IMG/VR virus record: IMGVR_UViG_3300001683_001688
Coordinates: 1-52,835 of that record
Strand: one strand, 5' to 3'
Source of the DNA: a virus
DNA: 52,835 nucleotides
How positions within the stretch are numbered: the first letter of the stretch is position 1; every line of letters begins with the position of its first letter. The translations under genes were made by a program, and so were the position numbers. A model generated the notes under the pieces. The model was not told the DNA's origin. It ran no database searches and worked only from the letters and a program-made list of their open reading frames with translations. Shown in pieces: positions 1-52,835 of this stretch.

Positions 1-2
1 AA

Positions 3-668
3 GATAATGACGGACAGCCCTTTAAGGAGCTTTGGTTCTATTATAATATTGGAAAGGAGCGAGGTCTTCTAACTCCGAATCAGTTTGGAAACCCAGATCC
101 GATTCAGGAGCTAATCAACACTCTTCGAGAAGAGGGCTCTAAGGAGTCTTATGAACTCTGCAAGAAGCTCTATCCAAAGATGAGAACATATGCACCAGTT
201 ATCATTCGTGGCGAGGAAGATAAGGGTGTCCAGATATGGGGCTTTGGAAAAACTGTTTATCAAAATCTTCTTGGTCTTATGCTTGATGAGGACTACGGTG
301 ATATCACTGATCCGCAAGATGGTCGAGATGTAAAGGTGGTGTGTTCAAAGCAACCTGGAAAGAAGTGGGCAATGACAGAGGTCAGACCCCGCGGAAAGCA
401 GTCTCCGCTCTCATCTGACTCATCCCAGGCTAAAGAGTGGCTTAGCAATATCCCAAATCTTGATGATGTCTATCAGTCTAAGACTTACGATGAGCTTAGC
501 AAAATTATTAATGACTGGCTTAATGACGGAGATGATGCTAGCACAGATAATGTTGGAACGCAGAGAGGAAAGACTACAGCTGCAAAAACAGCTAAAAGTA
601 CAAACTCTGAATCTAACTCATCTGGCTATAGCAGCTTAGACGATGCATTTAAAGATCTAATGGACTAG
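3..668 (+). CDS. T4 gp32-type single-stranded DNA-binding protein (5' partial)
   Basis: The frame is open from the left edge, so the N-terminus is missing. The visible part carries the gp32-like core: FYYNIGKERGLLTPNQFG, a region rich in basic and aromatic residues, then VQIWGFGKTVYQNLLGLM. A Ser/Asn/Thr-rich linker follows, and the protein ends in an acidic amphipathic tail (SSLDDAFKDLMD), which in gp32 proteins recruits replication partners. The expected role is to coat ssDNA at the fork and during recombination. Placement before recombinase, 5' nuclease and helicase genes agrees. A strong terminator follows the stop. The family call rests on remembered conserved strings, not a search. Confidence 0.85.
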   Translation, partial: DNDGQPFKELWFYYNIGKERGLLTPNQFGNPDPIQELINTLREEGSKESYELCKKLYPKMRTYAPVIIRGEEDKGVQIWGFGKTVYQNLLGLMLDEDYGDITDPQDGRDVKVVCSKQPGKKWAMTEVRPRGKQSPLSSDSSQAKEWLSNIPNLDDVYQSKTYDELSKIINDWLNDGDDASTDNVGTQRGKTTAAKTAKSTNSESNSSGYSSLDDAFKDLMD

Positions 669-694
669 TATCTTTTTTAAGCTTTTTTAAATTT

Positions 695-726
695 ATCGGG
701 AGGCGTAATTGCCTCCCGATTTTTAT
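695..726 (+). terminator. Rho-independent terminator after the ssDNA-binding protein gene
   Basis: A perfect 10-bp stem (695-704 with 711-720) around a 6-base loop is followed directly by a T-rich run. It lies 26 bases after the stop codon and separates this transcript from the recombinase operon. Confidence 0.9.
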
Positions 727-756
727 TAGTTTCATGAACAATTCTCACTATGTGTG

Positions 757-762
757 TAAAAT
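757..762 (+). promoter_or_regulatory. Putative promoter -10 for the recA operon
   Basis: TAAAAT preceded directly by TG sits between the terminator and the recA start at 783. The same TG-TATAAT/TAAAAT arrangement recurs before other operons in the window. No clear -35 is visible. An AGAGGA ribosome site lies just before the start codon. Confidence 0.45.
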
Positions 763-782
763 AATAATGGTAAGAGGATAAA

Positions 783-1955
783 ATGGCATCAAAAAAAGAC
801 AAGAAGACTACTGAAGATTTTACAGTTGATTTAATATCTGCTTTAAACAAAGAGCACGGATCAAGGGTGGCTTACAACTTAAGCCAAGATGAATCACCTA
901 CACATGTAAAGAGGTGGATTAGCACAGGGTCTAGACAGCTAGACTACATTATTTCAAATAGGTCTGATGGTGGCTTGCCAGAGGGTAGAATTGTAGAGAT
1001 ATTTGGCCCACCATCAATAGGAAAGTCTCACATAGCAATTCAAATAGCAAGATCAACGCAAAGAATGGGCGGTGTTGTAGTCTACATAGATACTGAGAAT
1101 GCAACTAGTGTTGATAATCTCAAGATGCTTGGTGTCAACATATCAAAGAGATTTGTCTATGTAGACACTCACTGTACTGAGGAGGTCTTATCAATTGCAG
1201 AGTCTACAATTCTTAAGGCAAGGGCGATGGAAAAGGATGTTCCGATAACAATTATATGGGATTCTGTTGCTGCTTCTTCTCCGAAAGCTGAGCTTCTCGG
1301 TGATTACGACAAGGAGTCAATAGGTCTCCAAGCAAGAGCTATTTCAAAAGGAATGAGAAAGATAACAGGAATAATCGGCCAGACAAACACTCTTTTTGTT
1401 ATTCTTAATCAGATAAGAATGAAGATAGGTGTAATGTACGGAGATCCGACAACAACTCCAGGTGGGAAGGCCATTCCGTTTCATTCGTCAGTACGGATTA
1501 AGCTCGGTGCAGGGCAAAAAATTGAAAACAAGGATAAAGAAGTCATTGGAATTCATGTATCAGCCAAGACAATTAAAAACAAGGTAGCCCCTCCCTTTCG
1601 CACAGCTAATTTTGAGATCCATTTTGGAAAGGGAATTTATGAACACGAACAGGTATTTGATCTTCTTAGAAAGCATGGATCAGAGATTATTGCTGGAAAA
1701 GAGATTTGTGTGAGCGGAACAGGAAGCTGGAAATCTCTAACAGTTGTTGATACTAGTAGTGGACAAGAGATAGTAGAAAAGAAATTCTACAAAAGTGATT
1801 TTGACAAGATAATGAATAATACTGAGTATTCTGAGTATATAGATCAGCTTCTTGAATGTGCTATGATTAGAAATCTAAGCGAGGATCCGGATATAGATCC
1901 AGAATCTTTCGTAGAGGTATCAGCTGTTAAGGATATGCTTGAAGAGGCACTATAG
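783..1955 (+). CDS. recA: RecA/UvsX-type DNA recombinase
   Basis: An ATP-dependent strand-exchange protein for recombination and repair. Walker A is GPPSIGKS (residues 75-82), the catalytic glutamate is in YIDTEN (E105) and Walker B is ITIIWD (155-160). The L2-type segment NQIRMKIGVMYGDP and then TTPGGKAIPFHSSVRIKL (about 209-240) are closer to bacterial RecA than to T4 UvsX. At 390 residues it is slightly longer than bacterial RecA, with an acidic C-terminus as usual. The ATG is preceded by AGAGGA. Its TAG overlaps the GTG of the next gene by one base, so the two are translationally coupled. Confidence 0.92.
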   Translation: MASKKDKKTTEDFTVDLISALNKEHGSRVAYNLSQDESPTHVKRWISTGSRQLDYIISNRSDGGLPEGRIVEIFGPPSIGKSHIAIQIARSTQRMGGVVVYIDTENATSVDNLKMLGVNISKRFVYVDTHCTEEVLSIAESTILKARAMEKDVPITIIWDSVAASSPKAELLGDYDKESIGLQARAISKGMRKITGIIGQTNTLFVILNQIRMKIGVMYGDPTTTPGGKAIPFHSSVRIKLGAGQKIENKDKEVIGIHVSAKTIKNKVAPPFRTANFEIHFGKGIYEHEQVFDLLRKHGSEIIAGKEICVSGTGSWKSLTVVDTSSGQEIVEKKFYKSDFDKIMNNTEYSEYIDQLLECAMIRNLSEDPDIDPESFVEVSAVKDMLEEAL

Positions 1956-2917
1956 TGGTAGAAAATGAAAAAGATGTCATACTGATAGTTGACGCTTTAA
2001 ATTTATTTACTCGTCACTTTATTGCTCATCCTGCAACTGGAGAAAATGGACAGCACGTAGGGGGAATTGTTGGATTTCTATATGCAGTAACAAACTTTGT
2101 TGAAAAATACAAAGCAAAGTCTGTAATCATTGTGTGGGAAGGCGGCGGATCTAAGAGAAAAAGAGACATATACAAGAACTATAAACAAAAGAGAAGGCCG
2201 GAAAAGTTAAATAGATTCTATGAAGGTGACATACCAGACACAGTCGAGAATAGAAATCATCAGATATCAACGTTAATATCAATTTTTTCAAACCTTCCAG
2301 TTATTCAAATGTATGTGCCTGAGTGTGAAGCTGACGATGTCATAGGGTATATCTCAAGATATACATTTAAGAGTAATAGAAAACTAATAGTCTCATCAGA
2401 TAAAGATTTCTATCAGCTTCTTGATAGCAAGACTATAATATACTCTCCAACATGGAAAAAACTAGTTACATCAAAAGAGGTGAATGAGAAATTTAAGATA
2501 TCTCCTGAGAATTTTTGTCTCGCAAAGGCAGTTTGCGGAGATCCCTCTGATAATATTAAAGGAGTAAAAGGTGCAGGATTTAAAAGCCTTTCAAAAAGAT
2601 TTCCTGAATTTAATCACTCTGATACTTTTCACATATCAGATCTTATTACAAGGTGTGATGAGATGATTAGAGAAGGAGTAAAATTAAAAATTGTTGAGAA
2701 TATACATTCCTCTGAAGATCTCATAAGAAGAAATTGGAGGCTAATGTATCTTGATACAGCAAATCTAGCTGGGTCTCAAATAATAAAAATTGAAAACATT
2801 ATTGATACTTTTAGCCCAAATAGAAATAAAATTAACATAATGCGGATCCTTCTAGGAGAGGGAATTCAGCAGTTTAATGTCGACAGGATGTTCCTGTCTT
2901 TCAAATTCGTCGGATAA
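1955..2917 (+). CDS. 5'-3' exonuclease, FEN/T4 RNase H-type
   Basis: A structure-specific nuclease that would remove Okazaki primers or flaps. The metal-site blocks of the PIN/FEN fold are visible in order: VDALNLFTR near the N-terminus, the basic arch-side segment KRDIYKNYKQKRR, ECEADDVIGYI, SSDKDFYQL, then the helix-3-turn-helix GDPSDNIKGVKGAG. At 320 residues it matches the stand-alone phage 5' nucleases (T4 rnh) rather than a polymerase I domain. The start is GTG at 1955, overlapping the recA stop. The next gene starts six bases after its stop. Confidence 0.87.
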   Translation: MVENEKDVILIVDALNLFTRHFIAHPATGENGQHVGGIVGFLYAVTNFVEKYKAKSVIIVWEGGGSKRKRDIYKNYKQKRRPEKLNRFYEGDIPDTVENRNHQISTLISIFSNLPVIQMYVPECEADDVIGYISRYTFKSNRKLIVSSDKDFYQLLDSKTIIYSPTWKKLVTSKEVNEKFKISPENFCLAKAVCGDPSDNIKGVKGAGFKSLSKRFPEFNHSDTFHISDLITRCDEMIREGVKLKIVENIHSSEDLIRRNWRLMYLDTANLAGSQIIKIENIIDTFSPNRNKINIMRILLGEGIQQFNVDRMFLSFKFVG

Positions 2918-2922
2918 TATAA

Positions 2923-4299
2923 ATGAATGATAGTCACCCGCATTTCGGACAATACGGAAAGCAATTTCAAGAGAAGATATTTCAGGGATTTATCACAGAT
3001 CAAAAATGGGCAGCACAAATGATCGAAGTGATGACGCCTGCGTACTTTGAATCAAAATACTTAAAATATCTTATTGAGAAATATTTTAGCTACTATCAAA
3101 AATACAAGGCTTTTCCAACTCTACCTCTTTTAATAACAATAATAAGGGATGACCTAAGGGAGGGAAATGATATAATTCTAAGAGACCAGATTGTAGAGTT
3201 TCTTCATCGAATCAAGATGAATCCAGATATTGGAGATCTAGGGTTTGTCAAAGATAAGTCTCTTGAGTTTTGCAAGAAGCAGGCTCTTAAAGATGCTCTT
3301 GAGCGCGCAGTTGAACTAATAGCAACTGACAAGTATGAATCAGTTGTAGATCTCATGAAAAACGCAATACTGAAGGGTATGCCATCTTCAATTGGTCATA
3401 ATTTCTTTGAAGACTTTGATGCAAGATTTGCAAGAATATCAAGAGTCACATGTCCGCTTGGCTTAAAGCAGCTTGATAAGAAAGATGTTTTAAACGGAGG
3501 CTTAGGGCGAGGAGAGATAGGTGTTATCACAGCACCAACTGGTGTTGGAAAGTCTCACTTCTTAGTTCATGCTGGTGTTGAAGCTCTAAAGGTGGGAAAG
3601 AATGTTGTTCATTATACATTTGAACTCTCAGAAAATGCTGTAGGCTTAAGGTATGATAGTAATCTTTGTAGTATTCCTAGTAATGATGTCATTGATCATA
3701 AAGATGAGGTCATAGAAAAATATAATAATATGGATCTTGGAAGGCTAATAATCAAGGAGTATCCTACAGGGTCTGCAACGGTTCTTACTTTAAGAAATCA
3801 TATAGAGAAGCTTTTACTCAAATCATTCGTTCCTAGCTTAATAATTATTGATTATGCGGATATTATGAGATCTTCAAGAAGATTCGATTCTCTTCGCCAT
3901 GAGTTAAAGTTAATTTACGAAGAGTTGAGGAATCTTGCTATGGATCTAGGGCTGCCTATATGGACTGCTTCACAAGCAAATAGGGAGGCATCAAATGCAG
4001 ATATTGTGGGCTTAGAAAATATGGCAGAGGCATATGGAAAGGCAATGGTTGCAGATGTTGTCCTCTCTATGTCTAGAAAACCACTTGAAAAAGCCAGCGG
4101 TACAGGAAGATTATTTGTTGCAAAAAATAGAGCAGGCAGAGATGGCATATTATTTCCTATACACTTAGATTGCTCTATGTCAAAATTGAAAATCGTAAAT
4201 GATTCAGATGAGATGACACTCAACGAAGTGATGAAATCTGACTCTACATCTATGAAAAAATTGCTTAAGCAAAAGTGGAAAGAAGTTAACGGTGAGTGA
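2923..4299 (+). CDS. Replicative DNA helicase, DnaB/gp41 family
   Basis: A hexameric 5'-3' helicase for fork unwinding. Residues 1-150 form a DnaB-type helical N-terminal domain. The RecA-like motor follows, with Walker A APTGVGKS (204-211), the catalytic glutamate in YTFE (E234), Walker B IIIDYAD (307-313), the sensor-like TASQANREA (348-356), and KNRAGRDG (401-408) carrying the probable arginine finger. The length, 458 residues, is normal for T4 gp41-like proteins. No primase is seen beside it; it may lie outside the window. Confidence 0.9.
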   Translation: MNDSHPHFGQYGKQFQEKIFQGFITDQKWAAQMIEVMTPAYFESKYLKYLIEKYFSYYQKYKAFPTLPLLITIIRDDLREGNDIILRDQIVEFLHRIKMNPDIGDLGFVKDKSLEFCKKQALKDALERAVELIATDKYESVVDLMKNAILKGMPSSIGHNFFEDFDARFARISRVTCPLGLKQLDKKDVLNGGLGRGEIGVITAPTGVGKSHFLVHAGVEALKVGKNVVHYTFELSENAVGLRYDSNLCSIPSNDVIDHKDEVIEKYNNMDLGRLIIKEYPTGSATVLTLRNHIEKLLLKSFVPSLIIIDYADIMRSSRRFDSLRHELKLIYEELRNLAMDLGLPIWTASQANREASNADIVGLENMAEAYGKAMVADVVLSMSRKPLEKASGTGRLFVAKNRAGRDGILFPIHLDCSMSKLKIVNDSDEMTLNEVMKSDSTSMKKLLKQKWKEVNGE

Positions 4300-4332
4300 T
4301 ATTTGTTGTAAGAATTAATTCTAGGATTTAAA

Positions 4333-6864
4333 GTGAAATTAAAGTTTAATCAAGTTTTTGACAAGAGTGTAGAGTATTTTAATGGTGATACTTTACCTGC
4401 AAACGTGTTTACTACAAAGTATGCTCTAACTAATAGAGACGGAGAGTTTGTTGAATCTTGTCCCGATGATATGCATAAGCGATTAGCTAGTGAGTTTGCA
4501 AGAATAGAGGCAAATTACTCAAACCCACTTTCAGAGAAAGAGATATACAATCTTTTTAAAGATTTTAAGTACGTAGTTCCCCAAGGCAGTCCGATGGCTG
4601 GAATTGGAAATGACAATCAGATTCAATCAATATCAAACTGTTTTGTCATACAACAACCTCACGATTCATACGGTGGAATTTTAAAGACTGACCAGGAGCT
4701 TGTACAGATTGCAAAACGACGTGGAGGTGTAGGTTTTGATATTTCCATGCTTAGACCAAAAAGTATGCCAACTGGCAATGCAGCAAGGACAACTGACGGA
4801 ATAGAAATCTTTATGGATAGGTTCTCTAACTCTTGCAGAGAGGTGGCACAAGGCGGCAGAAGAGGAGCATTGATGATAACCATCTCTGTTCATCATCCTC
4901 AGATACGTGATTTTACAAAGATCAAAAGAGATATAAAGAGAGTAACTGGAGCAAACATATCAATTAAATTGACTGATGAGTTTATGAACGCTGTGAAAAG
5001 TGATTCAGATGTTCAGCTAAGATGGCCCGTTGATTCATTATCTCCAGAGGTCTCTGAGATGGTATCGTCTAGAGCACTTTGGCATGAGATAATAGAGTCA
5101 GCTCACTCTTCAGCAGAGCCAGGTTTGTTGTTTTGGGATACTGCAAAGAGAATGACTCCGTCAGACATATACTCAGATGAGGGGTTTGGATCAGTGTCTA
5201 CTAATCCGTGCGGAGAGATAATCTTGTCTCCTTACGATAGTTGTAGACTCATGCTTATTAATTTAACTTCTTTTGTAAAGAATCCGTGGTGTGATAATTC
5301 AGAATTTGATTATAAAAATTTTGGGAATATTGTCCAAAAGGCACAACGCTTAATGGATGATATGGTAGATCTTGAGATTGAGCAGGTTAATAAAATTTTA
5401 AGAAAGATAGATGAGGATCCTGAACCTGATGAAGTTAAGAGAATAGAGAGAGATCTCTGGACCAATATAGAGACTCAGGCTCAGCTAGGAAGAAGAACAG
5501 GCCTCGGAGTCACTGGCGTCGGAGATGCTTTGGCAATGTTAGGTCAAAGATACGGAAGCGAGAAGAGCATAGAGACTGTTGAAAAACTTTATAAGTCTTT
5601 GGCTTTAAATGCATATAGATCATCTTGTATTCTTGCAAAGGAGCGAGGAGCATTTGAAGTACATAATCATGATAAAGAAAGAGGCCATCCATTTCTTGAA
5701 AGAATATGGGAAGCAGCACCTGATGTATACGATATGTCAAAGAAATACGGTAGAAGAAACATTGCACTAACAACAACAGCACCTGCTGGGTCTGTTTCAA
5801 CATTAACCCAGACAACGTCTGGAATAGAGCCAGTATTTAAGCTTCACTATACTAGAAGAAAGAAGTTAACAGGGCAGGATGCTGATGGAAGAGTTGACTT
5901 TGTAGATGATAGCGGAGATAAGTGGCAAGAGTACACTGTGTATCACCACGGATTTAAGTCATGGATGTCATCATCTTCAGGCGGTATATGGTCAAAGGAA
6001 GATCTTTCAGATGCTAAGCTAGTAGAAGACAGTCCGTATTTTAAATCTACGTCAAGTGAAATAGATTGGGTTTCAAAAGTTAAAATGCAGGCAGCCGCAC
6101 AAAAGTGGGTTTGTCATGCAATATCAAATACAACAAATTTACCTGAAGATGTAGACATTGAAACAGTTAAAGATGTTTATATGACTGGGTGGCAGCTTGG
6201 ATGCAAAGGAGTTACAGTCTATAGAGAGGGATCTAGGACTGGGGTTTTAGTATCATCAAACACAACAAATAATGATGAAAAACCGTGTAAGAGAAATGGA
6301 AGTAAAATAGTATACAATGATGCACCAAAACGACCAAGAGAGCTTCCATGCTCTGTTCACACAGCTAATATTAAGGGTGAAAGCTGGACAATACTAGTAG
6401 GAATGATGGATGGAAATCCATATGAGGTTATTGGCGGTTTATCAAAATATGTAGAGATTCCAAAAAAGTATACTGAAGGTATTATAATAAAACACCCTAG
6501 AAAAACTATGAATTCAAAGTACGATCTTAAGTTTGGAGAAAATGGAGATGAGGTAGTAATAAAAGATATAGTCTCTGTGTTTGATAATCCAAACTACGCA
6601 GGTTTTACAAGGACGCTATCTTTAACAATGCGACATGGTGTCCCTATCAACTTTATAGTTGAGCAGCTTCAAAAAGATAGAGACGCTGATCTGTTTAGCT
6701 TTGCAAAGGTTGTCTCTAGAGTTCTTAAGAAGTATATCGAGGATGGAACAAAGCCAGGAAACGGATCTTTTGAGTGTTGGTGCAAGGCTGAAGAAGACAA
6801 AGAGATATCATATCAGGAAGGATGTGTTACATGTTTATCATGCGGTTTTGCAAAGTGTGGATAA
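4333..6864 (+). CDS. nrdJ: Adenosylcobalamin-dependent (class II) ribonucleotide reductase
   Basis: Reduces ribonucleotides to deoxyribonucleotides with adenosylcobalamin as radical source, without a separate beta subunit. Active-site residues are visible: SNC (C103), NPCGE (N291, C293 as the probable thiyl radical site, E295) and the partner cysteine C304, eleven residues on as in NrdJ. GGRRGALM and TTAPAGSVSTLTQTTSGIEP are typical RNR barrel segments. The C-terminal domain starting around CSVHTANIKGESW is the extra NrdJ module, and the tail has six cysteines (CWC, CVTCLSC, AKC) for re-reduction. The start is GTG. It implies a host that makes or imports B12. Confidence 0.9.
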   Translation: MKLKFNQVFDKSVEYFNGDTLPANVFTTKYALTNRDGEFVESCPDDMHKRLASEFARIEANYSNPLSEKEIYNLFKDFKYVVPQGSPMAGIGNDNQIQSISNCFVIQQPHDSYGGILKTDQELVQIAKRRGGVGFDISMLRPKSMPTGNAARTTDGIEIFMDRFSNSCREVAQGGRRGALMITISVHHPQIRDFTKIKRDIKRVTGANISIKLTDEFMNAVKSDSDVQLRWPVDSLSPEVSEMVSSRALWHEIIESAHSSAEPGLLFWDTAKRMTPSDIYSDEGFGSVSTNPCGEIILSPYDSCRLMLINLTSFVKNPWCDNSEFDYKNFGNIVQKAQRLMDDMVDLEIEQVNKILRKIDEDPEPDEVKRIERDLWTNIETQAQLGRRTGLGVTGVGDALAMLGQRYGSEKSIETVEKLYKSLALNAYRSSCILAKERGAFEVHNHDKERGHPFLERIWEAAPDVYDMSKKYGRRNIALTTTAPAGSVSTLTQTTSGIEPVFKLHYTRRKKLTGQDADGRVDFVDDSGDKWQEYTVYHHGFKSWMSSSSGGIWSKEDLSDAKLVEDSPYFKSTSSEIDWVSKVKMQAAAQKWVCHAISNTTNLPEDVDIETVKDVYMTGWQLGCKGVTVYREGSRTGVLVSSNTTNNDEKPCKRNGSKIVYNDAPKRPRELPCSVHTANIKGESWTILVGMMDGNPYEVIGGLSKYVEIPKKYTEGIIIKHPRKTMNSKYDLKFGENGDEVVIKDIVSVFDNPNYAGFTRTLSLTMRHGVPINFIVEQLQKDRDADLFSFAKVVSRVLKKYIEDGTKPGNGSFECWCKAEEDKEISYQEGCVTCLSCGFAKCG

Positions 6865-6865
6865 G

Positions 6866-6932
6866 CTATGACAATAATATCACATTCACGAAAATTTATA
6901 TTTCTAAAATCAGAAAAGACTGCAGGGACAAG
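6866..6932 (+). repeat. 67-base exact repeat shared by the two sulfotransferase genes (copy 1)
   Basis: The 67 bases from 6866, spanning the start codon, recur exactly at 7591-7657 at the start of the next gene. Further near-identical blocks pair 7321-7374 with 8061-8114 and about 7481-7570 with 8221-8310, while the sequence between them is diverged. Confidence 0.9.
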
Positions 6933-7596
6933 TCTTCTTCAATCTCTTGGAAAACATTGCGGTAATAAAGATATTGTTTGCGGCACAGGCAGAAAATATC
7001 ATAGTGAATATCCCGACTATAGTAAAAATAACGAAGGATTTATACAGCACATGACAAGTGAAAGAATTATTAGAGAGATACAGCCAAGATATAAAAACTG
7101 GAAAGAAATATGGAACTCTTATTTTAAATTTACATCTATAAGAAATCCCTGGGATCAGCATGTCTCAAACTATTGCTGGAACTATGCAAAGGCTGGTATT
7201 AACAATCCTATTGATAAAAAAAAAATAGCCATGCCAGGAGATAAAAATTTTAAAAATTTATTTAAGGAATCTATTAACTCTCAAGAATCATGCAATTGGG
7301 AAAAATATTACTTTTACAATAATCTTCCAGTAGCAGATTTTTACATAAGATTTGAATATCTAGAAGAGGATTTTAAACATGTGTGTAGAAAACTAGACAT
7401 CAAAGATGCTTCTCTTCCTATTATGAAACGCTACAAGGAAAGAGAAATAGGTAGATTTTCGTATAGAAAATTTTACGATAAAGAGACTAGACAGCTTGTT
7501 TATAATAAACATATAAATATAATTGAATCATTTGGCTATAAGTTTAATGATAGCTCCAATGTAAAAAATACAATTGAAAATGTGAATAAACTATGA
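6868..7596 (+). CDS. Sulfotransferase family protein, copy 1
   Basis: A probable PAPS-dependent sulfotransferase that would move a sulfuryl group to a sugar or other acceptor. The 5'-phosphosulfate loop is KSEKTAGTS (14-22) and the 3'-phosphate motif is FTSIRNPWD (88-96), in the order and spacing of the Sulfotransfer_2 type. Conserved aromatic and charged stretches follow (NWEKYYFYNNLPVADFYIRFEYLEEDF). Its ATG starts three bases after the nrdJ stop, and its TGA overlaps the ATG of the paralogue. The acceptor cannot be told; surface glycans or lipids of the infected cell are an inference. Confidence 0.75.
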   Translation: MTIISHSRKFIFLKSEKTAGTSLLQSLGKHCGNKDIVCGTGRKYHSEYPDYSKNNEGFIQHMTSERIIREIQPRYKNWKEIWNSYFKFTSIRNPWDQHVSNYCWNYAKAGINNPIDKKKIAMPGDKNFKNLFKESINSQESCNWEKYYFYNNLPVADFYIRFEYLEEDFKHVCRKLDIKDASLPIMKRYKEREIGRFSYRKFYDKETRQLVYNKHINIIESFGYKFNDSSNVKNTIENVNKL

Positions 7597-8345
7597 CAAT
7601 AATATCACATTCACGAAAATTTATATTTCTAAAATCAGAAAAGACTGCAGGGACAAGCATATTGCAATCACTAGGCAAACATTGTGCTGGTGAAGATATA
7701 GTTTGTGGAACATCTAGACGCTATCACAGAGATTATAAAGATTATAGTATGAACAATAGTGGATTCGATATTCACATGACTAGTGATGCTGCTGTAAGCG
7801 CAATGCAATCTAAGTACAAAAAATGCTGGAAAGAAATGTGGAACTCTTATTTTAAATTTACAAGTATAAGAAATCCCTGGGACCAATACGTTTCAAGCTA
7901 TTGCTGGACTATGGCAAAAAGGTGTATAATGGAGGGTCGATCCGCTCAGCACATTAGTAAAAGCATTATTATGCCAGACAGACCAGATTTTAAAGATCAC
8001 TTTGCTAGACATATTCAGCTCTCTAATTCTAACAACTGGGAAAAATATTATTTTTGTAACAATCTTCCAGTAGCAGATTTTTACATAAGATTTGAATATC
8101 TAGAAGAGGATTTTGAATTTATATGTAAAAAACTAGATATCAAATACAAGTCGCTTCCTTTTATGAAAAATTATCAAGAAAGAAGAAGAGATGAATATCA
8201 CTATGCTGACTTTTATAATGAAGAGACTAGACAGCTTGTTTACAACAAGCATATAAATATAATTGAATCATTTGGCTATAAGTTTAATGATAGCTCCAAT
8301 GTAAAAAACACATTGAAAAATATTTATAGACATAATGATAAATAA
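7593..8345 (+). CDS. Sulfotransferase family protein, copy 2
   Basis: Tandem paralogue of the preceding gene, with the same PAPS motifs (KSEKTAGTS and FTSIRNPWD) and an insertion of about 10 residues after CWTMAKRC. The first 21 codons are identical at the DNA level to copy 1, and two further blocks are nearly identical, while the middle is diverged. This is a duplication followed by uneven divergence or gene conversion. It starts with ATG overlapping the previous TGA. The end runs up to the ribosome site of iscU. Confidence 0.75.
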   Translation: MTIISHSRKFIFLKSEKTAGTSILQSLGKHCAGEDIVCGTSRRYHRDYKDYSMNNSGFDIHMTSDAAVSAMQSKYKKCWKEMWNSYFKFTSIRNPWDQYVSSYCWTMAKRCIMEGRSAQHISKSIIMPDRPDFKDHFARHIQLSNSNNWEKYYFCNNLPVADFYIRFEYLEEDFEFICKKLDIKYKSLPFMKNYQERRRDEYHYADFYNEETRQLVYNKHINIIESFGYKFNDSSNVKNTLKNIYRHNDK

Positions 8346-8358
8346 GCTAAGGAGTGAA

Positions 8359-8745
8359 GTGGCATATTCAGAAAAAGTAATTGATCATTTTGATAATCCT
8401 AAGAATGTAGGATCACTTGACAAGAATGATCCTTCAGTGGGAACTGGGTTGGTCGGAGCACCAGCCTGCGGCGATGTGATGAAATTACAAATTAAGATTA
8501 GTGATGAAGGTATTATTGAAGACGCAAAATTTAAGACATTTGGTTGCGGCTCTGCAATAGCATCTAGCTCTTTAATTACAACCTGGGTTATGGGTAAATC
8601 AATTTATGATGCATCACTTATTAAGAATTCTGATATTGCAGAAGAGCTTAATTTACCTCCAGTGAAGATTCATTGCTCTGTGCTTGCAGAAGATGCAATA
8701 AAGGCAGCAATTAAGGACTACAGGAATAAAAATGAAAATAAGTGA
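8359..8745 (+). CDS. iscU: IscU Fe-S cluster assembly scaffold
   Basis: Builds [2Fe-2S] clusters on three cysteines before transfer to apo-proteins. All ligand regions are present: APACGDVM (with the conserved Asp), FGCGSAIASSS and KIHCSVLAEDAIKAAI. The LPPVK motif recognised by the HscA chaperone is intact. I chose GTG at 8359 because AAGGAG lies 5-9 bases upstream and the product then begins MAYSEKVIDHFDNPKNVGS, like E. coli IscU, and is 128 residues as in bacteria; an in-frame ATG at 8335 lies inside the previous gene and adds eight unmatched residues. The close resemblance to bacterial IscU suggests fairly recent acquisition. Confidence 0.95.
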   Translation: MAYSEKVIDHFDNPKNVGSLDKNDPSVGTGLVGAPACGDVMKLQIKISDEGIIEDAKFKTFGCGSAIASSSLITTWVMGKSIYDASLIKNSDIAEELNLPPVKIHCSVLAEDAIKAAIKDYRNKNENK

Positions 8746-9028
8746 CATACAAGACTTAATAGATGAAGAAATTAACCCTGTACTTGAGTCACATGGCGGG
8801 TTTATATCGATTAAAGAACTTGATGAGTCTAATAAGATTTTGAAGCTTATTATGGGCGGCGGTTGTCAAGGTTGTGCATCTTCAAAGACGACAATGATAA
8901 ACGGCGTCAGAGGGCATATAATGGAAGCATTTCCAGAGATCATAGAAATCGAAGACGTGACAGATCACATTGCAGGTGAAAATCCATACTATGCTAACGG
9001 GGACACAGATGGCAATAACAATAACTAA
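8732..9028 (+). CDS. Nfu-type Fe-S carrier (NifU C-terminal domain)
   Basis: A stand-alone Nfu domain that holds and delivers [4Fe-4S] clusters. The key GGGCQGCAS (CxxC) motif is intact, preceded by INPVLESHGGFI. The C-terminal half (DVTDHIAGENPYY) matches the end of bacterial NfuA, which normally also has an N-terminal A-type-like domain that is absent here. Start ATG lies inside the end of iscU and the stop lies inside iscA, so the three genes form a coupled unit. Confidence 0.9.
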   Translation: MKISDIQDLIDEEINPVLESHGGFISIKELDESNKILKLIMGGGCQGCASSKTTMINGVRGHIMEAFPEIIEIEDVTDHIAGENPYYANGDTDGNNNN

Positions 9029-9335
9029 TTTTGCTAAAGATAAAATAAGCACTATTCTTAAACAGCGACAGACACCTGATTACTATCTTAAAGTATCACT
9101 TCAAGGAGGCGGTTGCTCTGGCTTTATGTATAGCTATGATTTTATTAAATCTCCTGACGATAAAGATAAGGTATTTGACTTTCAAACAGTTAAGATTTGT
9201 ATAGATATCAAATCTTATCTTTTTTTAAATGGAATGGAAATTGATTATCAAGAAGATTTACTTAAGTCTGGTTTGGTGTTTAATAACCCCAAGGTCACAA
9301 GATCTTGCGGGTGCGGGGAATCAGTAACATTTTAA
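9009..9335 (+). CDS. iscA: A-type Fe-S carrier (IscA/ErpA/SufA family)
   Basis: An Fe-S carrier with the three conserved cysteines: GGGCSGFMY near the N-terminus and SCGCGESVTF at the C-terminus. With start at ATG 9009 it is 108 residues and begins MAITITNFAKDK, as in bacterial IscA/ErpA; an in-frame ATG at 8970 would add 13 residues unlike the family and a longer overlap with nfu. It follows iscU and nfu without a gap. No cysteine desulfurase or ferredoxin is in the window, so host IscS would be needed. Assignment between IscA, ErpA and SufA is uncertain. Confidence 0.9.
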   Translation: MAITITNFAKDKISTILKQRQTPDYYLKVSLQGGGCSGFMYSYDFIKSPDDKDKVFDFQTVKICIDIKSYLFLNGMEIDYQEDLLKSGLVFNNPKVTRSCGCGESVTF

Positions 9336-9352
9336 CAATTTTGAGGTTGTAA

Positions 9353-9955
9353 ATGAAGTGGGTAACGAAAATATCTCCTCTAATAAAGGAGATAGAGCTT
9401 AGAAAGAATCCCGTAATAGTAAGGGTAAATAAGTTTGATGAAGATTCAGCAAAGAAATTTGATCAAGAAGTAGCGCAAGCACACAATACAGGCCAAAAAG
9501 TAATACCTGTTGTGATTGACTCTTATGGCGGTCAAGTTTATAGTTTAATGTCTATGATTAGTGCAATAAAGAATGCAGAACTACCTGTTGCAACAATAGT
9601 AGAGGGAAAGGCGATGTCATGCGGTGCTATTCTCTTCTCTTTTGGAACAGACGGGTATAGATTTATGGACCCTAACGCAACAGTTATGATTCATGATGTC
9701 TCGTCTATGGATATGGGAAAGGTTGAGGAGCTTAAGGCTGGCGCAAAAGAAGCAGACAGATTAAACGAAATTGTTTATAAGATGATGGCACAAAATTGTG
9801 GAAAAAAAGACGATTATTTTATGAAGATTGTCGATAAAAAGAAACATGCAGATTGGTTTTTAGATGCTGAAGAGGCGAAAAAGCACGGTATGGCAAATCA
9901 TTTAAGGGTGCCAAAAATTAATATCTCTGTCGATGTTAGCATAGATTTTGAATAG
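9353..9955 (+). CDS. ClpP-like serine peptidase
   Basis: The crotonase-fold ClpP triad is visible: Ser89 in GKAMSCGAILFSFG, His114 in VMIHDVSS and Asp167 in HADWFLDAEEAKKHGMAN. IDSYGGQVYSLMSMISAI is the oxyanion-side segment of ClpP (IDSPGG in the host enzyme). At 200 residues it is the size of bacterial ClpP. Clear ribosome site GAGG upstream of the ATG. It sits between Fe-S assembly and glutamine synthetase rather than with capsid genes, so a role in host protein turnover seems as likely as prohead maturation; this is inference. Confidence 0.85.
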   Translation: MKWVTKISPLIKEIELRKNPVIVRVNKFDEDSAKKFDQEVAQAHNTGQKVIPVVIDSYGGQVYSLMSMISAIKNAELPVATIVEGKAMSCGAILFSFGTDGYRFMDPNATVMIHDVSSMDMGKVEELKAGAKEADRLNEIVYKMMAQNCGKKDDYFMKIVDKKKHADWFLDAEEAKKHGMANHLRVPKINISVDVSIDFE

Positions 9956-9962
9956 TGAAAAT

Positions 9963-10976
9963 ATGAAAAATATAATATTAGAATATGTGTGGCTTGACGG
10001 CTACTCCACGCAAAATTTAAGAAGCAAGATTAAGGTTTTGCATACTGATAATTTAAAGATCGACATTGAAGATGTTCCGGTTTGGAATTTTGACGGAAGC
10101 TCAACAAGACAGGCACCTGGATACGATTCAGAGTGCTTGCTTTCTCCCGTGAGGCTTTATGGTCTAACAGGAGGTTATCACTATGTGATGTGTGAGGTGC
10201 TGAATTCAGATGGCACTCCTCACGTTTCAAACTCAAGAGCTTTGCTTGCAGAGCTTGGGGATAATTTTAATGAAGCAGGGTTTTGGTGGGGATTCGAGCA
10301 GGAATATTTTATAACAAAAGATAAGAGTCCAATTGGTTTTCCGCAGACTGGGCATCCTGACTCACAAGGAAGATATTATTGCTCAGTTGGCGGAAGTAAT
10401 GCGATTGGTCGAGATATTGCTACCGCACATCTTTATAATTGCCTAAGGCTTGGAATAAAACTAACAGGTATAAATGCAGAAGTGGCTCCGTCACAGTGGG
10501 AGTATCAGTGCTTTGCTGAAGATACTCTTAAGGCTTGCGATGATCTCTGGATGAGCAGATATTTTCTGCTAAGAGCAGCAGAGAAAGAAGGACTAGATAT
10601 AGACTTTTCACCCAAACCAGTGAAGGGCGACTGGAATGGTTCCGGCTGCCACACAAATTTCTCAACTAGAGAGATGAGAAATATTGGTGGATATCCTCTT
10701 TTTAATGATGTACTAGAGAATTTTAGGGAATATCATAAAACTCACATGGGGCAATATGGTGAAAATAATGACCAAAGACTTACGGGAGACCACGAGACAC
10801 AAAAAATTAATATGTTCTCTTGGGGTATAGCTGATAGAGGCGCATCATTAAGGGTGCCATCATCTGTTCCTAATGATGACTGGAAGGGATATCTTGAGGA
10901 TAGAAGACCAGCATCAAATTGTGATCCATATAGTGTCGCATTAGAAATTGTTAAGTCAACTTTATTTCTTAGGTAA
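9963..10976 (+). CDS. Glutamine synthetase, type II (eukaryote/GlnII-like)
   Basis: ATP-dependent amidation of glutamate to glutamine. Type II signatures occur through the whole length: LEYVWLDG at the N-terminus, WNFDGSSTRQAPG with DSECLLSPV, the metal/ATP site GFEQEYF, GINAEVAPSQWEYQ, NGSGCHTNFST, RLTGDHET, and the C-terminal YLEDRRPASNCDPY. At 337 residues it is a normal GSII length, not a fragment. I chose ATG 9963; an in-frame TTG at 9948 inside clpP adds five residues. GSII is usual in eukaryotes and some bacteria, so its presence in a phage is unusual. It may supply amide nitrogen for nucleotide synthesis. Confidence 0.92.
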   Translation: MKNIILEYVWLDGYSTQNLRSKIKVLHTDNLKIDIEDVPVWNFDGSSTRQAPGYDSECLLSPVRLYGLTGGYHYVMCEVLNSDGTPHVSNSRALLAELGDNFNEAGFWWGFEQEYFITKDKSPIGFPQTGHPDSQGRYYCSVGGSNAIGRDIATAHLYNCLRLGIKLTGINAEVAPSQWEYQCFAEDTLKACDDLWMSRYFLLRAAEKEGLDIDFSPKPVKGDWNGSGCHTNFSTREMRNIGGYPLFNDVLENFREYHKTHMGQYGENNDQRLTGDHETQKINMFSWGIADRGASLRVPSSVPNDDWKGYLEDRRPASNCDPYSVALEIVKSTLFLR

Positions 10977-10990
10977 GTTATAAAATAGTT

Positions 10991-11425
10991 ATGTCTATTA
11001 TGCTTATATCAACACACGTTTGTAAGACACAGAATATAGGTGTTTACGGAAGCCTCTTTGGTGGGACAATGCTTGGATGGCTAGACGAAGCTGGTGCTGC
11101 ATTTGCTGCTCAAATTTGTGGAAGCCCAAGGATGGTTACTAAGTCAATATCTGAAGTTGTATTTGAAAAGCCAGTGAGACCAGGCCAGATAATTAAGATA
11201 TATGGCGATGTCTTAGAGATCGGAAGATGCTCAATAACTATCAGTCTTCAGGCTAGAAGACATAGTGTATATAACGGTTCTCAAAGAAAGGTTTGTACGA
11301 TTGATATGGTTTTTGTTAGAATTGACGGCGACGGCGAGCCTGTTCCGATTAAAACCATAATGAAAGGGTACGAAGACAGAAGAAGAATCCAAGAAGATAA
11401 GGAAGGTGAGTGTGGCGATAGATAA
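10991..11425 (+). CDS. Hotdog-fold acyl-CoA thioesterase
   Basis: Resembles the YciA/BFIT-type hotdog hydrolases: the N-terminal strand is followed by GSLFGGTMLGWLDEAGAAFA, with the catalytic-type Asp in the helix, then VVFEKPVRPGQIIKIYG, typical of the family. It would hydrolyse acyl-CoA, releasing fatty acid and CoA. No signal peptide. At 144 residues it is a single hotdog domain. It starts 14 bases after glutamine synthetase and its end overlaps the start of the endolysin gene. Purpose in infection is unknown; membrane lipid or CoA supply are possibilities. Confidence 0.8.
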   Translation: MSIMLISTHVCKTQNIGVYGSLFGGTMLGWLDEAGAAFAAQICGSPRMVTKSISEVVFEKPVRPGQIIKIYGDVLEIGRCSITISLQARRHSVYNGSQRKVCTIDMVFVRIDGDGEPVPIKTIMKGYEDRRRIQEDKEGECGDR

Positions 11426-12326
11426 GATTTTTTACAATAAGAGCTCTGCAGATAGTTTAGGGTGGGATCCTACGTGGTTTGGAGAGAAAGAGTTTGATAA
11501 TAACTTAATTACTGCAATTAAAAAGTGGCAGAAAGAAAAAGGATTAGTTGCAGATGGACTTTGTGGACCATCTACTTACAGAAGAGTATGGACAGAGAGA
11601 GATGCAGAGATTGATGAGTACAGACCCTACGATCACAAGAAAAAGGATAAAAGTTATATTGTTCATAATGGTCATTTTATTCCTATAAAGTGGGATAAAG
11701 TAGTCTTGTGGTCTGACAACGGAGGATTTAAAGCCCGAGCGGGAGCATATACAAGCTATGCAGGAAAACCTGACAGAAAGCCTATCATGTTTGTTAATCA
11801 TTGGGACGTGTGTCTATCGTCAGAGTCTTGCGCAAAGGTCTTAAACAAGAGAGGAATATCTGTTCACTTTCTTATTGATAACGATGGGACAATCTATCAG
11901 ATGCTAGACACTCAGCACAAGGCATGGCATGCAGGAATTTCAAATGGTGTCGGAGGCAACGAGAGAGGTGTCGGTGTAGAGATATCAAACGCGTATTACA
12001 CAAAGTATCAGTCGTGGTATGAAAGGCACGGATTTGGGGAAAGGCCGATACAAGAGAACGGTGTTGTCCATGGATCAACTCTTTCTCCGTTTATGGATTT
12101 TTACCCTGTGCAAATTGATGCTCTAAAGGCTCTTTGGCAGTCGATGCATGATGGGCTTAATATTCCTCTTAAATACCCGGAGACATCTGATGGAGAGCTT
12201 AACACGAGTGTTCACAAGGACTGTGTGCGCGGAAAGTTTGAAGGAATATGCAATCACTATAACTTCACGAAAGGGAAGATTGATTGTGCAGGTCTAGAGA
12301 TAGACAAGATTTTAGAAGACATGTAG
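11412..12326 (+). CDS. Endolysin: peptidoglycan-binding domain plus N-acetylmuramoyl-L-alanine amidase
   Basis: Cleaves the amide between MurNAc and L-Ala to lyse the host. Residues about 10-60 form a PG_binding_1-type module (ITAIKKWQKEKGLVADGLCG). The amidase_2 domain follows, with zinc-ligand regions FVNHWD (about residue 130), KAWHAG (about 173) and a C-terminal CNHYNFTKGKIDCAG with the third ligand and the conserved lysine. No signal peptide, so a holin is needed. GTG 11412 is preferred because GGAAGG lies 5 bases upstream; GTG 11406 in the same frame adds two residues. Confidence 0.88.
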   Translation: MAIDKIFYNKSSADSLGWDPTWFGEKEFDNNLITAIKKWQKEKGLVADGLCGPSTYRRVWTERDAEIDEYRPYDHKKKDKSYIVHNGHFIPIKWDKVVLWSDNGGFKARAGAYTSYAGKPDRKPIMFVNHWDVCLSSESCAKVLNKRGISVHFLIDNDGTIYQMLDTQHKAWHAGISNGVGGNERGVGVEISNAYYTKYQSWYERHGFGERPIQENGVVHGSTLSPFMDFYPVQIDALKALWQSMHDGLNIPLKYPETSDGELNTSVHKDCVRGKFEGICNHYNFTKGKIDCAGLEIDKILEDM

Positions 12327-12340
12327 CCTCGGGGTATAAA

Positions 12341-13057
12341 TTGTCATATGAGCGAAGAATTGTACTATACAGCGACAATGTGGGATCAGTTGAGTATGTA
12401 TCACATATGGGGACCGATCTTAGTGTTGTTAATAGTGCTAGGGTGTCTTTTGGAAAGAATAAAGCCGTTTTAGACAATAAAGATAAAAAACTTATACAGT
12501 ATCTTATTAAGCATAAACACACAAGCACACTTGAGCATAATGTTGTCACATTCCGTTTTTGTGTGCCCCTATATATCCGTAGCCAGCATCATCGTCACAG
12601 AACCTGGTCATACAATGAAATCTCTAGAAGATATACCGATATTGACATACGGTTCTATGAGCCACAAGAGTTTCGCACTCAACACAAATCAAATCGACAA
12701 GCATCTAATACTGAAGAAATGATCAATCCAATAATGATTCCAGATCTTTCTGATTCTGACTATGGAACGCACGCAAATCAAAGAATTTCTGAACACCACA
12801 TAACGTCAGTTAATCTATATAACGACTTAATGGCAAAAGGTGTTTGCCGAGAACAAGCCCGCGGAGTTCTTCCTCAGAATCTTTATACCGAATACTACGG
12901 CACAGTCAATCTGTCTAACCTCTTGAAGTTTATTGATCTGCGCACTCACGAGGGAGCACAATGGGAAATCCAGAAACTTGCCGAAGCCTGCTTGGACATC
13001 GCCACCGATTTGTGGCCAGTCACTGTGAATGCATACCGTGAGATAAGAGTCAGATAA
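12341..13057 (+). CDS. thyX: Flavin-dependent thymidylate synthase ThyX
   Basis: Makes dTMP from dUMP using FAD and methylene-tetrahydrofolate. The ThyX signature RHRTWSYNEISRRY is complete, preceded by LEHNVVTFRFCVPLYIRSQ, and the C-terminal GVCREQARGVLP and LRTHEGAQWEIQ carry dUMP-contact residues. No ATG fits the N-terminus. TTG 12341, after CGGGG, retains the first beta-strand (IVLYSDNVGSVEYVSHMG) expected of the fold; GTG 12380 would remove part of it. Codons end in C or G more often than in neighbouring genes, suggesting a separate origin. A second, divergent ThyX lies at 27697. Confidence 0.9.
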   Translation: MSYERRIVLYSDNVGSVEYVSHMGTDLSVVNSARVSFGKNKAVLDNKDKKLIQYLIKHKHTSTLEHNVVTFRFCVPLYIRSQHHRHRTWSYNEISRRYTDIDIRFYEPQEFRTQHKSNRQASNTEEMINPIMIPDLSDSDYGTHANQRISEHHITSVNLYNDLMAKGVCREQARGVLPQNLYTEYYGTVNLSNLLKFIDLRTHEGAQWEIQKLAEACLDIATDLWPVTVNAYREIRVR

Positions 13058-13102
13058 TAAACTAGCGAAGCAATTTCTTATCTATAGATTGGAGAAAAAA
13101 TA

Positions 13103-14065
13103 ATGCAGACTTTAGATAGACTAAGAATGCTTATTGAGAGGAACGGTGGCTTTGTGAATGCCCACGCTCATTTTGATAGAGCCTACACTGCTCAAACAAG
13201 CGACTTTGAGAATAACAATGTTAATGCTCATCTGTTTAAAAAGTGGGAGCTAGTCAATAAGTTTAAGTCCGAATCAAGTATAGAGAGATATTACAATCAC
13301 ATCTCAGAAGCCATCGCTATTCAGGTTAAGATGGGATGGAGTAACGCTGCCCTTAGTTTTATTGACTGCGATCAGATAAGTGAGAACAGAGCGCTCACAG
13401 CTGCCCTTAAAGCCAAGAGAGACTGGGAAGGCACATATGATCTTAAGATCGCATGTCAAACCTTACAAGGTGTTTTGGAACCAGAGCCTCGTAAATGGTT
13501 TGATAAATACGCTGGTGCTTTTGATGTTATCGGTGGATTGCCTCGTAAAGATGAAGGCCGAGAGGCCGAACATATTGATGTCTTGATGAAAACAGCAAAG
13601 TGTAATGGGCAAAGAGTTCATGTTCACGTAGATCAATTGAATTCTTCAGACGAGAAAGAGACTGAACTTCTTGCGCGCAAGACAATAGAGCACGGAATGG
13701 AGGGAAGGGTTACAGCAGTGCATAGTATTTCATTGGCATGCCATCCTGAGAAATATCGCAAAGAAGTTTATAAGATGTGCCTTGATGCTGACTTAAGTTT
13801 TATTTCTTGTCCTACTGCTTGGATCGATCATCGACGAAATGAAAGATTGACCGTCACTCACAATGCGATTACTCCTATTGATGAGATGGTCCCTCTCGGT
13901 CTCTGTGTAGCAATCGGCTCTGACAATATATGTGATGTTTATAAGCCATTTTCTGATGGCGATATGATGGCTGAGCTACGATTCCTTCTTGAGGCGACAC
14001 ATTTTTATGATATCGATTCACTAGTTAAGATCGCCACAGAGAATGGAAGAAAGATTATCTCTTAA
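13103..14065 (+). CDS. Amidohydrolase, cytosine deaminase-like
   Basis: A TIM-barrel metal hydrolase. The HxH motif NAHAHFDRAY (residues about 19-28) starts the barrel; HVHVDQ, AVHSIS and the late strand GSDNICDVYKPF provide the other metal and acid residues, in the order seen in CodA. FSDGDMMAELRFLL resembles the region following the last metal ligand in CodA. At 320 residues it is shorter than CodA (about 430), mostly lacking the flanking beta domain. Deamination of cytosine or a related ring is inferred from the family and from thyX beside it. Codon use is like thyX and unlike the AT-rich neighbours. Confidence 0.75.
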   Translation: MQTLDRLRMLIERNGGFVNAHAHFDRAYTAQTSDFENNNVNAHLFKKWELVNKFKSESSIERYYNHISEAIAIQVKMGWSNAALSFIDCDQISENRALTAALKAKRDWEGTYDLKIACQTLQGVLEPEPRKWFDKYAGAFDVIGGLPRKDEGREAEHIDVLMKTAKCNGQRVHVHVDQLNSSDEKETELLARKTIEHGMEGRVTAVHSISLACHPEKYRKEVYKMCLDADLSFISCPTAWIDHRRNERLTVTHNAITPIDEMVPLGLCVAIGSDNICDVYKPFSDGDMMAELRFLLEATHFYDIDSLVKIATENGRKIIS

Positions 14066-14105
14066 GGCAACATTTTATATCAAGAAAATTATTTTGAGGT
14101 GATAA

Positions 14106-14252
14106 ATGAAAATTATTGAAGTTATAGAAGATGCGATGGTCTCAGCAAAGCTAAGTGATGAGGAAAAGAAAGAATTGGCCAAGCTGATATCTGCAGCATT
14201 GCAAAAACAATTCCATATTGCAGCTTATGGAGAGCAGATAAATTTTGAGTAA
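14106..14252 (+). CDS. Small hypothetical protein, 48 residues
   Basis: ATG at 14106 follows GAGGTGA at good spacing, and the frame runs 48 codons to TAA. The product (MKIIEVIEDAMVSAKLSDEE and onward) is helical and charged, with no membrane segment. It follows the amidohydrolase by 40 bases. No family recognised. The good ribosome site and uninterrupted helix-like composition support it as real. Confidence 0.6.
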   Translation: MKIIEVIEDAMVSAKLSDEEKKELAKLISAALQKQFHIAAYGEQINFE

Positions 14253-14279
14253 TAATGATTATTTCTTAAGGAGCGAAGA

Positions 14280-14312
14280 ATGAAATTTGTAACTTTCTTG
14301 GCATCACAATAA
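14280..14312 (+). other. Possible 10-codon minigene or leader
   Basis: A strong AAGGAG site precedes an ATG at 14280 that runs only ten codons (MKFVTFLASQ) to TAA, which falls in the first palindrome of the repeat pair. It may be a leader peptide or the start of a gene truncated by the repeats. Translation is not shown. Confidence 0.3.
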
Positions 14313-14369
14313 ACAACCGTTTATTATTGAAAATGATAAATAAACAACTGTTTATTGTTGAAATAATTT
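14308..14369 (+). repeat. Two 31-base direct repeats, each containing a palindrome
   Basis: Two copies of a 31-base unit (14308-14338 and 14339-14369). Each contains ATAAAC-4 nt-GTTTAT (14309-14324 and 14340-14355). The palindrome starts are 31 bases apart, about three helical turns. They lie in the gap between gene blocks, upstream of a putative promoter, so paired operator sites are a reasonable reading. Confidence 0.65.
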
Positions 14370-14395
14370 TGAACTGAAGATTTTTTTCTGAGTGT

Positions 14396-14401
14396 TATAC
14401 T
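14396..14401 (+). promoter_or_regulatory. Putative promoter -10 before the membrane protein genes
   Basis: TATACT preceded by GTGT, 31 bases upstream of the GTG at 14432 and 40 bases downstream of the palindrome pair. No good -35 at the usual distance. Confidence 0.3.
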
Positions 14402-14431
14402 TATTATAGAGTAGGTTTCTTTAGTAATGCC

Positions 14432-14758
14432 GTGAAAATTAAATCAGATAGACACTACCTTGTGAGTCTTATAGTTCTTCTATTGATGAATTTGTTCGAT
14501 TCTATTGCGACGGCCGTGTGGATTACATTGGGCGTAGCTGTAGAGCTGAATCCTCTTATGGATTACCTGTTGGATTTTGGTCCCGGTATCTTTATGTTGA
14601 CAAAGAACTTGCTGGTTGTACTTTGTGTCTTTCTCTTATGGAGGCTAAGACACTCAGCTTTAGCACGACCTATAGTTCTAGTAACATCTATTGCCTATCT
14701 CATAGTTACTATTATACACCTATACGGATTGAGCATGATAGTAACCTGCTTGAGGTGA
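14432..14758 (+). CDS. Three-helix membrane protein, DUF5658-like
   Basis: Hydrophobic segments at about residues 9-33, 48-70 and 78-103 predict three membrane helices. The pattern NLFDSIATAVWITLGVAVELNPLM followed by GPGIFMLTKNLLVVLCVFLLWR resembles the DUF5658 group of small membrane proteins seen in bacteria and phages; this is from memory. The start is GTG at 14432. It is followed four bases later by another membrane-anchored protein. Function unknown. Confidence 0.7.
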   Translation: MKIKSDRHYLVSLIVLLLMNLFDSIATAVWITLGVAVELNPLMDYLLDFGPGIFMLTKNLLVVLCVFLLWRLRHSALARPIVLVTSIAYLIVTIIHLYGLSMIVTCLR

Positions 14759-14762
14759 ATAA

Positions 14763-15191
14763 GTGATAAGCATGCAAACATCAATTAATTTCTTATTAAT
14801 AGTTCTACTAATATGCGCTTTCTTTACGCTAGGGAGGTGGACAGGTTGGCAAGAAGAGAGGACTAGAGAGCATAAGATACAGCCAAAGTCAAAGCCAATA
14901 GTTAGAAAAATAGAGAAAAAAGTAGAGCTAAATAGAAAGAAGTTTAACTTTGAAAATCACCTTGAAGATAGAGCAATAATTGATGCAGAGTATGAGGATG
15001 TTGTTGATCTTCAAAAATATATTAAGAGAAGAGATAGCAGAAAAGAGCAGTCAGTAGATGAGACGTCTGAGTTCACGTTTATATACTCAAAGAGAGATGA
15101 TCGTCTAATACGTGTCCCTAGGGAGATATCTGATCTCCTAGATGAGATTAAAAATCTAAGAGATGACATAGACACAGACACATATCGCTAA
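14763..15191 (+). CDS. Membrane-anchored hypothetical protein
   Basis: One N-terminal membrane helix (about residues 8-24, FLLIVLLICAFFTLGRW), then a charged soluble part rich in Lys, Arg, Glu and Asp with a helical C-terminus (ISDLLDEIKNLRDDID). GTG 14763 or ATG 14772 could be the start. It follows the three-helix protein by four bases and was probably co-transcribed with it. No family recognised. Confidence 0.65.
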   Translation: MISMQTSINFLLIVLLICAFFTLGRWTGWQEERTREHKIQPKSKPIVRKIEKKVELNRKKFNFENHLEDRAIIDAEYEDVVDLQKYIKRRDSRKEQSVDETSEFTFIYSKRDDRLIRVPREISDLLDEIKNLRDDIDTDTYR

Positions 15192-15204
15192 AATGATACA
15201 GTTG

Positions 15205-15420
15205 CTAGCGGTGTCTTAGAGACGCTCTAAGACACTCGTTCGAATATCTAAGGTATGTACACATGATAGCTGGCAAGAGGACCCCAGGGGGCTCTACAGC
15301 ATCGGAAAGTATGCTTCCGATGCCTACCAGATATTCTGCCTGGGAAACTGGAGAGATGTTCAACCAAAGGACCATACCTTAAATGACTACCACAGCTGAT
15401 TAAAGTCTCAACATCTGTAA
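15205..15420 (+). ncRNA. Candidate structured non-coding RNA or leader
   Basis: The largest gap between genes holds dense base pairing. A perfect 11-bp hairpin (15211-15221 with 15225-15235, 3-base loop) is followed by a domain closed by an 8-bp helix (15250-15257 with 15373-15380). Inside are a 9-bp hairpin (15299-15307 with 15315-15323) and a bulged hairpin (15276-15295). Bases 15354-15360 can pair with 15410-15416 outside the closing helix, forming a pseudoknot. No open frame explains it. It does not match a riboswitch class I recognise. Confidence 0.45.
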
Positions 15421-15469
15421 TATTTACTGTATAACGATATATTTAATATCATAATGCAGAGGCGAAATA

Positions 15470-15811
15470 ATGAAGATAAAACGTAGTCATCTTAGAAGAT
15501 TAATAAAAGAAGAGCTTGCAAGGGTGCTTAACGAAACTGAAACAGCAGCTGATGCTCTTCCACGTGAAATCCAGAAAAAGCTAACATCTCTTATGAGCCA
15601 AATACTTGAGTCAGGATCTGGGAGATTTCAAGCATCTTTCTCTGTAGTGCCTGGTGAGAGACTAGCCTCTGTTTCTGAGGTTGTCGTAGATGAAGCTACA
15701 ACGCATCCTGCTTCAGCTGACATTGAGAAATTTTTAACATCAGGAAGAGGCAGATTGACTTTGAATGATGTTCCTGAACCTGGCCAATATTATATTACAA
15801 TTATTGCATAA
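15470..15811 (+). CDS. Small protein with basic N-terminal targeting-like helix
   Basis: Begins MKIKRSHLRRLIKEELARVL, an amphipathic basic helix with IKE and LNE sites, also seen in variant form at the start of several other genes here. The remainder (about residues 30-113) is a small mixed domain without known motifs, ending in a beta-like strand YYITIIA. AGAGG lies 8 bases before the ATG. The N-terminus suggests packaging into the prohead, as for T4 internal proteins; this is inference. Function unknown. Confidence 0.65.
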   Translation: MKIKRSHLRRLIKEELARVLNETETAADALPREIQKKLTSLMSQILESGSGRFQASFSVVPGERLASVSEVVVDEATTHPASADIEKFLTSGRGRLTLNDVPEPGQYYITIIA

Positions 15812-15816
15812 GGCGA

Positions 15817-15845
15817 TTGTAAATTGAAGCTTGGTGATGTATAAT
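15817..15845 (+). promoter_or_regulatory. Sigma70-like promoter: TTGTAA-17-TATAAT
   Basis: TTGTAA at 15817-15822 and TATAAT at 15840-15845 with a 17-base spacer, in the gap between two genes. Transcription would begin near 15852, just ahead of the lipoprotein-like gene. Confidence 0.65.
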
Positions 15846-15878
15846 ACTAATATAACCAAGCACAGGATGGTTTTTCTA

Positions 15879-16208
15879 ATGACAAGTAAGTTGCTTTTGT
15901 TTTGTTCTATTTGTACCCTAGGTTGCTCTGATACAGATATCCTGATTGATTCTTATGGGCTAGATCATCAACCTTCACACTCGATATTCTGCGGCCCAAG
16001 TGAGCTCGAGTCGAACTCTCTATACGTGTCGTCTATCTTTACGAAGAGTTACGACTCAGGATATATAGCAGATGTTGCTGTTGTTGAGACAGATGAGATG
16101 GATTACCTTGTTAATATGCTGGAGACAGAAGATGGCGAGATCGAAGGATATGTTGAGATTCCATATTCAAGCTGTGAAGACGTCAAGGTTACATTTCTCT
16201 CTGAGTAG
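15879..16208 (+). CDS. Putative lipoprotein
   Basis: With ATG 15879 the product starts MTSKLLLFCSICTLGCSDTD: a short basic start, a hydrophobic core and a lipobox-like TLGC, so C16 could be lipidated after export. The residue at -3 is Thr rather than the usual Leu, so the site is not ideal. AGGATGG lies 8 bases upstream. ATG 15867 is an alternative start. The mature part is acidic, with two further cysteines. The gene has its own promoter. A phage lipoprotein could act in superinfection exclusion or lysis; there is no direct evidence for either. Confidence 0.6.
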   Translation: MTSKLLLFCSICTLGCSDTDILIDSYGLDHQPSHSIFCGPSELESNSLYVSSIFTKSYDSGYIADVAVVETDEMDYLVNMLETEDGEIEGYVEIPYSSCEDVKVTFLSE

Positions 16209-16235
16209 TAGCACACAAGCAGCATATTTAATCAT

Positions 16236-17183
16236 ATGCTAATCACAGAGAAAAGACTTAGACGTCTAATAAGACGAGCGCTACTAGAGCAAGACTCAAC
16301 GGATAGCGACACTTTAGGTAATAACACATCTGTAGAAGATGATGAATCTGATACCGGTGTAGATACAGAAGATGAGACACTCACTGACAATATTATCAAT
16401 TCTCTATTTGAAAAGGCCAGAGAAGATATCAAGAGACTGTATCGAGCGGCTGACTATAAGCGAAGGGTAATGGATTCAGGAATTATGGCAAATGAGGAAA
16501 AGTTTGACCAATTTCTTGAGAATCTTATGTCAGAGATTGATGAGGCTGTATGGGAACGTAGGGATATACCGAAAGACCAAACACATCTGGGTGAGCTAGA
16601 ATATAGTCCTTCAACTTCAGATAGTCCGACATATGAGGATTATCTTAGAGAGATTCCTACTGTCATTATTAGTGCAAACAGAATAGCAGGCATTGATAAT
16701 CAAGAGATTAAGAATCTGCTCGTTCACGAGCTTTCGCACATAGAGAATCGTCTTTTAGATAGCTATTCAGTTCAGCATGGTAGCACCGGCCAAAGAGCAT
16801 TTAAGAGAGAGATAGGTGATATATTTGTTACACACTCTCAGCTTAGAGGTCTTGGGAATAGGTTTGATACCACTCAGGAGTTTCATGATGTCGTAACAAT
16901 GTGGACATTGGCTATGGGCCCCAGCCAGCCGAGTCATGAGATGGAGATGAGAGCTAGACTTGCTGAGTTAAGAATAAAGATGGGAAAAATCGGTGAGAGT
17001 ATGGAGGATGCTATTATATTTGCTAAGACTGCAAGCTTTAATGATCTTGTAAAGAAATACGGAGAAAATCCGGCACATTTTCTTATCTTTCTAGACTATG
17101 ACAAGGATCTTACTAAATTGACTAATATGGTTGATATGATTGCCAGCGCGTCTCCGCAATCGAAAGTTGATGCTTATGCTTGA
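16236..17183 (+). CDS. Putative zinc metallopeptidase with N-terminal targeting-like helix
   Basis: Contains HELSH within NLLVHELSHIENRL (H164, E165, H168), the HExxH zinc signature, in a helical context that fits a gluzincin or metzincin active-site helix. The N-terminus LRRLIRRALLEQ is of the same basic helix type as neighbouring genes, followed by a very acidic linker (residues 20-50). The third zinc ligand is not certain. No signal peptide. An enzyme carried in the virion is one possibility. The family is not recognised beyond the motif. Confidence 0.6.
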   Translation: MLITEKRLRRLIRRALLEQDSTDSDTLGNNTSVEDDESDTGVDTEDETLTDNIINSLFEKAREDIKRLYRAADYKRRVMDSGIMANEEKFDQFLENLMSEIDEAVWERRDIPKDQTHLGELEYSPSTSDSPTYEDYLREIPTVIISANRIAGIDNQEIKNLLVHELSHIENRLLDSYSVQHGSTGQRAFKREIGDIFVTHSQLRGLGNRFDTTQEFHDVVTMWTLAMGPSQPSHEMEMRARLAELRIKMGKIGESMEDAIIFAKTASFNDLVKKYGENPAHFLIFLDYDKDLTKLTNMVDMIASASPQSKVDAYA

Positions 17184-17193
17184 TAAAATAATT

Positions 17194-17223
17194 TTGTAAA
17201 CTTATGCTACTGTGGTATATAAT
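17194..17223 (+). promoter_or_regulatory. Sigma70-like promoter: TTGTAA-18-TATAAT
   Basis: TTGTAA at 17194-17199 and TATAAT at 17218-17223, 18 bases apart, directly before the small secreted protein gene. AAGGAG precedes that gene's ATG. Confidence 0.65.
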
Positions 17224-17251
17224 AATAATGCAAACAAACAAGGAGTTTTAA

Positions 17252-17521
17252 ATGCAAATGGCTTTTATCTTTTTCACTTTCCTACTTTCTCCAGCAGCTT
17301 TTGCAGGGGATGACGACCATACTAGCTCAAATGGCAAGCAAACTGTAGTCTATAAGCAACGAACAGAGATTGACTTTGAAGGTCTTGAGATCGCAGGTCA
17401 GCTTGTAAAGCCTCAAGGCTCTTTTATCCTTGATAGGCGTCGTGCAAACTTTAATCCTCTTATTGAGCTTCGCGTTGATTTTAATCGTGAGATGGATCAG
17501 TCTGTAGACGAGATTAGGTAG
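17252..17521 (+). CDS. Small secreted protein, host-envelope-like
   Basis: A signal peptide (MQMAFIFFTFLLSPAAFA, cleavage before GDDD) is followed by about 70 residues containing EIDFEGLEIAGQLVKPQG and LDRRRANFNPLIELRVDF. From memory this resembles short exported proteins of deltaproteobacteria and relatives of unknown function. ATG is preceded by AAGGAG, and the gene has its own promoter. It would be exported to the periplasm of the infected cell. Likely host-derived; function unknown. Confidence 0.7.
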   Translation: MQMAFIFFTFLLSPAAFAGDDDHTSSNGKQTVVYKQRTEIDFEGLEIAGQLVKPQGSFILDRRRANFNPLIELRVDFNREMDQSVDEIR

Positions 17522-17597
17522 ACAGTAAAATATGCACAAGCTGGCTTATATCTTAAACGAGACTAATTTAATAGTGTAAAATATTACCCGGTGAGTA

Positions 17598-18926
17598 ATG
17601 TCAGCTAGAGCAGTTTATCCTCCCTCTGGATCAAGCGGGGAGTTACAGTTTGTAAATAGTTCTGGGTTGCTAGATGCAGCCCAGGCGTTCTGGGACTCTG
17701 CTAACTCTAAGCTCTTCATATCTGGAAATCTTGAGGTGCTTGGCACAGAGACTGTCATAGACACTCTACATCTTCAGATTGAAGATCGAATAATTGGTCT
17801 TGCAACAGGGTCTGGAGGAGAGGGTGCAGCAGGAGATAGGGGGCTTATATTTCTTATTAGCGGAGAGACAAATCCTTCATTTTACTGGGATGAGTTAGCA
17901 GATGAGTTTAGATTTGCAAGACTAAATAGCACACCTGGTGACGCAACATTCGAAAACCCAGATGTTATACCAGCTGGCGGATATCAGGATGTAAGAGTGA
18001 AGACAATTCATTCAGTCTCTGGTGCAGCTATTGATACTAGCCAAAGAACATTGGCGTCCATAGGAGATGATGCATTTTTCTTTGTGTCAGGTTCTGGGGG
18101 ATCAAAAGGGACGTCTCTAAGATCTACTTCTGTTTTCGGAGGAGATGTTGTTATAAGTGGAACTCTTTACGGAGGGTCTCCTTTAAAAATTGGAGGAGAG
18201 CTAGAGTTTAGCTCCGCACCGGGAGCAACTACATCTATTCAAAATAAAGACGGCAGTGTCAAGATATTCGCATCTGAAGAGGTTAAAATCGGCTCTGATG
18301 CAGGTTCTATTAGACTTATTGATCTTGGCGGATCTACTGCTGGTAAAATTTTTGTTACTGGTTCTGCTAATCCCAAAACAAATAGGCGATTTAAATTTCT
18401 ATCAAAGGGGCAGATACACTTCCATGGTGAAAATCCTAATGCTGTTTCGCCTGGAAGTGACGTGTTTCTGTTTATGTCAGGAGCAATAGACTCAAAGAAA
18501 AATGAAAAAAGAGGGCTATCTTTGTTCGGAGGAGATCTTTTATCCTCTGGATCTTTAATATCTCTAGGTGGAATTTCCGGATCTTTAACAAGATTACATG
18601 ATAATACTTCATATCTAATTTCAGGAAATGATATAACAATAGCTTCATCCTCTAATGGATCAGTAAGTATTTCATCTAATGCACAAGATCAAAGAAATAA
18701 GTTTGTGTACGATGTTACTGGTTCACATAGCGCAGAGAACAATCTAGTTATACCGTCTCTTGATTTTTCTTTAGTTAGCTTTGATCCAAAAAGAGTCGAT
18801 GTGTTTGTTAATGGACAGCTTATGACTTCGGGATCTTCAAAAGACTATACTATACCAGATCTGACTGCTTTGAAATTTTATTTTCAGTTGCTGTCTGGCG
18901 ACATTGTATCAGTTAGAACTTACTAG
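17598..18926 (+). CDS. Tail-fibre-like virion structural protein
   Basis: A 442-residue Gly/Ser-rich beta protein. Residues about 40-85 (ISGNLEVLGTETVIDTLHLQ then IGLA and GDRGLIFLI) match a module in the larger protein at 19394. The C-terminal domain VDVFVNGQLM...DYTIPDL...KFYFQLLSGDIVSV is also shared. These are features of phage fibre or baseplate-wedge proteins that trimerise. The start is ATG 17598 after a TAAAAT-type promoter element at 17577-17582. Receptor binding is inferred. Confidence 0.7.
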   Translation: MSARAVYPPSGSSGELQFVNSSGLLDAAQAFWDSANSKLFISGNLEVLGTETVIDTLHLQIEDRIIGLATGSGGEGAAGDRGLIFLISGETNPSFYWDELADEFRFARLNSTPGDATFENPDVIPAGGYQDVRVKTIHSVSGAAIDTSQRTLASIGDDAFFFVSGSGGSKGTSLRSTSVFGGDVVISGTLYGGSPLKIGGELEFSSAPGATTSIQNKDGSVKIFASEEVKIGSDAGSIRLIDLGGSTAGKIFVTGSANPKTNRRFKFLSKGQIHFHGENPNAVSPGSDVFLFMSGAIDSKKNEKRGLSLFGGDLLSSGSLISLGGISGSLTRLHDNTSYLISGNDITIASSSNGSVSISSNAQDQRNKFVYDVTGSHSAENNLVIPSLDFSLVSFDPKRVDVFVNGQLMTSGSSKDYTIPDLTALKFYFQLLSGDIVSVRTY

Positions 18927-19020
18927 CGTGAAATAGGATTGATTTTTCATAGATTATTCAATTTTTATTTAGTAGATTTCCTAATATTTATAACTGAACA
19001 GTTTTAATAGATAGCATTAA

Positions 19021-19242
19021 ATGAAAGAGTATTCTACATCTGATTTGTCCCTAGCAGCATTTTTACTTATGCGAGGGCTTCAGTTAAAGAGTGCAGAAAA
19101 AACTTCATCTGGAAGATTTAATTTTGTATTCAGCGATCCTGACGGAAAGGGAAAATTACTATCCTTAGAGTTTTTAAACAGTGATTTCTCAAAGTATGAT
19201 AATCATGTCAGAAACCTGAAGAAGGTAATATATAATAAATGA
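19021..19242 (+). CDS. DUF5659-like small protein
   Basis: Seventy-three residues beginning YSTSDLSLAAFLLMRGLQL and with FNFVFSDPDGKGKLLSLEF, the pattern of the small phage/bacterial DUF5659 group (from memory). No known activity. It lies between the two fibre genes, with 94 non-coding bases before it and 151 after. Confidence 0.7.
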   Translation: MKEYSTSDLSLAAFLLMRGLQLKSAEKTSSGRFNFVFSDPDGKGKLLSLEFLNSDFSKYDNHVRNLKKVIYNK

Positions 19243-19393
19243 ACGGGCTCTTTGGGTCTCTTCAGTTTTAAAAAGTTAGCTATAGTTTAGACACTGTTAA
19301 GCATTAAGTTAGTAAGACGTTTGGTTCATGATGCTAAAGAGCACGTTGTGTGTCTCTTTGCAAGCTTAATGCCTAAATAATAGGAAAACTATA
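19243..19393 (+). promoter_or_regulatory. Structured leader of the large virion protein gene
   Basis: A helix of 8 bp plus 3 more after one mismatch (19297-19308 with 19365-19376) encloses a bulged hairpin (19336-19344 with 19348-19359). Bases 19247-19253 can alternatively pair with the AAAGAGC at 19336-19342, giving two exclusive folds. No good promoter or ribosome site is obvious immediately before ATG 19394 beyond TAGGA. Confidence 0.35.
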
Positions 19394-22066
19394 ATGGCTC
19401 AGAAAACAAAAATTAGAGCGACTCAGATCTCGGCGTCAATGCCTACTGATACTGCAGCCGCCGCCGCTGCAAGCGGCTTGGTCGTATCTCACTTAAGCGG
19501 TACTCTTGCTCATATAGCATCTGCTATCAAGAGAGTTCACGGTGCTTCTTCGTTCACGAATTCAGCTGCCGGTGTCTTTGGACATACTCTTAAGTCTGAC
19601 ACATCAAATACGGATGCACTCGGTACATCATCTATAACATGGTCAGATCTCTTTCTCGGCGATGGTGCAGTTATCAATCTTGGTGAAGATCAGGATATCA
19701 CCTTGACTCACGTTGCTGATACTGGTGTCGAAGTCGGCGGTTCTAACGCAAATGGTACAAACCTTCGACTTAACAACTCAGCAGCTGACGGTGACGCAAG
19801 AGTTGAGTATCAGCTTGGCGGAACCACTGTCTGGTCAATGGGTGTTGAAGATGGCGACTCAGACAAGTTCGTTATCGAAGATGGTGCTGGTGCACTGGGA
19901 GCAGATCCCGCATTCGAGATCGCAGCTGACAAGTCAGCTAAGTTCTTTGGAACGTTAGAAGCTACCACATCAATCACAATCGGCTCTGCTGCTATGAGCG
20001 AGGCTGACCTGGAGCAACTTGACGGTATCACAGCTGGTACAGCTGCAGCTTCTAAGGCTCTTGTCTTGGACGCCAGCAAGGATATCGGAACAATTCGTAA
20101 CCTTACCATTGACGGCACATTCTCAGACGGTAATTACACCTTCGACACTAGCGGAAACGTGACTGGTCTTGGTTCTGTCGGTTCAGGTGCTATTACTTCA
20201 AGTGGTATCATTAAAACGGATGACGGAACTGAAGCTACTTCGACAACTGACGGTTCTTTACAGACCGACGGTGGTTTAAGTGTTGCTAAGAGCGCTGTTA
20301 TCGGTGACGATTTGGATCTCTTGTCTGACGGTGCAATTCTTAGCATTGGAAGCACTTCTAAGTTCGTCTTAACAGATCAGGGTGCAAACAACGCTGTGAT
20401 GGCAGCTTCTGGTGCCAGACTCGCATTTGGTAATGCTGGTGAGTATATTAGTGGCGACGGAACTGATTTAAAAGTTGTTTCAAGTGGAGATGTCGACATC
20501 ACAGCTACATTGGTTGATGTAACTGGTGCCGGTGCTTTCAGTGGAAACCTAACAGTTGGTGGAAACTTAGATATCAACGGTACAACAACAACAGTTGATT
20601 CAGTCAACCTGTCAGTTAAGGATTCAATCATAGCTCTCGGTGTCTCAGGATCAGACGGCGGATATTCAACAACTGGTGATAGAGGTATTTTATTCCCAAG
20701 AGGTACTGATGATTCTGAAGTTGCTGGTTTGTACTGGGATGGCAGCAGATTCAACATGACTGTTTCAAAAACTGGACCGCTATCTGGATCGTTTGGTTCG
20801 GCCAGCGGATATAACAAGTTGATGCTTGGAAGAGTTGAGTTTGATTCAGCAGCTGATTACATTAGAGTTAACACTCATATGGAACTTAAAGCTGCAGCAG
20901 ATATCATTCTCGACCCAGGCGGTAATAACGTTGTTCCAGGCAGCGACAATGCCGATGCTCTTGGTTCTTCTGGTACAGCTTGGGCTGATCTATTCCTTGG
21001 CGACGGTGCTGTTGTTAACTTCAATGCCGGTGATGTGACAGTGACACATGCATCAAATCTTCTAACGGTTGGTGGCGGACACTTGCGAGTTGATGGAAGT
21101 AACAAGATGCAGATTGGTGGTCCTAATGACTACCTTCAGCTTGACACTGATCTTAAGATCATTTCTTCTGCAGATGTTGTCATCGACCCTGTAGGCGGAG
21201 AGCTAAAGGTTGACGGTAATGTTGTTCCTAACTCTGACTCTGCTGACTCACTCGGTGCCTCTGGGACAGCGTGGGCCAAGCTTTGGGTTGATGATATTTC
21301 TCTAGCTGGTCAGGGTCGTATTGATCTTGATGCTGATGGTGATACATCAATTCGCTCTAATATTGATGACGTTATCAAATTTGAGATTGGCGGAGCTGAT
21401 AAGATTCAGATGACTACTACAGTGATTGCACCTGATACAGATGATGGAATGGCTCTTGGTAAGACGACAAACAGGTGGTCAGATCTCTTCCTTGCAGAAG
21501 GTGGTGTTATCAACTGGGATGACGGCGATGCTACATTGACTCAAGCTAGTGACATTGTAACTCTAGCTGGTGCAAAATTAGATGCTCAGCTAAGATATAG
21601 TGTTAATAACGTAGCTAATGGCGGTGTCTTAATGACAGCATACGACGGATCAGCTGCTGTTGCTGATCTTGCACTAGACCTTGATGGTATGAATGACATT
21701 GGTGCAGATCTTGCTGATGCTGATCTCATCGCAGTCGATGACGGTGCAGCCGGATCCAATAGAAAATGTGCAATGTCAAGAGTTGTAACATACATTCAGT
21801 CACAGCTTGTTCAGAAAACCACTCTTGAGATCTCTGCAGGAGTTGCATCAGACACTGATGTTGATCTCACGTTCGAAACTGATTCCGACTGGACCGACGC
21901 TGGCTCAACCCAGAAAGAAGTCTATGTCAACGGTCAGCTTATGCTTGAAGGCACTAATGCCGGAGCAAACAAGGACTTCTACCCTGGAGGATCAGCCGGA
22001 CGTATTAAGTTTGAGTTTGGCCTTGAGGCAGGTGACGTCATTCAGTCAATTCTTAGAGCAGGATAG
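19394..22066 (+). CDS. Large repeat-containing fibre-like virion protein
   Basis: An 890-residue Gly/Ala/Asp-rich beta protein. A module of the form DALGxSGTxWADLFLGDGAV followed by ITLTH occurs about four times (near 19600, 20925, 21215 and 21425), the copies being diverged. It also has the GNLDINGTTTTVDSV...GDRGILF module and the C-terminal VNGQLM...GDV domain found in the gene at 17598. Codons use C and GGT/GAC far more than neighbours, suggesting selection for high expression. A terminator follows. Probable tail fibre or other abundant surface protein; the attachment role is inferred. Confidence 0.75.
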   Translation: MAQKTKIRATQISASMPTDTAAAAAASGLVVSHLSGTLAHIASAIKRVHGASSFTNSAAGVFGHTLKSDTSNTDALGTSSITWSDLFLGDGAVINLGEDQDITLTHVADTGVEVGGSNANGTNLRLNNSAADGDARVEYQLGGTTVWSMGVEDGDSDKFVIEDGAGALGADPAFEIAADKSAKFFGTLEATTSITIGSAAMSEADLEQLDGITAGTAAASKALVLDASKDIGTIRNLTIDGTFSDGNYTFDTSGNVTGLGSVGSGAITSSGIIKTDDGTEATSTTDGSLQTDGGLSVAKSAVIGDDLDLLSDGAILSIGSTSKFVLTDQGANNAVMAASGARLAFGNAGEYISGDGTDLKVVSSGDVDITATLVDVTGAGAFSGNLTVGGNLDINGTTTTVDSVNLSVKDSIIALGVSGSDGGYSTTGDRGILFPRGTDDSEVAGLYWDGSRFNMTVSKTGPLSGSFGSASGYNKLMLGRVEFDSAADYIRVNTHMELKAAADIILDPGGNNVVPGSDNADALGSSGTAWADLFLGDGAVVNFNAGDVTVTHASNLLTVGGGHLRVDGSNKMQIGGPNDYLQLDTDLKIISSADVVIDPVGGELKVDGNVVPNSDSADSLGASGTAWAKLWVDDISLAGQGRIDLDADGDTSIRSNIDDVIKFEIGGADKIQMTTTVIAPDTDDGMALGKTTNRWSDLFLAEGGVINWDDGDATLTQASDIVTLAGAKLDAQLRYSVNNVANGGVLMTAYDGSAAVADLALDLDGMNDIGADLADADLIAVDDGAAGSNRKCAMSRVVTYIQSQLVQKTTLEISAGVASDTDVDLTFETDSDWTDAGSTQKEVYVNGQLMLEGTNAGANKDFYPGGSAGRIKFEFGLEAGDVIQSILRAG

Positions 22067-22108
22067 CTAGACTTTAGACCTTAGGTCTAATACTTATAGT
22101 TTCCCAGT

Positions 22109-22143
22109 GGGGAGCCACATAATGTGGCTCCCCGCATTTGTTT
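22109..22143 (+). terminator. Rho-independent terminator after the large fibre gene
   Basis: A 10-bp GC-rich stem (22109-22118 with 22124-22133, 5-base loop) is followed by a T-rich stretch. A smaller hairpin (about 22076-22090) precedes it. Confidence 0.88.
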
Positions 22144-22166
22144 ATAAACGAGATACATATGTGATG

Positions 22167-22172
22167 TATAAT
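22167..22172 (+). promoter_or_regulatory. Putative promoter -10 after the terminator
   Basis: TATAAT preceded by ATG, in the gap between the terminator and the GTG at 22206. No clear -35. AAGGTG lies ahead of the start codon. Confidence 0.45.
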
Positions 22173-22205
22173 TTGTGATAACAACAGAGAAAAAAAGGTG
22201 TTATT

Positions 22206-22661
22206 GTGAAAGAGATAGATTATTTAAATAGATTTGAAGAAGATCTGCAGAAAATTCTCACTAGGCAAAGCAGAGAGGATCCTGCACGGCAGACTGTATA
22301 TTCAAAAATTCACAGCCAGGTAAAGCTTGCTTGTGAGCGAGAGATATCTAGGGTAAAAAGTGAAAACTATGACCTAGCAGCATATCTTGAAAATTTTTCA
22401 AATGGATTGCTAGTAATGATATCAGATGTACAAAGGTCTGAGTTTATTGAGACCGTTAGAATATCTGCTAGAGAAGATCTTTTAAATGACATTCTAGAGA
22501 GTGTAAGAAAGGAAGCAGATAATTTGCAAGCTATTGAAGACAGAGATGGACAGGCTGAGAGAGAAAGTAGAGACCTAAGGTCTATAGGCGAAAGACCTGT
22601 CGGAATGAAAGAGAAGCGCTCTCTGTCTAAAGAGTCCTCTGATGATGCTGAACTAGATTAA
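22206..22661 (+). CDS. Helical hypothetical protein
   Basis: Start GTG after AAGGTG. The 151 residues are mostly helical and charged (IHSQVKLACEREISRVKSEN), with an Arg/Glu/Ser-rich disordered C-terminal third. No motifs. It opens a run of small genes (22206-24319) after the fibre terminator, which likely encode tail or assembly parts. Family not recognised. Confidence 0.65.
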   Translation: MKEIDYLNRFEEDLQKILTRQSREDPARQTVYSKIHSQVKLACEREISRVKSENYDLAAYLENFSNGLLVMISDVQRSEFIETVRISAREDLLNDILESVRKEADNLQAIEDRDGQAERESRDLRSIGERPVGMKEKRSLSKESSDDAELD

Positions 22662-22673
22662 TAGTTATTAGAT

Positions 22674-23132
22674 ATGCCTATTAATTTAAAAAAGACAGTA
22701 AACTTTGGCTCATCTAAGTCTGGCCTATCTGCAGTTGGATACAGACTATATGACACAGATGGAACTCTAAGCGGAAGCAGAGTTGAAGGTTCAACAATTG
22801 GCGAAGTTTTAAGTGGCGCAGGAATATACTCTGGAAGTGTCCACATTGCTGATGGCTTTATAGGAAGCATCCTGTGGGACACCGGGGAAGCCACACCAAT
22901 ATACGCCTCAGATGATATTGATAATGTTATTCACACGCTATCAATGATATCTTCTAGTGTTGACTTTACAAGACACGTCACCGCCGGAAGATGGCACATA
23001 ACCTCTTCCGGAAATGACAAGCATATGGTATTCTACAAAGAGGATAATTCTACAGAAGTCATAAGATTTAATTTAACTGATGAAGATGGAGATGCAACTG
23101 TGGCATCAGTGTTTCAGAGAACTAAGGTGTAA
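22674..23132 (+). CDS. Hypothetical phage structural protein
   Basis: A 152-residue beta-rich protein starting MPINLKKTVNFGSSKSGLS with GYRLYDTDGTLSGSR. Strings like GYRLYDxxG are familiar from tail-associated proteins of marine phages, but I cannot give a name. Its TAA overlaps the ATG of the next gene by one base. No enzyme motif seen. Confidence 0.6.
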   Translation: MPINLKKTVNFGSSKSGLSAVGYRLYDTDGTLSGSRVEGSTIGEVLSGAGIYSGSVHIADGFIGSILWDTGEATPIYASDDIDNVIHTLSMISSSVDFTRHVTAGRWHITSSGNDKHMVFYKEDNSTEVIRFNLTDEDGDATVASVFQRTKV

Positions 23133-23494
23133 TGTCTTTAGTACTAAGAGGAATGGGACCTTGTGACGCTGGGCATGCAAGGCTTGTATCAATGGGATTT
23201 GGTACAACTTGTGAAGTGTCTGTTGAGACTGAGACTTTATTGCCAGCAAAGGGAAGAAGCTCTAGAAGATATGATGGATACCAGAGGTATATTCCAGATG
23301 TATATACTATTACTGCCAGGCTTACAGAGATCAACGGCATTAGTCTTCTACATCCGATAACAGAAAGCACTCGTGGCGAGATTGACTTATCTGGAGATTT
23401 TGTTATAAGACTGATTGATAAGATTAGAATTGCAAAGACAACTCCAAAGAAGACCATATTTATTAAAGTTATAGACATCTTTAAAAGAGAGTGA
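23132..23494 (+). CDS. Hypothetical protein, 120 residues
   Basis: ATG overlaps the previous stop (TAATG). A compact mixed protein with the stretch LVLRGMGPCDAGHARLVSMG and an IDKIRIAKTTPKK basic strand pair near the end. No known motif. Coupling to both neighbours indicates it belongs to the same structural operon. Confidence 0.6.
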   Translation: MSLVLRGMGPCDAGHARLVSMGFGTTCEVSVETETLLPAKGRSSRRYDGYQRYIPDVYTITARLTEINGISLLHPITESTRGEIDLSGDFVIRLIDKIRIAKTTPKKTIFIKVIDIFKRE

Positions 23495-23497
23495 AAA

Positions 23498-24076
23498 ATG
23501 CAACAGATTGATCTAGATTTAGACAAAGAGAATGAGCTAGTTTTTAAGCTTTCAATAGAGGGGACAAAGCCCGCTTCAACAAAAACACGTTTTTTGCTTG
23601 AGTCAAGTGAATACTCACTTGTTTTTCCAGCTTCAAACTCTGCCGACGGCGAGGTTTCCGTCTTGATTCCCCCTCTTGAGAATATTATACAAGAGGGTTT
23701 TCACACTGGAACACTAGAAGTGATTGTTGATGACAGAGTTTTTACTCCGATAAAAATTGATACAAATTTTGAGAAATCAGTTAGTGTTGTAGCAGAGGCT
23801 GTTGTTGCAAGAAGAAAAGAGACTAAAGTGATGGCTTCTCATCCAGTTGTTGTATCTAGAAAAAAAGAAGCCAAGCCAGATAGGCCCAGACCTGAGCAAA
23901 GAAATAGAAAAAGACCAGGCCAGAGAGAGATGGTATCTGAGTCTCGTAATCAAAAAAGTGAAAAGTCTTTAGAGACCTGGATCAAGACTCTAGCAGAGAG
24001 AAAAAATATAAAACTAACACATTCTCAAATAGCAGAAATAACAAAAAAATATAATACTTTAAAGAAAAAGAGGTAA
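23498..24076 (+). CDS. Hypothetical protein with beta N-domain and basic C-terminus
   Basis: Residues 1-85 form a beta domain (ENELVFKLSIEGTKP...RFLLES...VLIPPLENII). Residues 110-155 are highly basic, Pro-rich and probably disordered (DRPRPEQRNRKRPGQRE). The last 40 residues form a helix with TWIKTLAERKNIKLTHSQI. The N-domain resembles proteins common in T4-like marine phages, role unknown to me. A nucleic-acid or core-binding role for the basic part is inference. Confidence 0.65.
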   Translation: MQQIDLDLDKENELVFKLSIEGTKPASTKTRFLLESSEYSLVFPASNSADGEVSVLIPPLENIIQEGFHTGTLEVIVDDRVFTPIKIDTNFEKSVSVVAEAVVARRKETKVMASHPVVVSRKKEAKPDRPRPEQRNRKRPGQREMVSESRNQKSEKSLETWIKTLAERKNIKLTHSQIAEITKKYNTLKKKR

Positions 24077-24079
24077 AAA

Positions 24080-24319
24080 ATGATTCATGCGCTTCTAGAG
24101 ATTTATCTATCTGGAGTTTGTCTTTTTCTTGCTATATCATTATTGAGAATAGAGACATGTCATCTAGACACGAAGATTAGCAGATCAAGAGAGACAAAGG
24201 CGCTCCTTAAGCAAAAGATTCGTAGATACAAAAGAGATATCAGAATGTCTTTTGTGTGGCCAGCTCTTTTATATAGATTGTTAAAATCTTATTTTGAAGA
24301 GATAAAGAAATCTGAATAA
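24080..24319 (+). CDS. Small membrane-associated protein
   Basis: N-terminal hydrophobic segment (about residues 4-22) then a basic helix (KQKIRRYKRDIR) and a second, weaker hydrophobic stretch. AGAGGT precedes the ATG. Three bases after the previous gene. No family recognised. Confidence 0.55.
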   Translation: MIHALLEIYLSGVCLFLAISLLRIETCHLDTKISRSRETKALLKQKIRRYKRDIRMSFVWPALLYRLLKSYFEEIKKSE

Positions 24320-24326
24320 GAACAAG

Positions 24327-25013
24327 ATGATAAATCTAAAAAAAGTTCTACTCAAGATAAGGTATCTACAAGAAGAACATAATGATTGCTTAGATTTATA
24401 CAATAAAGCAAAATATGAACTTGAATCTATCATTAGGCAAACCCATTCAGATCTTAATGTGTTTGATAAAGATATAGATAGAAAATTTTTAAAATCTGGT
24501 ATAGAAGATATAACTTCTACAGCAGAGTGTGAAAGTCAAAGCATAGATAGTCAACAGTGGGCAAAAAAACTATTTAGAAAAATAGCAATGATCACACATC
24601 CTGATAAGATTCCAGATGAGCTGAGTCAATCAGTTAAGGATAAATTTTTAATATTATATCAAAAATCTAATATTCTAATCGATGAATGCGATTATGTTGG
24701 TCTTGTAATGATAGCTGATGAGCTTAATATAGATCTAGCACAGCTAAGCGTTCATGATTGGAAAATATTTAAAGAAAAGCAAATAGAAATTGAGAAAAAA
24801 ATAATAAAATTAAAACAGTCTATCTACTGGGTGTGGTTACACTCATCTGATGATAAAAAAAATAATATCATAAAGGAGTTTATCAATCAGCGTGGGTGGA
24901 CATCAAAAAATGCTGTAAGGAATAAGTCTAGAACCGGCCCTGGAAAGCATCCAGGAAAGTCTATATCCTGGGCGCGATCAAAGATAAACATCACCAATAA
25001 GAAAGATGACTAA
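24327..25013 (+). CDS. J-domain-like protein
   Basis: A core of the form AKKLFRKIAMITHPDK (HPD at 91-93) is a J-domain signature, which stimulates DnaK ATPase. The J-domain is not at the N-terminus as usual but follows a 78-residue coiled helical region; the rest is helical with a basic, glycine-containing C-terminus. No zinc finger or G/F region. It may direct host DnaK to a phage client. Its stop overlaps the convergent minus-strand gene. A canonical DnaJ lies at 29621. Confidence 0.7.
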   Translation: MINLKKVLLKIRYLQEEHNDCLDLYNKAKYELESIIRQTHSDLNVFDKDIDRKFLKSGIEDITSTAECESQSIDSQQWAKKLFRKIAMITHPDKIPDELSQSVKDKFLILYQKSNILIDECDYVGLVMIADELNIDLAQLSVHDWKIFKEKQIEIEKKIIKLKQSIYWVWLHSSDDKKNNIIKEFINQRGWTSKNAVRNKSRTGPGKHPGKSISWARSKINITNKKDD

Positions 25014-25669
25014 GATTTAAACTTGCTCAATCGTGCAACACCGTTAGACACAGTGACATATGTCTGATGAGAGACCCAATCACCGGCATTTATATACGTT
25101 TTAATATGCTCGTTTTCATCAATCCAGATAAGTGCTTCAGGATTGTGAGTGTGCCCCATGATAAACACATCAACGTCTTCATTTTCTCTTAGTATATGAA
25201 TAACACTTCTTAGCTTGTGACGCTTTATCTGAATTCTTGTCCACCAGTCCGTGAAGTCAAAATTAAACGTGAACTCTAGCACATTCTGAAGAACGGACAG
25301 AAATTTAATAAAAATCTTATTGTGTATTACACCTTTGTCATATTCATCACCATGCTCTATTCTAAATTTTCTTCCGTTTTCTTCAAACTCATATCTTTTC
25401 ATAAAGATTATTCTAAAGAATTGTTCCCCTATTAGATTTACAAAGCTTTCGTCGTGATTTCCAACCACATAGATTATTTTCTTATTATAGTCTATTGCGT
25501 TAACTATCTCCATACACCTCTTTGTAAATACAGGTATTTTTATGAAGTCAACTATGTCGCCAGCAAGTATCAGCTCATCATATTCGCAAGATTGAATAAA
25601 CTTAAGAAGCTCATCAGATTTATAGAATTTTGTACCAATGTGAGTGTCAGATATGATAACTCTTTTCAT
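25010..25669 (-). CDS. Calcineurin-like metallophosphoesterase (LpxH-type motifs)
   Basis: The only minus-strand gene seen. Metal-site motifs are complete: SDTHIG, AGDIVD, GNHDE, HGDEYD and MGHTHN. HGDxxD with GHTH recalls UDP-2,3-diacylglucosamine hydrolases (LpxH), so a lipid A-related or nucleotide phosphoester substrate is possible, but phage members vary. The product is 219 residues, close to LpxH length. It is convergent with the J-domain gene, the stops overlapping by four bases, and has its own promoter region. It looks like a separately regulated insertion. Confidence 0.85.
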   Translation of the reverse strand: MKRVIISDTHIGTKFYKSDELLKFIQSCEYDELILAGDIVDFIKIPVFTKRCMEIVNAIDYNKKIIYVVGNHDESFVNLIGEQFFRIIFMKRYEFEENGRKFRIEHGDEYDKGVIHNKIFIKFLSVLQNVLEFTFNFDFTDWWTRIQIKRHKLRSVIHILRENEDVDVFIMGHTHNPEALIWIDENEHIKTYINAGDWVSHQTYVTVSNGVARLSKFKS

Positions 25670-25687
25670 TTGAACAAACCTGTGTTG

Positions 25688-25702
25688 TATAATAATATTA
25701 TA
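25688..25702. promoter_or_regulatory. Bidirectional palindromic -10 element
   Basis: TATAATA-A-TATTATA reads as TATAAT on both strands, upstream of the minus-strand gene (start at 25669) and of the rightward gene at 25834. It could serve either or both. Confidence 0.45.
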
Positions 25703-25780
25703 TTAATCAAATGAAATGTGTTTTGCAATATTTTAATAATTAATCAAAAATAATGCTAATACAATAATGTCTATGATGTA

Positions 25781-25786
25781 TATAAT
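25781..25786 (+). promoter_or_regulatory. Putative promoter -10 for the rightward operon
   Basis: TATAAT in the 164-base divergent gap, 48 bases before the GTG at 25834. No convincing -35. The rest of this gap shows only AT-rich sequence. Confidence 0.45.
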
Positions 25787-25833
25787 TGAAAATAATCTTA
25801 GATGAAACAAGCTAAAAACGTAGAGAGGTAAAA

Positions 25834-26064
25834 GTGGAATCATTGAAATTTTCAGACGAAGTTATTGCACAAGTTGCAAGACTTGTGCAGCTTGCTATAC
25901 TTACAGGAACCGATATAGTAGACAATCTTAGAATGCTGTCTGTGACAGAGTCTGAGTCAGAAAAGGGAGTCTTGGTTTTGACAGATGAGTATAGGAATAT
26001 TGCAGAAGATCAGCTTGCAAAACTTATGGGCGAGCTTGAAGACTCTGTTACAGAAATGACATAA
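25834..26064 (+). CDS. Small conserved phage protein
   Basis: Start GTG after GAGAGG. 76 residues: FSDEVIAQVARLVQLAILTGTDIVDNLR, then a charged C-terminus. I recall such sequences in several large phage genomes without function. First gene of the rightward operon that includes the dUTPase-like and nucleotide genes. Confidence 0.65.
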   Translation: MESLKFSDEVIAQVARLVQLAILTGTDIVDNLRMLSVTESESEKGVLVLTDEYRNIAEDQLAKLMGELEDSVTEMT

Positions 26065-26072
26065 ACAATAGA

Positions 26073-26447
26073 ATGCAAGACAAGCTTAAAATAATGTTTG
26101 GACTAAGAGAGCAATTTATGAATTCTCTTAGCGAGAAATTACCAGACACAAATCCGTCGTTTCCTCTTGACTTGTCAGAAAAAGTCAACCAGCAATATGT
26201 TAGAGATATTGCGCTAAGAGGAGTCGAAGAGATGTTTGAAGCTTTACAACATCTTAAAAACTGGAAGCCCCATAGAGAAACTGAAAATAAAGATTTCAAT
26301 AGAGATGAGTTTCTTGAAGAGATTGTAGATTCATTTAATTATTTTTTCTCACTTCTAATATTATCAGGATTTGACTCAGAGGATCTTTTCCAAGCATATA
26401 TCAAAAAGGATCAGGTTATTCATGAGAGACTCAAAGACGGATACTAG
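26073..26447 (+). CDS. dUTPase/MazG-like all-alpha NTP pyrophosphatase
   Basis: Matches the dimeric dUTPase (dUTPase_2) pattern: EEMFEAL (E52, E53, E56), LKNWKPHR, and FLEEIVDSFNYFF with E83xxD86, giving the paired acidic metal motifs. It would convert dUTP to dUMP and PPi, feeding ThyX and keeping uracil from DNA. At 124 residues it is shorter than typical dimeric dUTPases, and a wider MazG-type specificity cannot be excluded. Confidence 0.75.
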   Translation: MQDKLKIMFGLREQFMNSLSEKLPDTNPSFPLDLSEKVNQQYVRDIALRGVEEMFEALQHLKNWKPHRETENKDFNRDEFLEEIVDSFNYFFSLLILSGFDSEDLFQAYIKKDQVIHERLKDGY

Positions 26448-26664
26448 ATCTGGAACGTTTATCAGCATAACATCTGGAAAGACATATAAGTTTAACTCTT
26501 TAGATGACCTGGAGTCTGTGCTTATTTTACTTGATGATTGTAAACACACTGGAGATATTTTATTTGATAATAGTAATACATCATTCACATTTTCTTTAAT
26601 GGAAAAAAGTATTGTTATAGGACTTTTAGACTATATGCGTCAATGCAAAGATTTCGACATATAA
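26422..26664 (+). CDS. Small hypothetical protein, 80 residues
   Basis: ATG 26422 overlaps the end of the dUTPase-like gene; the frame is also open upstream to 26371. Sequence: a beta pair (GTFISITSGKTYKF) followed by helices. No motif recognised. It separates the dUTPase-like gene from the MazG-HAD fusion. Confidence 0.5.
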   Translation: MRDSKTDTRSGTFISITSGKTYKFNSLDDLESVLILLDDCKHTGDILFDNSNTSFTFSLMEKSIVIGLLDYMRQCKDFDI

Positions 26665-26686
26665 GAGACGGTAAGGGAGAAAGTTA

Positions 26687-27625
26687 ATGTCAAGTAGAAT
26701 AAAAAATCTTTTTGAAATTCAGAGATTATTCAATAAAGAGATCTATGGGTCCAATCTAAGTGATGAAGATCTTGATAGGTTTACACAGGATCTTGCACTC
26801 TGTGCACATTCAGAGATTAGCTCCTTAATATCAGCAACGCAATACAAGAAACATCACTCATTTAAGGAGCCTGCTGGTCTCAATGAGTCTCGAATAGTTT
26901 ATGAGTCTGTTGATGTTATAAGATATATCATGGCCATTCTTAATCTTTGGGATGTTGATTTCGCTAGATTTGAAGAAGCGTTCTATAAAAAAGATATCTA
27001 TCTACATGCTAGAAGAGATATTGATAATAGCAGATGGATGAGACAGCCTGTTGTAATAGTTGATATTGATGATGTTCTAGCAGAGTTTAGAGAGGGTTTT
27101 GCTCATTGGCTTGAAAAGACATACTCTCTTGATGTTGATATAGAGAGCCCAGAGTATTATTTTATAGATGCACTAAAAGACAAAGGACTTAATCCAGAAA
27201 AAACATTTCTTGACTTTGTTGATCAAGGCGGATTTTTCAATATTAAGCCAATAGCTGGTGCGATTAATTTTCTAAAAAATTTACAAGACCAGGGATACTG
27301 GATTCACTTGTTAACAGCTAGGCCTGAAGATAATTTAACTTGTCTATATGACACATACGCGTGGTTAGCTAAGTACGATATTCCTTTTAATGACATCTCG
27401 TTCTCTGCTGAAAAATTTAGATGGTGTGCGCAGTCAAAGTATTATGATACAGGGTCAATTATTATGACAATTGATGATTCACCAAAGCATGCAACTGAGT
27501 ATGCAATCCATGGATTACCATGCCTAGTCCCTGAAAAATCTTATAATAGAAAAATATGGAATACAGACAATGTTTTCGCGTATAGAGATTTTGACTTCGC
27601 TTTTGATCTTATTAAATCTTTATAA
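26687..27625 (+). CDS. MazG-like domain fused to HAD 5'-nucleotidase
   Basis: Residues 1-115 are an all-alpha NTP-pyrophosphatase-like domain (E43; YESVDVIRYI with E73xxD76; AFYKKDIYLHAR). Residues 120-312 are a HAD phosphatase of the NT5C/deoxyribonucleotidase type: nucleophile VDIDDVLAEF (D126, D128), LLTARP, and IDDSPKHATEYA with GLPCLVP. The fusion could take a dNTP to dNMP and on to deoxynucleoside in one polypeptide. AAGGGAG lies before the ATG. The MazG motif EXXE is weaker than in the separate protein at 26073, so this half may be a binding domain. Confidence 0.75.
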   Translation: MSSRIKNLFEIQRLFNKEIYGSNLSDEDLDRFTQDLALCAHSEISSLISATQYKKHHSFKEPAGLNESRIVYESVDVIRYIMAILNLWDVDFARFEEAFYKKDIYLHARRDIDNSRWMRQPVVIVDIDDVLAEFREGFAHWLEKTYSLDVDIESPEYYFIDALKDKGLNPEKTFLDFVDQGGFFNIKPIAGAINFLKNLQDQGYWIHLLTARPEDNLTCLYDTYAWLAKYDIPFNDISFSAEKFRWCAQSKYYDTGSIIMTIDDSPKHATEYAIHGLPCLVPEKSYNRKIWNTDNVFAYRDFDFAFDLIKSL

Positions 27626-27696
27626 GATTTGAAATTTATGTTATAAAACAGCAGCAACGTTTAGTATATTAAACATGTAAATCGCAAGGAGAAACA

Positions 27697-28680
27697 ATGC
27701 CGCGTAATAATAACTTAGAGCCTATTGTATTGCCAATGGATCTAAAGTTTGACGAGCCTTCAATAACAACATTTAAGAATAATCTAGAAGCTTTGAAGGT
27801 AGAGCTTATAGATTGTCCTACTACAGAGCAGGCAAGAAATGTCGCGTGGCACTACGTTAAGGCAACCTGGGCAGATACGCCAGAAGAGATCACAGCAGAA
27901 GGTGTACCTGACTCTCTAAAAAGTAAGAATCTTCTTGATGTGCTTCAGTTTAGAGCTTTACCAACTCCTATGGAATGCCTAAGCTTTACATTTAGATTGT
28001 CTGGTCTTTCTTTTCAGGAAGTGACCCATATTATTAGACACAGGGCGGGATCATTTGCAGCTCAGTGCACTGGAGATAGAGATCTAAGAAATGATGATGC
28101 TGTTATTCCAGAGTCTATTGAAAATTCTCCTGAGTTTTTAGAGAGATATAAGGAAATTGTCTGTCTTTCTAAAGAGCTCTACTCTGATATGACTGATTCA
28201 AAAACTGTATCAATGATGGACGCTAGAATGATAATGCCTAAGTGCTTAACTTCATTCTATTATATGCGTCTAAATCTCAAGGATCTTATCGGATTTATCA
28301 GACAGCGACAAGATGTGCAAATTCAACCAGCTGCTGATAACATCCTAGCAGTCAGGATGGCGATAGAGGCATGCAAGGCTGTCCCAGAGCTAACTCAAGT
28401 ACTTAACTTTAATGCACCAGATATGCACTATATCAAGACATTCAGAGTCAAAGAGGGAGACAAATGGATTAGCAGAGGTACTAATTTGTACTGGCCAGAA
28501 CCGAAGAATGATACTTTTGATTATCATCCAGCAGACACAATCTATCAGTGTAAGAGAGAGGATTTAAATGGAACTCACGGAACTGGAGAGAAGATTTTTA
28601 CAACAATGTGGAGAGATCTCATGATTGACTTTGAATATCTCAAAGAAAATTACAATAATTCTTTCAACAGGGGGAACTAA
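27697..28680 (+). CDS. Divergent ThyX-family flavoenzyme
   Basis: Carries IIRHRAGSFAAQCTGDRDLR, a changed ThyX signature (canonical RHRxxSxNExSxR; here the Asn position is Ala, the second Ser is Cys and the Arg is shifted), and DARMIMPKCLTSFYYMRLNLKDL...IRQRQDVQIQPAADNI, which matches the ThyX C-terminal substrate region. With 327 residues it is longer than the canonical ThyX at 12341. It may carry out a different C1 transfer on a pyrimidine nucleotide. Start ATG after AAGGAG. Neighbours are the MazG-HAD fusion and a deoxyribosyltransferase-like gene, which it overlaps by one base. Confidence 0.75.
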   Translation: MPRNNNLEPIVLPMDLKFDEPSITTFKNNLEALKVELIDCPTTEQARNVAWHYVKATWADTPEEITAEGVPDSLKSKNLLDVLQFRALPTPMECLSFTFRLSGLSFQEVTHIIRHRAGSFAAQCTGDRDLRNDDAVIPESIENSPEFLERYKEIVCLSKELYSDMTDSKTVSMMDARMIMPKCLTSFYYMRLNLKDLIGFIRQRQDVQIQPAADNILAVRMAIEACKAVPELTQVLNFNAPDMHYIKTFRVKEGDKWISRGTNLYWPEPKNDTFDYHPADTIYQCKREDLNGTHGTGEKIFTTMWRDLMIDFEYLKENYNNSFNRGN

Positions 28681-29126
28681 TGAGAAAGATTTATCTGGCA
28701 TCTGGGTGGTTTAATTCTACACAGGCAGAAGAGCTTACGAGACTTGAGAAAATTTGTGACGATAGAGACTGGATTGATCTTGCATCACCAAGAAGAATAT
28801 TTGTTTGTCCGCCAGGTGCACCTAAAAAGGCACAAGATGAAACTTTCTCAGGAAATTTGCATCATATTAAGACTGCAGATTTTTTAATTGTTAACACTAG
28901 GGATAAAGACATAGGGACAATCTGGGAAGCAGGTTATGCATATGCAAATAATATCCCTATTGTCTACTTTTGTCAAGGACTTCCTGCTGGAGCTAAGTTT
29001 AATCTTATGCTTGCACGAAGCGGAGTGAAAGTATGCACATCTTTTAAGCAGCTTGAAGACTACCTAGATAGATGCTTTGAGTCAAAGATGCTTATAGCAG
29101 AAATGTATGATAAGGAGATTGAATAG
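28680..29126 (+). CDS. Nucleoside 2-deoxyribosyltransferase-like protein
   Basis: Has KIYLASGWFNSTQ at the N-terminus and DKDIGTIWEAGYAYANNIPIV, in which the Glu of GTxxExG is the nucleophile of the NDT family. LPAGAKFNLMLARSG is typical of phage homologues. The reaction would exchange bases on deoxyribosides or hydrolyse dNMPs. Its ATG overlaps the ThyX-like TAA. Fits a nucleotide-modification or salvage operon. Confidence 0.8.
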   Translation: MRKIYLASGWFNSTQAEELTRLEKICDDRDWIDLASPRRIFVCPPGAPKKAQDETFSGNLHHIKTADFLIVNTRDKDIGTIWEAGYAYANNIPIVYFCQGLPAGAKFNLMLARSGVKVCTSFKQLEDYLDRCFESKMLIAEMYDKEIE

Positions 29127-29131
29127 GCACA

Positions 29132-29608
29132 GTGGAATATGAAATAATCTTATTGCAGATATTGTTAACGTGGATTTACGGTCACGTAGCTGAATACTCT
29201 TTACATAGGTGGGCTCTTCATAAGATAGGCGCAAAGAGAGGACACCCATTCTCATTTCATTTTTATTCACATCATAAAAACTCTAGATTAAATAGCTATA
29301 AAGATAGTGCGTATCAAGGTTTTCCATTGCGGTGGGATGCTGCTGGAAAAGAATTGCTATCTCTTTTAGGTCTATTATTATTACACTCACCGTTATATTT
29401 TTATTTCCCGTGGGTATTTCTTACCATAGTATTCTCTATGTGTAGCTATTACTATACACATAGCAGATCACATAGAGATCCAGAGTGGGCAAAGAAAAAT
29501 ATTCCATGGCATTTTGATCATCATATGGCATTAAATCAGAATATGAACTACGGTGTTAGAAGTGACATAATAGATAGAATAATGGGTACTAGAGAAAAAA
29601 TGGCCTAA
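29132..29608 (+). CDS. Membrane di-iron hydroxylase (fatty acid hydroxylase superfamily)
   Basis: Histidine clusters HRWALH (25-30), HFYSHH (43-48), HSRSH (110-114) and HFDHH (127-131), with hydrophobic segments before and between them (about 5-20 and 77-104), follow the pattern of integral membrane di-iron hydroxylases and desaturases. It would hydroxylate or oxidise a lipid. Start GTG at 29132. Phage lipid-modifying enzymes of this type are uncommon; it lies between nucleotide genes and dnaJ. Substrate unknown. Confidence 0.75.
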   Translation: MEYEIILLQILLTWIYGHVAEYSLHRWALHKIGAKRGHPFSFHFYSHHKNSRLNSYKDSAYQGFPLRWDAAGKELLSLLGLLLLHSPLYFYFPWVFLTIVFSMCSYYYTHSRSHRDPEWAKKNIPWHFDHHMALNQNMNYGVRSDIIDRIMGTREKMA

Positions 29609-29620
29609 GGCAAAGATCAA

Positions 29621-30706
29621 ATGTCAGATCACTATAAAATTCTTGGTATTGAAAGAGATACTTCTCAAGAAAATATAAAAAAAGCATATAGAAAACTAGC
29701 ATTAAAATATCACCCAGATAGAAATCCAGAAAATCCTGACGCCGAGCGAAGATTTAAGGAAATATCTGAATCATATTCTATACTATCAGATGAAGAAAAA
29801 AGAAGAAATTACGATAACTTTGGTGACCCAAATAGTCAACAATTTTCGGAATTTAATCGTGGCAATTTTCATGGATTTGAAGATATATTTGCCGGAATGC
29901 CTTTTGCTGAGGAGATGTTTGGTGATAGAATGGGGAGAGACTCTGCGTCAAGGAGATCTTCAAGTCGTAAAAACACATCAAGCGGAGTAAGATCGTCTGA
30001 TATAAAGAAGTCAGTATCTATAAGTCTTAATGAAGTTCTTCTTGGATGTGAAAAAAGAATAGAGTACGATATGGGAATACCGTGTAGTAAGTGTGTCGGA
30101 AATGGATATTGCGACACAGCTGACTTATCAAAATGCGATCACTGCCTGGGGTCAGGATCAATTACTCACGGAACATCGTTTATGAGATTAAGCACAACTT
30201 GCTCTAACTGTAATGGTCAAGGAAGAGTAATTTCAAAACCTTGCAGAGGTTGCGCTGGAAGAGGATTGAACAAGGAGCTAAGATCTATAAATGTGACAAT
30301 ACCCTCAGGAATCAGAGACGGAATGCAAATGAGAGTAGCAGGCGCAGGCAACGTTGGATCTGTAAAGGGAGATGTTGGAAATTTATACCTTGATGTAAAT
30401 GTAATAAAACAAAAATCAATAGAGAGAAATGGTCCGCATCTATATATCGATAAAAGCATATCATTTTCTCAGGCTGCCCTTGGAGATAAAATTAGAGTTG
30501 ATCTACTCGACGGCAGTGTTAATCTAAGTGTTCCTCCTGGGACCCAACCTGGCTCAATGATGTCAATTGATGGAAGGGGATTGCCTGAAGATGTTGGTAG
30601 TGACGATAGGGGGAACTTTTACGTAAAACTGAATATCAAAGTTCCCAAATCAATGTCAGAAAAACAGAGACAATTAGTTGAAAAATTGAAAAACTCTGGC
30701 ATGTAA
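29621..30706 (+). CDS. dnaJ: DnaJ (Hsp40) co-chaperone, complete
   Basis: All DnaJ parts are present in order: a J-domain (residues 1-70, YHPDRNPE), a G/F-type linker, four CxxCxGxG zinc motifs ([32 protein letters not shown]) and the C-terminal substrate domain. At 361 residues it is close to bacterial DnaJ. No DnaK or GrpE is in the window, so host DnaK is the partner. It would aid folding of phage proteins or remodel host complexes. Confidence 0.95.
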
Positions 30707-30729
30707 ATTGTGCGCATGGTGTGTATAAT
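30701..30729 (+). promoter_or_regulatory. Promoter of the polymerase gene: ATGTAA-17-TATAAT
   Basis: ATGTAA at 30701-30706 and TATAAT at 30724-30729, 17-base spacer, with TG directly before the -10. It begins within the end of dnaJ and would transcribe the polymerase from about 30736. Confidence 0.55.
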
Positions 30730-30759
30730 AGCTATAATAACATTATAACAGGCTAGTGT

Positions 30760-33700
30760 ATGTCAATTATTATTCCAAAGAGATTCGTTGGTCTCCATGC
30801 TCACTGCGGGACTGGTTCACCTTATGATGGATTAGGTTACCCAAATCAACATATAGATTTTGTTCTTTCAAATGATATGAATGCTTGGGCATTAACTGAC
30901 CACGGTAATGGAAACGGTCTAGCTCACGCTCATACTTATGCAAAGCAGCTAAAGAAAAAAGGTGTAGGCTATAGACAGATCTACGGCGTTGAATTTTACT
31001 TTGTTCCATCTTTAAATGAGTGGAGAGTCCAGTATGAGGATCATAGAGAGTCAGTTCGGCTAGCAAGAGAAGAGAAAAAGCTAAAAGAGATTACGGATAT
31101 CAACTCTGAAGATGAGGTCTCTGGAGGTCTTATCATTGAAAATGAGGAGGAGACAAAGTCTGATTTTGATACAAATAACTGGAAGCGTAGATATCATCTA
31201 GTTGTTTTGGCTAAAAACAAGAAAGGTCTTGAGAATCTTTTCACACTTGTAAAGAAATCATACACAGATGGGTTTTATAGATTTCCAAGAATTGATTTTG
31301 ATCTTTTAAAGCTTCACAATGAAGGGCTTATTGTTAGCACTGCATGTATTGGTGGCTACCCTGCATCTCTAATAGCAAGGGGTGAATCATCTGGAAAGTC
31401 AGATAAAAATATTGTTCTCGATCTAGAGAACATGTCTGATAGATTTGTAGATGCAGTGGGTGAGGAAAATTTTAATCTAGAGATTCAATTTAACTCTTTG
31501 TCAATGCAACACAAGACAAACAAGCATCTAATTGCGCTTCATGAGAAGACTGGTATTCCACTTGTAGCTACTGCTGATAGTCATTATTATAGCAGGGACA
31601 TGTGGGAAGCAAGAGAGCTTTATAGAAAACTTGGAAGAATGGGATCTAGAGGTGATGCAATGCCATCTCTTCCTGCGTTTGAAGATTTAAAATGTGAACT
31701 CTACCCGAAGAATGCAACGCAGATGTGGAACGAGTTTAACGAGCATGTTTCTGAGTATCCTTTCTATAAGGGGAAAGAGCAGATAATATGCGATGCAATT
31801 GAAAGAACATACGACATTGCATGGGATCAGTGTGAAGAAGTCTGGTTTGATGAAGAGGCAAAGCTTCCTAACTTTGATACACCGGGAAATCCTGCCTTTA
31901 ATCAACTTGTAACTAGAGTGAAAAAGGGTCTTGCTGACGAAGGTCTTGATAAGAAGCAAGAATATGTTGATCGTGCAAAGATGGAGCTTGAAGATATAAA
32001 GTATCTTGGCTTTGAGAATTACTTTCTTACAATGACAAAGGTATTTGATCTCGCATCACAGAGTACTATTATTGGACCAGGAAGAGGTTCTGGAGCAGGG
32101 TCTTTAGTAAACTATCTACTCGGGATTACAACGACTGATCCGATCAAGTATGGTCTTCTTTGGGAGAGGTTTCTTCACAGAAAGAAAGCTGGATGGCCAG
32201 ACATCGACACAGATGCGGGCGATAGAGATGTTTTAATCAACGCTTCTAGAGAGTTATTCGGAGAAGAATCTGTTGTTCCTGTATCTAATTTTAACACTCT
32301 GAAGCTTAAATCTCTAATCAAAGATGTCTCAAAATTCTACGGAATTGACTTTGGTGAAGTCAATGCTATGACAAATAAACTTGAGAAAGAGGTAATGCAC
32401 AAGGCTATGGGAGATCATGAAGAGAAGTCAACATACATTTTGACTCATGAGGATTGCATGAAATACTCTTCTGGATATTCAAACTTTATGGAGAAATATC
32501 CAAAGCTCTGTGAGCATGTTCAAAATCTCTTTATGGAATCACGCTCTATTGGGCGACATGCTGGCGGAGTTCTAATCTGCCCAAATCTTGAGAAGTATAT
32601 GCCGGTTATTAAGGTAAGAGGCGAACTTCAAACTCCGTGGTCTGAAGGTATGAATTTTAGACACTTGGAGCCAAACGGATTTCTAAAGTTTGATTTCCTC
32701 GGGCTTACAACACTCAAGATGGTTGAGGACTGTATACGATTAGTTTTAAGAAAGCAAGGCGCTGAAAATCCAACATTTTCTGATATAAGCAAGTACTTCG
32801 ACGATAATATTAATTGCAGGTATAATGATCTAGATGACCAAAAGGTGTGGGAGCATGTATACCACAAGGGCAGGTTTGTACAGATATTCCAATTCACTCA
32901 GCAGGGTGCTAGAAAGTTTTGCAAGCGAGCAAAGCCAAAAACGATTGAAGAGCTGGCTACTATCACAGCAATCTATAGACCAGGACCTCTTGCAGCTCAT
33001 GTAGATAAGAAGTATGTTAAGACTAAAAAATCAGTTGAGGCTGGCAACCCAATAGAGTATGATCATCCGGTAATTGAAGAGATTCTTAGTGAGACATATG
33101 GCTTCATATCATTCCAGGAGCAGTTTATGTTGCTAGGTCAAAAGCTTGCTGGGTTCGACAAGGGAGCATCTGATAAGATGAGAAAGACTCTGGTTAAGAA
33201 GTCTCTAGACTCTAATGCAGCAAAAGTTCAAGAGAGAATTGATCTTAGGAAGAAGTTTGTTGACGGAGCAGTTAATCTGTCTGGCATGGATAGATCTAAG
33301 GCTGAAAAGCTATATGAGACTATTGAGTTCTTCTCTGGGTATGGATTTAATAAGTCGCATGCAGTATCTTATGCAATTGACTCATATTACTCTGCGTGGC
33401 TTCACACTTACTTTGAAAAGGAGTGGCTTGCAACTTGTTTGCAGACCATGAACGGGTCTAGCAAGTTTGGAAAGATTATCGCAGAGATCAAAGCATTAAG
33501 GTACAAGATATTGCCGCCAGATATTAACTCCTCTTCTGATGTGTGGGTGTACAGTGAAGATAGAGGAGGATTTGTACCTCCTTTGACTGCTATCAAAGGA
33601 GTAGGATCTGCTGCTGTACGTGAGATGATGTCAAGGCGTCCATTTAAAAACCTTGATGAGATAATGTTTTCAGAGACTGGATCATGGGTTCCGTCTAAGA

Positions 33701-34314
33701 TGAACAAGACTTGCTTTGACTCTCTTTGTAAGGTTGAGGCATTTGGATCTCTTGAAGAGTTTACCTCTGGAATTGTTAAAAATCACAATCAGCTTCACGA
33801 GACAATTGTTGGAAACTATGACTTAATCAAAAAAGGTAGACACGGAATGACAAAGACAGCAGCAAAGAGGATGATGAAAGAGAGAGGAAAGGTTCCTGAC
33901 TTTATACCTGAGAAGCTTAGGGAAAATCAAGATATTGAAGACTGGTCAAGGACAGCTAAGATTGGTCATAGCGTAGAGCTGATGGCCACGGCTGATGAGA
34001 CTCTAGTTTTTCCTCAAGCTATCATGTCCAAGATAGAAAAGTCAAATCTTCGCGCTGCAACAAAGCTATCAGGAAAAGAGAGGGATGTTGTCTGGTTTTG
34101 CATATCTTCAATCGAAGAGAGAACAACAAAGAACAACAAACTTTTCTATAGGATGAAGGTCATAGATAATAACTCTCAGAGTTGCTGGATTCGTGTCTGG
34201 GGATCCTTCAAGCAGATACCTGAGTTGTATACCATATGGCTGGCAGAGGTGGCCTCTACTGACTCCTGGGGATGCTCAACATCATCGTATAAGATGAAGA
34301 AGATAGAACTTTAA
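30760..34314 (+). CDS. dnaE: DNA polymerase III alpha subunit (C-family polymerase)
   Basis: A full-length 1184-residue DnaE. The PHP domain starts with HAHCGTGSPYDG and ALTDHGNGNG. The palm has GPGRGSGAGSLVNYLLGI and the catalytic PDIDTD (D481 and D483), and the third Asp is in FKFDFLGLTTLK (D645). A C-terminal helix-hairpin-helix region (LTAIKGVGSAAV) and an OB-fold (RMKVIDNNSQSCWIRVWG) complete it. The residue after the motif is AG, not the usual F. Family C polymerase alongside T4-type gp32 and helicase is unusual; T4 uses family B. Confidence 0.95.
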   Translation: MSIIIPKRFVGLHAHCGTGSPYDGLGYPNQHIDFVLSNDMNAWALTDHGNGNGLAHAHTYAKQLKKKGVGYRQIYGVEFYFVPSLNEWRVQYEDHRESVRLAREEKKLKEITDINSEDEVSGGLIIENEEETKSDFDTNNWKRRYHLVVLAKNKKGLENLFTLVKKSYTDGFYRFPRIDFDLLKLHNEGLIVSTACIGGYPASLIARGESSGKSDKNIVLDLENMSDRFVDAVGEENFNLEIQFNSLSMQHKTNKHLIALHEKTGIPLVATADSHYYSRDMWEARELYRKLGRMGSRGDAMPSLPAFEDLKCELYPKNATQMWNEFNEHVSEYPFYKGKEQIICDAIERTYDIAWDQCEEVWFDEEAKLPNFDTPGNPAFNQLVTRVKKGLADEGLDKKQEYVDRAKMELEDIKYLGFENYFLTMTKVFDLASQSTIIGPGRGSGAGSLVNYLLGITTTDPIKYGLLWERFLHRKKAGWPDIDTDAGDRDVLINASRELFGEESVVPVSNFNTLKLKSLIKDVSKFYGIDFGEVNAMTNKLEKEVMHKAMGDHEEKSTYILTHEDCMKYSSGYSNFMEKYPKLCEHVQNLFMESRSIGRHAGGVLICPNLEKYMPVIKVRGELQTPWSEGMNFRHLEPNGFLKFDFLGLTTLKMVEDCIRLVLRKQGAENPTFSDISKYFDDNINCRYNDLDDQKVWEHVYHKGRFVQIFQFTQQGARKFCKRAKPKTIEELATITAIYRPGPLAAHVDKKYVKTKKSVEAGNPIEYDHPVIEEILSETYGFISFQEQFMLLGQKLAGFDKGASDKMRKTLVKKSLDSNAAKVQERIDLRKKFVDGAVNLSGMDRSKAEKLYETIEFFSGYGFNKSHAVSYAIDSYYSAWLHTYFEKEWLATCLQTMNGSSKFGKIIAEIKALRYKILPPDINSSSDVWVYSEDRGGFVPPLTAIKGVGSAAVREMMSRRPFKNLDEIMFSETGSWVPSKMNKTCFDSLCKVEAFGSLEEFTSGIVKNHNQLHETIVGNYDLIKKGRHGMTKTAAKRMMKERGKVPDFIPEKLRENQDIEDWSRTAKIGHSVELMATADETLVFPQAIMSKIEKSNLRAATKLSGKERDVVWFCISSIEERTTKNNKLFYRMKVIDNNSQSCWIRVWGSFKQIPELYTIWLAEVASTDSWGCSTSSYKMKKIEL

Positions 34315-34385
34315 AATAAATTTATTCAAGTATCTATTCATTGGTTAATATAAAAGATATAAAAAGGCAGCATAATGAGGTATAG

Positions 34386-35291
34386 GTGATAACTTTTCCA
34401 ATTAGAAATCTATTCATAGAGGGTCCAGATTGCTCTGGAAAAACAACTCTCGTAAGAGACATACATAATTCGACAGACTTTAGGCTTCATATTCATGACA
34501 GATCACAAATTTCAAGAAAGATATTTAGTGATCTATATAATAGAGACTTAGATTTTATTGATGATGATCTTCATGCAGAGCTATCAAATCTAAATAATAG
34601 ATTTATATTTCTTCTTCCTCCTTTTAATATAATAAGAGAGAGATATATTCAAAGAGGCGATGATTTTCATAGTGACATATCTTCAATAAGAAAAGTATAC
34701 GATGCTTTTCTAGATTCAGAATCAAAGTTTAGTGGATACCCGAACGTAAGATACTACATAACACCTGATACTAAAAACCTTGTTTACGGAATAATGTTTC
34801 AGTTAAACGTGATGAGAGAGAAAAATATCCTTGACATTGCTGAAGAGGTGAATCAGTTTGTTAATTTTTCAGGAGGGGAATCTTACCCGCTATCTTTTAC
34901 AATCTATGATAATGGAAAATTTGAAAATGCTGATTCTAACATATTAAAATATGAACCAGAGGCTAAATACTATGAAAAGATATTTACATCATTTCACGAA
35001 AAGATCACAAATGAACTTAATGGAAAAAATGAGTACAATAGGAGAGAGGATTATTCTTCAAGACGCTTTGTGCACACTAACGATAGCTGTATATCATTTA
35101 TACAGGCATCTGTAAGAAATAATATACTTGACTTTCATGTAGTTATAAGGTCATCAGATGTAAAGAGGGTTTTTCAATACGATATGATATTCCTCTACTA
35201 TCTTGCTAGCACGTGCTTTGAAAGGTTTAGCGATCATTGTAGCTCAGTAAGATTAAGATTTAACTTAAACTCTGCTCATATCATAGAGTAA
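34386..35291 (+). CDS. P-loop nucleotide kinase fused to thymidylate-synthase-fold domain (dCMP hydroxymethylase-like)
   Basis: Residues 1-140 are a P-loop dNMP-kinase-like domain (FIEGPDCSGKTTL, 10-22). Residues about 160-301 match the thymidylate synthase core: SSRRFV (R226, R227, phosphate-binding position), cysteine C235 in NDSCISF, R255-S256-S257-D258 exactly 20 residues later as in ThyA (C146, R166), and D266, eleven residues after R255, where ThyA has Asn177. Aspartate here marks dCMP-specific hydroxymethylases such as T4 gp42. The TS domain is short, about half of ThyA. Start GTG 34386. If active it would make hydroxymethyl-dCMP and phosphorylate it. Confidence 0.6.
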   Translation: MITFPIRNLFIEGPDCSGKTTLVRDIHNSTDFRLHIHDRSQISRKIFSDLYNRDLDFIDDDLHAELSNLNNRFIFLLPPFNIIRERYIQRGDDFHSDISSIRKVYDAFLDSESKFSGYPNVRYYITPDTKNLVYGIMFQLNVMREKNILDIAEEVNQFVNFSGGESYPLSFTIYDNGKFENADSNILKYEPEAKYYEKIFTSFHEKITNELNGKNEYNRREDYSSRRFVHTNDSCISFIQASVRNNILDFHVVIRSSDVKRVFQYDMIFLYYLASTCFERFSDHCSSVRLRFNLNSAHIIE

Positions 35292-35315
35292 AATAAACTA
35301 CAAAATGGAGATATA

Positions 35316-36326
35316 ATGAGAAAAGCGCTAGTTACTGGAGGATGTGGTTTCATAGGGTCAAACTTGACACACGAACTTGTGAAACAAGGTTGGCAGGTTG
35401 ATATAGTAGATGATATGTCAAATGGTCATCTTGAGCTACTTGAAGGTCTAAAGATAAGGGTTATTCCTGTTGACTTACTAGAATCATTCTATGATATGAT
35501 CAACACAACGAATAGAGTCTCAGAAACAGTTCATGTAATACAAGGTGATTTTGCTCACGAGGGCATATGCAAAAATATATCTGAAAAGATGTATGACATA
35601 GTTTTTCACCAAGCAGCTATTCCAAGAGTACTATTCTCAGTTGAAAACCCTTCTTTAACAACTAATGTAAATATAGGTGCAACAACAAGACTATTTGAAG
35701 CATGCATTGGAAATGTTGACAGGGTCGTATTCGCATCATCATCTTCAGTATACGGAGGTGCATCAATTCTTCCAACACTAGAGACTACAGAGAAGAGTCC
35801 AAAATCACCTTATGCTTGGCAAAAGCATTCAATAGAGGATCTTGCAAAGATATTTTGCAACTTGTATGATATTGATATTGTTTGCTTGAGATATTTTAAT
35901 GTTTTCGGTCCAGGTCAATATGGAGACTCTCCGTACTCTACAGCAGTATCTGCATGGTGTCATTCGATTAAAAATAGCTTACCAATGAGAAGCGATGGCG
36001 ATGGAACGCAGTCTAGAGATCTCTGCTATGTTGACAATACAGTTCAAGCAAATATCCTAGCAGCGACATCAGATCAGTCAAGTCATGGAGGCTTCAATGG
36101 AAGATGTTATAATATAGCTTGCGGCGATAGAACTACAAATAATGAAATTTTAGATTTCTTTACAGAGAGATATACGCATGCTATTGTAAAAAATGCACCG
36201 TGGAGGGCTGGAGATGTTATGCATACCCAGGCTGATGTCTCTAGTGCAAAGGAAGATTTTGGGTATGAGCCAGCTGTTAGATTCTGGGATGGGCTTAATA
36301 GAACAATAGAGTGGTGGAATATCTAG
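35316..36326 (+). CDS. NAD-dependent sugar-nucleotide epimerase/dehydratase (extended SDR)
   Basis: Rossmann NAD motif TGGCGFIGSN, the SSSSVYGG segment with the catalytic Ser, and YAWQK (YxxxK) give an extended SDR of the GalE/UDP-GlcNAc 4-epimerase group. RYFNVFGPGQ and RDLCYVDN are typical substrate-side strings. Full length, 336 residues. It would make a nucleotide sugar for glycan or DNA glycosylation. TAG is directly followed by the ATG of a cupin. Confidence 0.88.
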   Translation: MRKALVTGGCGFIGSNLTHELVKQGWQVDIVDDMSNGHLELLEGLKIRVIPVDLLESFYDMINTTNRVSETVHVIQGDFAHEGICKNISEKMYDIVFHQAAIPRVLFSVENPSLTTNVNIGATTRLFEACIGNVDRVVFASSSSVYGGASILPTLETTEKSPKSPYAWQKHSIEDLAKIFCNLYDIDIVCLRYFNVFGPGQYGDSPYSTAVSAWCHSIKNSLPMRSDGDGTQSRDLCYVDNTVQANILAATSDQSSHGGFNGRCYNIACGDRTTNNEILDFFTERYTHAIVKNAPWRAGDVMHTQADVSSAKEDFGYEPAVRFWDGLNRTIEWWNI

Positions 36327-36743
36327 ATGCCAGATTTATATGATAAGAAACACGTAAAAACTTCGTGGATTTCAAGAAAAGCAAAAAAAGTTGAAAAGCC
36401 ATGGGGGCATGAATTATCATGGACAGCATTTAGCGGAATCTTTGGAAAAACACTTTTCATAAGAAAAGGATGCAGAACAAGCTTGAAATATCACAATATT
36501 AAATCAGAAGCTTTGTTTTTAAGATCTGGGTCTGCAATGATTATTCACGGAGATGAGTTATTTGTTACATTGCCATTGATATACCCACTTGAAGAATCTT
36601 TGTTTTCACAAGGTGATACTCTGCATGTTCAATCAGGGTCTCCTTATAGAATAATAGCGCTAGAAGATTGCGAAATAGTTGAGATAGGAAATCAAGTAGA
36701 TAGTTCACCAGTAAGATTAGAGGATGACTATGGCAGAGCGTAA
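36327..36743 (+). CDS. Cupin, mannose-6-phosphate isomerase/GMP-like
   Basis: Starts immediately after the epimerase stop. VEKPWGHELSW and SLKYHNIKSEALFLRSGSAMII are the cupin core pattern of type II mannose-6-phosphate isomerase/GDP-mannose pyrophosphorylase C-domains. At 138 residues it is a single cupin. The first histidine of the metal set is not in the usual context, so activity is uncertain. With the epimerase it suggests a small sugar-nucleotide route. Confidence 0.7.
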   Translation: MPDLYDKKHVKTSWISRKAKKVEKPWGHELSWTAFSGIFGKTLFIRKGCRTSLKYHNIKSEALFLRSGSAMIIHGDELFVTLPLIYPLEESLFSQGDTLHVQSGSPYRIIALEDCEIVEIGNQVDSSPVRLEDDYGRA

Positions 36744-37308
36744 TGAGTATATAAGAATACCAGAGTTTATCATATATACTGGTCCAATGTTTGGATCAAA
36801 GACAACAAAGTTAATAGCAGCTGTTGATAGATTTAGGTATCAAGATAGAAATATTTTAGCATTTAAGCCATCTCTAGACGAAAGATATTCAAGTTCAGAA
36901 ATTTGTACTCACAATGGTGCAAGAGTTGATGCTTTTGTTGTTAAGTCAGGTGGCGATATAATTAGAATAGTTAATGATACCAGCGACGTTGATGTCGTTG
37001 CAGTTGATGAGGCTTTTATGATAGATGGTGTAGCAGAATCTCTTCTTACTCTATTTAGAGAGGGAAAAACAATAGTAGTTTCATCTCTTCAACTGTCTGC
37101 ATCTGGAAATGTATTTGAAGAGATAAAAGATATGATGCCCTGGGCTACAAAGATAGAGGTGTGCCCTGCAGTTTGCACAGTAAGCGGTTTAGATGCGTAT
37201 TATACACATAGAAAATTTGAAAATATGAAAGAGATAACTGTTGGCGGTTCAGATCTCTACGAGCCTAGATGCTGGTTTTATCACGGATTTATGAATCAGC
37301 ATTCTTAA
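36724..37308 (+). CDS. tdk: Thymidine kinase (TK1 type)
   Basis: Phosphorylates thymidine (and deoxyuridine). The nucleotide loop is GPMFGSKTTKL (20-30): the usual SGK order is GSK here. The catalytic DEAFMI and the zinc cysteines CPAVCTVSG with a later PRCW are present, with a lasso-type C-terminus. 194 residues, normal. Start ATG 36724 overlaps the cupin end; ATG 36730 is possible. No transmembrane segment. Confidence 0.9.
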   Translation: MTMAERNEYIRIPEFIIYTGPMFGSKTTKLIAAVDRFRYQDRNILAFKPSLDERYSSSEICTHNGARVDAFVVKSGGDIIRIVNDTSDVDVVAVDEAFMIDGVAESLLTLFREGKTIVVSSLQLSASGNVFEEIKDMMPWATKIEVCPAVCTVSGLDAYYTHRKFENMKEITVGGSDLYEPRCWFYHGFMNQHS

Positions 37309-37323
37309 TTTAAGAGGTATTTT

Positions 37324-38328
37324 ATGATTGAACCTAACAGTGTTAATTGTGTGATATATCACGCAGACTGTACTGATGGTTTTGGTGCAGCATACTCAGC
37401 GTGGAAGCTACTGGGAAATCGTGCTGAGTACTACCCTTGTAAACATGGATCACATCCCCCAAATGTTATCGGAAAGCGAGTAGTTATACTTGATTTTTCA
37501 TTTGGAAATCAAACAATAAAGAATATGATTAATGAAGCTGAAAGTCTTCTTGTAATAGACCATCACAAGTCTGCAATGGTTGAGCTTCATGACATTTCAA
37601 ATACTCATTTTGATATGACAAAAAGCGGAGCAATGCTTACATGGGAATATTTCCATCCAGGAAAAGAGCCGCCCAAATTTATCAAGTACATACAAGATAG
37701 AGATTTATGGAAGTGGGAGCTTGAATATTCAAAAGAATTCAGCGCGGCATTTGATATGGTTCCGTTTGAATTTGAGGAATTTGAAAAGTTTGAAGATGAC
37801 TCTGTCTTTGACGATGCAGTAAGAAGAGGCTCATATATTCTTGCCTACTCTAAGACTGTTATTAAAAAAGTGTGCGAGAAAGCATCTAGAAGAAGGTACA
37901 GCGGAATGGATGTTCTTGTTGTTAATTCTTCTCACTGGATGTCAGAGATCGGTGCAAGACTTTCACCAGATTGTGATTTTGCAGTGATATGGTACTATGA
38001 TCACGAAGATAGAATGATTAAGGTTAGCCTAAGATCTTTTCATGATAGAATAGACGTATCAGAGATAGCAAAGAGGTTTGGCGGCGGCGGACACAAAAAA
38101 GCTTCTGGGTTTCAATTGTCTGGAGAGCTTATCGTAGATGATATCTTTGATGTATTCGACGGAGAAGATCATCAGGTCGACGCTAGCAAAGTTGAAGAGA
38201 TTCGAGTTGATCTTGAAAATTTGACAAAAAAAGCTTCAGAGGCAGGTGTATCTGTTGTATCAGACATAGATGGACACACAGCTGTAGTCGTACAAGGTGT
38301 ATCAAGTGGATCGTCCGAAGTGGGATGA
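37324..38328 (+). CDS. DHH/DHHA1 phosphoesterase (NrnA/RecJ-like)
   Basis: The DHH catalytic domain shows HADCTDGFGAA (D15), the D57 region VVILDFSF and DHHKS (79-81). The C-terminal DHHA1 motif GGGGHKKASGF is intact. At 334 residues it matches nanoRNase/bifunctional oligoribonuclease-pAp phosphatase rather than full RecJ. It could recycle nanoRNA or dephosphorylate pAp; pAp is the product of PAPS-using sulfotransferases such as those at 6868-8345, a tempting link. Confidence 0.85.
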   Translation: MIEPNSVNCVIYHADCTDGFGAAYSAWKLLGNRAEYYPCKHGSHPPNVIGKRVVILDFSFGNQTIKNMINEAESLLVIDHHKSAMVELHDISNTHFDMTKSGAMLTWEYFHPGKEPPKFIKYIQDRDLWKWELEYSKEFSAAFDMVPFEFEEFEKFEDDSVFDDAVRRGSYILAYSKTVIKKVCEKASRRRYSGMDVLVVNSSHWMSEIGARLSPDCDFAVIWYYDHEDRMIKVSLRSFHDRIDVSEIAKRFGGGGHKKASGFQLSGELIVDDIFDVFDGEDHQVDASKVEEIRVDLENLTKKASEAGVSVVSDIDGHTAVVVQGVSSGSSEVG

Positions 38329-38716
38329 AATATGGATGTCTTTTGCTCACAACATCTCTAGAAGATCTTGTGACAATAGGCACAAAGTAGGTGCAATAGT
38401 TGTAACAGGTGACAATACTCAAGTATTGTCAGTAGGGTATAATGGAAACTATACCGGTGGGCCAAATATTGTTGAATCTGATATTCCAGGAGAGTCTGGA
38501 ATGATACACGCTGAGATCAACTCTCTTTTAAAAATGGATTATAATAATCCTAAAATAAAAAATATGTATGTGACTTTATCTCCTTGCAGAATGTGCGCAA
38601 AGGCTATTGTAAATGCAGGAATTGATGCTATCATTTACGATGAAGAGTACAGAGATTCATCAGGAATTGATATTTTACGCGATGCTGGTGTTAAAGTTAA
38701 AAAATGGAACAAGTAA
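38306..38716 (+). CDS. dCMP deaminase
   Basis: Zinc deaminase signatures HAEINSL and SPCRMCAKAIVNAG are present. KWDEIWMSFAHNISRRS and the Arg/Lys-rich start match phage dCMP deaminases. GTG 38306 fits the family start (MDRPKWDEIW) with AAGGTG six bases upstream, giving 136 residues; GTG 38297 is three codons earlier. It overlaps the end of the DHH gene. It supplies dUMP for ThyX. Confidence 0.88.
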   Translation: MDRPKWDEIWMSFAHNISRRSCDNRHKVGAIVVTGDNTQVLSVGYNGNYTGGPNIVESDIPGESGMIHAEINSLLKMDYNNPKIKNMYVTLSPCRMCAKAIVNAGIDAIIYDEEYRDSSGIDILRDAGVKVKKWNK

Positions 38717-38743
38717 TGAATATTTAGATATGAGGGAGAACAT

Positions 38744-39019
38744 ATGCAGACACTTGATGCAAAGGATGTTCAATATATTATTGATATGATTCTATTAAAA
38801 AATGAAAATCTTGGTCAAGATATATTTGCCGGAAGTGGAAAAAATAAAAAAATCGTTGTAAAAGATGGATTAAAAGTTCGCCATATTCCAACGGGTCTTG
38901 TATATACAGTAATAGAGTATATTAATGATGATTCTTCTGGGCCAGCTATTAGATGCTCTCGCCCAGGAAAAGAAATTGTGATTCCTAGCAATGAATTTAA
39001 CAAGTATGTGAGGCACTAA
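38744..39019 (+). CDS. Hypothetical protein, 91 residues
   Basis: GAGGGAG lies before the ATG. A short helical start followed by a small beta-domain (LKVRHIPTGLVYTVIEY, AIRCSRPGKEIVIP). No motif. Its TAA overlaps the ATG of the SOD-like gene. Confidence 0.6.
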   Translation: MQTLDAKDVQYIIDMILLKNENLGQDIFAGSGKNKKIVVKDGLKVRHIPTGLVYTVIEYINDDSSGPAIRCSRPGKEIVIPSNEFNKYVRH

Positions 39020-39720
39020 TGTCAAAATTTACAAACAATGACCTTAAAAAGTCGATAAAAAATAGTCTAAACTTAGACACAAAAGAAGAAAATCGATTAG
39101 ATGAATCTTATGTTGTCCAAGATAAACAGTTTAATTTATCAACTGAGCTATTAAGTGAGGCAAATAAAAATAACCATATAGAACTCTATAATAAATATGT
39201 CAAAAATTTCAATAGAATAAGTGCTGAGCTTGATACGGTTGATAGAAAATCTGCTTCATCAAACTTTTCTAATTATAGGTCGCTTAAGATTGATGAAACA
39301 TATAACCTAAACGGTGTATATCTTCACGAGCTTTACTTTGCAAATATATCAGATTTGCAAAGTCAGATATCTATGGACTCTATTTCATATATGCGCCTTG
39401 CTAGGGATTTTGGATCTTTTGACGCTTGGCAGGATGATTTTATAGCTTGTTGCTTGTCCAATCAATGTGGATGGGCAGTAACATATTACAATACTTACTT
39501 AAAGAGTTATGTCAATTGCTTCATAGATCTTCATAGTATAAATGTTCCATTTGGAACATACCCTGTTATAGTTATGGACACGTGGCAGCATGCATACTAT
39601 AGGGACTACTTAAAAGATGTAAAGACGTATACTTATGGAATGATGAAACAGTTAAACTGGAATATCATTGAGAAAAGATTTAACAAAGCTGAAAAGATAG
39701 CTACAGCTCTAAGAGGATAG
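39019..39720 (+). CDS. Fe/Mn superoxide dismutase-like protein
   Basis: The C-terminal half matches Fe/Mn-SOD: FGSFDAWQDDFIACCLSNQC with GWAVTYY and VMDTWQHAYYRDYL (D187 and H191 as metal ligands), ending WNIIEKRF. H103 in YLHELYF fits the second His ligand. In the N-terminal half LSTELLSEANKNNHIELY aligns with the first-ligand helix, but the residue expected as His26 appears to be Ala or Asn, with H53 at a second-sphere position. So one of four ligands may be missing. 40 extra N-terminal residues. Either a changed enzyme or a structural protein using the fold. Confidence 0.65.
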   Translation: MSKFTNNDLKKSIKNSLNLDTKEENRLDESYVVQDKQFNLSTELLSEANKNNHIELYNKYVKNFNRISAELDTVDRKSASSNFSNYRSLKIDETYNLNGVYLHELYFANISDLQSQISMDSISYMRLARDFGSFDAWQDDFIACCLSNQCGWAVTYYNTYLKSYVNCFIDLHSINVPFGTYPVIVMDTWQHAYYRDYLKDVKTYTYGMMKQLNWNIIEKRFNKAEKIATALRG

Positions 39721-39721
39721 A

Positions 39722-40369
39722 ATGAGATCTTTAAGAAATGAAATAAGAAAAATAATTCTTGAGCAAGTAGATGAGCTATTTTCAGACGTAGAAGACGTTA
39801 CAAGACTTTCTAGAGACTCTATTGATGATCAGATAGATTCATTTTTTATAAAGTTTGAAAATGACTCTGTGAAAGATGAAGGTCAAGAAGACGATATGTT
39901 GAGATCTCTATCTGAAATGTCGCTTAGAGCGCTTATAAGTGAACAAGACGCGCCTGAGGGAGCACCAGATGTAGAAGATGATCCTGAAGAAGACGAACTT
40001 GCTGACGAAGAAGTTGTTGATGAAGAAGAGGAAGTAATTAGTGATCCTGCAGGCAGCGAAGATGTAGATGTAACTGAGCCGGCTGAATTACCCAAGCTTC
40101 CGATAGATGTAGATGCTTTTATAAAAAGAGTTGCAAGACTTGCTCTCAACGCAGACACTTTGCTTGATGTAAAAACAGTTATAGTAAATAGAGCATTAAA
40201 CTTCCTTCGGGATAATTATGATGAAAATCACGCTGAGCAAGCATCTCAAATACTAGACACTCAATTTGATTTTAATATAGGCGGTAAAAAAGATCCACCT
40301 GCTGCACCCGATGCTGTAGGTGCATGGGCTGGAGGAACTGGAGGACTCGGCGGCGGCGGCGGCGGATGA
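39722..40369 (+). CDS. Acidic protein with basic N-terminal helix and glycine-rich tail
   Basis: Begins MRSLRNEIRKIILEQVDEL (ILE site), then a strongly acidic region (residues 75-125), a helical domain (FIKRVARLALNADTLL) and a poly-Gly tail (GGTGGLGGGGGG). Layout is like the acidic protein at 45760. Resembles prohead core/scaffold-type proteins of T4-like phages in composition only; no family recognised. Its TGA overlaps the ATG of the next gene. Confidence 0.6.
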   Translation: MRSLRNEIRKIILEQVDELFSDVEDVTRLSRDSIDDQIDSFFIKFENDSVKDEGQEDDMLRSLSEMSLRALISEQDAPEGAPDVEDDPEEDELADEEVVDEEEEVISDPAGSEDVDVTEPAELPKLPIDVDAFIKRVARLALNADTLLDVKTVIVNRALNFLRDNYDENHAEQASQILDTQFDFNIGGKKDPPAAPDAVGAWAGGTGGLGGGGGG

Positions 40370-40656
40370 TGCCTAAGACCTACAAGGATTTTGAGACAAA
40401 GAAGACAATTCACTTTACTATAACTAGAGAATCTCATTCAAAGCTAAGAATAGCGTGCTTTAATAAAAGATTATCCATGCAGGAAATATTTGAAGAGATC
40501 GCGCAGAGAATAGCATCAGATTCTCCTGATATGATTAGACTTTTGGATGACTTAAGTAAAAATAAGAGAGACAAAGTTATAAAGAAGTTATCAAAAACAG
40601 ACGCAGAGTCACTATTTAATCTAATAGAAGAAGAGAATCCTCTAAGTGAGAAATAG
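40366..40656 (+). CDS. Ribbon-helix-helix-like small regulator
   Basis: A beta strand FETKKTIHFTITRES followed by two helices (HSKLRIACFNKRLSMQEIFEEIAQRIASD) is the Arc/MetJ/CopG pattern of ribbon-helix-helix DNA-binding proteins. 97 residues with a charged helical tail. Starts ATG 40366 or 40369, overlapping the previous stop. Could bind operators such as the paired palindromes at 14308, though nothing shows that directly. Confidence 0.65.
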   Translation: MMPKTYKDFETKKTIHFTITRESHSKLRIACFNKRLSMQEIFEEIAQRIASDSPDMIRLLDDLSKNKRDKVIKKLSKTDAESLFNLIEEENPLSEK

Positions 40657-40657
40657 T

Positions 40658-40663
40658 TATAAT
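40658..40663 (+). promoter_or_regulatory. Putative promoter -10 for the secreted protease
   Basis: TATAAT within the end of the RHH gene region, 8 bases before the protease GTG. No clear -35. Confidence 0.35.
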
Positions 40664-40671
40664 AGGGCACT

Positions 40672-41388
40672 GTGAGACTTTTACTAATAATAGCTGCTTT
40701 ATTTATACCTTTATCATCTTTTGCAACTGATGATAATTCTTCTCAGTATAGAACAATTGAAGTAAGATCTTCTAGAATATCTAGTGTTGAAAGAAATGTT
40801 AGAGATGCTGCTGTTTATATTTTAATAGGATTAGGACACGGGTCTGGGTCTTTGATAAAATACAAGGGTACTCAGTTCATTATCACAGCACAGCATGTTG
40901 CTAGTGGAGAGATAGGATCTAGCTATATTGTTAAAAAGGAGAAAGAGGTGCAATCTGCATCTTTAATCTATTCTGATTTAACAAATGACATAGCTGTTTT
41001 ATGGTTAAAAAATGAGTTTGAATCAGTTGATCCTATGAGATTTTCTACAGAAAAAACAGTTCCAGATATAGGAGATGAAATAACCTATTCTGGGTATCCG
41101 TCAAGTCACGATATAATGACGTATAGGGGACGAGTTGCAGGATTTGAAAGTATTCCTAGTGCAGGAAATCAAATTCTTTTACATACGTTCGGATGGTTCG
41201 GATGTTCAGGATCTGTTGTGTTTGACACAGGCGGAAATATTGTTGGAGTTCTATGGGGAATAGATGTTTTAAATGGAGTCCCAGTTGAATCAATGATATG
41301 GGTAAGCCCAATTCAAAATCTAGACATAGACGAAGCACTTTCAGAGTTTTGTAACTCTACAGCAGAAGAAGTGAGAGCTTGTAGGTGA
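40672..41388 (+). CDS. Secreted trypsin-like serine protease
   Basis: A signal peptide (MRLLLIIAALFIPLSSFA) is followed by a chymotrypsin-fold domain with triad His75 (ITAQHVASG), Asp106 (DLTNDIAVL) and Ser179 (GCSGSVVF). 238 residues; no PDZ domain, so not a full DegP. Start GTG 40672 lies 8 bases after a TATAAT (40658-40663), so the transcript could be nearly leaderless. It would act in the periplasm, perhaps in lysis or superinfection control. It is followed by a set of small membrane proteins. Confidence 0.8.
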   Translation: MRLLLIIAALFIPLSSFATDDNSSQYRTIEVRSSRISSVERNVRDAAVYILIGLGHGSGSLIKYKGTQFIITAQHVASGEIGSSYIVKKEKEVQSASLIYSDLTNDIAVLWLKNEFESVDPMRFSTEKTVPDIGDEITYSGYPSSHDIMTYRGRVAGFESIPSAGNQILLHTFGWFGCSGSVVFDTGGNIVGVLWGIDVLNGVPVESMIWVSPIQNLDIDEALSEFCNSTAEEVRACR

Positions 41389-41391
41389 TTT

Positions 41392-41694
41392 ATGAAAAAA
41401 CTTATTGAGTCTTTTTTTCACAAATTTATGATTTTAAAAAGAATTAAAGATCTTGAAAATCTAAATAGTGAAAGACAAAAAGAGATAGATCAGCTAAAGT
41501 TAATAACATTAAGTCAGACTACTGTTATTTCGAATCTAGCAAAAGTATATCATGATATGTATGAAACATTGGAAAAACTCTCTTATACACGTACGCGAGA
41601 TATAAATGATATGTCATATACTGATGCAGATATTGATCAAATATATAAAAATTTTATATCTAGCTGCACCTCAGATGATGATCTCTTAAACTAG
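41392..41694 (+). CDS. Coiled-coil hypothetical protein
   Basis: ATG four bases after the protease stop. 100 residues, largely helical (KRIKDLENLNSERQKEIDQL) with a short acidic tail. Weak N-terminal amphipathic helix. No family recognised. Confidence 0.55.
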   Translation: MKKLIESFFHKFMILKRIKDLENLNSERQKEIDQLKLITLSQTTVISNLAKVYHDMYETLEKLSYTRTRDINDMSYTDADIDQIYKNFISSCTSDDDLLN

Positions 41695-41722
41695 CATAAT
41701 AGTTATTGCTATAGGGGATATT

Positions 41723-41914
41723 ATGAAAAAAGGAATATTAGATAAAGTAACAGAGAAAGTTATATCACGAAAGCTTCTTGTATTCTTAACTGCAACAGGA
41801 TTAATGATGTGGTCAACACTCGACTCAGAGACATGGGGCCTTATTGCTATTTGCTATATCGGTGGTCAATCTGTGATTGATGCAGCTAAGATGTGGAGAC
41901 ATGGTGCAGACTAG
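41723..41914 (+). CDS. Small membrane protein, holin-like
   Basis: 63 residues with two hydrophobic segments (LLVFLTATGLMMW and WGLIAICYIGGQSVI) and a basic start, the layout of small class II holins. AGGGGA before the ATG. It lies with other membrane proteins (40672-42831), so a lysis cassette is possible though the endolysin is 30 kb upstream. Holin call is inferred. Confidence 0.5.
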   Translation: MKKGILDKVTEKVISRKLLVFLTATGLMMWSTLDSETWGLIAICYIGGQSVIDAAKMWRHGAD

Positions 41915-42314
41915 CCTGTGGCTTGTGTCTGTTAAGAGATTTTTAAAGCGTGCTTATGCGTGGTTTAAGAAAAATTGGCAGCTTGTAGTTGGATTTTGTC
42001 TTGCTGTTGTTCTCTTTGTTTTAGCAAGGGGTAAGTTTGACATATCTGCCTATCTAGAAAAAATTAGAGAGGGCTATGGCAGAGAGATAGACGCCATAGA
42101 TAAATCTCATAAGATAGAGCTTAAGAAGAGAGAAGAGGCTCTTAGGATACGAGATGAGAGTATTCGAGAAGCTGAGAAAAATCTTGATAAAAATATAATC
42201 AATCTTGAAGAGAGAAAGAGAAAGATCGCAGATGATCTCTTAAGAGATGAAAATTCAAATGATAAGATAGCAGAGGGATTGTCAGATATAACTGGAATTG
42301 ATATTCACGATTAA
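41901..42314 (+). CDS. Membrane-anchored coiled-coil protein
   Basis: One membrane helix (LVVGFCLAVVLFVLA) then a long charged coiled coil (residues about 55-125, rich in Glu, Lys, Arg). ATG 41901 overlaps the previous gene; GTG 41925 is a candidate as well. An inner-membrane spanin subunit would look like this, but no lipoprotein partner is clearly nested here. Confidence 0.6.
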   Translation: MVQTSLWLVSVKRFLKRAYAWFKKNWQLVVGFCLAVVLFVLARGKFDISAYLEKIREGYGREIDAIDKSHKIELKKREEALRIRDESIREAEKNLDKNIINLEERKRKIADDLLRDENSNDKIAEGLSDITGIDIHD

Positions 42315-42326
42315 TTCTCTATAGAA

Positions 42327-42332
42327 TATAAT
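42327..42332 (+). promoter_or_regulatory. Putative -10 just before the 42340 start
   Basis: TATAAT ends 7 bases before the ATG at 42340, which has no ribosome site. A transcript would begin at the start codon, that is, leaderless. Confidence 0.35.
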
Positions 42333-42339
42333 TCTTATT

Positions 42340-42831
42340 ATGAGACAATCACTTAAAACAATATTAGCTTTAACACTCTTGAGCTTTCTATCTTTTATTT
42401 TATGTTCTCCGTCATACGCTCAGGATTCTGATGTTGATGTAGAGGGGCTTGAGAGAATTGCATCAATTAGCACTGGAGACACTGCTCCGTTTTCTGGAAC
42501 TCTATTTAGCACAGCCGCTGCAGCTAGACTTCTTGCCGATCTAGAGACAGCAAATGAACTTTGTAGTATAAAATGTGATGAAGCAGTCGAGATTTCAAGA
42601 GCTGAGATGCAATACCAGCTTGATATTCTTCAAGCGTCAAAGGATGCAATTCAGGAGAGGTTTGATGCCACACTTGATATAAGGGATGATCAAATTGAAT
42701 TTTTAGAAAAGCACACTATGAAATCAGGAATTTCCCGAGAGATGTATTTTGGTGTAGGAGTTTTGGGAGGTGTTGCCTTGACCATAGGGTCTGCGTATGT
42801 TATTCATCTATCTATTAATGATAATCAATAA
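42340..42831 (+). CDS. Exported membrane protein with signal peptide and C-terminal helix
   Basis: Signal peptide ending CSPSYA with QDS after it, a periplasmic part with APFSGTLFSTAAAARLLADLE and two close cysteines (CSIKC), a coiled region, and a C-terminal membrane helix (FGVGVLGGVALTIGSAYVI). The APFSGxLxSxxAAAxLL pattern recurs in phage membrane proteins near lysis genes in my memory. No Shine-Dalgarno; see the -10 before it. Lysis-related role inferred. Confidence 0.65.
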   Translation: MRQSLKTILALTLLSFLSFILCSPSYAQDSDVDVEGLERIASISTGDTAPFSGTLFSTAAAARLLADLETANELCSIKCDEAVEISRAEMQYQLDILQASKDAIQERFDATLDIRDDQIEFLEKHTMKSGISREMYFGVGVLGGVALTIGSAYVIHLSINDNQ

Positions 42832-42875
42832 ATCTTTACATCAGTGTGGAATAATTATTAGTATGGAGTATTGGC

Positions 42876-44780
42876 ATGCAAGTCGTTGTTAAAAGATCAG
42901 CGCTTTTTACAGCGCTTAAAAATATTATAAGTGAAAATAGAACTGGTGAATCTGGAAGAATAGATGATATAATGAGAGATGCTGCTATGGGCGAAGAGCC
43001 CATAGAGGCAACCGAGCAAATGGCGACACAGCTATCAGTTGACATGCCAGATGTCTCCGACGTTGATTTTGTTCCTGCAACTATTGAACAGCTGTCAAGA
43101 TCAGCTTATGTAATTGCGAATGCAGTTCCGCCCGATGAAGTAGAGTGGTTCTATAGAATGCTTCATGATATGCTAGACCAATCTCTAGATAGAGATTCTA
43201 AAGTATCTGAAGAAGAGGTAGAAGAGATCGAGGTAGAAATAAATGAGTCTATTGTTAACAAGGTTATATCACTTCTTCTTGAGCAGGATGATGAGTGGAC
43301 TGATGATGAGCTTGATAGGATTGAAGTTGCTAAACATCAGGTTGAAGAATATCTAGAGTCAATTAATTTTGGACACTCAGAAAAAGAGATGCCATCTGGA
43401 AAAGTACTCAATCTTCCCTTTTGGCAAGCTATTATGAAACTATCTCTTGATGACACAATCGGGCCTAAAAGCCTAGACCCGAAGATTGCAGAAATTATAC
43501 TTGACTTATCATCAGAAGAGGCAGAAAGAGTTTTAGATATTATAAGAGAAACGTGGATGGGATATGCACGAATACCAGTTCCTAAGCAAGATCCAAATCA
43601 GATCGCAGTCAGACAGGTTCTTGCAAAAGAGCTAGATGTGCTACTCACACAATACACGTATTGGGATATAATAGACATATATGAAAAAAGATTATCAGAC
43701 GAGTCTACATCACCCGAGTGGTTTCAAGATCGTCTAAAACACAAAGATGGAGAGATGTGGAGAGTCGGAACAAGAGGTATGATTGACACTGTAAAGACTA
43801 GAATAAGATCTCCTGAAAAGAGAGAGAGAACTGACTTCACTGTTAAGTCAGGTCACTATAGAGAAGACACTGGTGATGATGAAGATATAGCGACGTCGAG
43901 CGGAATGTCTGAGGAAGAACGGCTTAAGACTCTAGATTCTCTTGCGCCGCTCTTTGGATTTAGAAATGCAAGCGGTCTTCGCCAATGGAGAATGAAATTT
44001 CCAGAAGCAATCTTTAAATCTGTAATAGGGTCAGAGGGCGGAATCAAAGCATATGAAGGATATTCCGACGTAGTATTTGATTACCTTTCAGCCCTTTTAG
44101 ACAATCTATCTGATGCGGTCGCACAAGTTTCTGAAAATCTAGAAGATGCAGCTGAGAAAGATCCTGATAACGAAGATATTTCTGAAACGCTAAAAGCACT
44201 CCAGCAAATTGATATAGATCTTGTGGAGATAAAAGAGAAGAGGGATAATGATCCAGAAGAGGCTCTTGATACAACAATGCTATTGACCACACTCGGAGGC
44301 AAGGTTCTTAGACAGGTGTTTAGTACTTATTTTTACAGAAATGAGTTTATAGATTATGCCAGGGAGATGATGAAACATATGACCGCATCTATAGCTGGTA
44401 TGGGAGTTAATTCTAAAACAGCAAAAGGCTTTGCAAAGATGTTTAACGGAGAGGTTGCTCTTCAGCTGTTTAACTCTGGTGCAAGGCAGATGGAGAAGTT
44501 GAAAGCAGGCGGTATAACATCTGAGATATATACACAATCACTTTCAGTTGCGGAGAGATTTAATAAAGATTTTTTTGGAGGCAAGCGTCTTAAAGATGTC
44601 AAGGCGACATTTATGAAGCTGCTTAAAGATGATGCCAAGTTGCAAAAAGCATTACTACATGCAATTCCAGACGCTCTATCTTGGGGAAAGATAGAAAGAG
44701 AGAACCCGCAGCTTAAAGTACAATCTCCAGAAGACTTAGCTGAGCAAAAAATTAGAAAGTTAATCTCAGGAATGATTTAA
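42876..44780 (+). CDS. Large helical protein, possible internal virion protein
   Basis: 634 residues, mostly helical and acidic, without known motifs. N-terminus MQVVVKRSALFTALKNIISE contains a basic helix then ISE, as in other proteins here that may be cleaved and packaged. A repeated helical C-terminal region and DNP-type turns suggest structural use. GGAG precedes the ATG. Its TAA overlaps the ATG of the next gene. Function unknown. Confidence 0.65.
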   Translation: MQVVVKRSALFTALKNIISENRTGESGRIDDIMRDAAMGEEPIEATEQMATQLSVDMPDVSDVDFVPATIEQLSRSAYVIANAVPPDEVEWFYRMLHDMLDQSLDRDSKVSEEEVEEIEVEINESIVNKVISLLLEQDDEWTDDELDRIEVAKHQVEEYLESINFGHSEKEMPSGKVLNLPFWQAIMKLSLDDTIGPKSLDPKIAEIILDLSSEEAERVLDIIRETWMGYARIPVPKQDPNQIAVRQVLAKELDVLLTQYTYWDIIDIYEKRLSDESTSPEWFQDRLKHKDGEMWRVGTRGMIDTVKTRIRSPEKRERTDFTVKSGHYREDTGDDEDIATSSGMSEEERLKTLDSLAPLFGFRNASGLRQWRMKFPEAIFKSVIGSEGGIKAYEGYSDVVFDYLSALLDNLSDAVAQVSENLEDAAEKDPDNEDISETLKALQQIDIDLVEIKEKRDNDPEEALDTTMLLTTLGGKVLRQVFSTYFYRNEFIDYAREMMKHMTASIAGMGVNSKTAKGFAKMFNGEVALQLFNSGARQMEKLKAGGITSEIYTQSLSVAERFNKDFFGGKRLKDVKATFMKLLKDDAKLQKALLHAIPDALSWGKIERENPQLKVQSPEDLAEQKIRKLISGMI

Positions 44781-45187
44781 TGAGATTGTTAGAGTTCTTA
44801 AACAAGACTGGTGAAGCTTCTCTTCCAACAGGATCAGTCGAGATAGTGTTAGGGGCTCTAAGAACAACTGTTCCTGACCCCAGTCTGCCCATCGATGCAA
44901 ACATTTCAGATTGGATAACAGCCTCTGACCCAGAGAGACTCATAAAGACTTTTGTATTCGACACACCTGCACACGTGGCATATTTTGTAAGTGAATTAAT
45001 GCTATATCAAGAAGAGACTCATCATCATGCCAAGATCATTATAGATTTTAGAGATGTAACAGTAGAGACATATACACATGATATTAACTCAGTTACTAGA
45101 CAAGATATTGTACTAACAGAATTTTGTGATGAAATATATAATGATATCTCTTTTTTAGACTATGCGAGAAATAATGTCAGTAGATAA
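44780..45187 (+). CDS. Pterin-4a-carbinolamine dehydratase-like protein
   Basis: Residues about 50-120 match PCD/DCoH: QEETHHHAKIIIDFRDVTV with ETYTHD and LTEFCDEI after it, in the family order (two-His motif, then T-H-D, then a C-terminal helix). A 50-residue N-terminal extension begins MRLLEFLNKTGE. PCD dehydrates 4a-hydroxy-tetrahydropterin and may assist folate/pterin recycling, which could support ThyX; that role is inference. Start overlaps the preceding TAA. Confidence 0.7.
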   Translation: MRLLEFLNKTGEASLPTGSVEIVLGALRTTVPDPSLPIDANISDWITASDPERLIKTFVFDTPAHVAYFVSELMLYQEETHHHAKIIIDFRDVTVETYTHDINSVTRQDIVLTEFCDEIYNDISFLDYARNNVSR

Positions 45188-45557
45188 TGTTACAGTTTTT
45201 GTAAGTGAGTCAATATCAGATAAAATTGCCATGGACCAGTTTTACGATAATATCGAAACACAAGACGTAAATGTTACAATTAATACTGGCACGACTACAG
45301 TATCTGGAAGAATGATATCACTTAGAGTTGATAGTTCTTGGAATTCATCTCTTAGCGTAAAGTTTGTAACAAGCGCAGACGATGTTTCAAAAATGATGTT
45401 TTCTAAGTCTATAGAGTCAATAGATTTCACATCTGGAACAGATAGAAAAGATATTAAATCTTTTAATAACGTCGCCTTGATATCTCAGCAATTTGATATA
45501 GATTACAAAAACAATCAGTGCATATACGAGTTTATATTTGAGATGCATAATATTTAA
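45174..45557 (+). CDS. Hypothetical beta-rich protein
   Basis: Start ATG 45174 or 45162, both inside the end of the pterin gene. About 127 residues of strand-rich sequence (DNVTVFVSESISDKIAMDQF, VNVTINTGTTTVSGRMISL). No motif. Possibly a tail or baseplate part. Confidence 0.55.
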   Translation: MSVDNVTVFVSESISDKIAMDQFYDNIETQDVNVTINTGTTTVSGRMISLRVDSSWNSSLSVKFVTSADDVSKMMFSKSIESIDFTSGTDRKDIKSFNNVALISQQFDIDYKNNQCIYEFIFEMHNI

Positions 45558-45574
45558 CATTAACGGAGAACACC

Positions 45575-45763
45575 ATGGCTTCAGGCAAAAACGAAAAATT
45601 TAAGTTTGACAAGTTTATAAAAAATATTGTTGAAAGAGAAGAAAGCGGTAGACAAAGAGTGGCAGATCATTTTGAAGGACAGGAAGAGCTTCCTCAAAGA
45701 AAATATAATAAGCTATACAGAGAGCTCTGGCAGAATTCAACAAGATTTAGGAGAAAAAAGTGA
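45575..45763 (+). CDS. Small basic conserved protein
   Basis: 62 residues, strongly basic, with GRQRVADHFEGQEELPQRKY and YRELWQNSTRFRRKK. AACGGAG before the ATG. I recall such small proteins in large phage genomes without function. Nucleic-acid binding possible. Its end overlaps the next GTG. Confidence 0.6.
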   Translation: MASGKNEKFKFDKFIKNIVEREESGRQRVADHFEGQEELPQRKYNKLYRELWQNSTRFRRKK

Positions 45764-46410
45764 GCAGAATAGATTTAAATACTCCTGATGATATTATTTC
45801 ATTTTTGAGAATTCTCGCAGAAGAGAGTGTAGATCATGCGCAAGAAATGCTTTCTAACAAATTGAAGAAAGATGAAAAGGTGTATGGCAAGCTCGACGAG
45901 GTCGATCCCCCTGAGGATGATGAATCAGCGGGTGATGCACCAGCTGAAGATGAGGAAGATGAGGTTATAACAACAGAAGATGAGACAGCTAGTCTAGAAG
46001 TCTCTATGGATAGTATATCTGACGCTATTAAGCAACTAAGAAGTGGAAGATCTGTTGATGACAGCGCAATGAAGACACAGCTTAGGACATATTTTAATAG
46101 ACTAGAAGAGACAGAGAGAGAGGCGCTTTTAGCATTTTTAACAGCATTCTCTGGGATACTAACTGGTGTTGCATCTGGCGAGAATGCTCCTGACCCTAGC
46201 GACTCTCCATATAATATTACGATGACTCACACAGGCGAAGAAGAGACTGTTAATATCTCTGAGCCAGTAACTGATGAAGAGGATATTGAAGTAGATGAGG
46301 AAGAAGATACTTCTAGCGAGCCTGCAGATAAGCCACCTATAAAGGCTGGAGCTAAAAGGCAGTCTCTTCAAGAAATTAGAAAGAAAGTTAGAGAATTAAT
46401 GACATCCTGA
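45760..46410 (+). CDS. Acidic protein with LAE site
   Basis: GTG start overlaps the previous gene. 216 residues: a helical start with FLRILAEES, two acidic regions (about 45-75 and 165-195), and a central helical domain with AMKTQLRTYFNRLEETERE. The C-terminus SLQEIRKKVRELMTS repeats the basic amphipathic helix seen at N-termini of other genes. Likely scaffold or internal protein; no family recognised. Confidence 0.6.
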   Translation: MSRIDLNTPDDIISFLRILAEESVDHAQEMLSNKLKKDEKVYGKLDEVDPPEDDESAGDAPAEDEEDEVITTEDETASLEVSMDSISDAIKQLRSGRSVDDSAMKTQLRTYFNRLEETEREALLAFLTAFSGILTGVASGENAPDPSDSPYNITMTHTGEEETVNISEPVTDEEDIEVDEEEDTSSEPADKPPIKAGAKRQSLQEIRKKVRELMTS

Positions 46411-46413
46411 TAG

Positions 46414-46442
46414 TTGTACATTTTAAAATTAAATGTTATAAT
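46414..46442 (+). promoter_or_regulatory. Sigma70-like promoter: TTGTAC-17-TATAAT
   Basis: TTGTAC at 46414-46419 and TATAAT at 46437-46442 with a 17-base spacer. The ATG at 46448 lies 5 bases beyond the -10, so the transcript would be leaderless unless the start is elsewhere. Confidence 0.55.
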
Positions 46443-46447
46443 AATTT

Positions 46448-46633
46448 ATGGAAAAAATAAATGTAAGTTTGCCGCAAGGTGGAGATCTTGAGGTTCATAT
46501 TACTCCTGACTTTATTGCAAAAATTAAAGAACACTTCAATCTTGACTCCACTGAAAGTGTGAGTCATGATCATATAAGAATGTTTATATACGGAAGTGTT
46601 AAAAATGCTGTTGACAAAGCTGAGAAACACTAA
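46448..46633 (+). CDS. Small conserved phage protein
   Basis: 61 residues, with LPQGGDLEVHITPDFIAKIKEHF and DHIRMFIYGSVKNAV; a familiar unnamed phage protein in my memory. No ribosome site precedes its ATG, and a promoter -10 ends five bases away. Short, two helices plus a strand pair. Function unknown. Confidence 0.6.
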   Translation: MEKINVSLPQGGDLEVHITPDFIAKIKEHFNLDSTESVSHDHIRMFIYGSVKNAVDKAEKH

Positions 46634-46675
46634 GTCAATAGAGAGAAGCGACATAATTATATCCAGGTAGGAATT

Positions 46676-47986
46676 ATGAATTCTTCTGAGAGACTTTTAG
46701 TAGAGGCTATAAATCAAAGTATATGTGTGCTAGACGAGAAGAGACAACACGAGTATGGTTCCCAAAAGCACCTCGATGAACTTGATAATCTAATAGGGGA
46801 TATTAGAGATCTTAAAGATTCATTAAGGAAAGGTCCAGACAGATTTAAGCATAGAAAAGAGATGCACAGGCTTCAAGATGCTATCGGAGCGATTCGCTAT
46901 CTCAAAAGTGTAGCAAAGAGATCTGGAATTAATAACGGTCTACTTGCTGAGGGTGGATTAAAGGCACCAGAGCTAACTGGAGATGTGATACTTGATCCTC
47001 AAACTGCAGAGGCGGCAGTTGACTCATACATTAGCGTAATTGAAATGTGGAATTCTCAACATCTTTCTCAGGCTGGTTTAGATCCAGTAACGCCGGTTAG
47101 GGCAGTTGGATCAACGTCGTATTATGACATCGACTCTCCTGAAGAAGTTTACGGCGATGTCGATTATCTTGTCTCGTTTCCAGTTGAAGTAGAAGAAAAC
47201 TCAACAGAGAAAGAGATTAGGGACGCAGAGAATAGAGTTAAAAGAGAATACGAGAAGGAATTTGTAAAATTTTTGAGAACATCGCGAGAGGTTCAACAAT
47301 ATGCAAATGTTGATGCGACGCTTAGAAGCTCTCCTCTTCTTGTTATAGTAAAGCTACCTGATGGTGGATACGTCCAGGTTGATACAATTGTTACGTTCTC
47401 TAGGTTTATACCCAACGAAAGCGGCGAAGAATGGATGCCAGCAAGGTGGACACCAGAGAGAGGCAGAAAGGGATATACTATTGGACATCTATATACAGCT
47501 TTGGGCGGCTATTTTAATATGTCTATTGGTGATAGAGGCGTGCTAGCAAAGACACGAGACGGTAAAAGAGTCCCCTTCTCTCAGAGAAAAGGAACATCTT
47601 TATCTTCTATAAGCAGGAATATTCGCACATTTTTACGAGATATAGCTATTGAGATTGCTGGTGATGATGTTGTTGAGAATGAGTTGCTATTGAGATACCC
47701 TGGAGTTGATCCTGATAATATCACAATAGCAGATCTAGCAAAAGGGATACGCGGTCTGGCTTTAACTCTTGGGGGAGCCGGAGCTATCTCATCTTCTGAC
47801 GAGATGCTAGGGTCAATTCTTAATCTATATGCTGCTGGATTAAAGAAAAATATTGACAGTAAGCTTTCAAGAGGTCTTGATCAAAAGTCCTATGATAAGC
47901 TTAATAAACTTAACAGCACTGTATATACCATCGTAAGTGATGTGTTTTCAGGAGGAGACGTAGATAGTGGATTACTTCATATCTGA
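46676..47986 (+). CDS. Pol beta-fold nucleotidyltransferase
   Basis: Minimal nucleotidyltransferase motif: AVGSTSYYD with G145-S146, then YGDVDYLV (D161 and D163), and the third acid D236 in VQVDTIVTF. 436 residues, with a helical N-terminus (residues 1-90) and a C-terminal helical region. Such enzymes add nucleotides to RNA, protein or small molecules; the substrate cannot be told. Its end overlaps the GTG of a metallophosphoesterase, which overlaps the multidomain gene at 48617. Confidence 0.75.
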   Translation: MNSSERLLVEAINQSICVLDEKRQHEYGSQKHLDELDNLIGDIRDLKDSLRKGPDRFKHRKEMHRLQDAIGAIRYLKSVAKRSGINNGLLAEGGLKAPELTGDVILDPQTAEAAVDSYISVIEMWNSQHLSQAGLDPVTPVRAVGSTSYYDIDSPEEVYGDVDYLVSFPVEVEENSTEKEIRDAENRVKREYEKEFVKFLRTSREVQQYANVDATLRSSPLLVIVKLPDGGYVQVDTIVTFSRFIPNESGEEWMPARWTPERGRKGYTIGHLYTALGGYFNMSIGDRGVLAKTRDGKRVPFSQRKGTSLSSISRNIRTFLRDIAIEIAGDDVVENELLLRYPGVDPDNITIADLAKGIRGLALTLGGAGAISSSDEMLGSILNLYAAGLKKNIDSKLSRGLDQKSYDKLNKLNSTVYTIVSDVFSGGDVDSGLLHI

Positions 47987-48620
47987 TATGCACTTTGGCC
48001 ACAAGAAGATTATAGGATATTGTAATCGACCGTGGAAAACTGTTCAGGAGATGAACGATGGTATCGTTAGGAGGTGGAATCATAGCATAACAGACGGAGA
48101 TAGAGTGTTCGTTGTGGGTGATGTTTTCCTCATGGATCCAAAAGATGCCACACCTATCGTCAATTCTCTTAACGGCTATAAGATTTTAATAGCTGGAAAT
48201 CACGATAGAAGCGAAAAGACAATGCTGGCTTGCGGGTTTGATGAGTATCACAGGGAGTATGACTATATGCTTGAAGGATTTGGCCCAGGCCTGCTTAATC
48301 ACTATCCCCTCCCTGACACTGTTATAGTAGATAGAGGCTACAGCTTTATGGTTCACGGTCACATTCACGATCCTCCAATGATAAGAGGATTAAAGATAAA
48401 TGTCGCTGTAGACGTTAATGATTTTAAGCCTGTGTCAGAGTTGAATCTAATGGAGGTGATGCCCCTGCTCACGAATAAGTCTGAACAAGAGGTGTTTGAC
48501 GTTAGCATAGTTGACGGAAGAGTAGAAGCAAAGATACTTATTGATTCAGCTGACTTCTCCGGTGTATCTGATACTGTATACAGAATGCTTAAGCAATATT
48601 ATAAGAAGGGAAAACGATGA
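47967..48620 (+). CDS. Calcineurin-like metallophosphoesterase
   Basis: Complete metal motifs: ISDMHFGH (D7, H9), VVGDVFLMD, AGNHDRS and VHGHIHD. 217 residues, single domain. Start GTG 47967 within the end of the nucleotidyltransferase gene, ribosome site GGAGGA upstream. Its TGA overlaps the ATG at 48617. MPE-family phosphatases heal nucleic-acid ends in Pnkp-type repair systems; that role is inferred here from the neighbours. Confidence 0.85.
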   Translation: MDYFISDMHFGHKKIIGYCNRPWKTVQEMNDGIVRRWNHSITDGDRVFVVGDVFLMDPKDATPIVNSLNGYKILIAGNHDRSEKTMLACGFDEYHREYDYMLEGFGPGLLNHYPLPDTVIVDRGYSFMVHGHIHDPPMIRGLKINVAVDVNDFKPVSELNLMEVMPLLTNKSEQEVFDVSIVDGRVEAKILIDSADFSGVSDTVYRMLKQYYKKGKR

Positions 48621-51472
48621 AGTTAGGATTATACGGCGGAGGATTTAAACCTTTTACAACTGGTCACTTCTCTAAGCTAGCTAACGCTATTAGGGATAAT
48701 GATAAAGTGATTCTCTTTTATGGTCTTCAGGAGAGAAAACTTCCAAAGCTATCTAAGAGAACAGGGAAGCCCCTTAAGTCACAGCAGAAGTTTAGAAAGA
48801 TTGGAGGCTCTGAAAGACTATACACCCCAGAGATCTCTAAGGAGATCTTTGACATCTATGAGTCTGCTATTGAGAGAGAGATCCCGTCTATTGAGATTGA
48901 GTCCACAATGGGAACAACTCCTATGAGAAGGATATTTGAGATCCTAGAGTCATTCGCTGCAGACCCAACATTATATGAGAAGGTTACAGTCTACGGTGGC
49001 TCTGATATGCCAGCACCCTATCTTAGAGAGCTTCATAGATTTGATGATCTTGTTCGCAGTGGAAAAATTCAGTTTGGCGCTGTTGCTCCGGAGTCTATTG
49101 ATGACTATCTTGACGAAGAGAGACTTGCAGCTCTTGTGGGTAGATCAGAGGAAGAGGCAGCAAAGTCACTTGCGAAATACTACTATCCAGACTTTGACCC
49201 AGAGATTGACGAGGTTTCTCAAGACATCTTAGACATGGCAAGAGTTCGAGGGACAGCTGTTCGAGGGCATGCCTCTGGTGAGGCTGGTATCGAAGAAGCA
49301 AAGAGATTTCTACCTCCATTTCTTAACGACGATGAGAAGCAGAGAGTTGTTGACATACTACTTGGGCACACAGAAAATCCAGTAACAGAGTCACGCATAC
49401 GCAGAGCATTAATAAGAGCTTCAGCTAGATTTGCTAGAGAGAGACTCTTGAGGGAGCAGGGAGATAAGATTCAGTCAGTGCCTCCAGGGAGAGAGGCACA
49501 CATATACAATCTCTACGAGGATCTAGCGATGCCATTATCTGACATAGTAGAGATAGCAAGGCTAGCGCTAGATGGAAAGCTTGAGAACTTCCAGGAGAAG
49601 GTTGACGGTCAGAATGTAACTTTCACTGTTCGGGACGGAGTTCTTAGATTCTTCACCAAGATGAGTCTTGTCTCTGATAGAGATCTAGGGAATGCTAGAA
49701 GAAAGATCGGTGAGGGAATGGGGATGGACTTAGCTGTCATCAACGACAAGTATGGGGATAGACCTGGTGTCGCTGCTGCGTTCTCTCTTGGGTATGAGGC
49801 GCTTGAGCCAGTAGCATTACAGTTTCAGGATTCTCTATTTAAAAATGGTGATGTCGTAGTTGTATCAGGCTTGATGACATCTGTGAACCCAAACACTATC
49901 ATCTATGATGCAGACACCTTTAGGTTTATAACGCCAGTCTCTTTAACTGATGACCCAGTAGACCAGGGAGCTTATGATCAGTTCTTGCAGCAGGCAAGAG
50001 CAGCAACGACAGATGCATTCTCAATGGACTCAGTTCCAACAGCAAAGCTTGTTGAGGACCTTGAGACTGATGACGCTGAGATTGAGAGCTTGATGTCACA
50101 GCTTGACTCAGTTGTTAGCGACGTTGGGCTATCAGTTGGGTCTTCTACTGTTGGTGAGTATGTTATTGCAAGTGTTGAAAAGCTTCTTAGAGAAAAGTAC
50201 ACCTTTATCCCGGAGGATCTTGTTCCAGCAGTTGCAAATAGGTTTGCAACCAAGAGGGGTGCAATTGCAAATGCTTTTAAGAAGCACTCTGACACCACGC
50301 CTGAGGATTACGAGCAGCTCAAGAGAATTGACGGAATCAAGGCAGACGTTGTTGCAGAGGCAATAGTTCCTCTTGAGGCAGTGATTCAGAGGCTTGGTGT
50401 CATGGTGATCGATAAGCTTGATCTAGCGCTCACAGCGAGTAATCAGAATGAGCTAAGCATATTTGTGAAAAATGCACGAAGACAATTTGAAAGTGGTGGC
50501 ATCATAGCAGATGAGAAGACTCTTGAGAGAATTAGGATATCGCTAGCGAGGCTCGAGGCTAATGAGGATCTATTCACAAAGGCTACAGAGGGGATAGTGT
50601 TCACCTTCAATGGAAATACTTACAAGCTAACCGGTCTATTCACTCCAATCAACAGGTTGCGTGGTTTCTTTGAATACGGATCAGCCAGGCTGCCCCAGAT
50701 GTACAGTGATGAGATGAATGAGGTTATAATAAGGGCGGCAAGAAGGTTCCTCCAGGAGGGAGGAGACGTCTTTAAAGACAGCTCTGGCGCTCCACTTACA
50801 GTAGAGATTGAGCTAGCTAACGTAGAGCCAACACTTAGAGATTTCTCATCTAAGTTTCTTGAGCCTCTAGACTTGGGAGACTATGGTGCAATAGGTAGCA
50901 CAGGAAAAGCATCGAGATCTGGAGACTTAGATCTTGCAGTTCCAGTCTCAAAGGATGTGTATGACGACAGGAACAAGCTTAAGCTTTATAAGAGGGAGCT
51001 TGTGTCTAATCTGATATCACTGGGTGCACCCGACGCAAAGATCACAGCCTCGAACATATATGTTCTCTTTCCTATATCCGGAGAGACTCAGGCTGGAGAG
51101 TTCGTTCAGATAGATTTAATGCCCACTCCGTGTGTTGGAGACACGTGCTGGCTCATGTCAGGTGTCGGAGACGTTGGTGTTAAGGGAACATATAGAAATC
51201 AGCTACTCAATCTTATAGCTCGAGAGAGAGGTCTTGAGGGTAACCCTCGTGAGAAGGTGACGATAGCTTACCCGGGCGGTCTTCAGATAAAGACACTTCC
51301 TGAGCGAGATAATCGGGGCAATCCCATCGATCCGTCTGATCCAAAGAGCAAGAGGAAGTGGAAGAACGTCGGCCCAAAGATATCTGATCCCGCAACCATA
51401 CTAGGGATGCTAGGTGTTCCCGCTGCACCTGAAGATGTCGAGACGTTTGAAGAGCTTGTTGACGTAATGTGA
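48617..51472 (+). CDS. Three-module nucleotidyltransferase: NMNAT-like, ligase-like and Pol beta-like domains
   Basis: 951 residues. Module 1 (1 to about 190) starts LYGGGFKPFTTGHFSKLANAI, the cytidylyltransferase/NMN adenylyltransferase fold. Residues 259-283 form a basic helix (SRIRRALIRASARFARERL). Module 2 (about 300-690) has ligase-type adenylyltransferase motifs: KVDG (K328), NPNTIIYD (424-431), EGIV (658-661) and YKLTG (K670), with a helical insertion between. Module 3 (about 740-951) has GS (760-761), GDLDL (D770, D772) and QIDLM (D833), the Pol beta motif. The combination is unusual. Confidence 0.75.
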   Translation: MKLGLYGGGFKPFTTGHFSKLANAIRDNDKVILFYGLQERKLPKLSKRTGKPLKSQQKFRKIGGSERLYTPEISKEIFDIYESAIEREIPSIEIESTMGTTPMRRIFEILESFAADPTLYEKVTVYGGSDMPAPYLRELHRFDDLVRSGKIQFGAVAPESIDDYLDEERLAALVGRSEEEAAKSLAKYYYPDFDPEIDEVSQDILDMARVRGTAVRGHASGEAGIEEAKRFLPPFLNDDEKQRVVDILLGHTENPVTESRIRRALIRASARFARERLLREQGDKIQSVPPGREAHIYNLYEDLAMPLSDIVEIARLALDGKLENFQEKVDGQNVTFTVRDGVLRFFTKMSLVSDRDLGNARRKIGEGMGMDLAVINDKYGDRPGVAAAFSLGYEALEPVALQFQDSLFKNGDVVVVSGLMTSVNPNTIIYDADTFRFITPVSLTDDPVDQGAYDQFLQQARAATTDAFSMDSVPTAKLVEDLETDDAEIESLMSQLDSVVSDVGLSVGSSTVGEYVIASVEKLLREKYTFIPEDLVPAVANRFATKRGAIANAFKKHSDTTPEDYEQLKRIDGIKADVVAEAIVPLEAVIQRLGVMVIDKLDLALTASNQNELSIFVKNARRQFESGGIIADEKTLERIRISLARLEANEDLFTKATEGIVFTFNGNTYKLTGLFTPINRLRGFFEYGSARLPQMYSDEMNEVIIRAARRFLQEGGDVFKDSSGAPLTVEIELANVEPTLRDFSSKFLEPLDLGDYGAIGSTGKASRSGDLDLAVPVSKDVYDDRNKLKLYKRELVSNLISLGAPDAKITASNIYVLFPISGETQAGEFVQIDLMPTPCVGDTCWLMSGVGDVGVKGTYRNQLLNLIARERGLEGNPREKVTIAYPGGLQIKTLPERDNRGNPIDPSDPKSKRKWKNVGPKISDPATILGMLGVPAAPEDVETFEELVDVM

Positions 51473-52806
51473 TTACAGATCCCGATCTCAGCGGATATCT
51501 TCCAAAGTTTGAGGGATATATGCTTCGGCACCTCTCATCTGAAAAGAGTGCAGCCTCTGCACAGAGGGCTGTTGACCACGTCAATGCTGCTATTGCTGGA
51601 AGAAAGGATGGGATTTTAGCAGAGGTTCATCTTAGAAGGGCAGTGAGACAGATATTAGAGGAGTCTCTTGGAAGGTCTGGGTCACAACAAGCTTCAGGCA
51701 TCACAAGAGTCAATTTTACAAATATTGAAACAGAATATTTCTCCAACGCAGCTTCATTTGGGGATGGAAAAGGAGAAGTCTCCGTCGCAATGTCAATTCT
51801 TGGTCTGGGGTTACCCGAAGAAGGAAGACATCCAAACGTCAGGGATCAGATACGCGATGTAAAAGCTCAAAAATCTACTGCTGGTACAATTTTTGGTTCT
51901 CCAGAAGGAGAGGCCGCAGATAAATCTCTTGTGGGAGGATCTACTAGAAGCTATGATCTATTGTTTTCCCAGACGATAGTTGATAATGTCTCAAGAATTC
52001 TTGATATTCCTATTGAATTACATCATGGAGTACCAGTAGGAGCTAGAGTAGAGGTAAAAGAGATAAAAACTGCATTTACACCAACGAAGTCCAGCAAAAA
52101 ATTTAGGCTTGGAACAGAGTCAAGGGCAGCAGTCTTTGGAAGCGCAGCACAAACAGAAGTTACGATTATTTCAAAAGTTTGGCATTGCATAATAAAAGAG
52201 CTGGAGAGGCTTGAAGGGCAAGAAGCAGAAAAAGTAGAACAAGACAATGCTTACCAACAGTTTCCGTATAGAGAAAAATTGAATCAATATGCAATTAGAA
52301 AAGGACTAAGTCAGTCAGATATAGATTTCTTTTTCTCAGGCAATGCACGATATGCAATGATTAAAAATTTGGGGGCCGAAGGTGCGGGCGGCTTGACAGA
52401 AAGAGGTGGAGACATATCTAGAACTGAAAAGACATTGAAGATTTTTAATTTTCTTAAAAGCGTAGATGGCAATCAATCAACGCGCCATTTTTGGTGGCAG
52501 CCAATTATAAGAAGTAGAAGCATGGAATGCGGGCGCTTTCGCGATGTCGTCATAGCATCCCAAGGGCCCAGCGGATTAACATTTCCAAATTATTTGGCAA
52601 GTCTTGATGTATCTAATATTTTGAAAGGGTTTGACTATCTTGCTCTTGTAGACTCCTTAGGGTTCTTTATTTTAAAAGCAGATACAACACTATTTAGTAA
52701 AGCCACTGTTGATGCAGTAACTGATGGCGGAAGGGTTAGAATACAAATTGATCTTTCTGATTATTTTAGCGGAGGGGCTCGAGTTGCGGAGCTAGATAAT
52801 GATTGA
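51469..52806 (+). CDS. Hypothetical protein, 445 residues
   Basis: GTG at 51469 overlaps the TGA of the 951-residue protein. Residues 52-66 contain HLRRAVRQILEES, the basic helix plus ILE site found at other N-termini; upstream sequence could be a separate linker. The remainder includes RSYDLLFSQTIVDNVSRIL and AAVFGSAAQTEVTIISKVWH. No enzyme motif recognised. Its end overlaps the next ATG. It ends the nucleotidyltransferase cluster as visible. Confidence 0.6.
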   Translation: MITDPDLSGYLPKFEGYMLRHLSSEKSAASAQRAVDHVNAAIAGRKDGILAEVHLRRAVRQILEESLGRSGSQQASGITRVNFTNIETEYFSNAASFGDGKGEVSVAMSILGLGLPEEGRHPNVRDQIRDVKAQKSTAGTIFGSPEGEAADKSLVGGSTRSYDLLFSQTIVDNVSRILDIPIELHHGVPVGARVEVKEIKTAFTPTKSSKKFRLGTESRAAVFGSAAQTEVTIISKVWHCIIKELERLEGQEAEKVEQDNAYQQFPYREKLNQYAIRKGLSQSDIDFFFSGNARYAMIKNLGAEGAGGLTERGGDISRTEKTLKIFNFLKSVDGNQSTRHFWWQPIIRSRSMECGRFRDVVIASQGPSGLTFPNYLASLDVSNILKGFDYLALVDSLGFFILKADTTLFSKATVDAVTDGGRVRIQIDLSDYFSGGARVAELDND

Positions 52807-52835
52807 AGATATAGATCTCTCTATTCCAGAGAGAG
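52799..52835 (+). CDS. Start of a further gene (3' partial)
   Basis: ATG at 52799 overlaps the preceding TGA (ATGATTGA). It reads MIEDIDLSIPER before the window ends. Nothing more can be said. Confidence 0.5.
   Translation, partial: MIEDIDLSIPER

Follow-up and report, generated by a model that had tools for sequence, protein, structure and literature searches.

A phage gene cassette built around an NMNAT-like and RNA-ligase-like protein, with a possible role in RNA repair

Why would a phage carry, in four overlapping genes, two Pol beta nucleotidyltransferases, a phosphoesterase and a protein that joins an NMN adenylyltransferase (NMNAT)-like domain to a ligase-like one? The cassette that raises this question lies in a 52.8-kb virus fragment (hereafter the window, i.e., the whole stretch of DNA analyzed), which also encodes UvsX, DnaB, ribonucleotide reductase, an endolysin and a DNA polymerase of phrog_405, and thus comes from a large tailed phage. 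A sequence-only reading had described four genes overlapping end to start, and the open reading frames confirm them (46676–52806; overlaps of 20, 4, and 4 nt). The residues it singled out all lie where it placed them: G145-S146, D161/D163, and D236 in P0001, and K328 (EKVDG), E658 (EGIVF), K670 (YKLTG), D770/D772 (GDLDL), and D833 (VQIDL) in P0003. The composition it gave stands for the two Pol beta domains, the phosphoesterase and the NMNAT–ligase protein, but not for P0004, which is none of the named modules. The features are as follows (a slash marks a module border).

P0001, 46676–47986, + strand: 436 aa; helical N-terminal region and predicted Pol beta-superfamily nucleotidyltransferase A
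Pol beta A core of P0001, 46997–47407 (approximately residues 108–244), + strand: placed by the conserved GS146, GDVDY, and VQVD motifs and predicted topology
P0002, 47967–48620, + strand: 217 aa; calcineurin-like metallophosphoesterase, presumed to be a phosphatase cleaning ends
P0003, 48617–51472, + strand: 951 aa; NMNAT-like, RNA-ligase-like, and Pol beta modules
P0003 module 1, 48617–49306, + strand: NMNAT-like HIGH-family nucleotidyltransferase (GGFKPFTTGH ... RGTAVR)
P0003 junction 1 (TESRIRRALIRASARFARERLLRE/Q), 49391–49459, + strand: basic helix that closes with [LIVM]xE at residue 280, where processing may occur
P0003 module 2, 49487–50686, + strand: RNA-ligase-like covalent nucleotidyltransferase (motif I K328, IV E658, V K670)
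P0003 junction 2 (NEVIIRAARRFLQE/GG), 50708–50758, + strand: candidate processing site at residue 714
P0003 module 3, 50759–51469, + strand: putative Pol beta B (GSTGK, GDLDL, VQIDL)
P0004, 51469–52806, + strand: 445 aa; module-border-like region, then a payload without a match

Composition and conservation of the cassette

Finding relatives took profile alignments, as P0003 and P0001 used singly as queries against viral contigs returned nothing; contigs L170–L180 were recovered with the C-terminal Pol beta module of P0003. The nearest relatives (L176/L177 and L178) keep the same order—P0001, phosphoesterase, NMNAT–ligase–Pol beta fusion—with identities of 45 and 43% for P0001, 36–37% for the phosphoesterase and 47% for the fusion. 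Elsewhere among the relatives the modules have come apart or disappeared, with breaks at module borders: three consecutive genes of L171 and L172 encode NMNAT, ligase, and Pol beta, the last two of which are also separate neighbors in L173. In L085 and L174 the NMNAT is a gene of its own, P0001 is reduced to its N-terminal ~100 aa (the Pol beta part is absent), and the phosphoesterase is missing. The sequence-only reading had tied its proposal to a gene order kept in related phages, which is what we find in the nearest relatives but not in L085 and L174. The cassette is conserved and not a chance assembly, and the motifs of P0001 and P0003 are not due to chance either, since they too are conserved across relatives.

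Both proposed Pol beta domains hold up, as GS..GDxD..Q[IV]D is conserved in each and each fits the superfamily pattern hG[GS]..[DE]h[DE]h..h[DE]h. Specifically, the P0001 motifs (GS146, GDVDY, VQVD) are conserved in the L176/L178 homologues, the AF2 model of its core (pLDDT mostly 70–90) has the helix–strand–strand–helix–strand–strand order of the MNT core topology, and its top Foldseek matches (the CD-NTase CdnG, MiD51, OAS1, and cGAS; E 2e-3 to 6e-2) are weak but consistent. Motifs, predicted topology and fold matches together place P0001 in the superfamily. Module 3, whose AF2 model is of low confidence, is assigned to it by motif alone; it is conserved as a fused domain in L085, L174, L176, and L178 and as a separate gene in L088 and L170–L173. 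Membership in the RlaP family (PF10127) was rejected for the Pol beta domains, as no profile match appeared at E ≤ 10 in the window or the L085 and L088 contigs, and a recent duplication linking P0001 and module 3 is not supported, their mutual similarity being undetectable by BLAST.

P0002 is a calcineurin-like phosphoesterase (PF00149, 4e-6; phrog_547, 3e-41), as first read; it has a counterpart at the same place in L176/L178 and belongs to a family very common in phages (1080 records). The other three proteins have no Pfam match, and the sole PHROG match for P0003 is a weak one to NMNAT. P0004 matches nothing in Pfam, PHROG or phages; its residues 5–66 (..AEVHLRRAVRQILE/E..) resemble residues 955–1019 of the L176/L177 fusion (38% identity over 62 aa) and share homology with the border between modules in the fused relatives; an unrelated payload follows. 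Rfam gave no RNA element.

The RNA-ligase-like family and its NMNAT-like partner

A nucleotidyltransferase fold for module 2, as the sequence-only reading had proposed, is borne out by structure prediction and Foldseek, which specify it as RNA-ligase-like. The AF2 model, built with 30 relatives, has a pLDDT of mostly 80–97 and includes a helical insertion at approximately residues 486–655. Phmmer with P0003 and a 42-domain ligase profile against PDB sequences recovered no solved ligase (only PPAT fragments and a spurious ribosomal eS6), so that fold comparison was needed. Against the PDB, module 2 matched T4 Rnl1 (9do4, 5.6e-3) and archaeal RNA ligases (8ucg, 2vug) at E-values of 5e-3 to 2e-2, and the ligases among the best 50 PDB fold matches of P0003 are RNA ligases without exception. 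Against viral models the best matches were phage “cytidyltransferase-like” proteins of 825–915 aa (E ~1e-20), followed by many RNA ligases (2e-4 for those in BFVD). The modest E-values to known ligases reflect the multidomain P0003 model, and the family is therefore best named RNA-ligase-like, a fold that we predict with confidence.

Across 42 ligase domains EKxDG does not vary, and ARNK, EG[IV]xF, and YK.TG vary little or not at all; the window protein has the motif I KxDG nucleophile and motifs IV and V (EG[IV]xF, K.TG). The acidic residue of motif III typical of the RNA ligase superfamily is present in the family at large (nearly all other members keep Glu, as in NLEIIYP), but not in the window protein, where G replaces it (VVVSGLM), nor in L085, L174, L176, and L178, where it is Q (SQIM). 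Ligase activity in the window is doubtful mainly for this reason, and the enzyme of this clade could be weak or inactive.

The family, previously unnamed, is matched by nothing in Pfam or PHROG, nor directly by any PDB sequence. Phage metagenomes contain many members, cellular genomes hardly any: a four-sequence profile matched more than 570 IMG/VR contigs and another, with the window sequence at its head, at least 575 viral contigs, while among 84,980 cellular species genomes we found eight relatives, all on MAG contigs. By tblastn a single isolate matched, and weakly: Microcystis phage Mel-JY01, whose protein WWT39297.1 is annotated “cytidylyltransferase like protein” and led us to two uncultured huge phages. 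This large phage family and the motif III Glu lost in the window clade, like the capsid-targeting-like tags and cleavage-like borders described below, go beyond the sequence-only reading.

Module 1 carries the GxFxPx[HT]xGH and [ST]xxR motifs, and its best Foldseek match is NadM (2qjo, 6.6e-4), followed by PPAT/NMNAT; by motifs and predicted HIGH fold it is a NadM-like NMNAT with putative NMN specificity. The link to NAD that the sequence-only reading suspected is strengthened by the family as a whole, in which an NMNAT-like partner is fused or adjacent in 144 of the 147 ligase loci with enough context (120 fused, 24 as separate genes, e.g., in L085, L174, L171, and L172) and absent from three with enough flank; 28 further loci, too short to judge, are outside this count. 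As the domain occurs N-terminal to the ligase, C-terminal to it or as its own gene, the two have stayed together despite several rearrangements. We found no description of an NMNAT and RNA-ligase-like pair in the literature searched.

Other partners vary. In marine T4-like relatives, single proteins of 840–2463 aa also include an AAA_33/zeta-like P-loop kinase (34 ligase loci in all), a CCA-adding nucleotidyltransferase and HD; in L015, L021, and L144 the ligase is fused to the kinase and/or to the CCA-adding enzyme with HD. A 5-kb stretch of L088 contains ligase, kinase, NMNAT-like, and Pol beta genes, the first two separated by an amidase gene.

Module borders, tags and the prohead protease

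In T4, the prohead protease cuts after L/I-x-E, and N-terminal propeptides of 10–19 residues target proteins into the head (PMC9026906). The three borders in the window (LLRE/Q, FLQE/GG, QILE/E) have this form. A single [LI]xE site means little, as such sites occur about once or twice per 100 residues of these proteins; what suggests processing is that relatives repeatedly have them at equivalent borders. At junction 1, E is always followed by Q or N (ILSE/Q, LLSE/Q, VNE/Q, INE/Q), and the L171 ligase gene starts MMIRQLIREMLMLE/N. At junction 2, relatives have ILSE/GG or MLSE/GG, and separate Pol beta genes begin at this very point (..VLTE/GGYAFK in L170, M-GGEAFK in L171–L173). Before the ligase domain, E/GG is found in 63 of 70 non-redundant cases, C or M replacing E in the other 7, and ligase genes without an upstream module begin M-GG or M-SG at that point. 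In WWT39297.1, a candidate cut after IIAE would leave the N-terminus GGLGGHMNHPFDD.

The N-termini point the same way. The tag [FYWLIVM][LI]xE lies within residues 4–20 of 29 of 49 non-redundant ligase proteins, compared to 3.9% of internal windows, and in L088 and L180 many unrelated neighboring proteins share MKHIxxFExFLNE, which fits both the T4 cleavage site and the length of its targeting propeptides (PMC9026906). A gp21-like protease is encoded by 13 of 20 ligase contigs; in T4-like relatives its gene shares the strand of the ligase gene and lies ~6–9 kb further downstream, and the 2463-aa multi-domain protein of L015 lies near a prohead protease gene. The window and the L085 contig, both fragments, have no gp21-like protease, and the three-domain P0003 has no recognized head genes nearby. 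The start of P0001 resembles the tag “MRSEELLRQLIRES” of its homologues. For the basic tag of the window clade (xLRxLIRxxL), whose first regular expression was post hoc, internal windows and shuffles served as controls; it occurs in 11 of 136 N-termini against 11 of 581 internal windows (~4-fold), a modest, at most suggestive enrichment, and the top of 300 shuffles also reached 11. Tags and [LIVM]xE borders together suggest that many relatives are virion-packaged, protease-cut polyproteins. For T4-like relatives we consider packaging likely; for the window cassette the idea is tentative.

Possible functions of the cassette

Our best explanation, to which we give about an even chance, is that the cassette serves as a kit to heal and seal RNA ends, countering host RNA damage, of which tRNA cleavage by an anticodon nuclease is the likeliest form. 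RNA, probably tRNA, is the most likely substrate because CCA-adding, Pol beta, calcineurin-like phosphatase, HD and kinase activities are the accepted phage RNA-repair set (PMC7824862). The phosphoesterase would remove 3′ phosphates, lost nucleotides would be put back by either or both of the Pol beta enzymes, and the RNA-ligase-like domain would self-adenylylate on K328 and then seal. The NMNAT-like domain would rebuild NAD+ from NMN freed by an NAD+-using ligase or, alternatively, maintain NAD+ during NADase defense. The N-terminal tags probably take the proteins of T4-like relatives into the head, and the prohead protease probably cuts them at [LI]xE, so that the kit would arrive with the phage DNA; the window modules may act likewise. 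The plausibility that the sequence-only reading granted to end healing and sealing has thus grown with the RNA-ligase-like fold and the kinase, CCA-adding enzyme and HD of relatives. Against such repair stand the motif III change in the window clade, the modest fold E-values to known ligases, the lack of a kinase in the cassette and the generic phosphoesterase family.

Several known systems resemble parts of the cassette. With T4 Rnl1 and the phage RNA-repair enzymes reviewed for jumbo phages (Pnkp, Rnl, RlaP, CCA, Thg1; PMC7824862), proposed as an answer to tRNA cleavage, it shares motifs I, IV, and V, the RNA-ligase-like fold and end-cleaning or rebuilding partners; yet here the ligase has no Pfam or PHROG match, a large helical insertion and a near-obligate NMNAT-like partner, within a polyprotein layout with head-targeting-like tags and no RlaP match. 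Bacterial Pnkp–Rnl–Hen1 (PMC4411300) likewise brings phosphatase and ligase activities together, and relatives of the cassette add the kinase. The earlier likening to Pnkp itself fails on architecture, as the cassette has phosphatase and ligase in separate proteins, no kinase (found in other relatives only) and no Hen1, with NMNAT and Pol beta added. NadM-type NMN adenylyltransferase (PMC9503650) shares GGFKPFTTGH, GTAVR, and the best fold match with module 1, which however has no recognized Nudix domain and is fused to or beside an RNA-ligase-like domain. Relatives such as L015 resemble the polyvalent proteins of phages (Iyer et al., 2017, PMC5512222), which are very large, variable multi-enzyme proteins in a virion-gene context with proposed injection; the portion of that account consulted describes no NMNAT–ligase protein, and our relatives differ in T4-like tags, gp21-like protease context and ligase, NMNAT, CCA, and kinase payloads. 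Members of the wider ligase family also recall T4 internal proteins with a capsid-targeting sequence (PMC9026906), in which a short peptide that ends in L/I-x-E opens proteins otherwise unrelated, whereas here the payloads are repair enzymes, cleavage is predicted and the window clade tag is different and basic.

Could the ends be DNA instead? Bacterial LigD is a polymerase, phosphoesterase and ligase trio, which the cassette resembles, and SDVYV..GIEVKL in the C-terminal module of L085, L174, L176, and L178 is, by eye, a possible D..ExK signature of a PD-(D/E)xK nuclease. A DNA end-joining kit with a LigD- or Pol X plus ligase-like function on incoming phage DNA ends is nonetheless unlikely, given the exclusively RNA ligases among those best PDB fold matches and the CCA-adding and HD domains of relatives. 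We attach a similarly low probability to a counter-defense in which the NMNAT-like domain restores NAD+ against NADase immunity and the ligase-like domain is a sensor or, in the window clade, an inactive partner. The near-obligate NMNAT pairing, the loss of motif III in that clade and the NAD+ synthesis enzymes carried by phages (PMC9503650) favor it, but motifs I, IV, and V are intact in the window, motif III is intact in nearly all relatives, and a role in NAD metabolism is not obvious for the kinase and CCA fusions. It is also improbable that unrelated accessory enzymes merely cluster, sharing a virion-targeting tag and no pathway: unrelated proteins do carry the same tags in L088 and L180, the P0004 payload is swapped and the phosphoesterase is generic, yet NMNAT and ligase go together in almost all of a very divergent set of phages, whether fused in either order or encoded separately. 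Finally, RNA 5′-end modification, in which NMNAT and the covalent nucleotidyltransferase build or attach an NAD or nucleotide cap, suits two paired adenylyl-transfer domains but leaves kinase, CCA, HD, and phosphatase partners unexplained, and is very unlikely.

RNA end repair thus remains our preferred reading. More tentatively, and with less confidence than for repair itself, we propose that the family comprises NMNAT-coupled, possibly NAD+-using RNA ligases, and that the RNA-repair enzymes built around it follow a widespread phage strategy: they would travel in the head as tagged polyproteins, be cut by the prohead protease and enter the host along with the DNA, so that tRNA repair would be ready before phage gene expression. 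These data bring to light an abundant phage RNA-ligase-like family tied almost always to an NMN-adenylyltransferase-like partner. If the proposed head targeting is true, phages would deliver ready-made tRNA repair and so survive anticodon-nuclease defenses that act before phage gene expression—an idea made directly testable by the family member carried by the cultured phage Mel-JY01.

Modules and genes around the cassette in related contigs

In four viral contigs of close relatives (L085, L174, L176 and L178), the module C-terminal to Pol beta contains SDVYV..GIEVKL and is possibly a PD-(D/E)xK nuclease; in the window, the payload of P0004, the fourth cassette gene, takes the place of this module. 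Some kb 3' of the cassette, all four relatives carry a gene recognized by eye as encoding a GroEL-like chaperonin, which in L085 is followed by a sigma factor (also by eye).

Fusion gene with the C-terminal module: L085 7923-11363; L174 4597-8028; L176 3754-8043; L178 3697-8016
GroEL-like chaperonin: L085 13668-15287; L174 11292-12662; L176 10445-12058; L178 10421-12031

In L179, a viral contig found by profile scans, several consecutive Pol beta-module copies (2077-6411) adjoin an NMNAT-like gene, and no ligase gene is in view around this row.

Metabolic and chaperone genes of the window

This one phage encodes Fe-S assembly genes in close proximity (NifU/IscU-type and IscA-type), together with metabolic and chaperone functions.

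6868-7596 and 7593-8345: tandem paralogues, both starting MTIISHSRKFIFLKSEKTAGTS
8335-8745: NifU/IscU-type scaffold (PF01592, 3e-53)
8970-9335: IscA-type Fe-S assembly protein (PF01521, 1e-19)
9948-10976: glutamine synthetase
29132-29608: fatty-acid hydroxylase
29621-30706: DnaJ
44780-45187: pterin-4a-carbinolamine dehydratase

Judged by eye, the paralogues are sulfotransferase-like; a Pfam search (cut-off 1e-4) returned no match for the one at 6868-7596. The block containing the dehydratase, upstream of the cassette, looks conserved in L085, L174 and L176.

A common N-terminal tag

Numerous unrelated small proteins of two further profile-scan contigs (L088 3815-15250; L180 1871-10929) begin with a near-identical tag that may serve in capsid targeting: MKHI[KQH][TLS][FY]E[GESD]FLNE.
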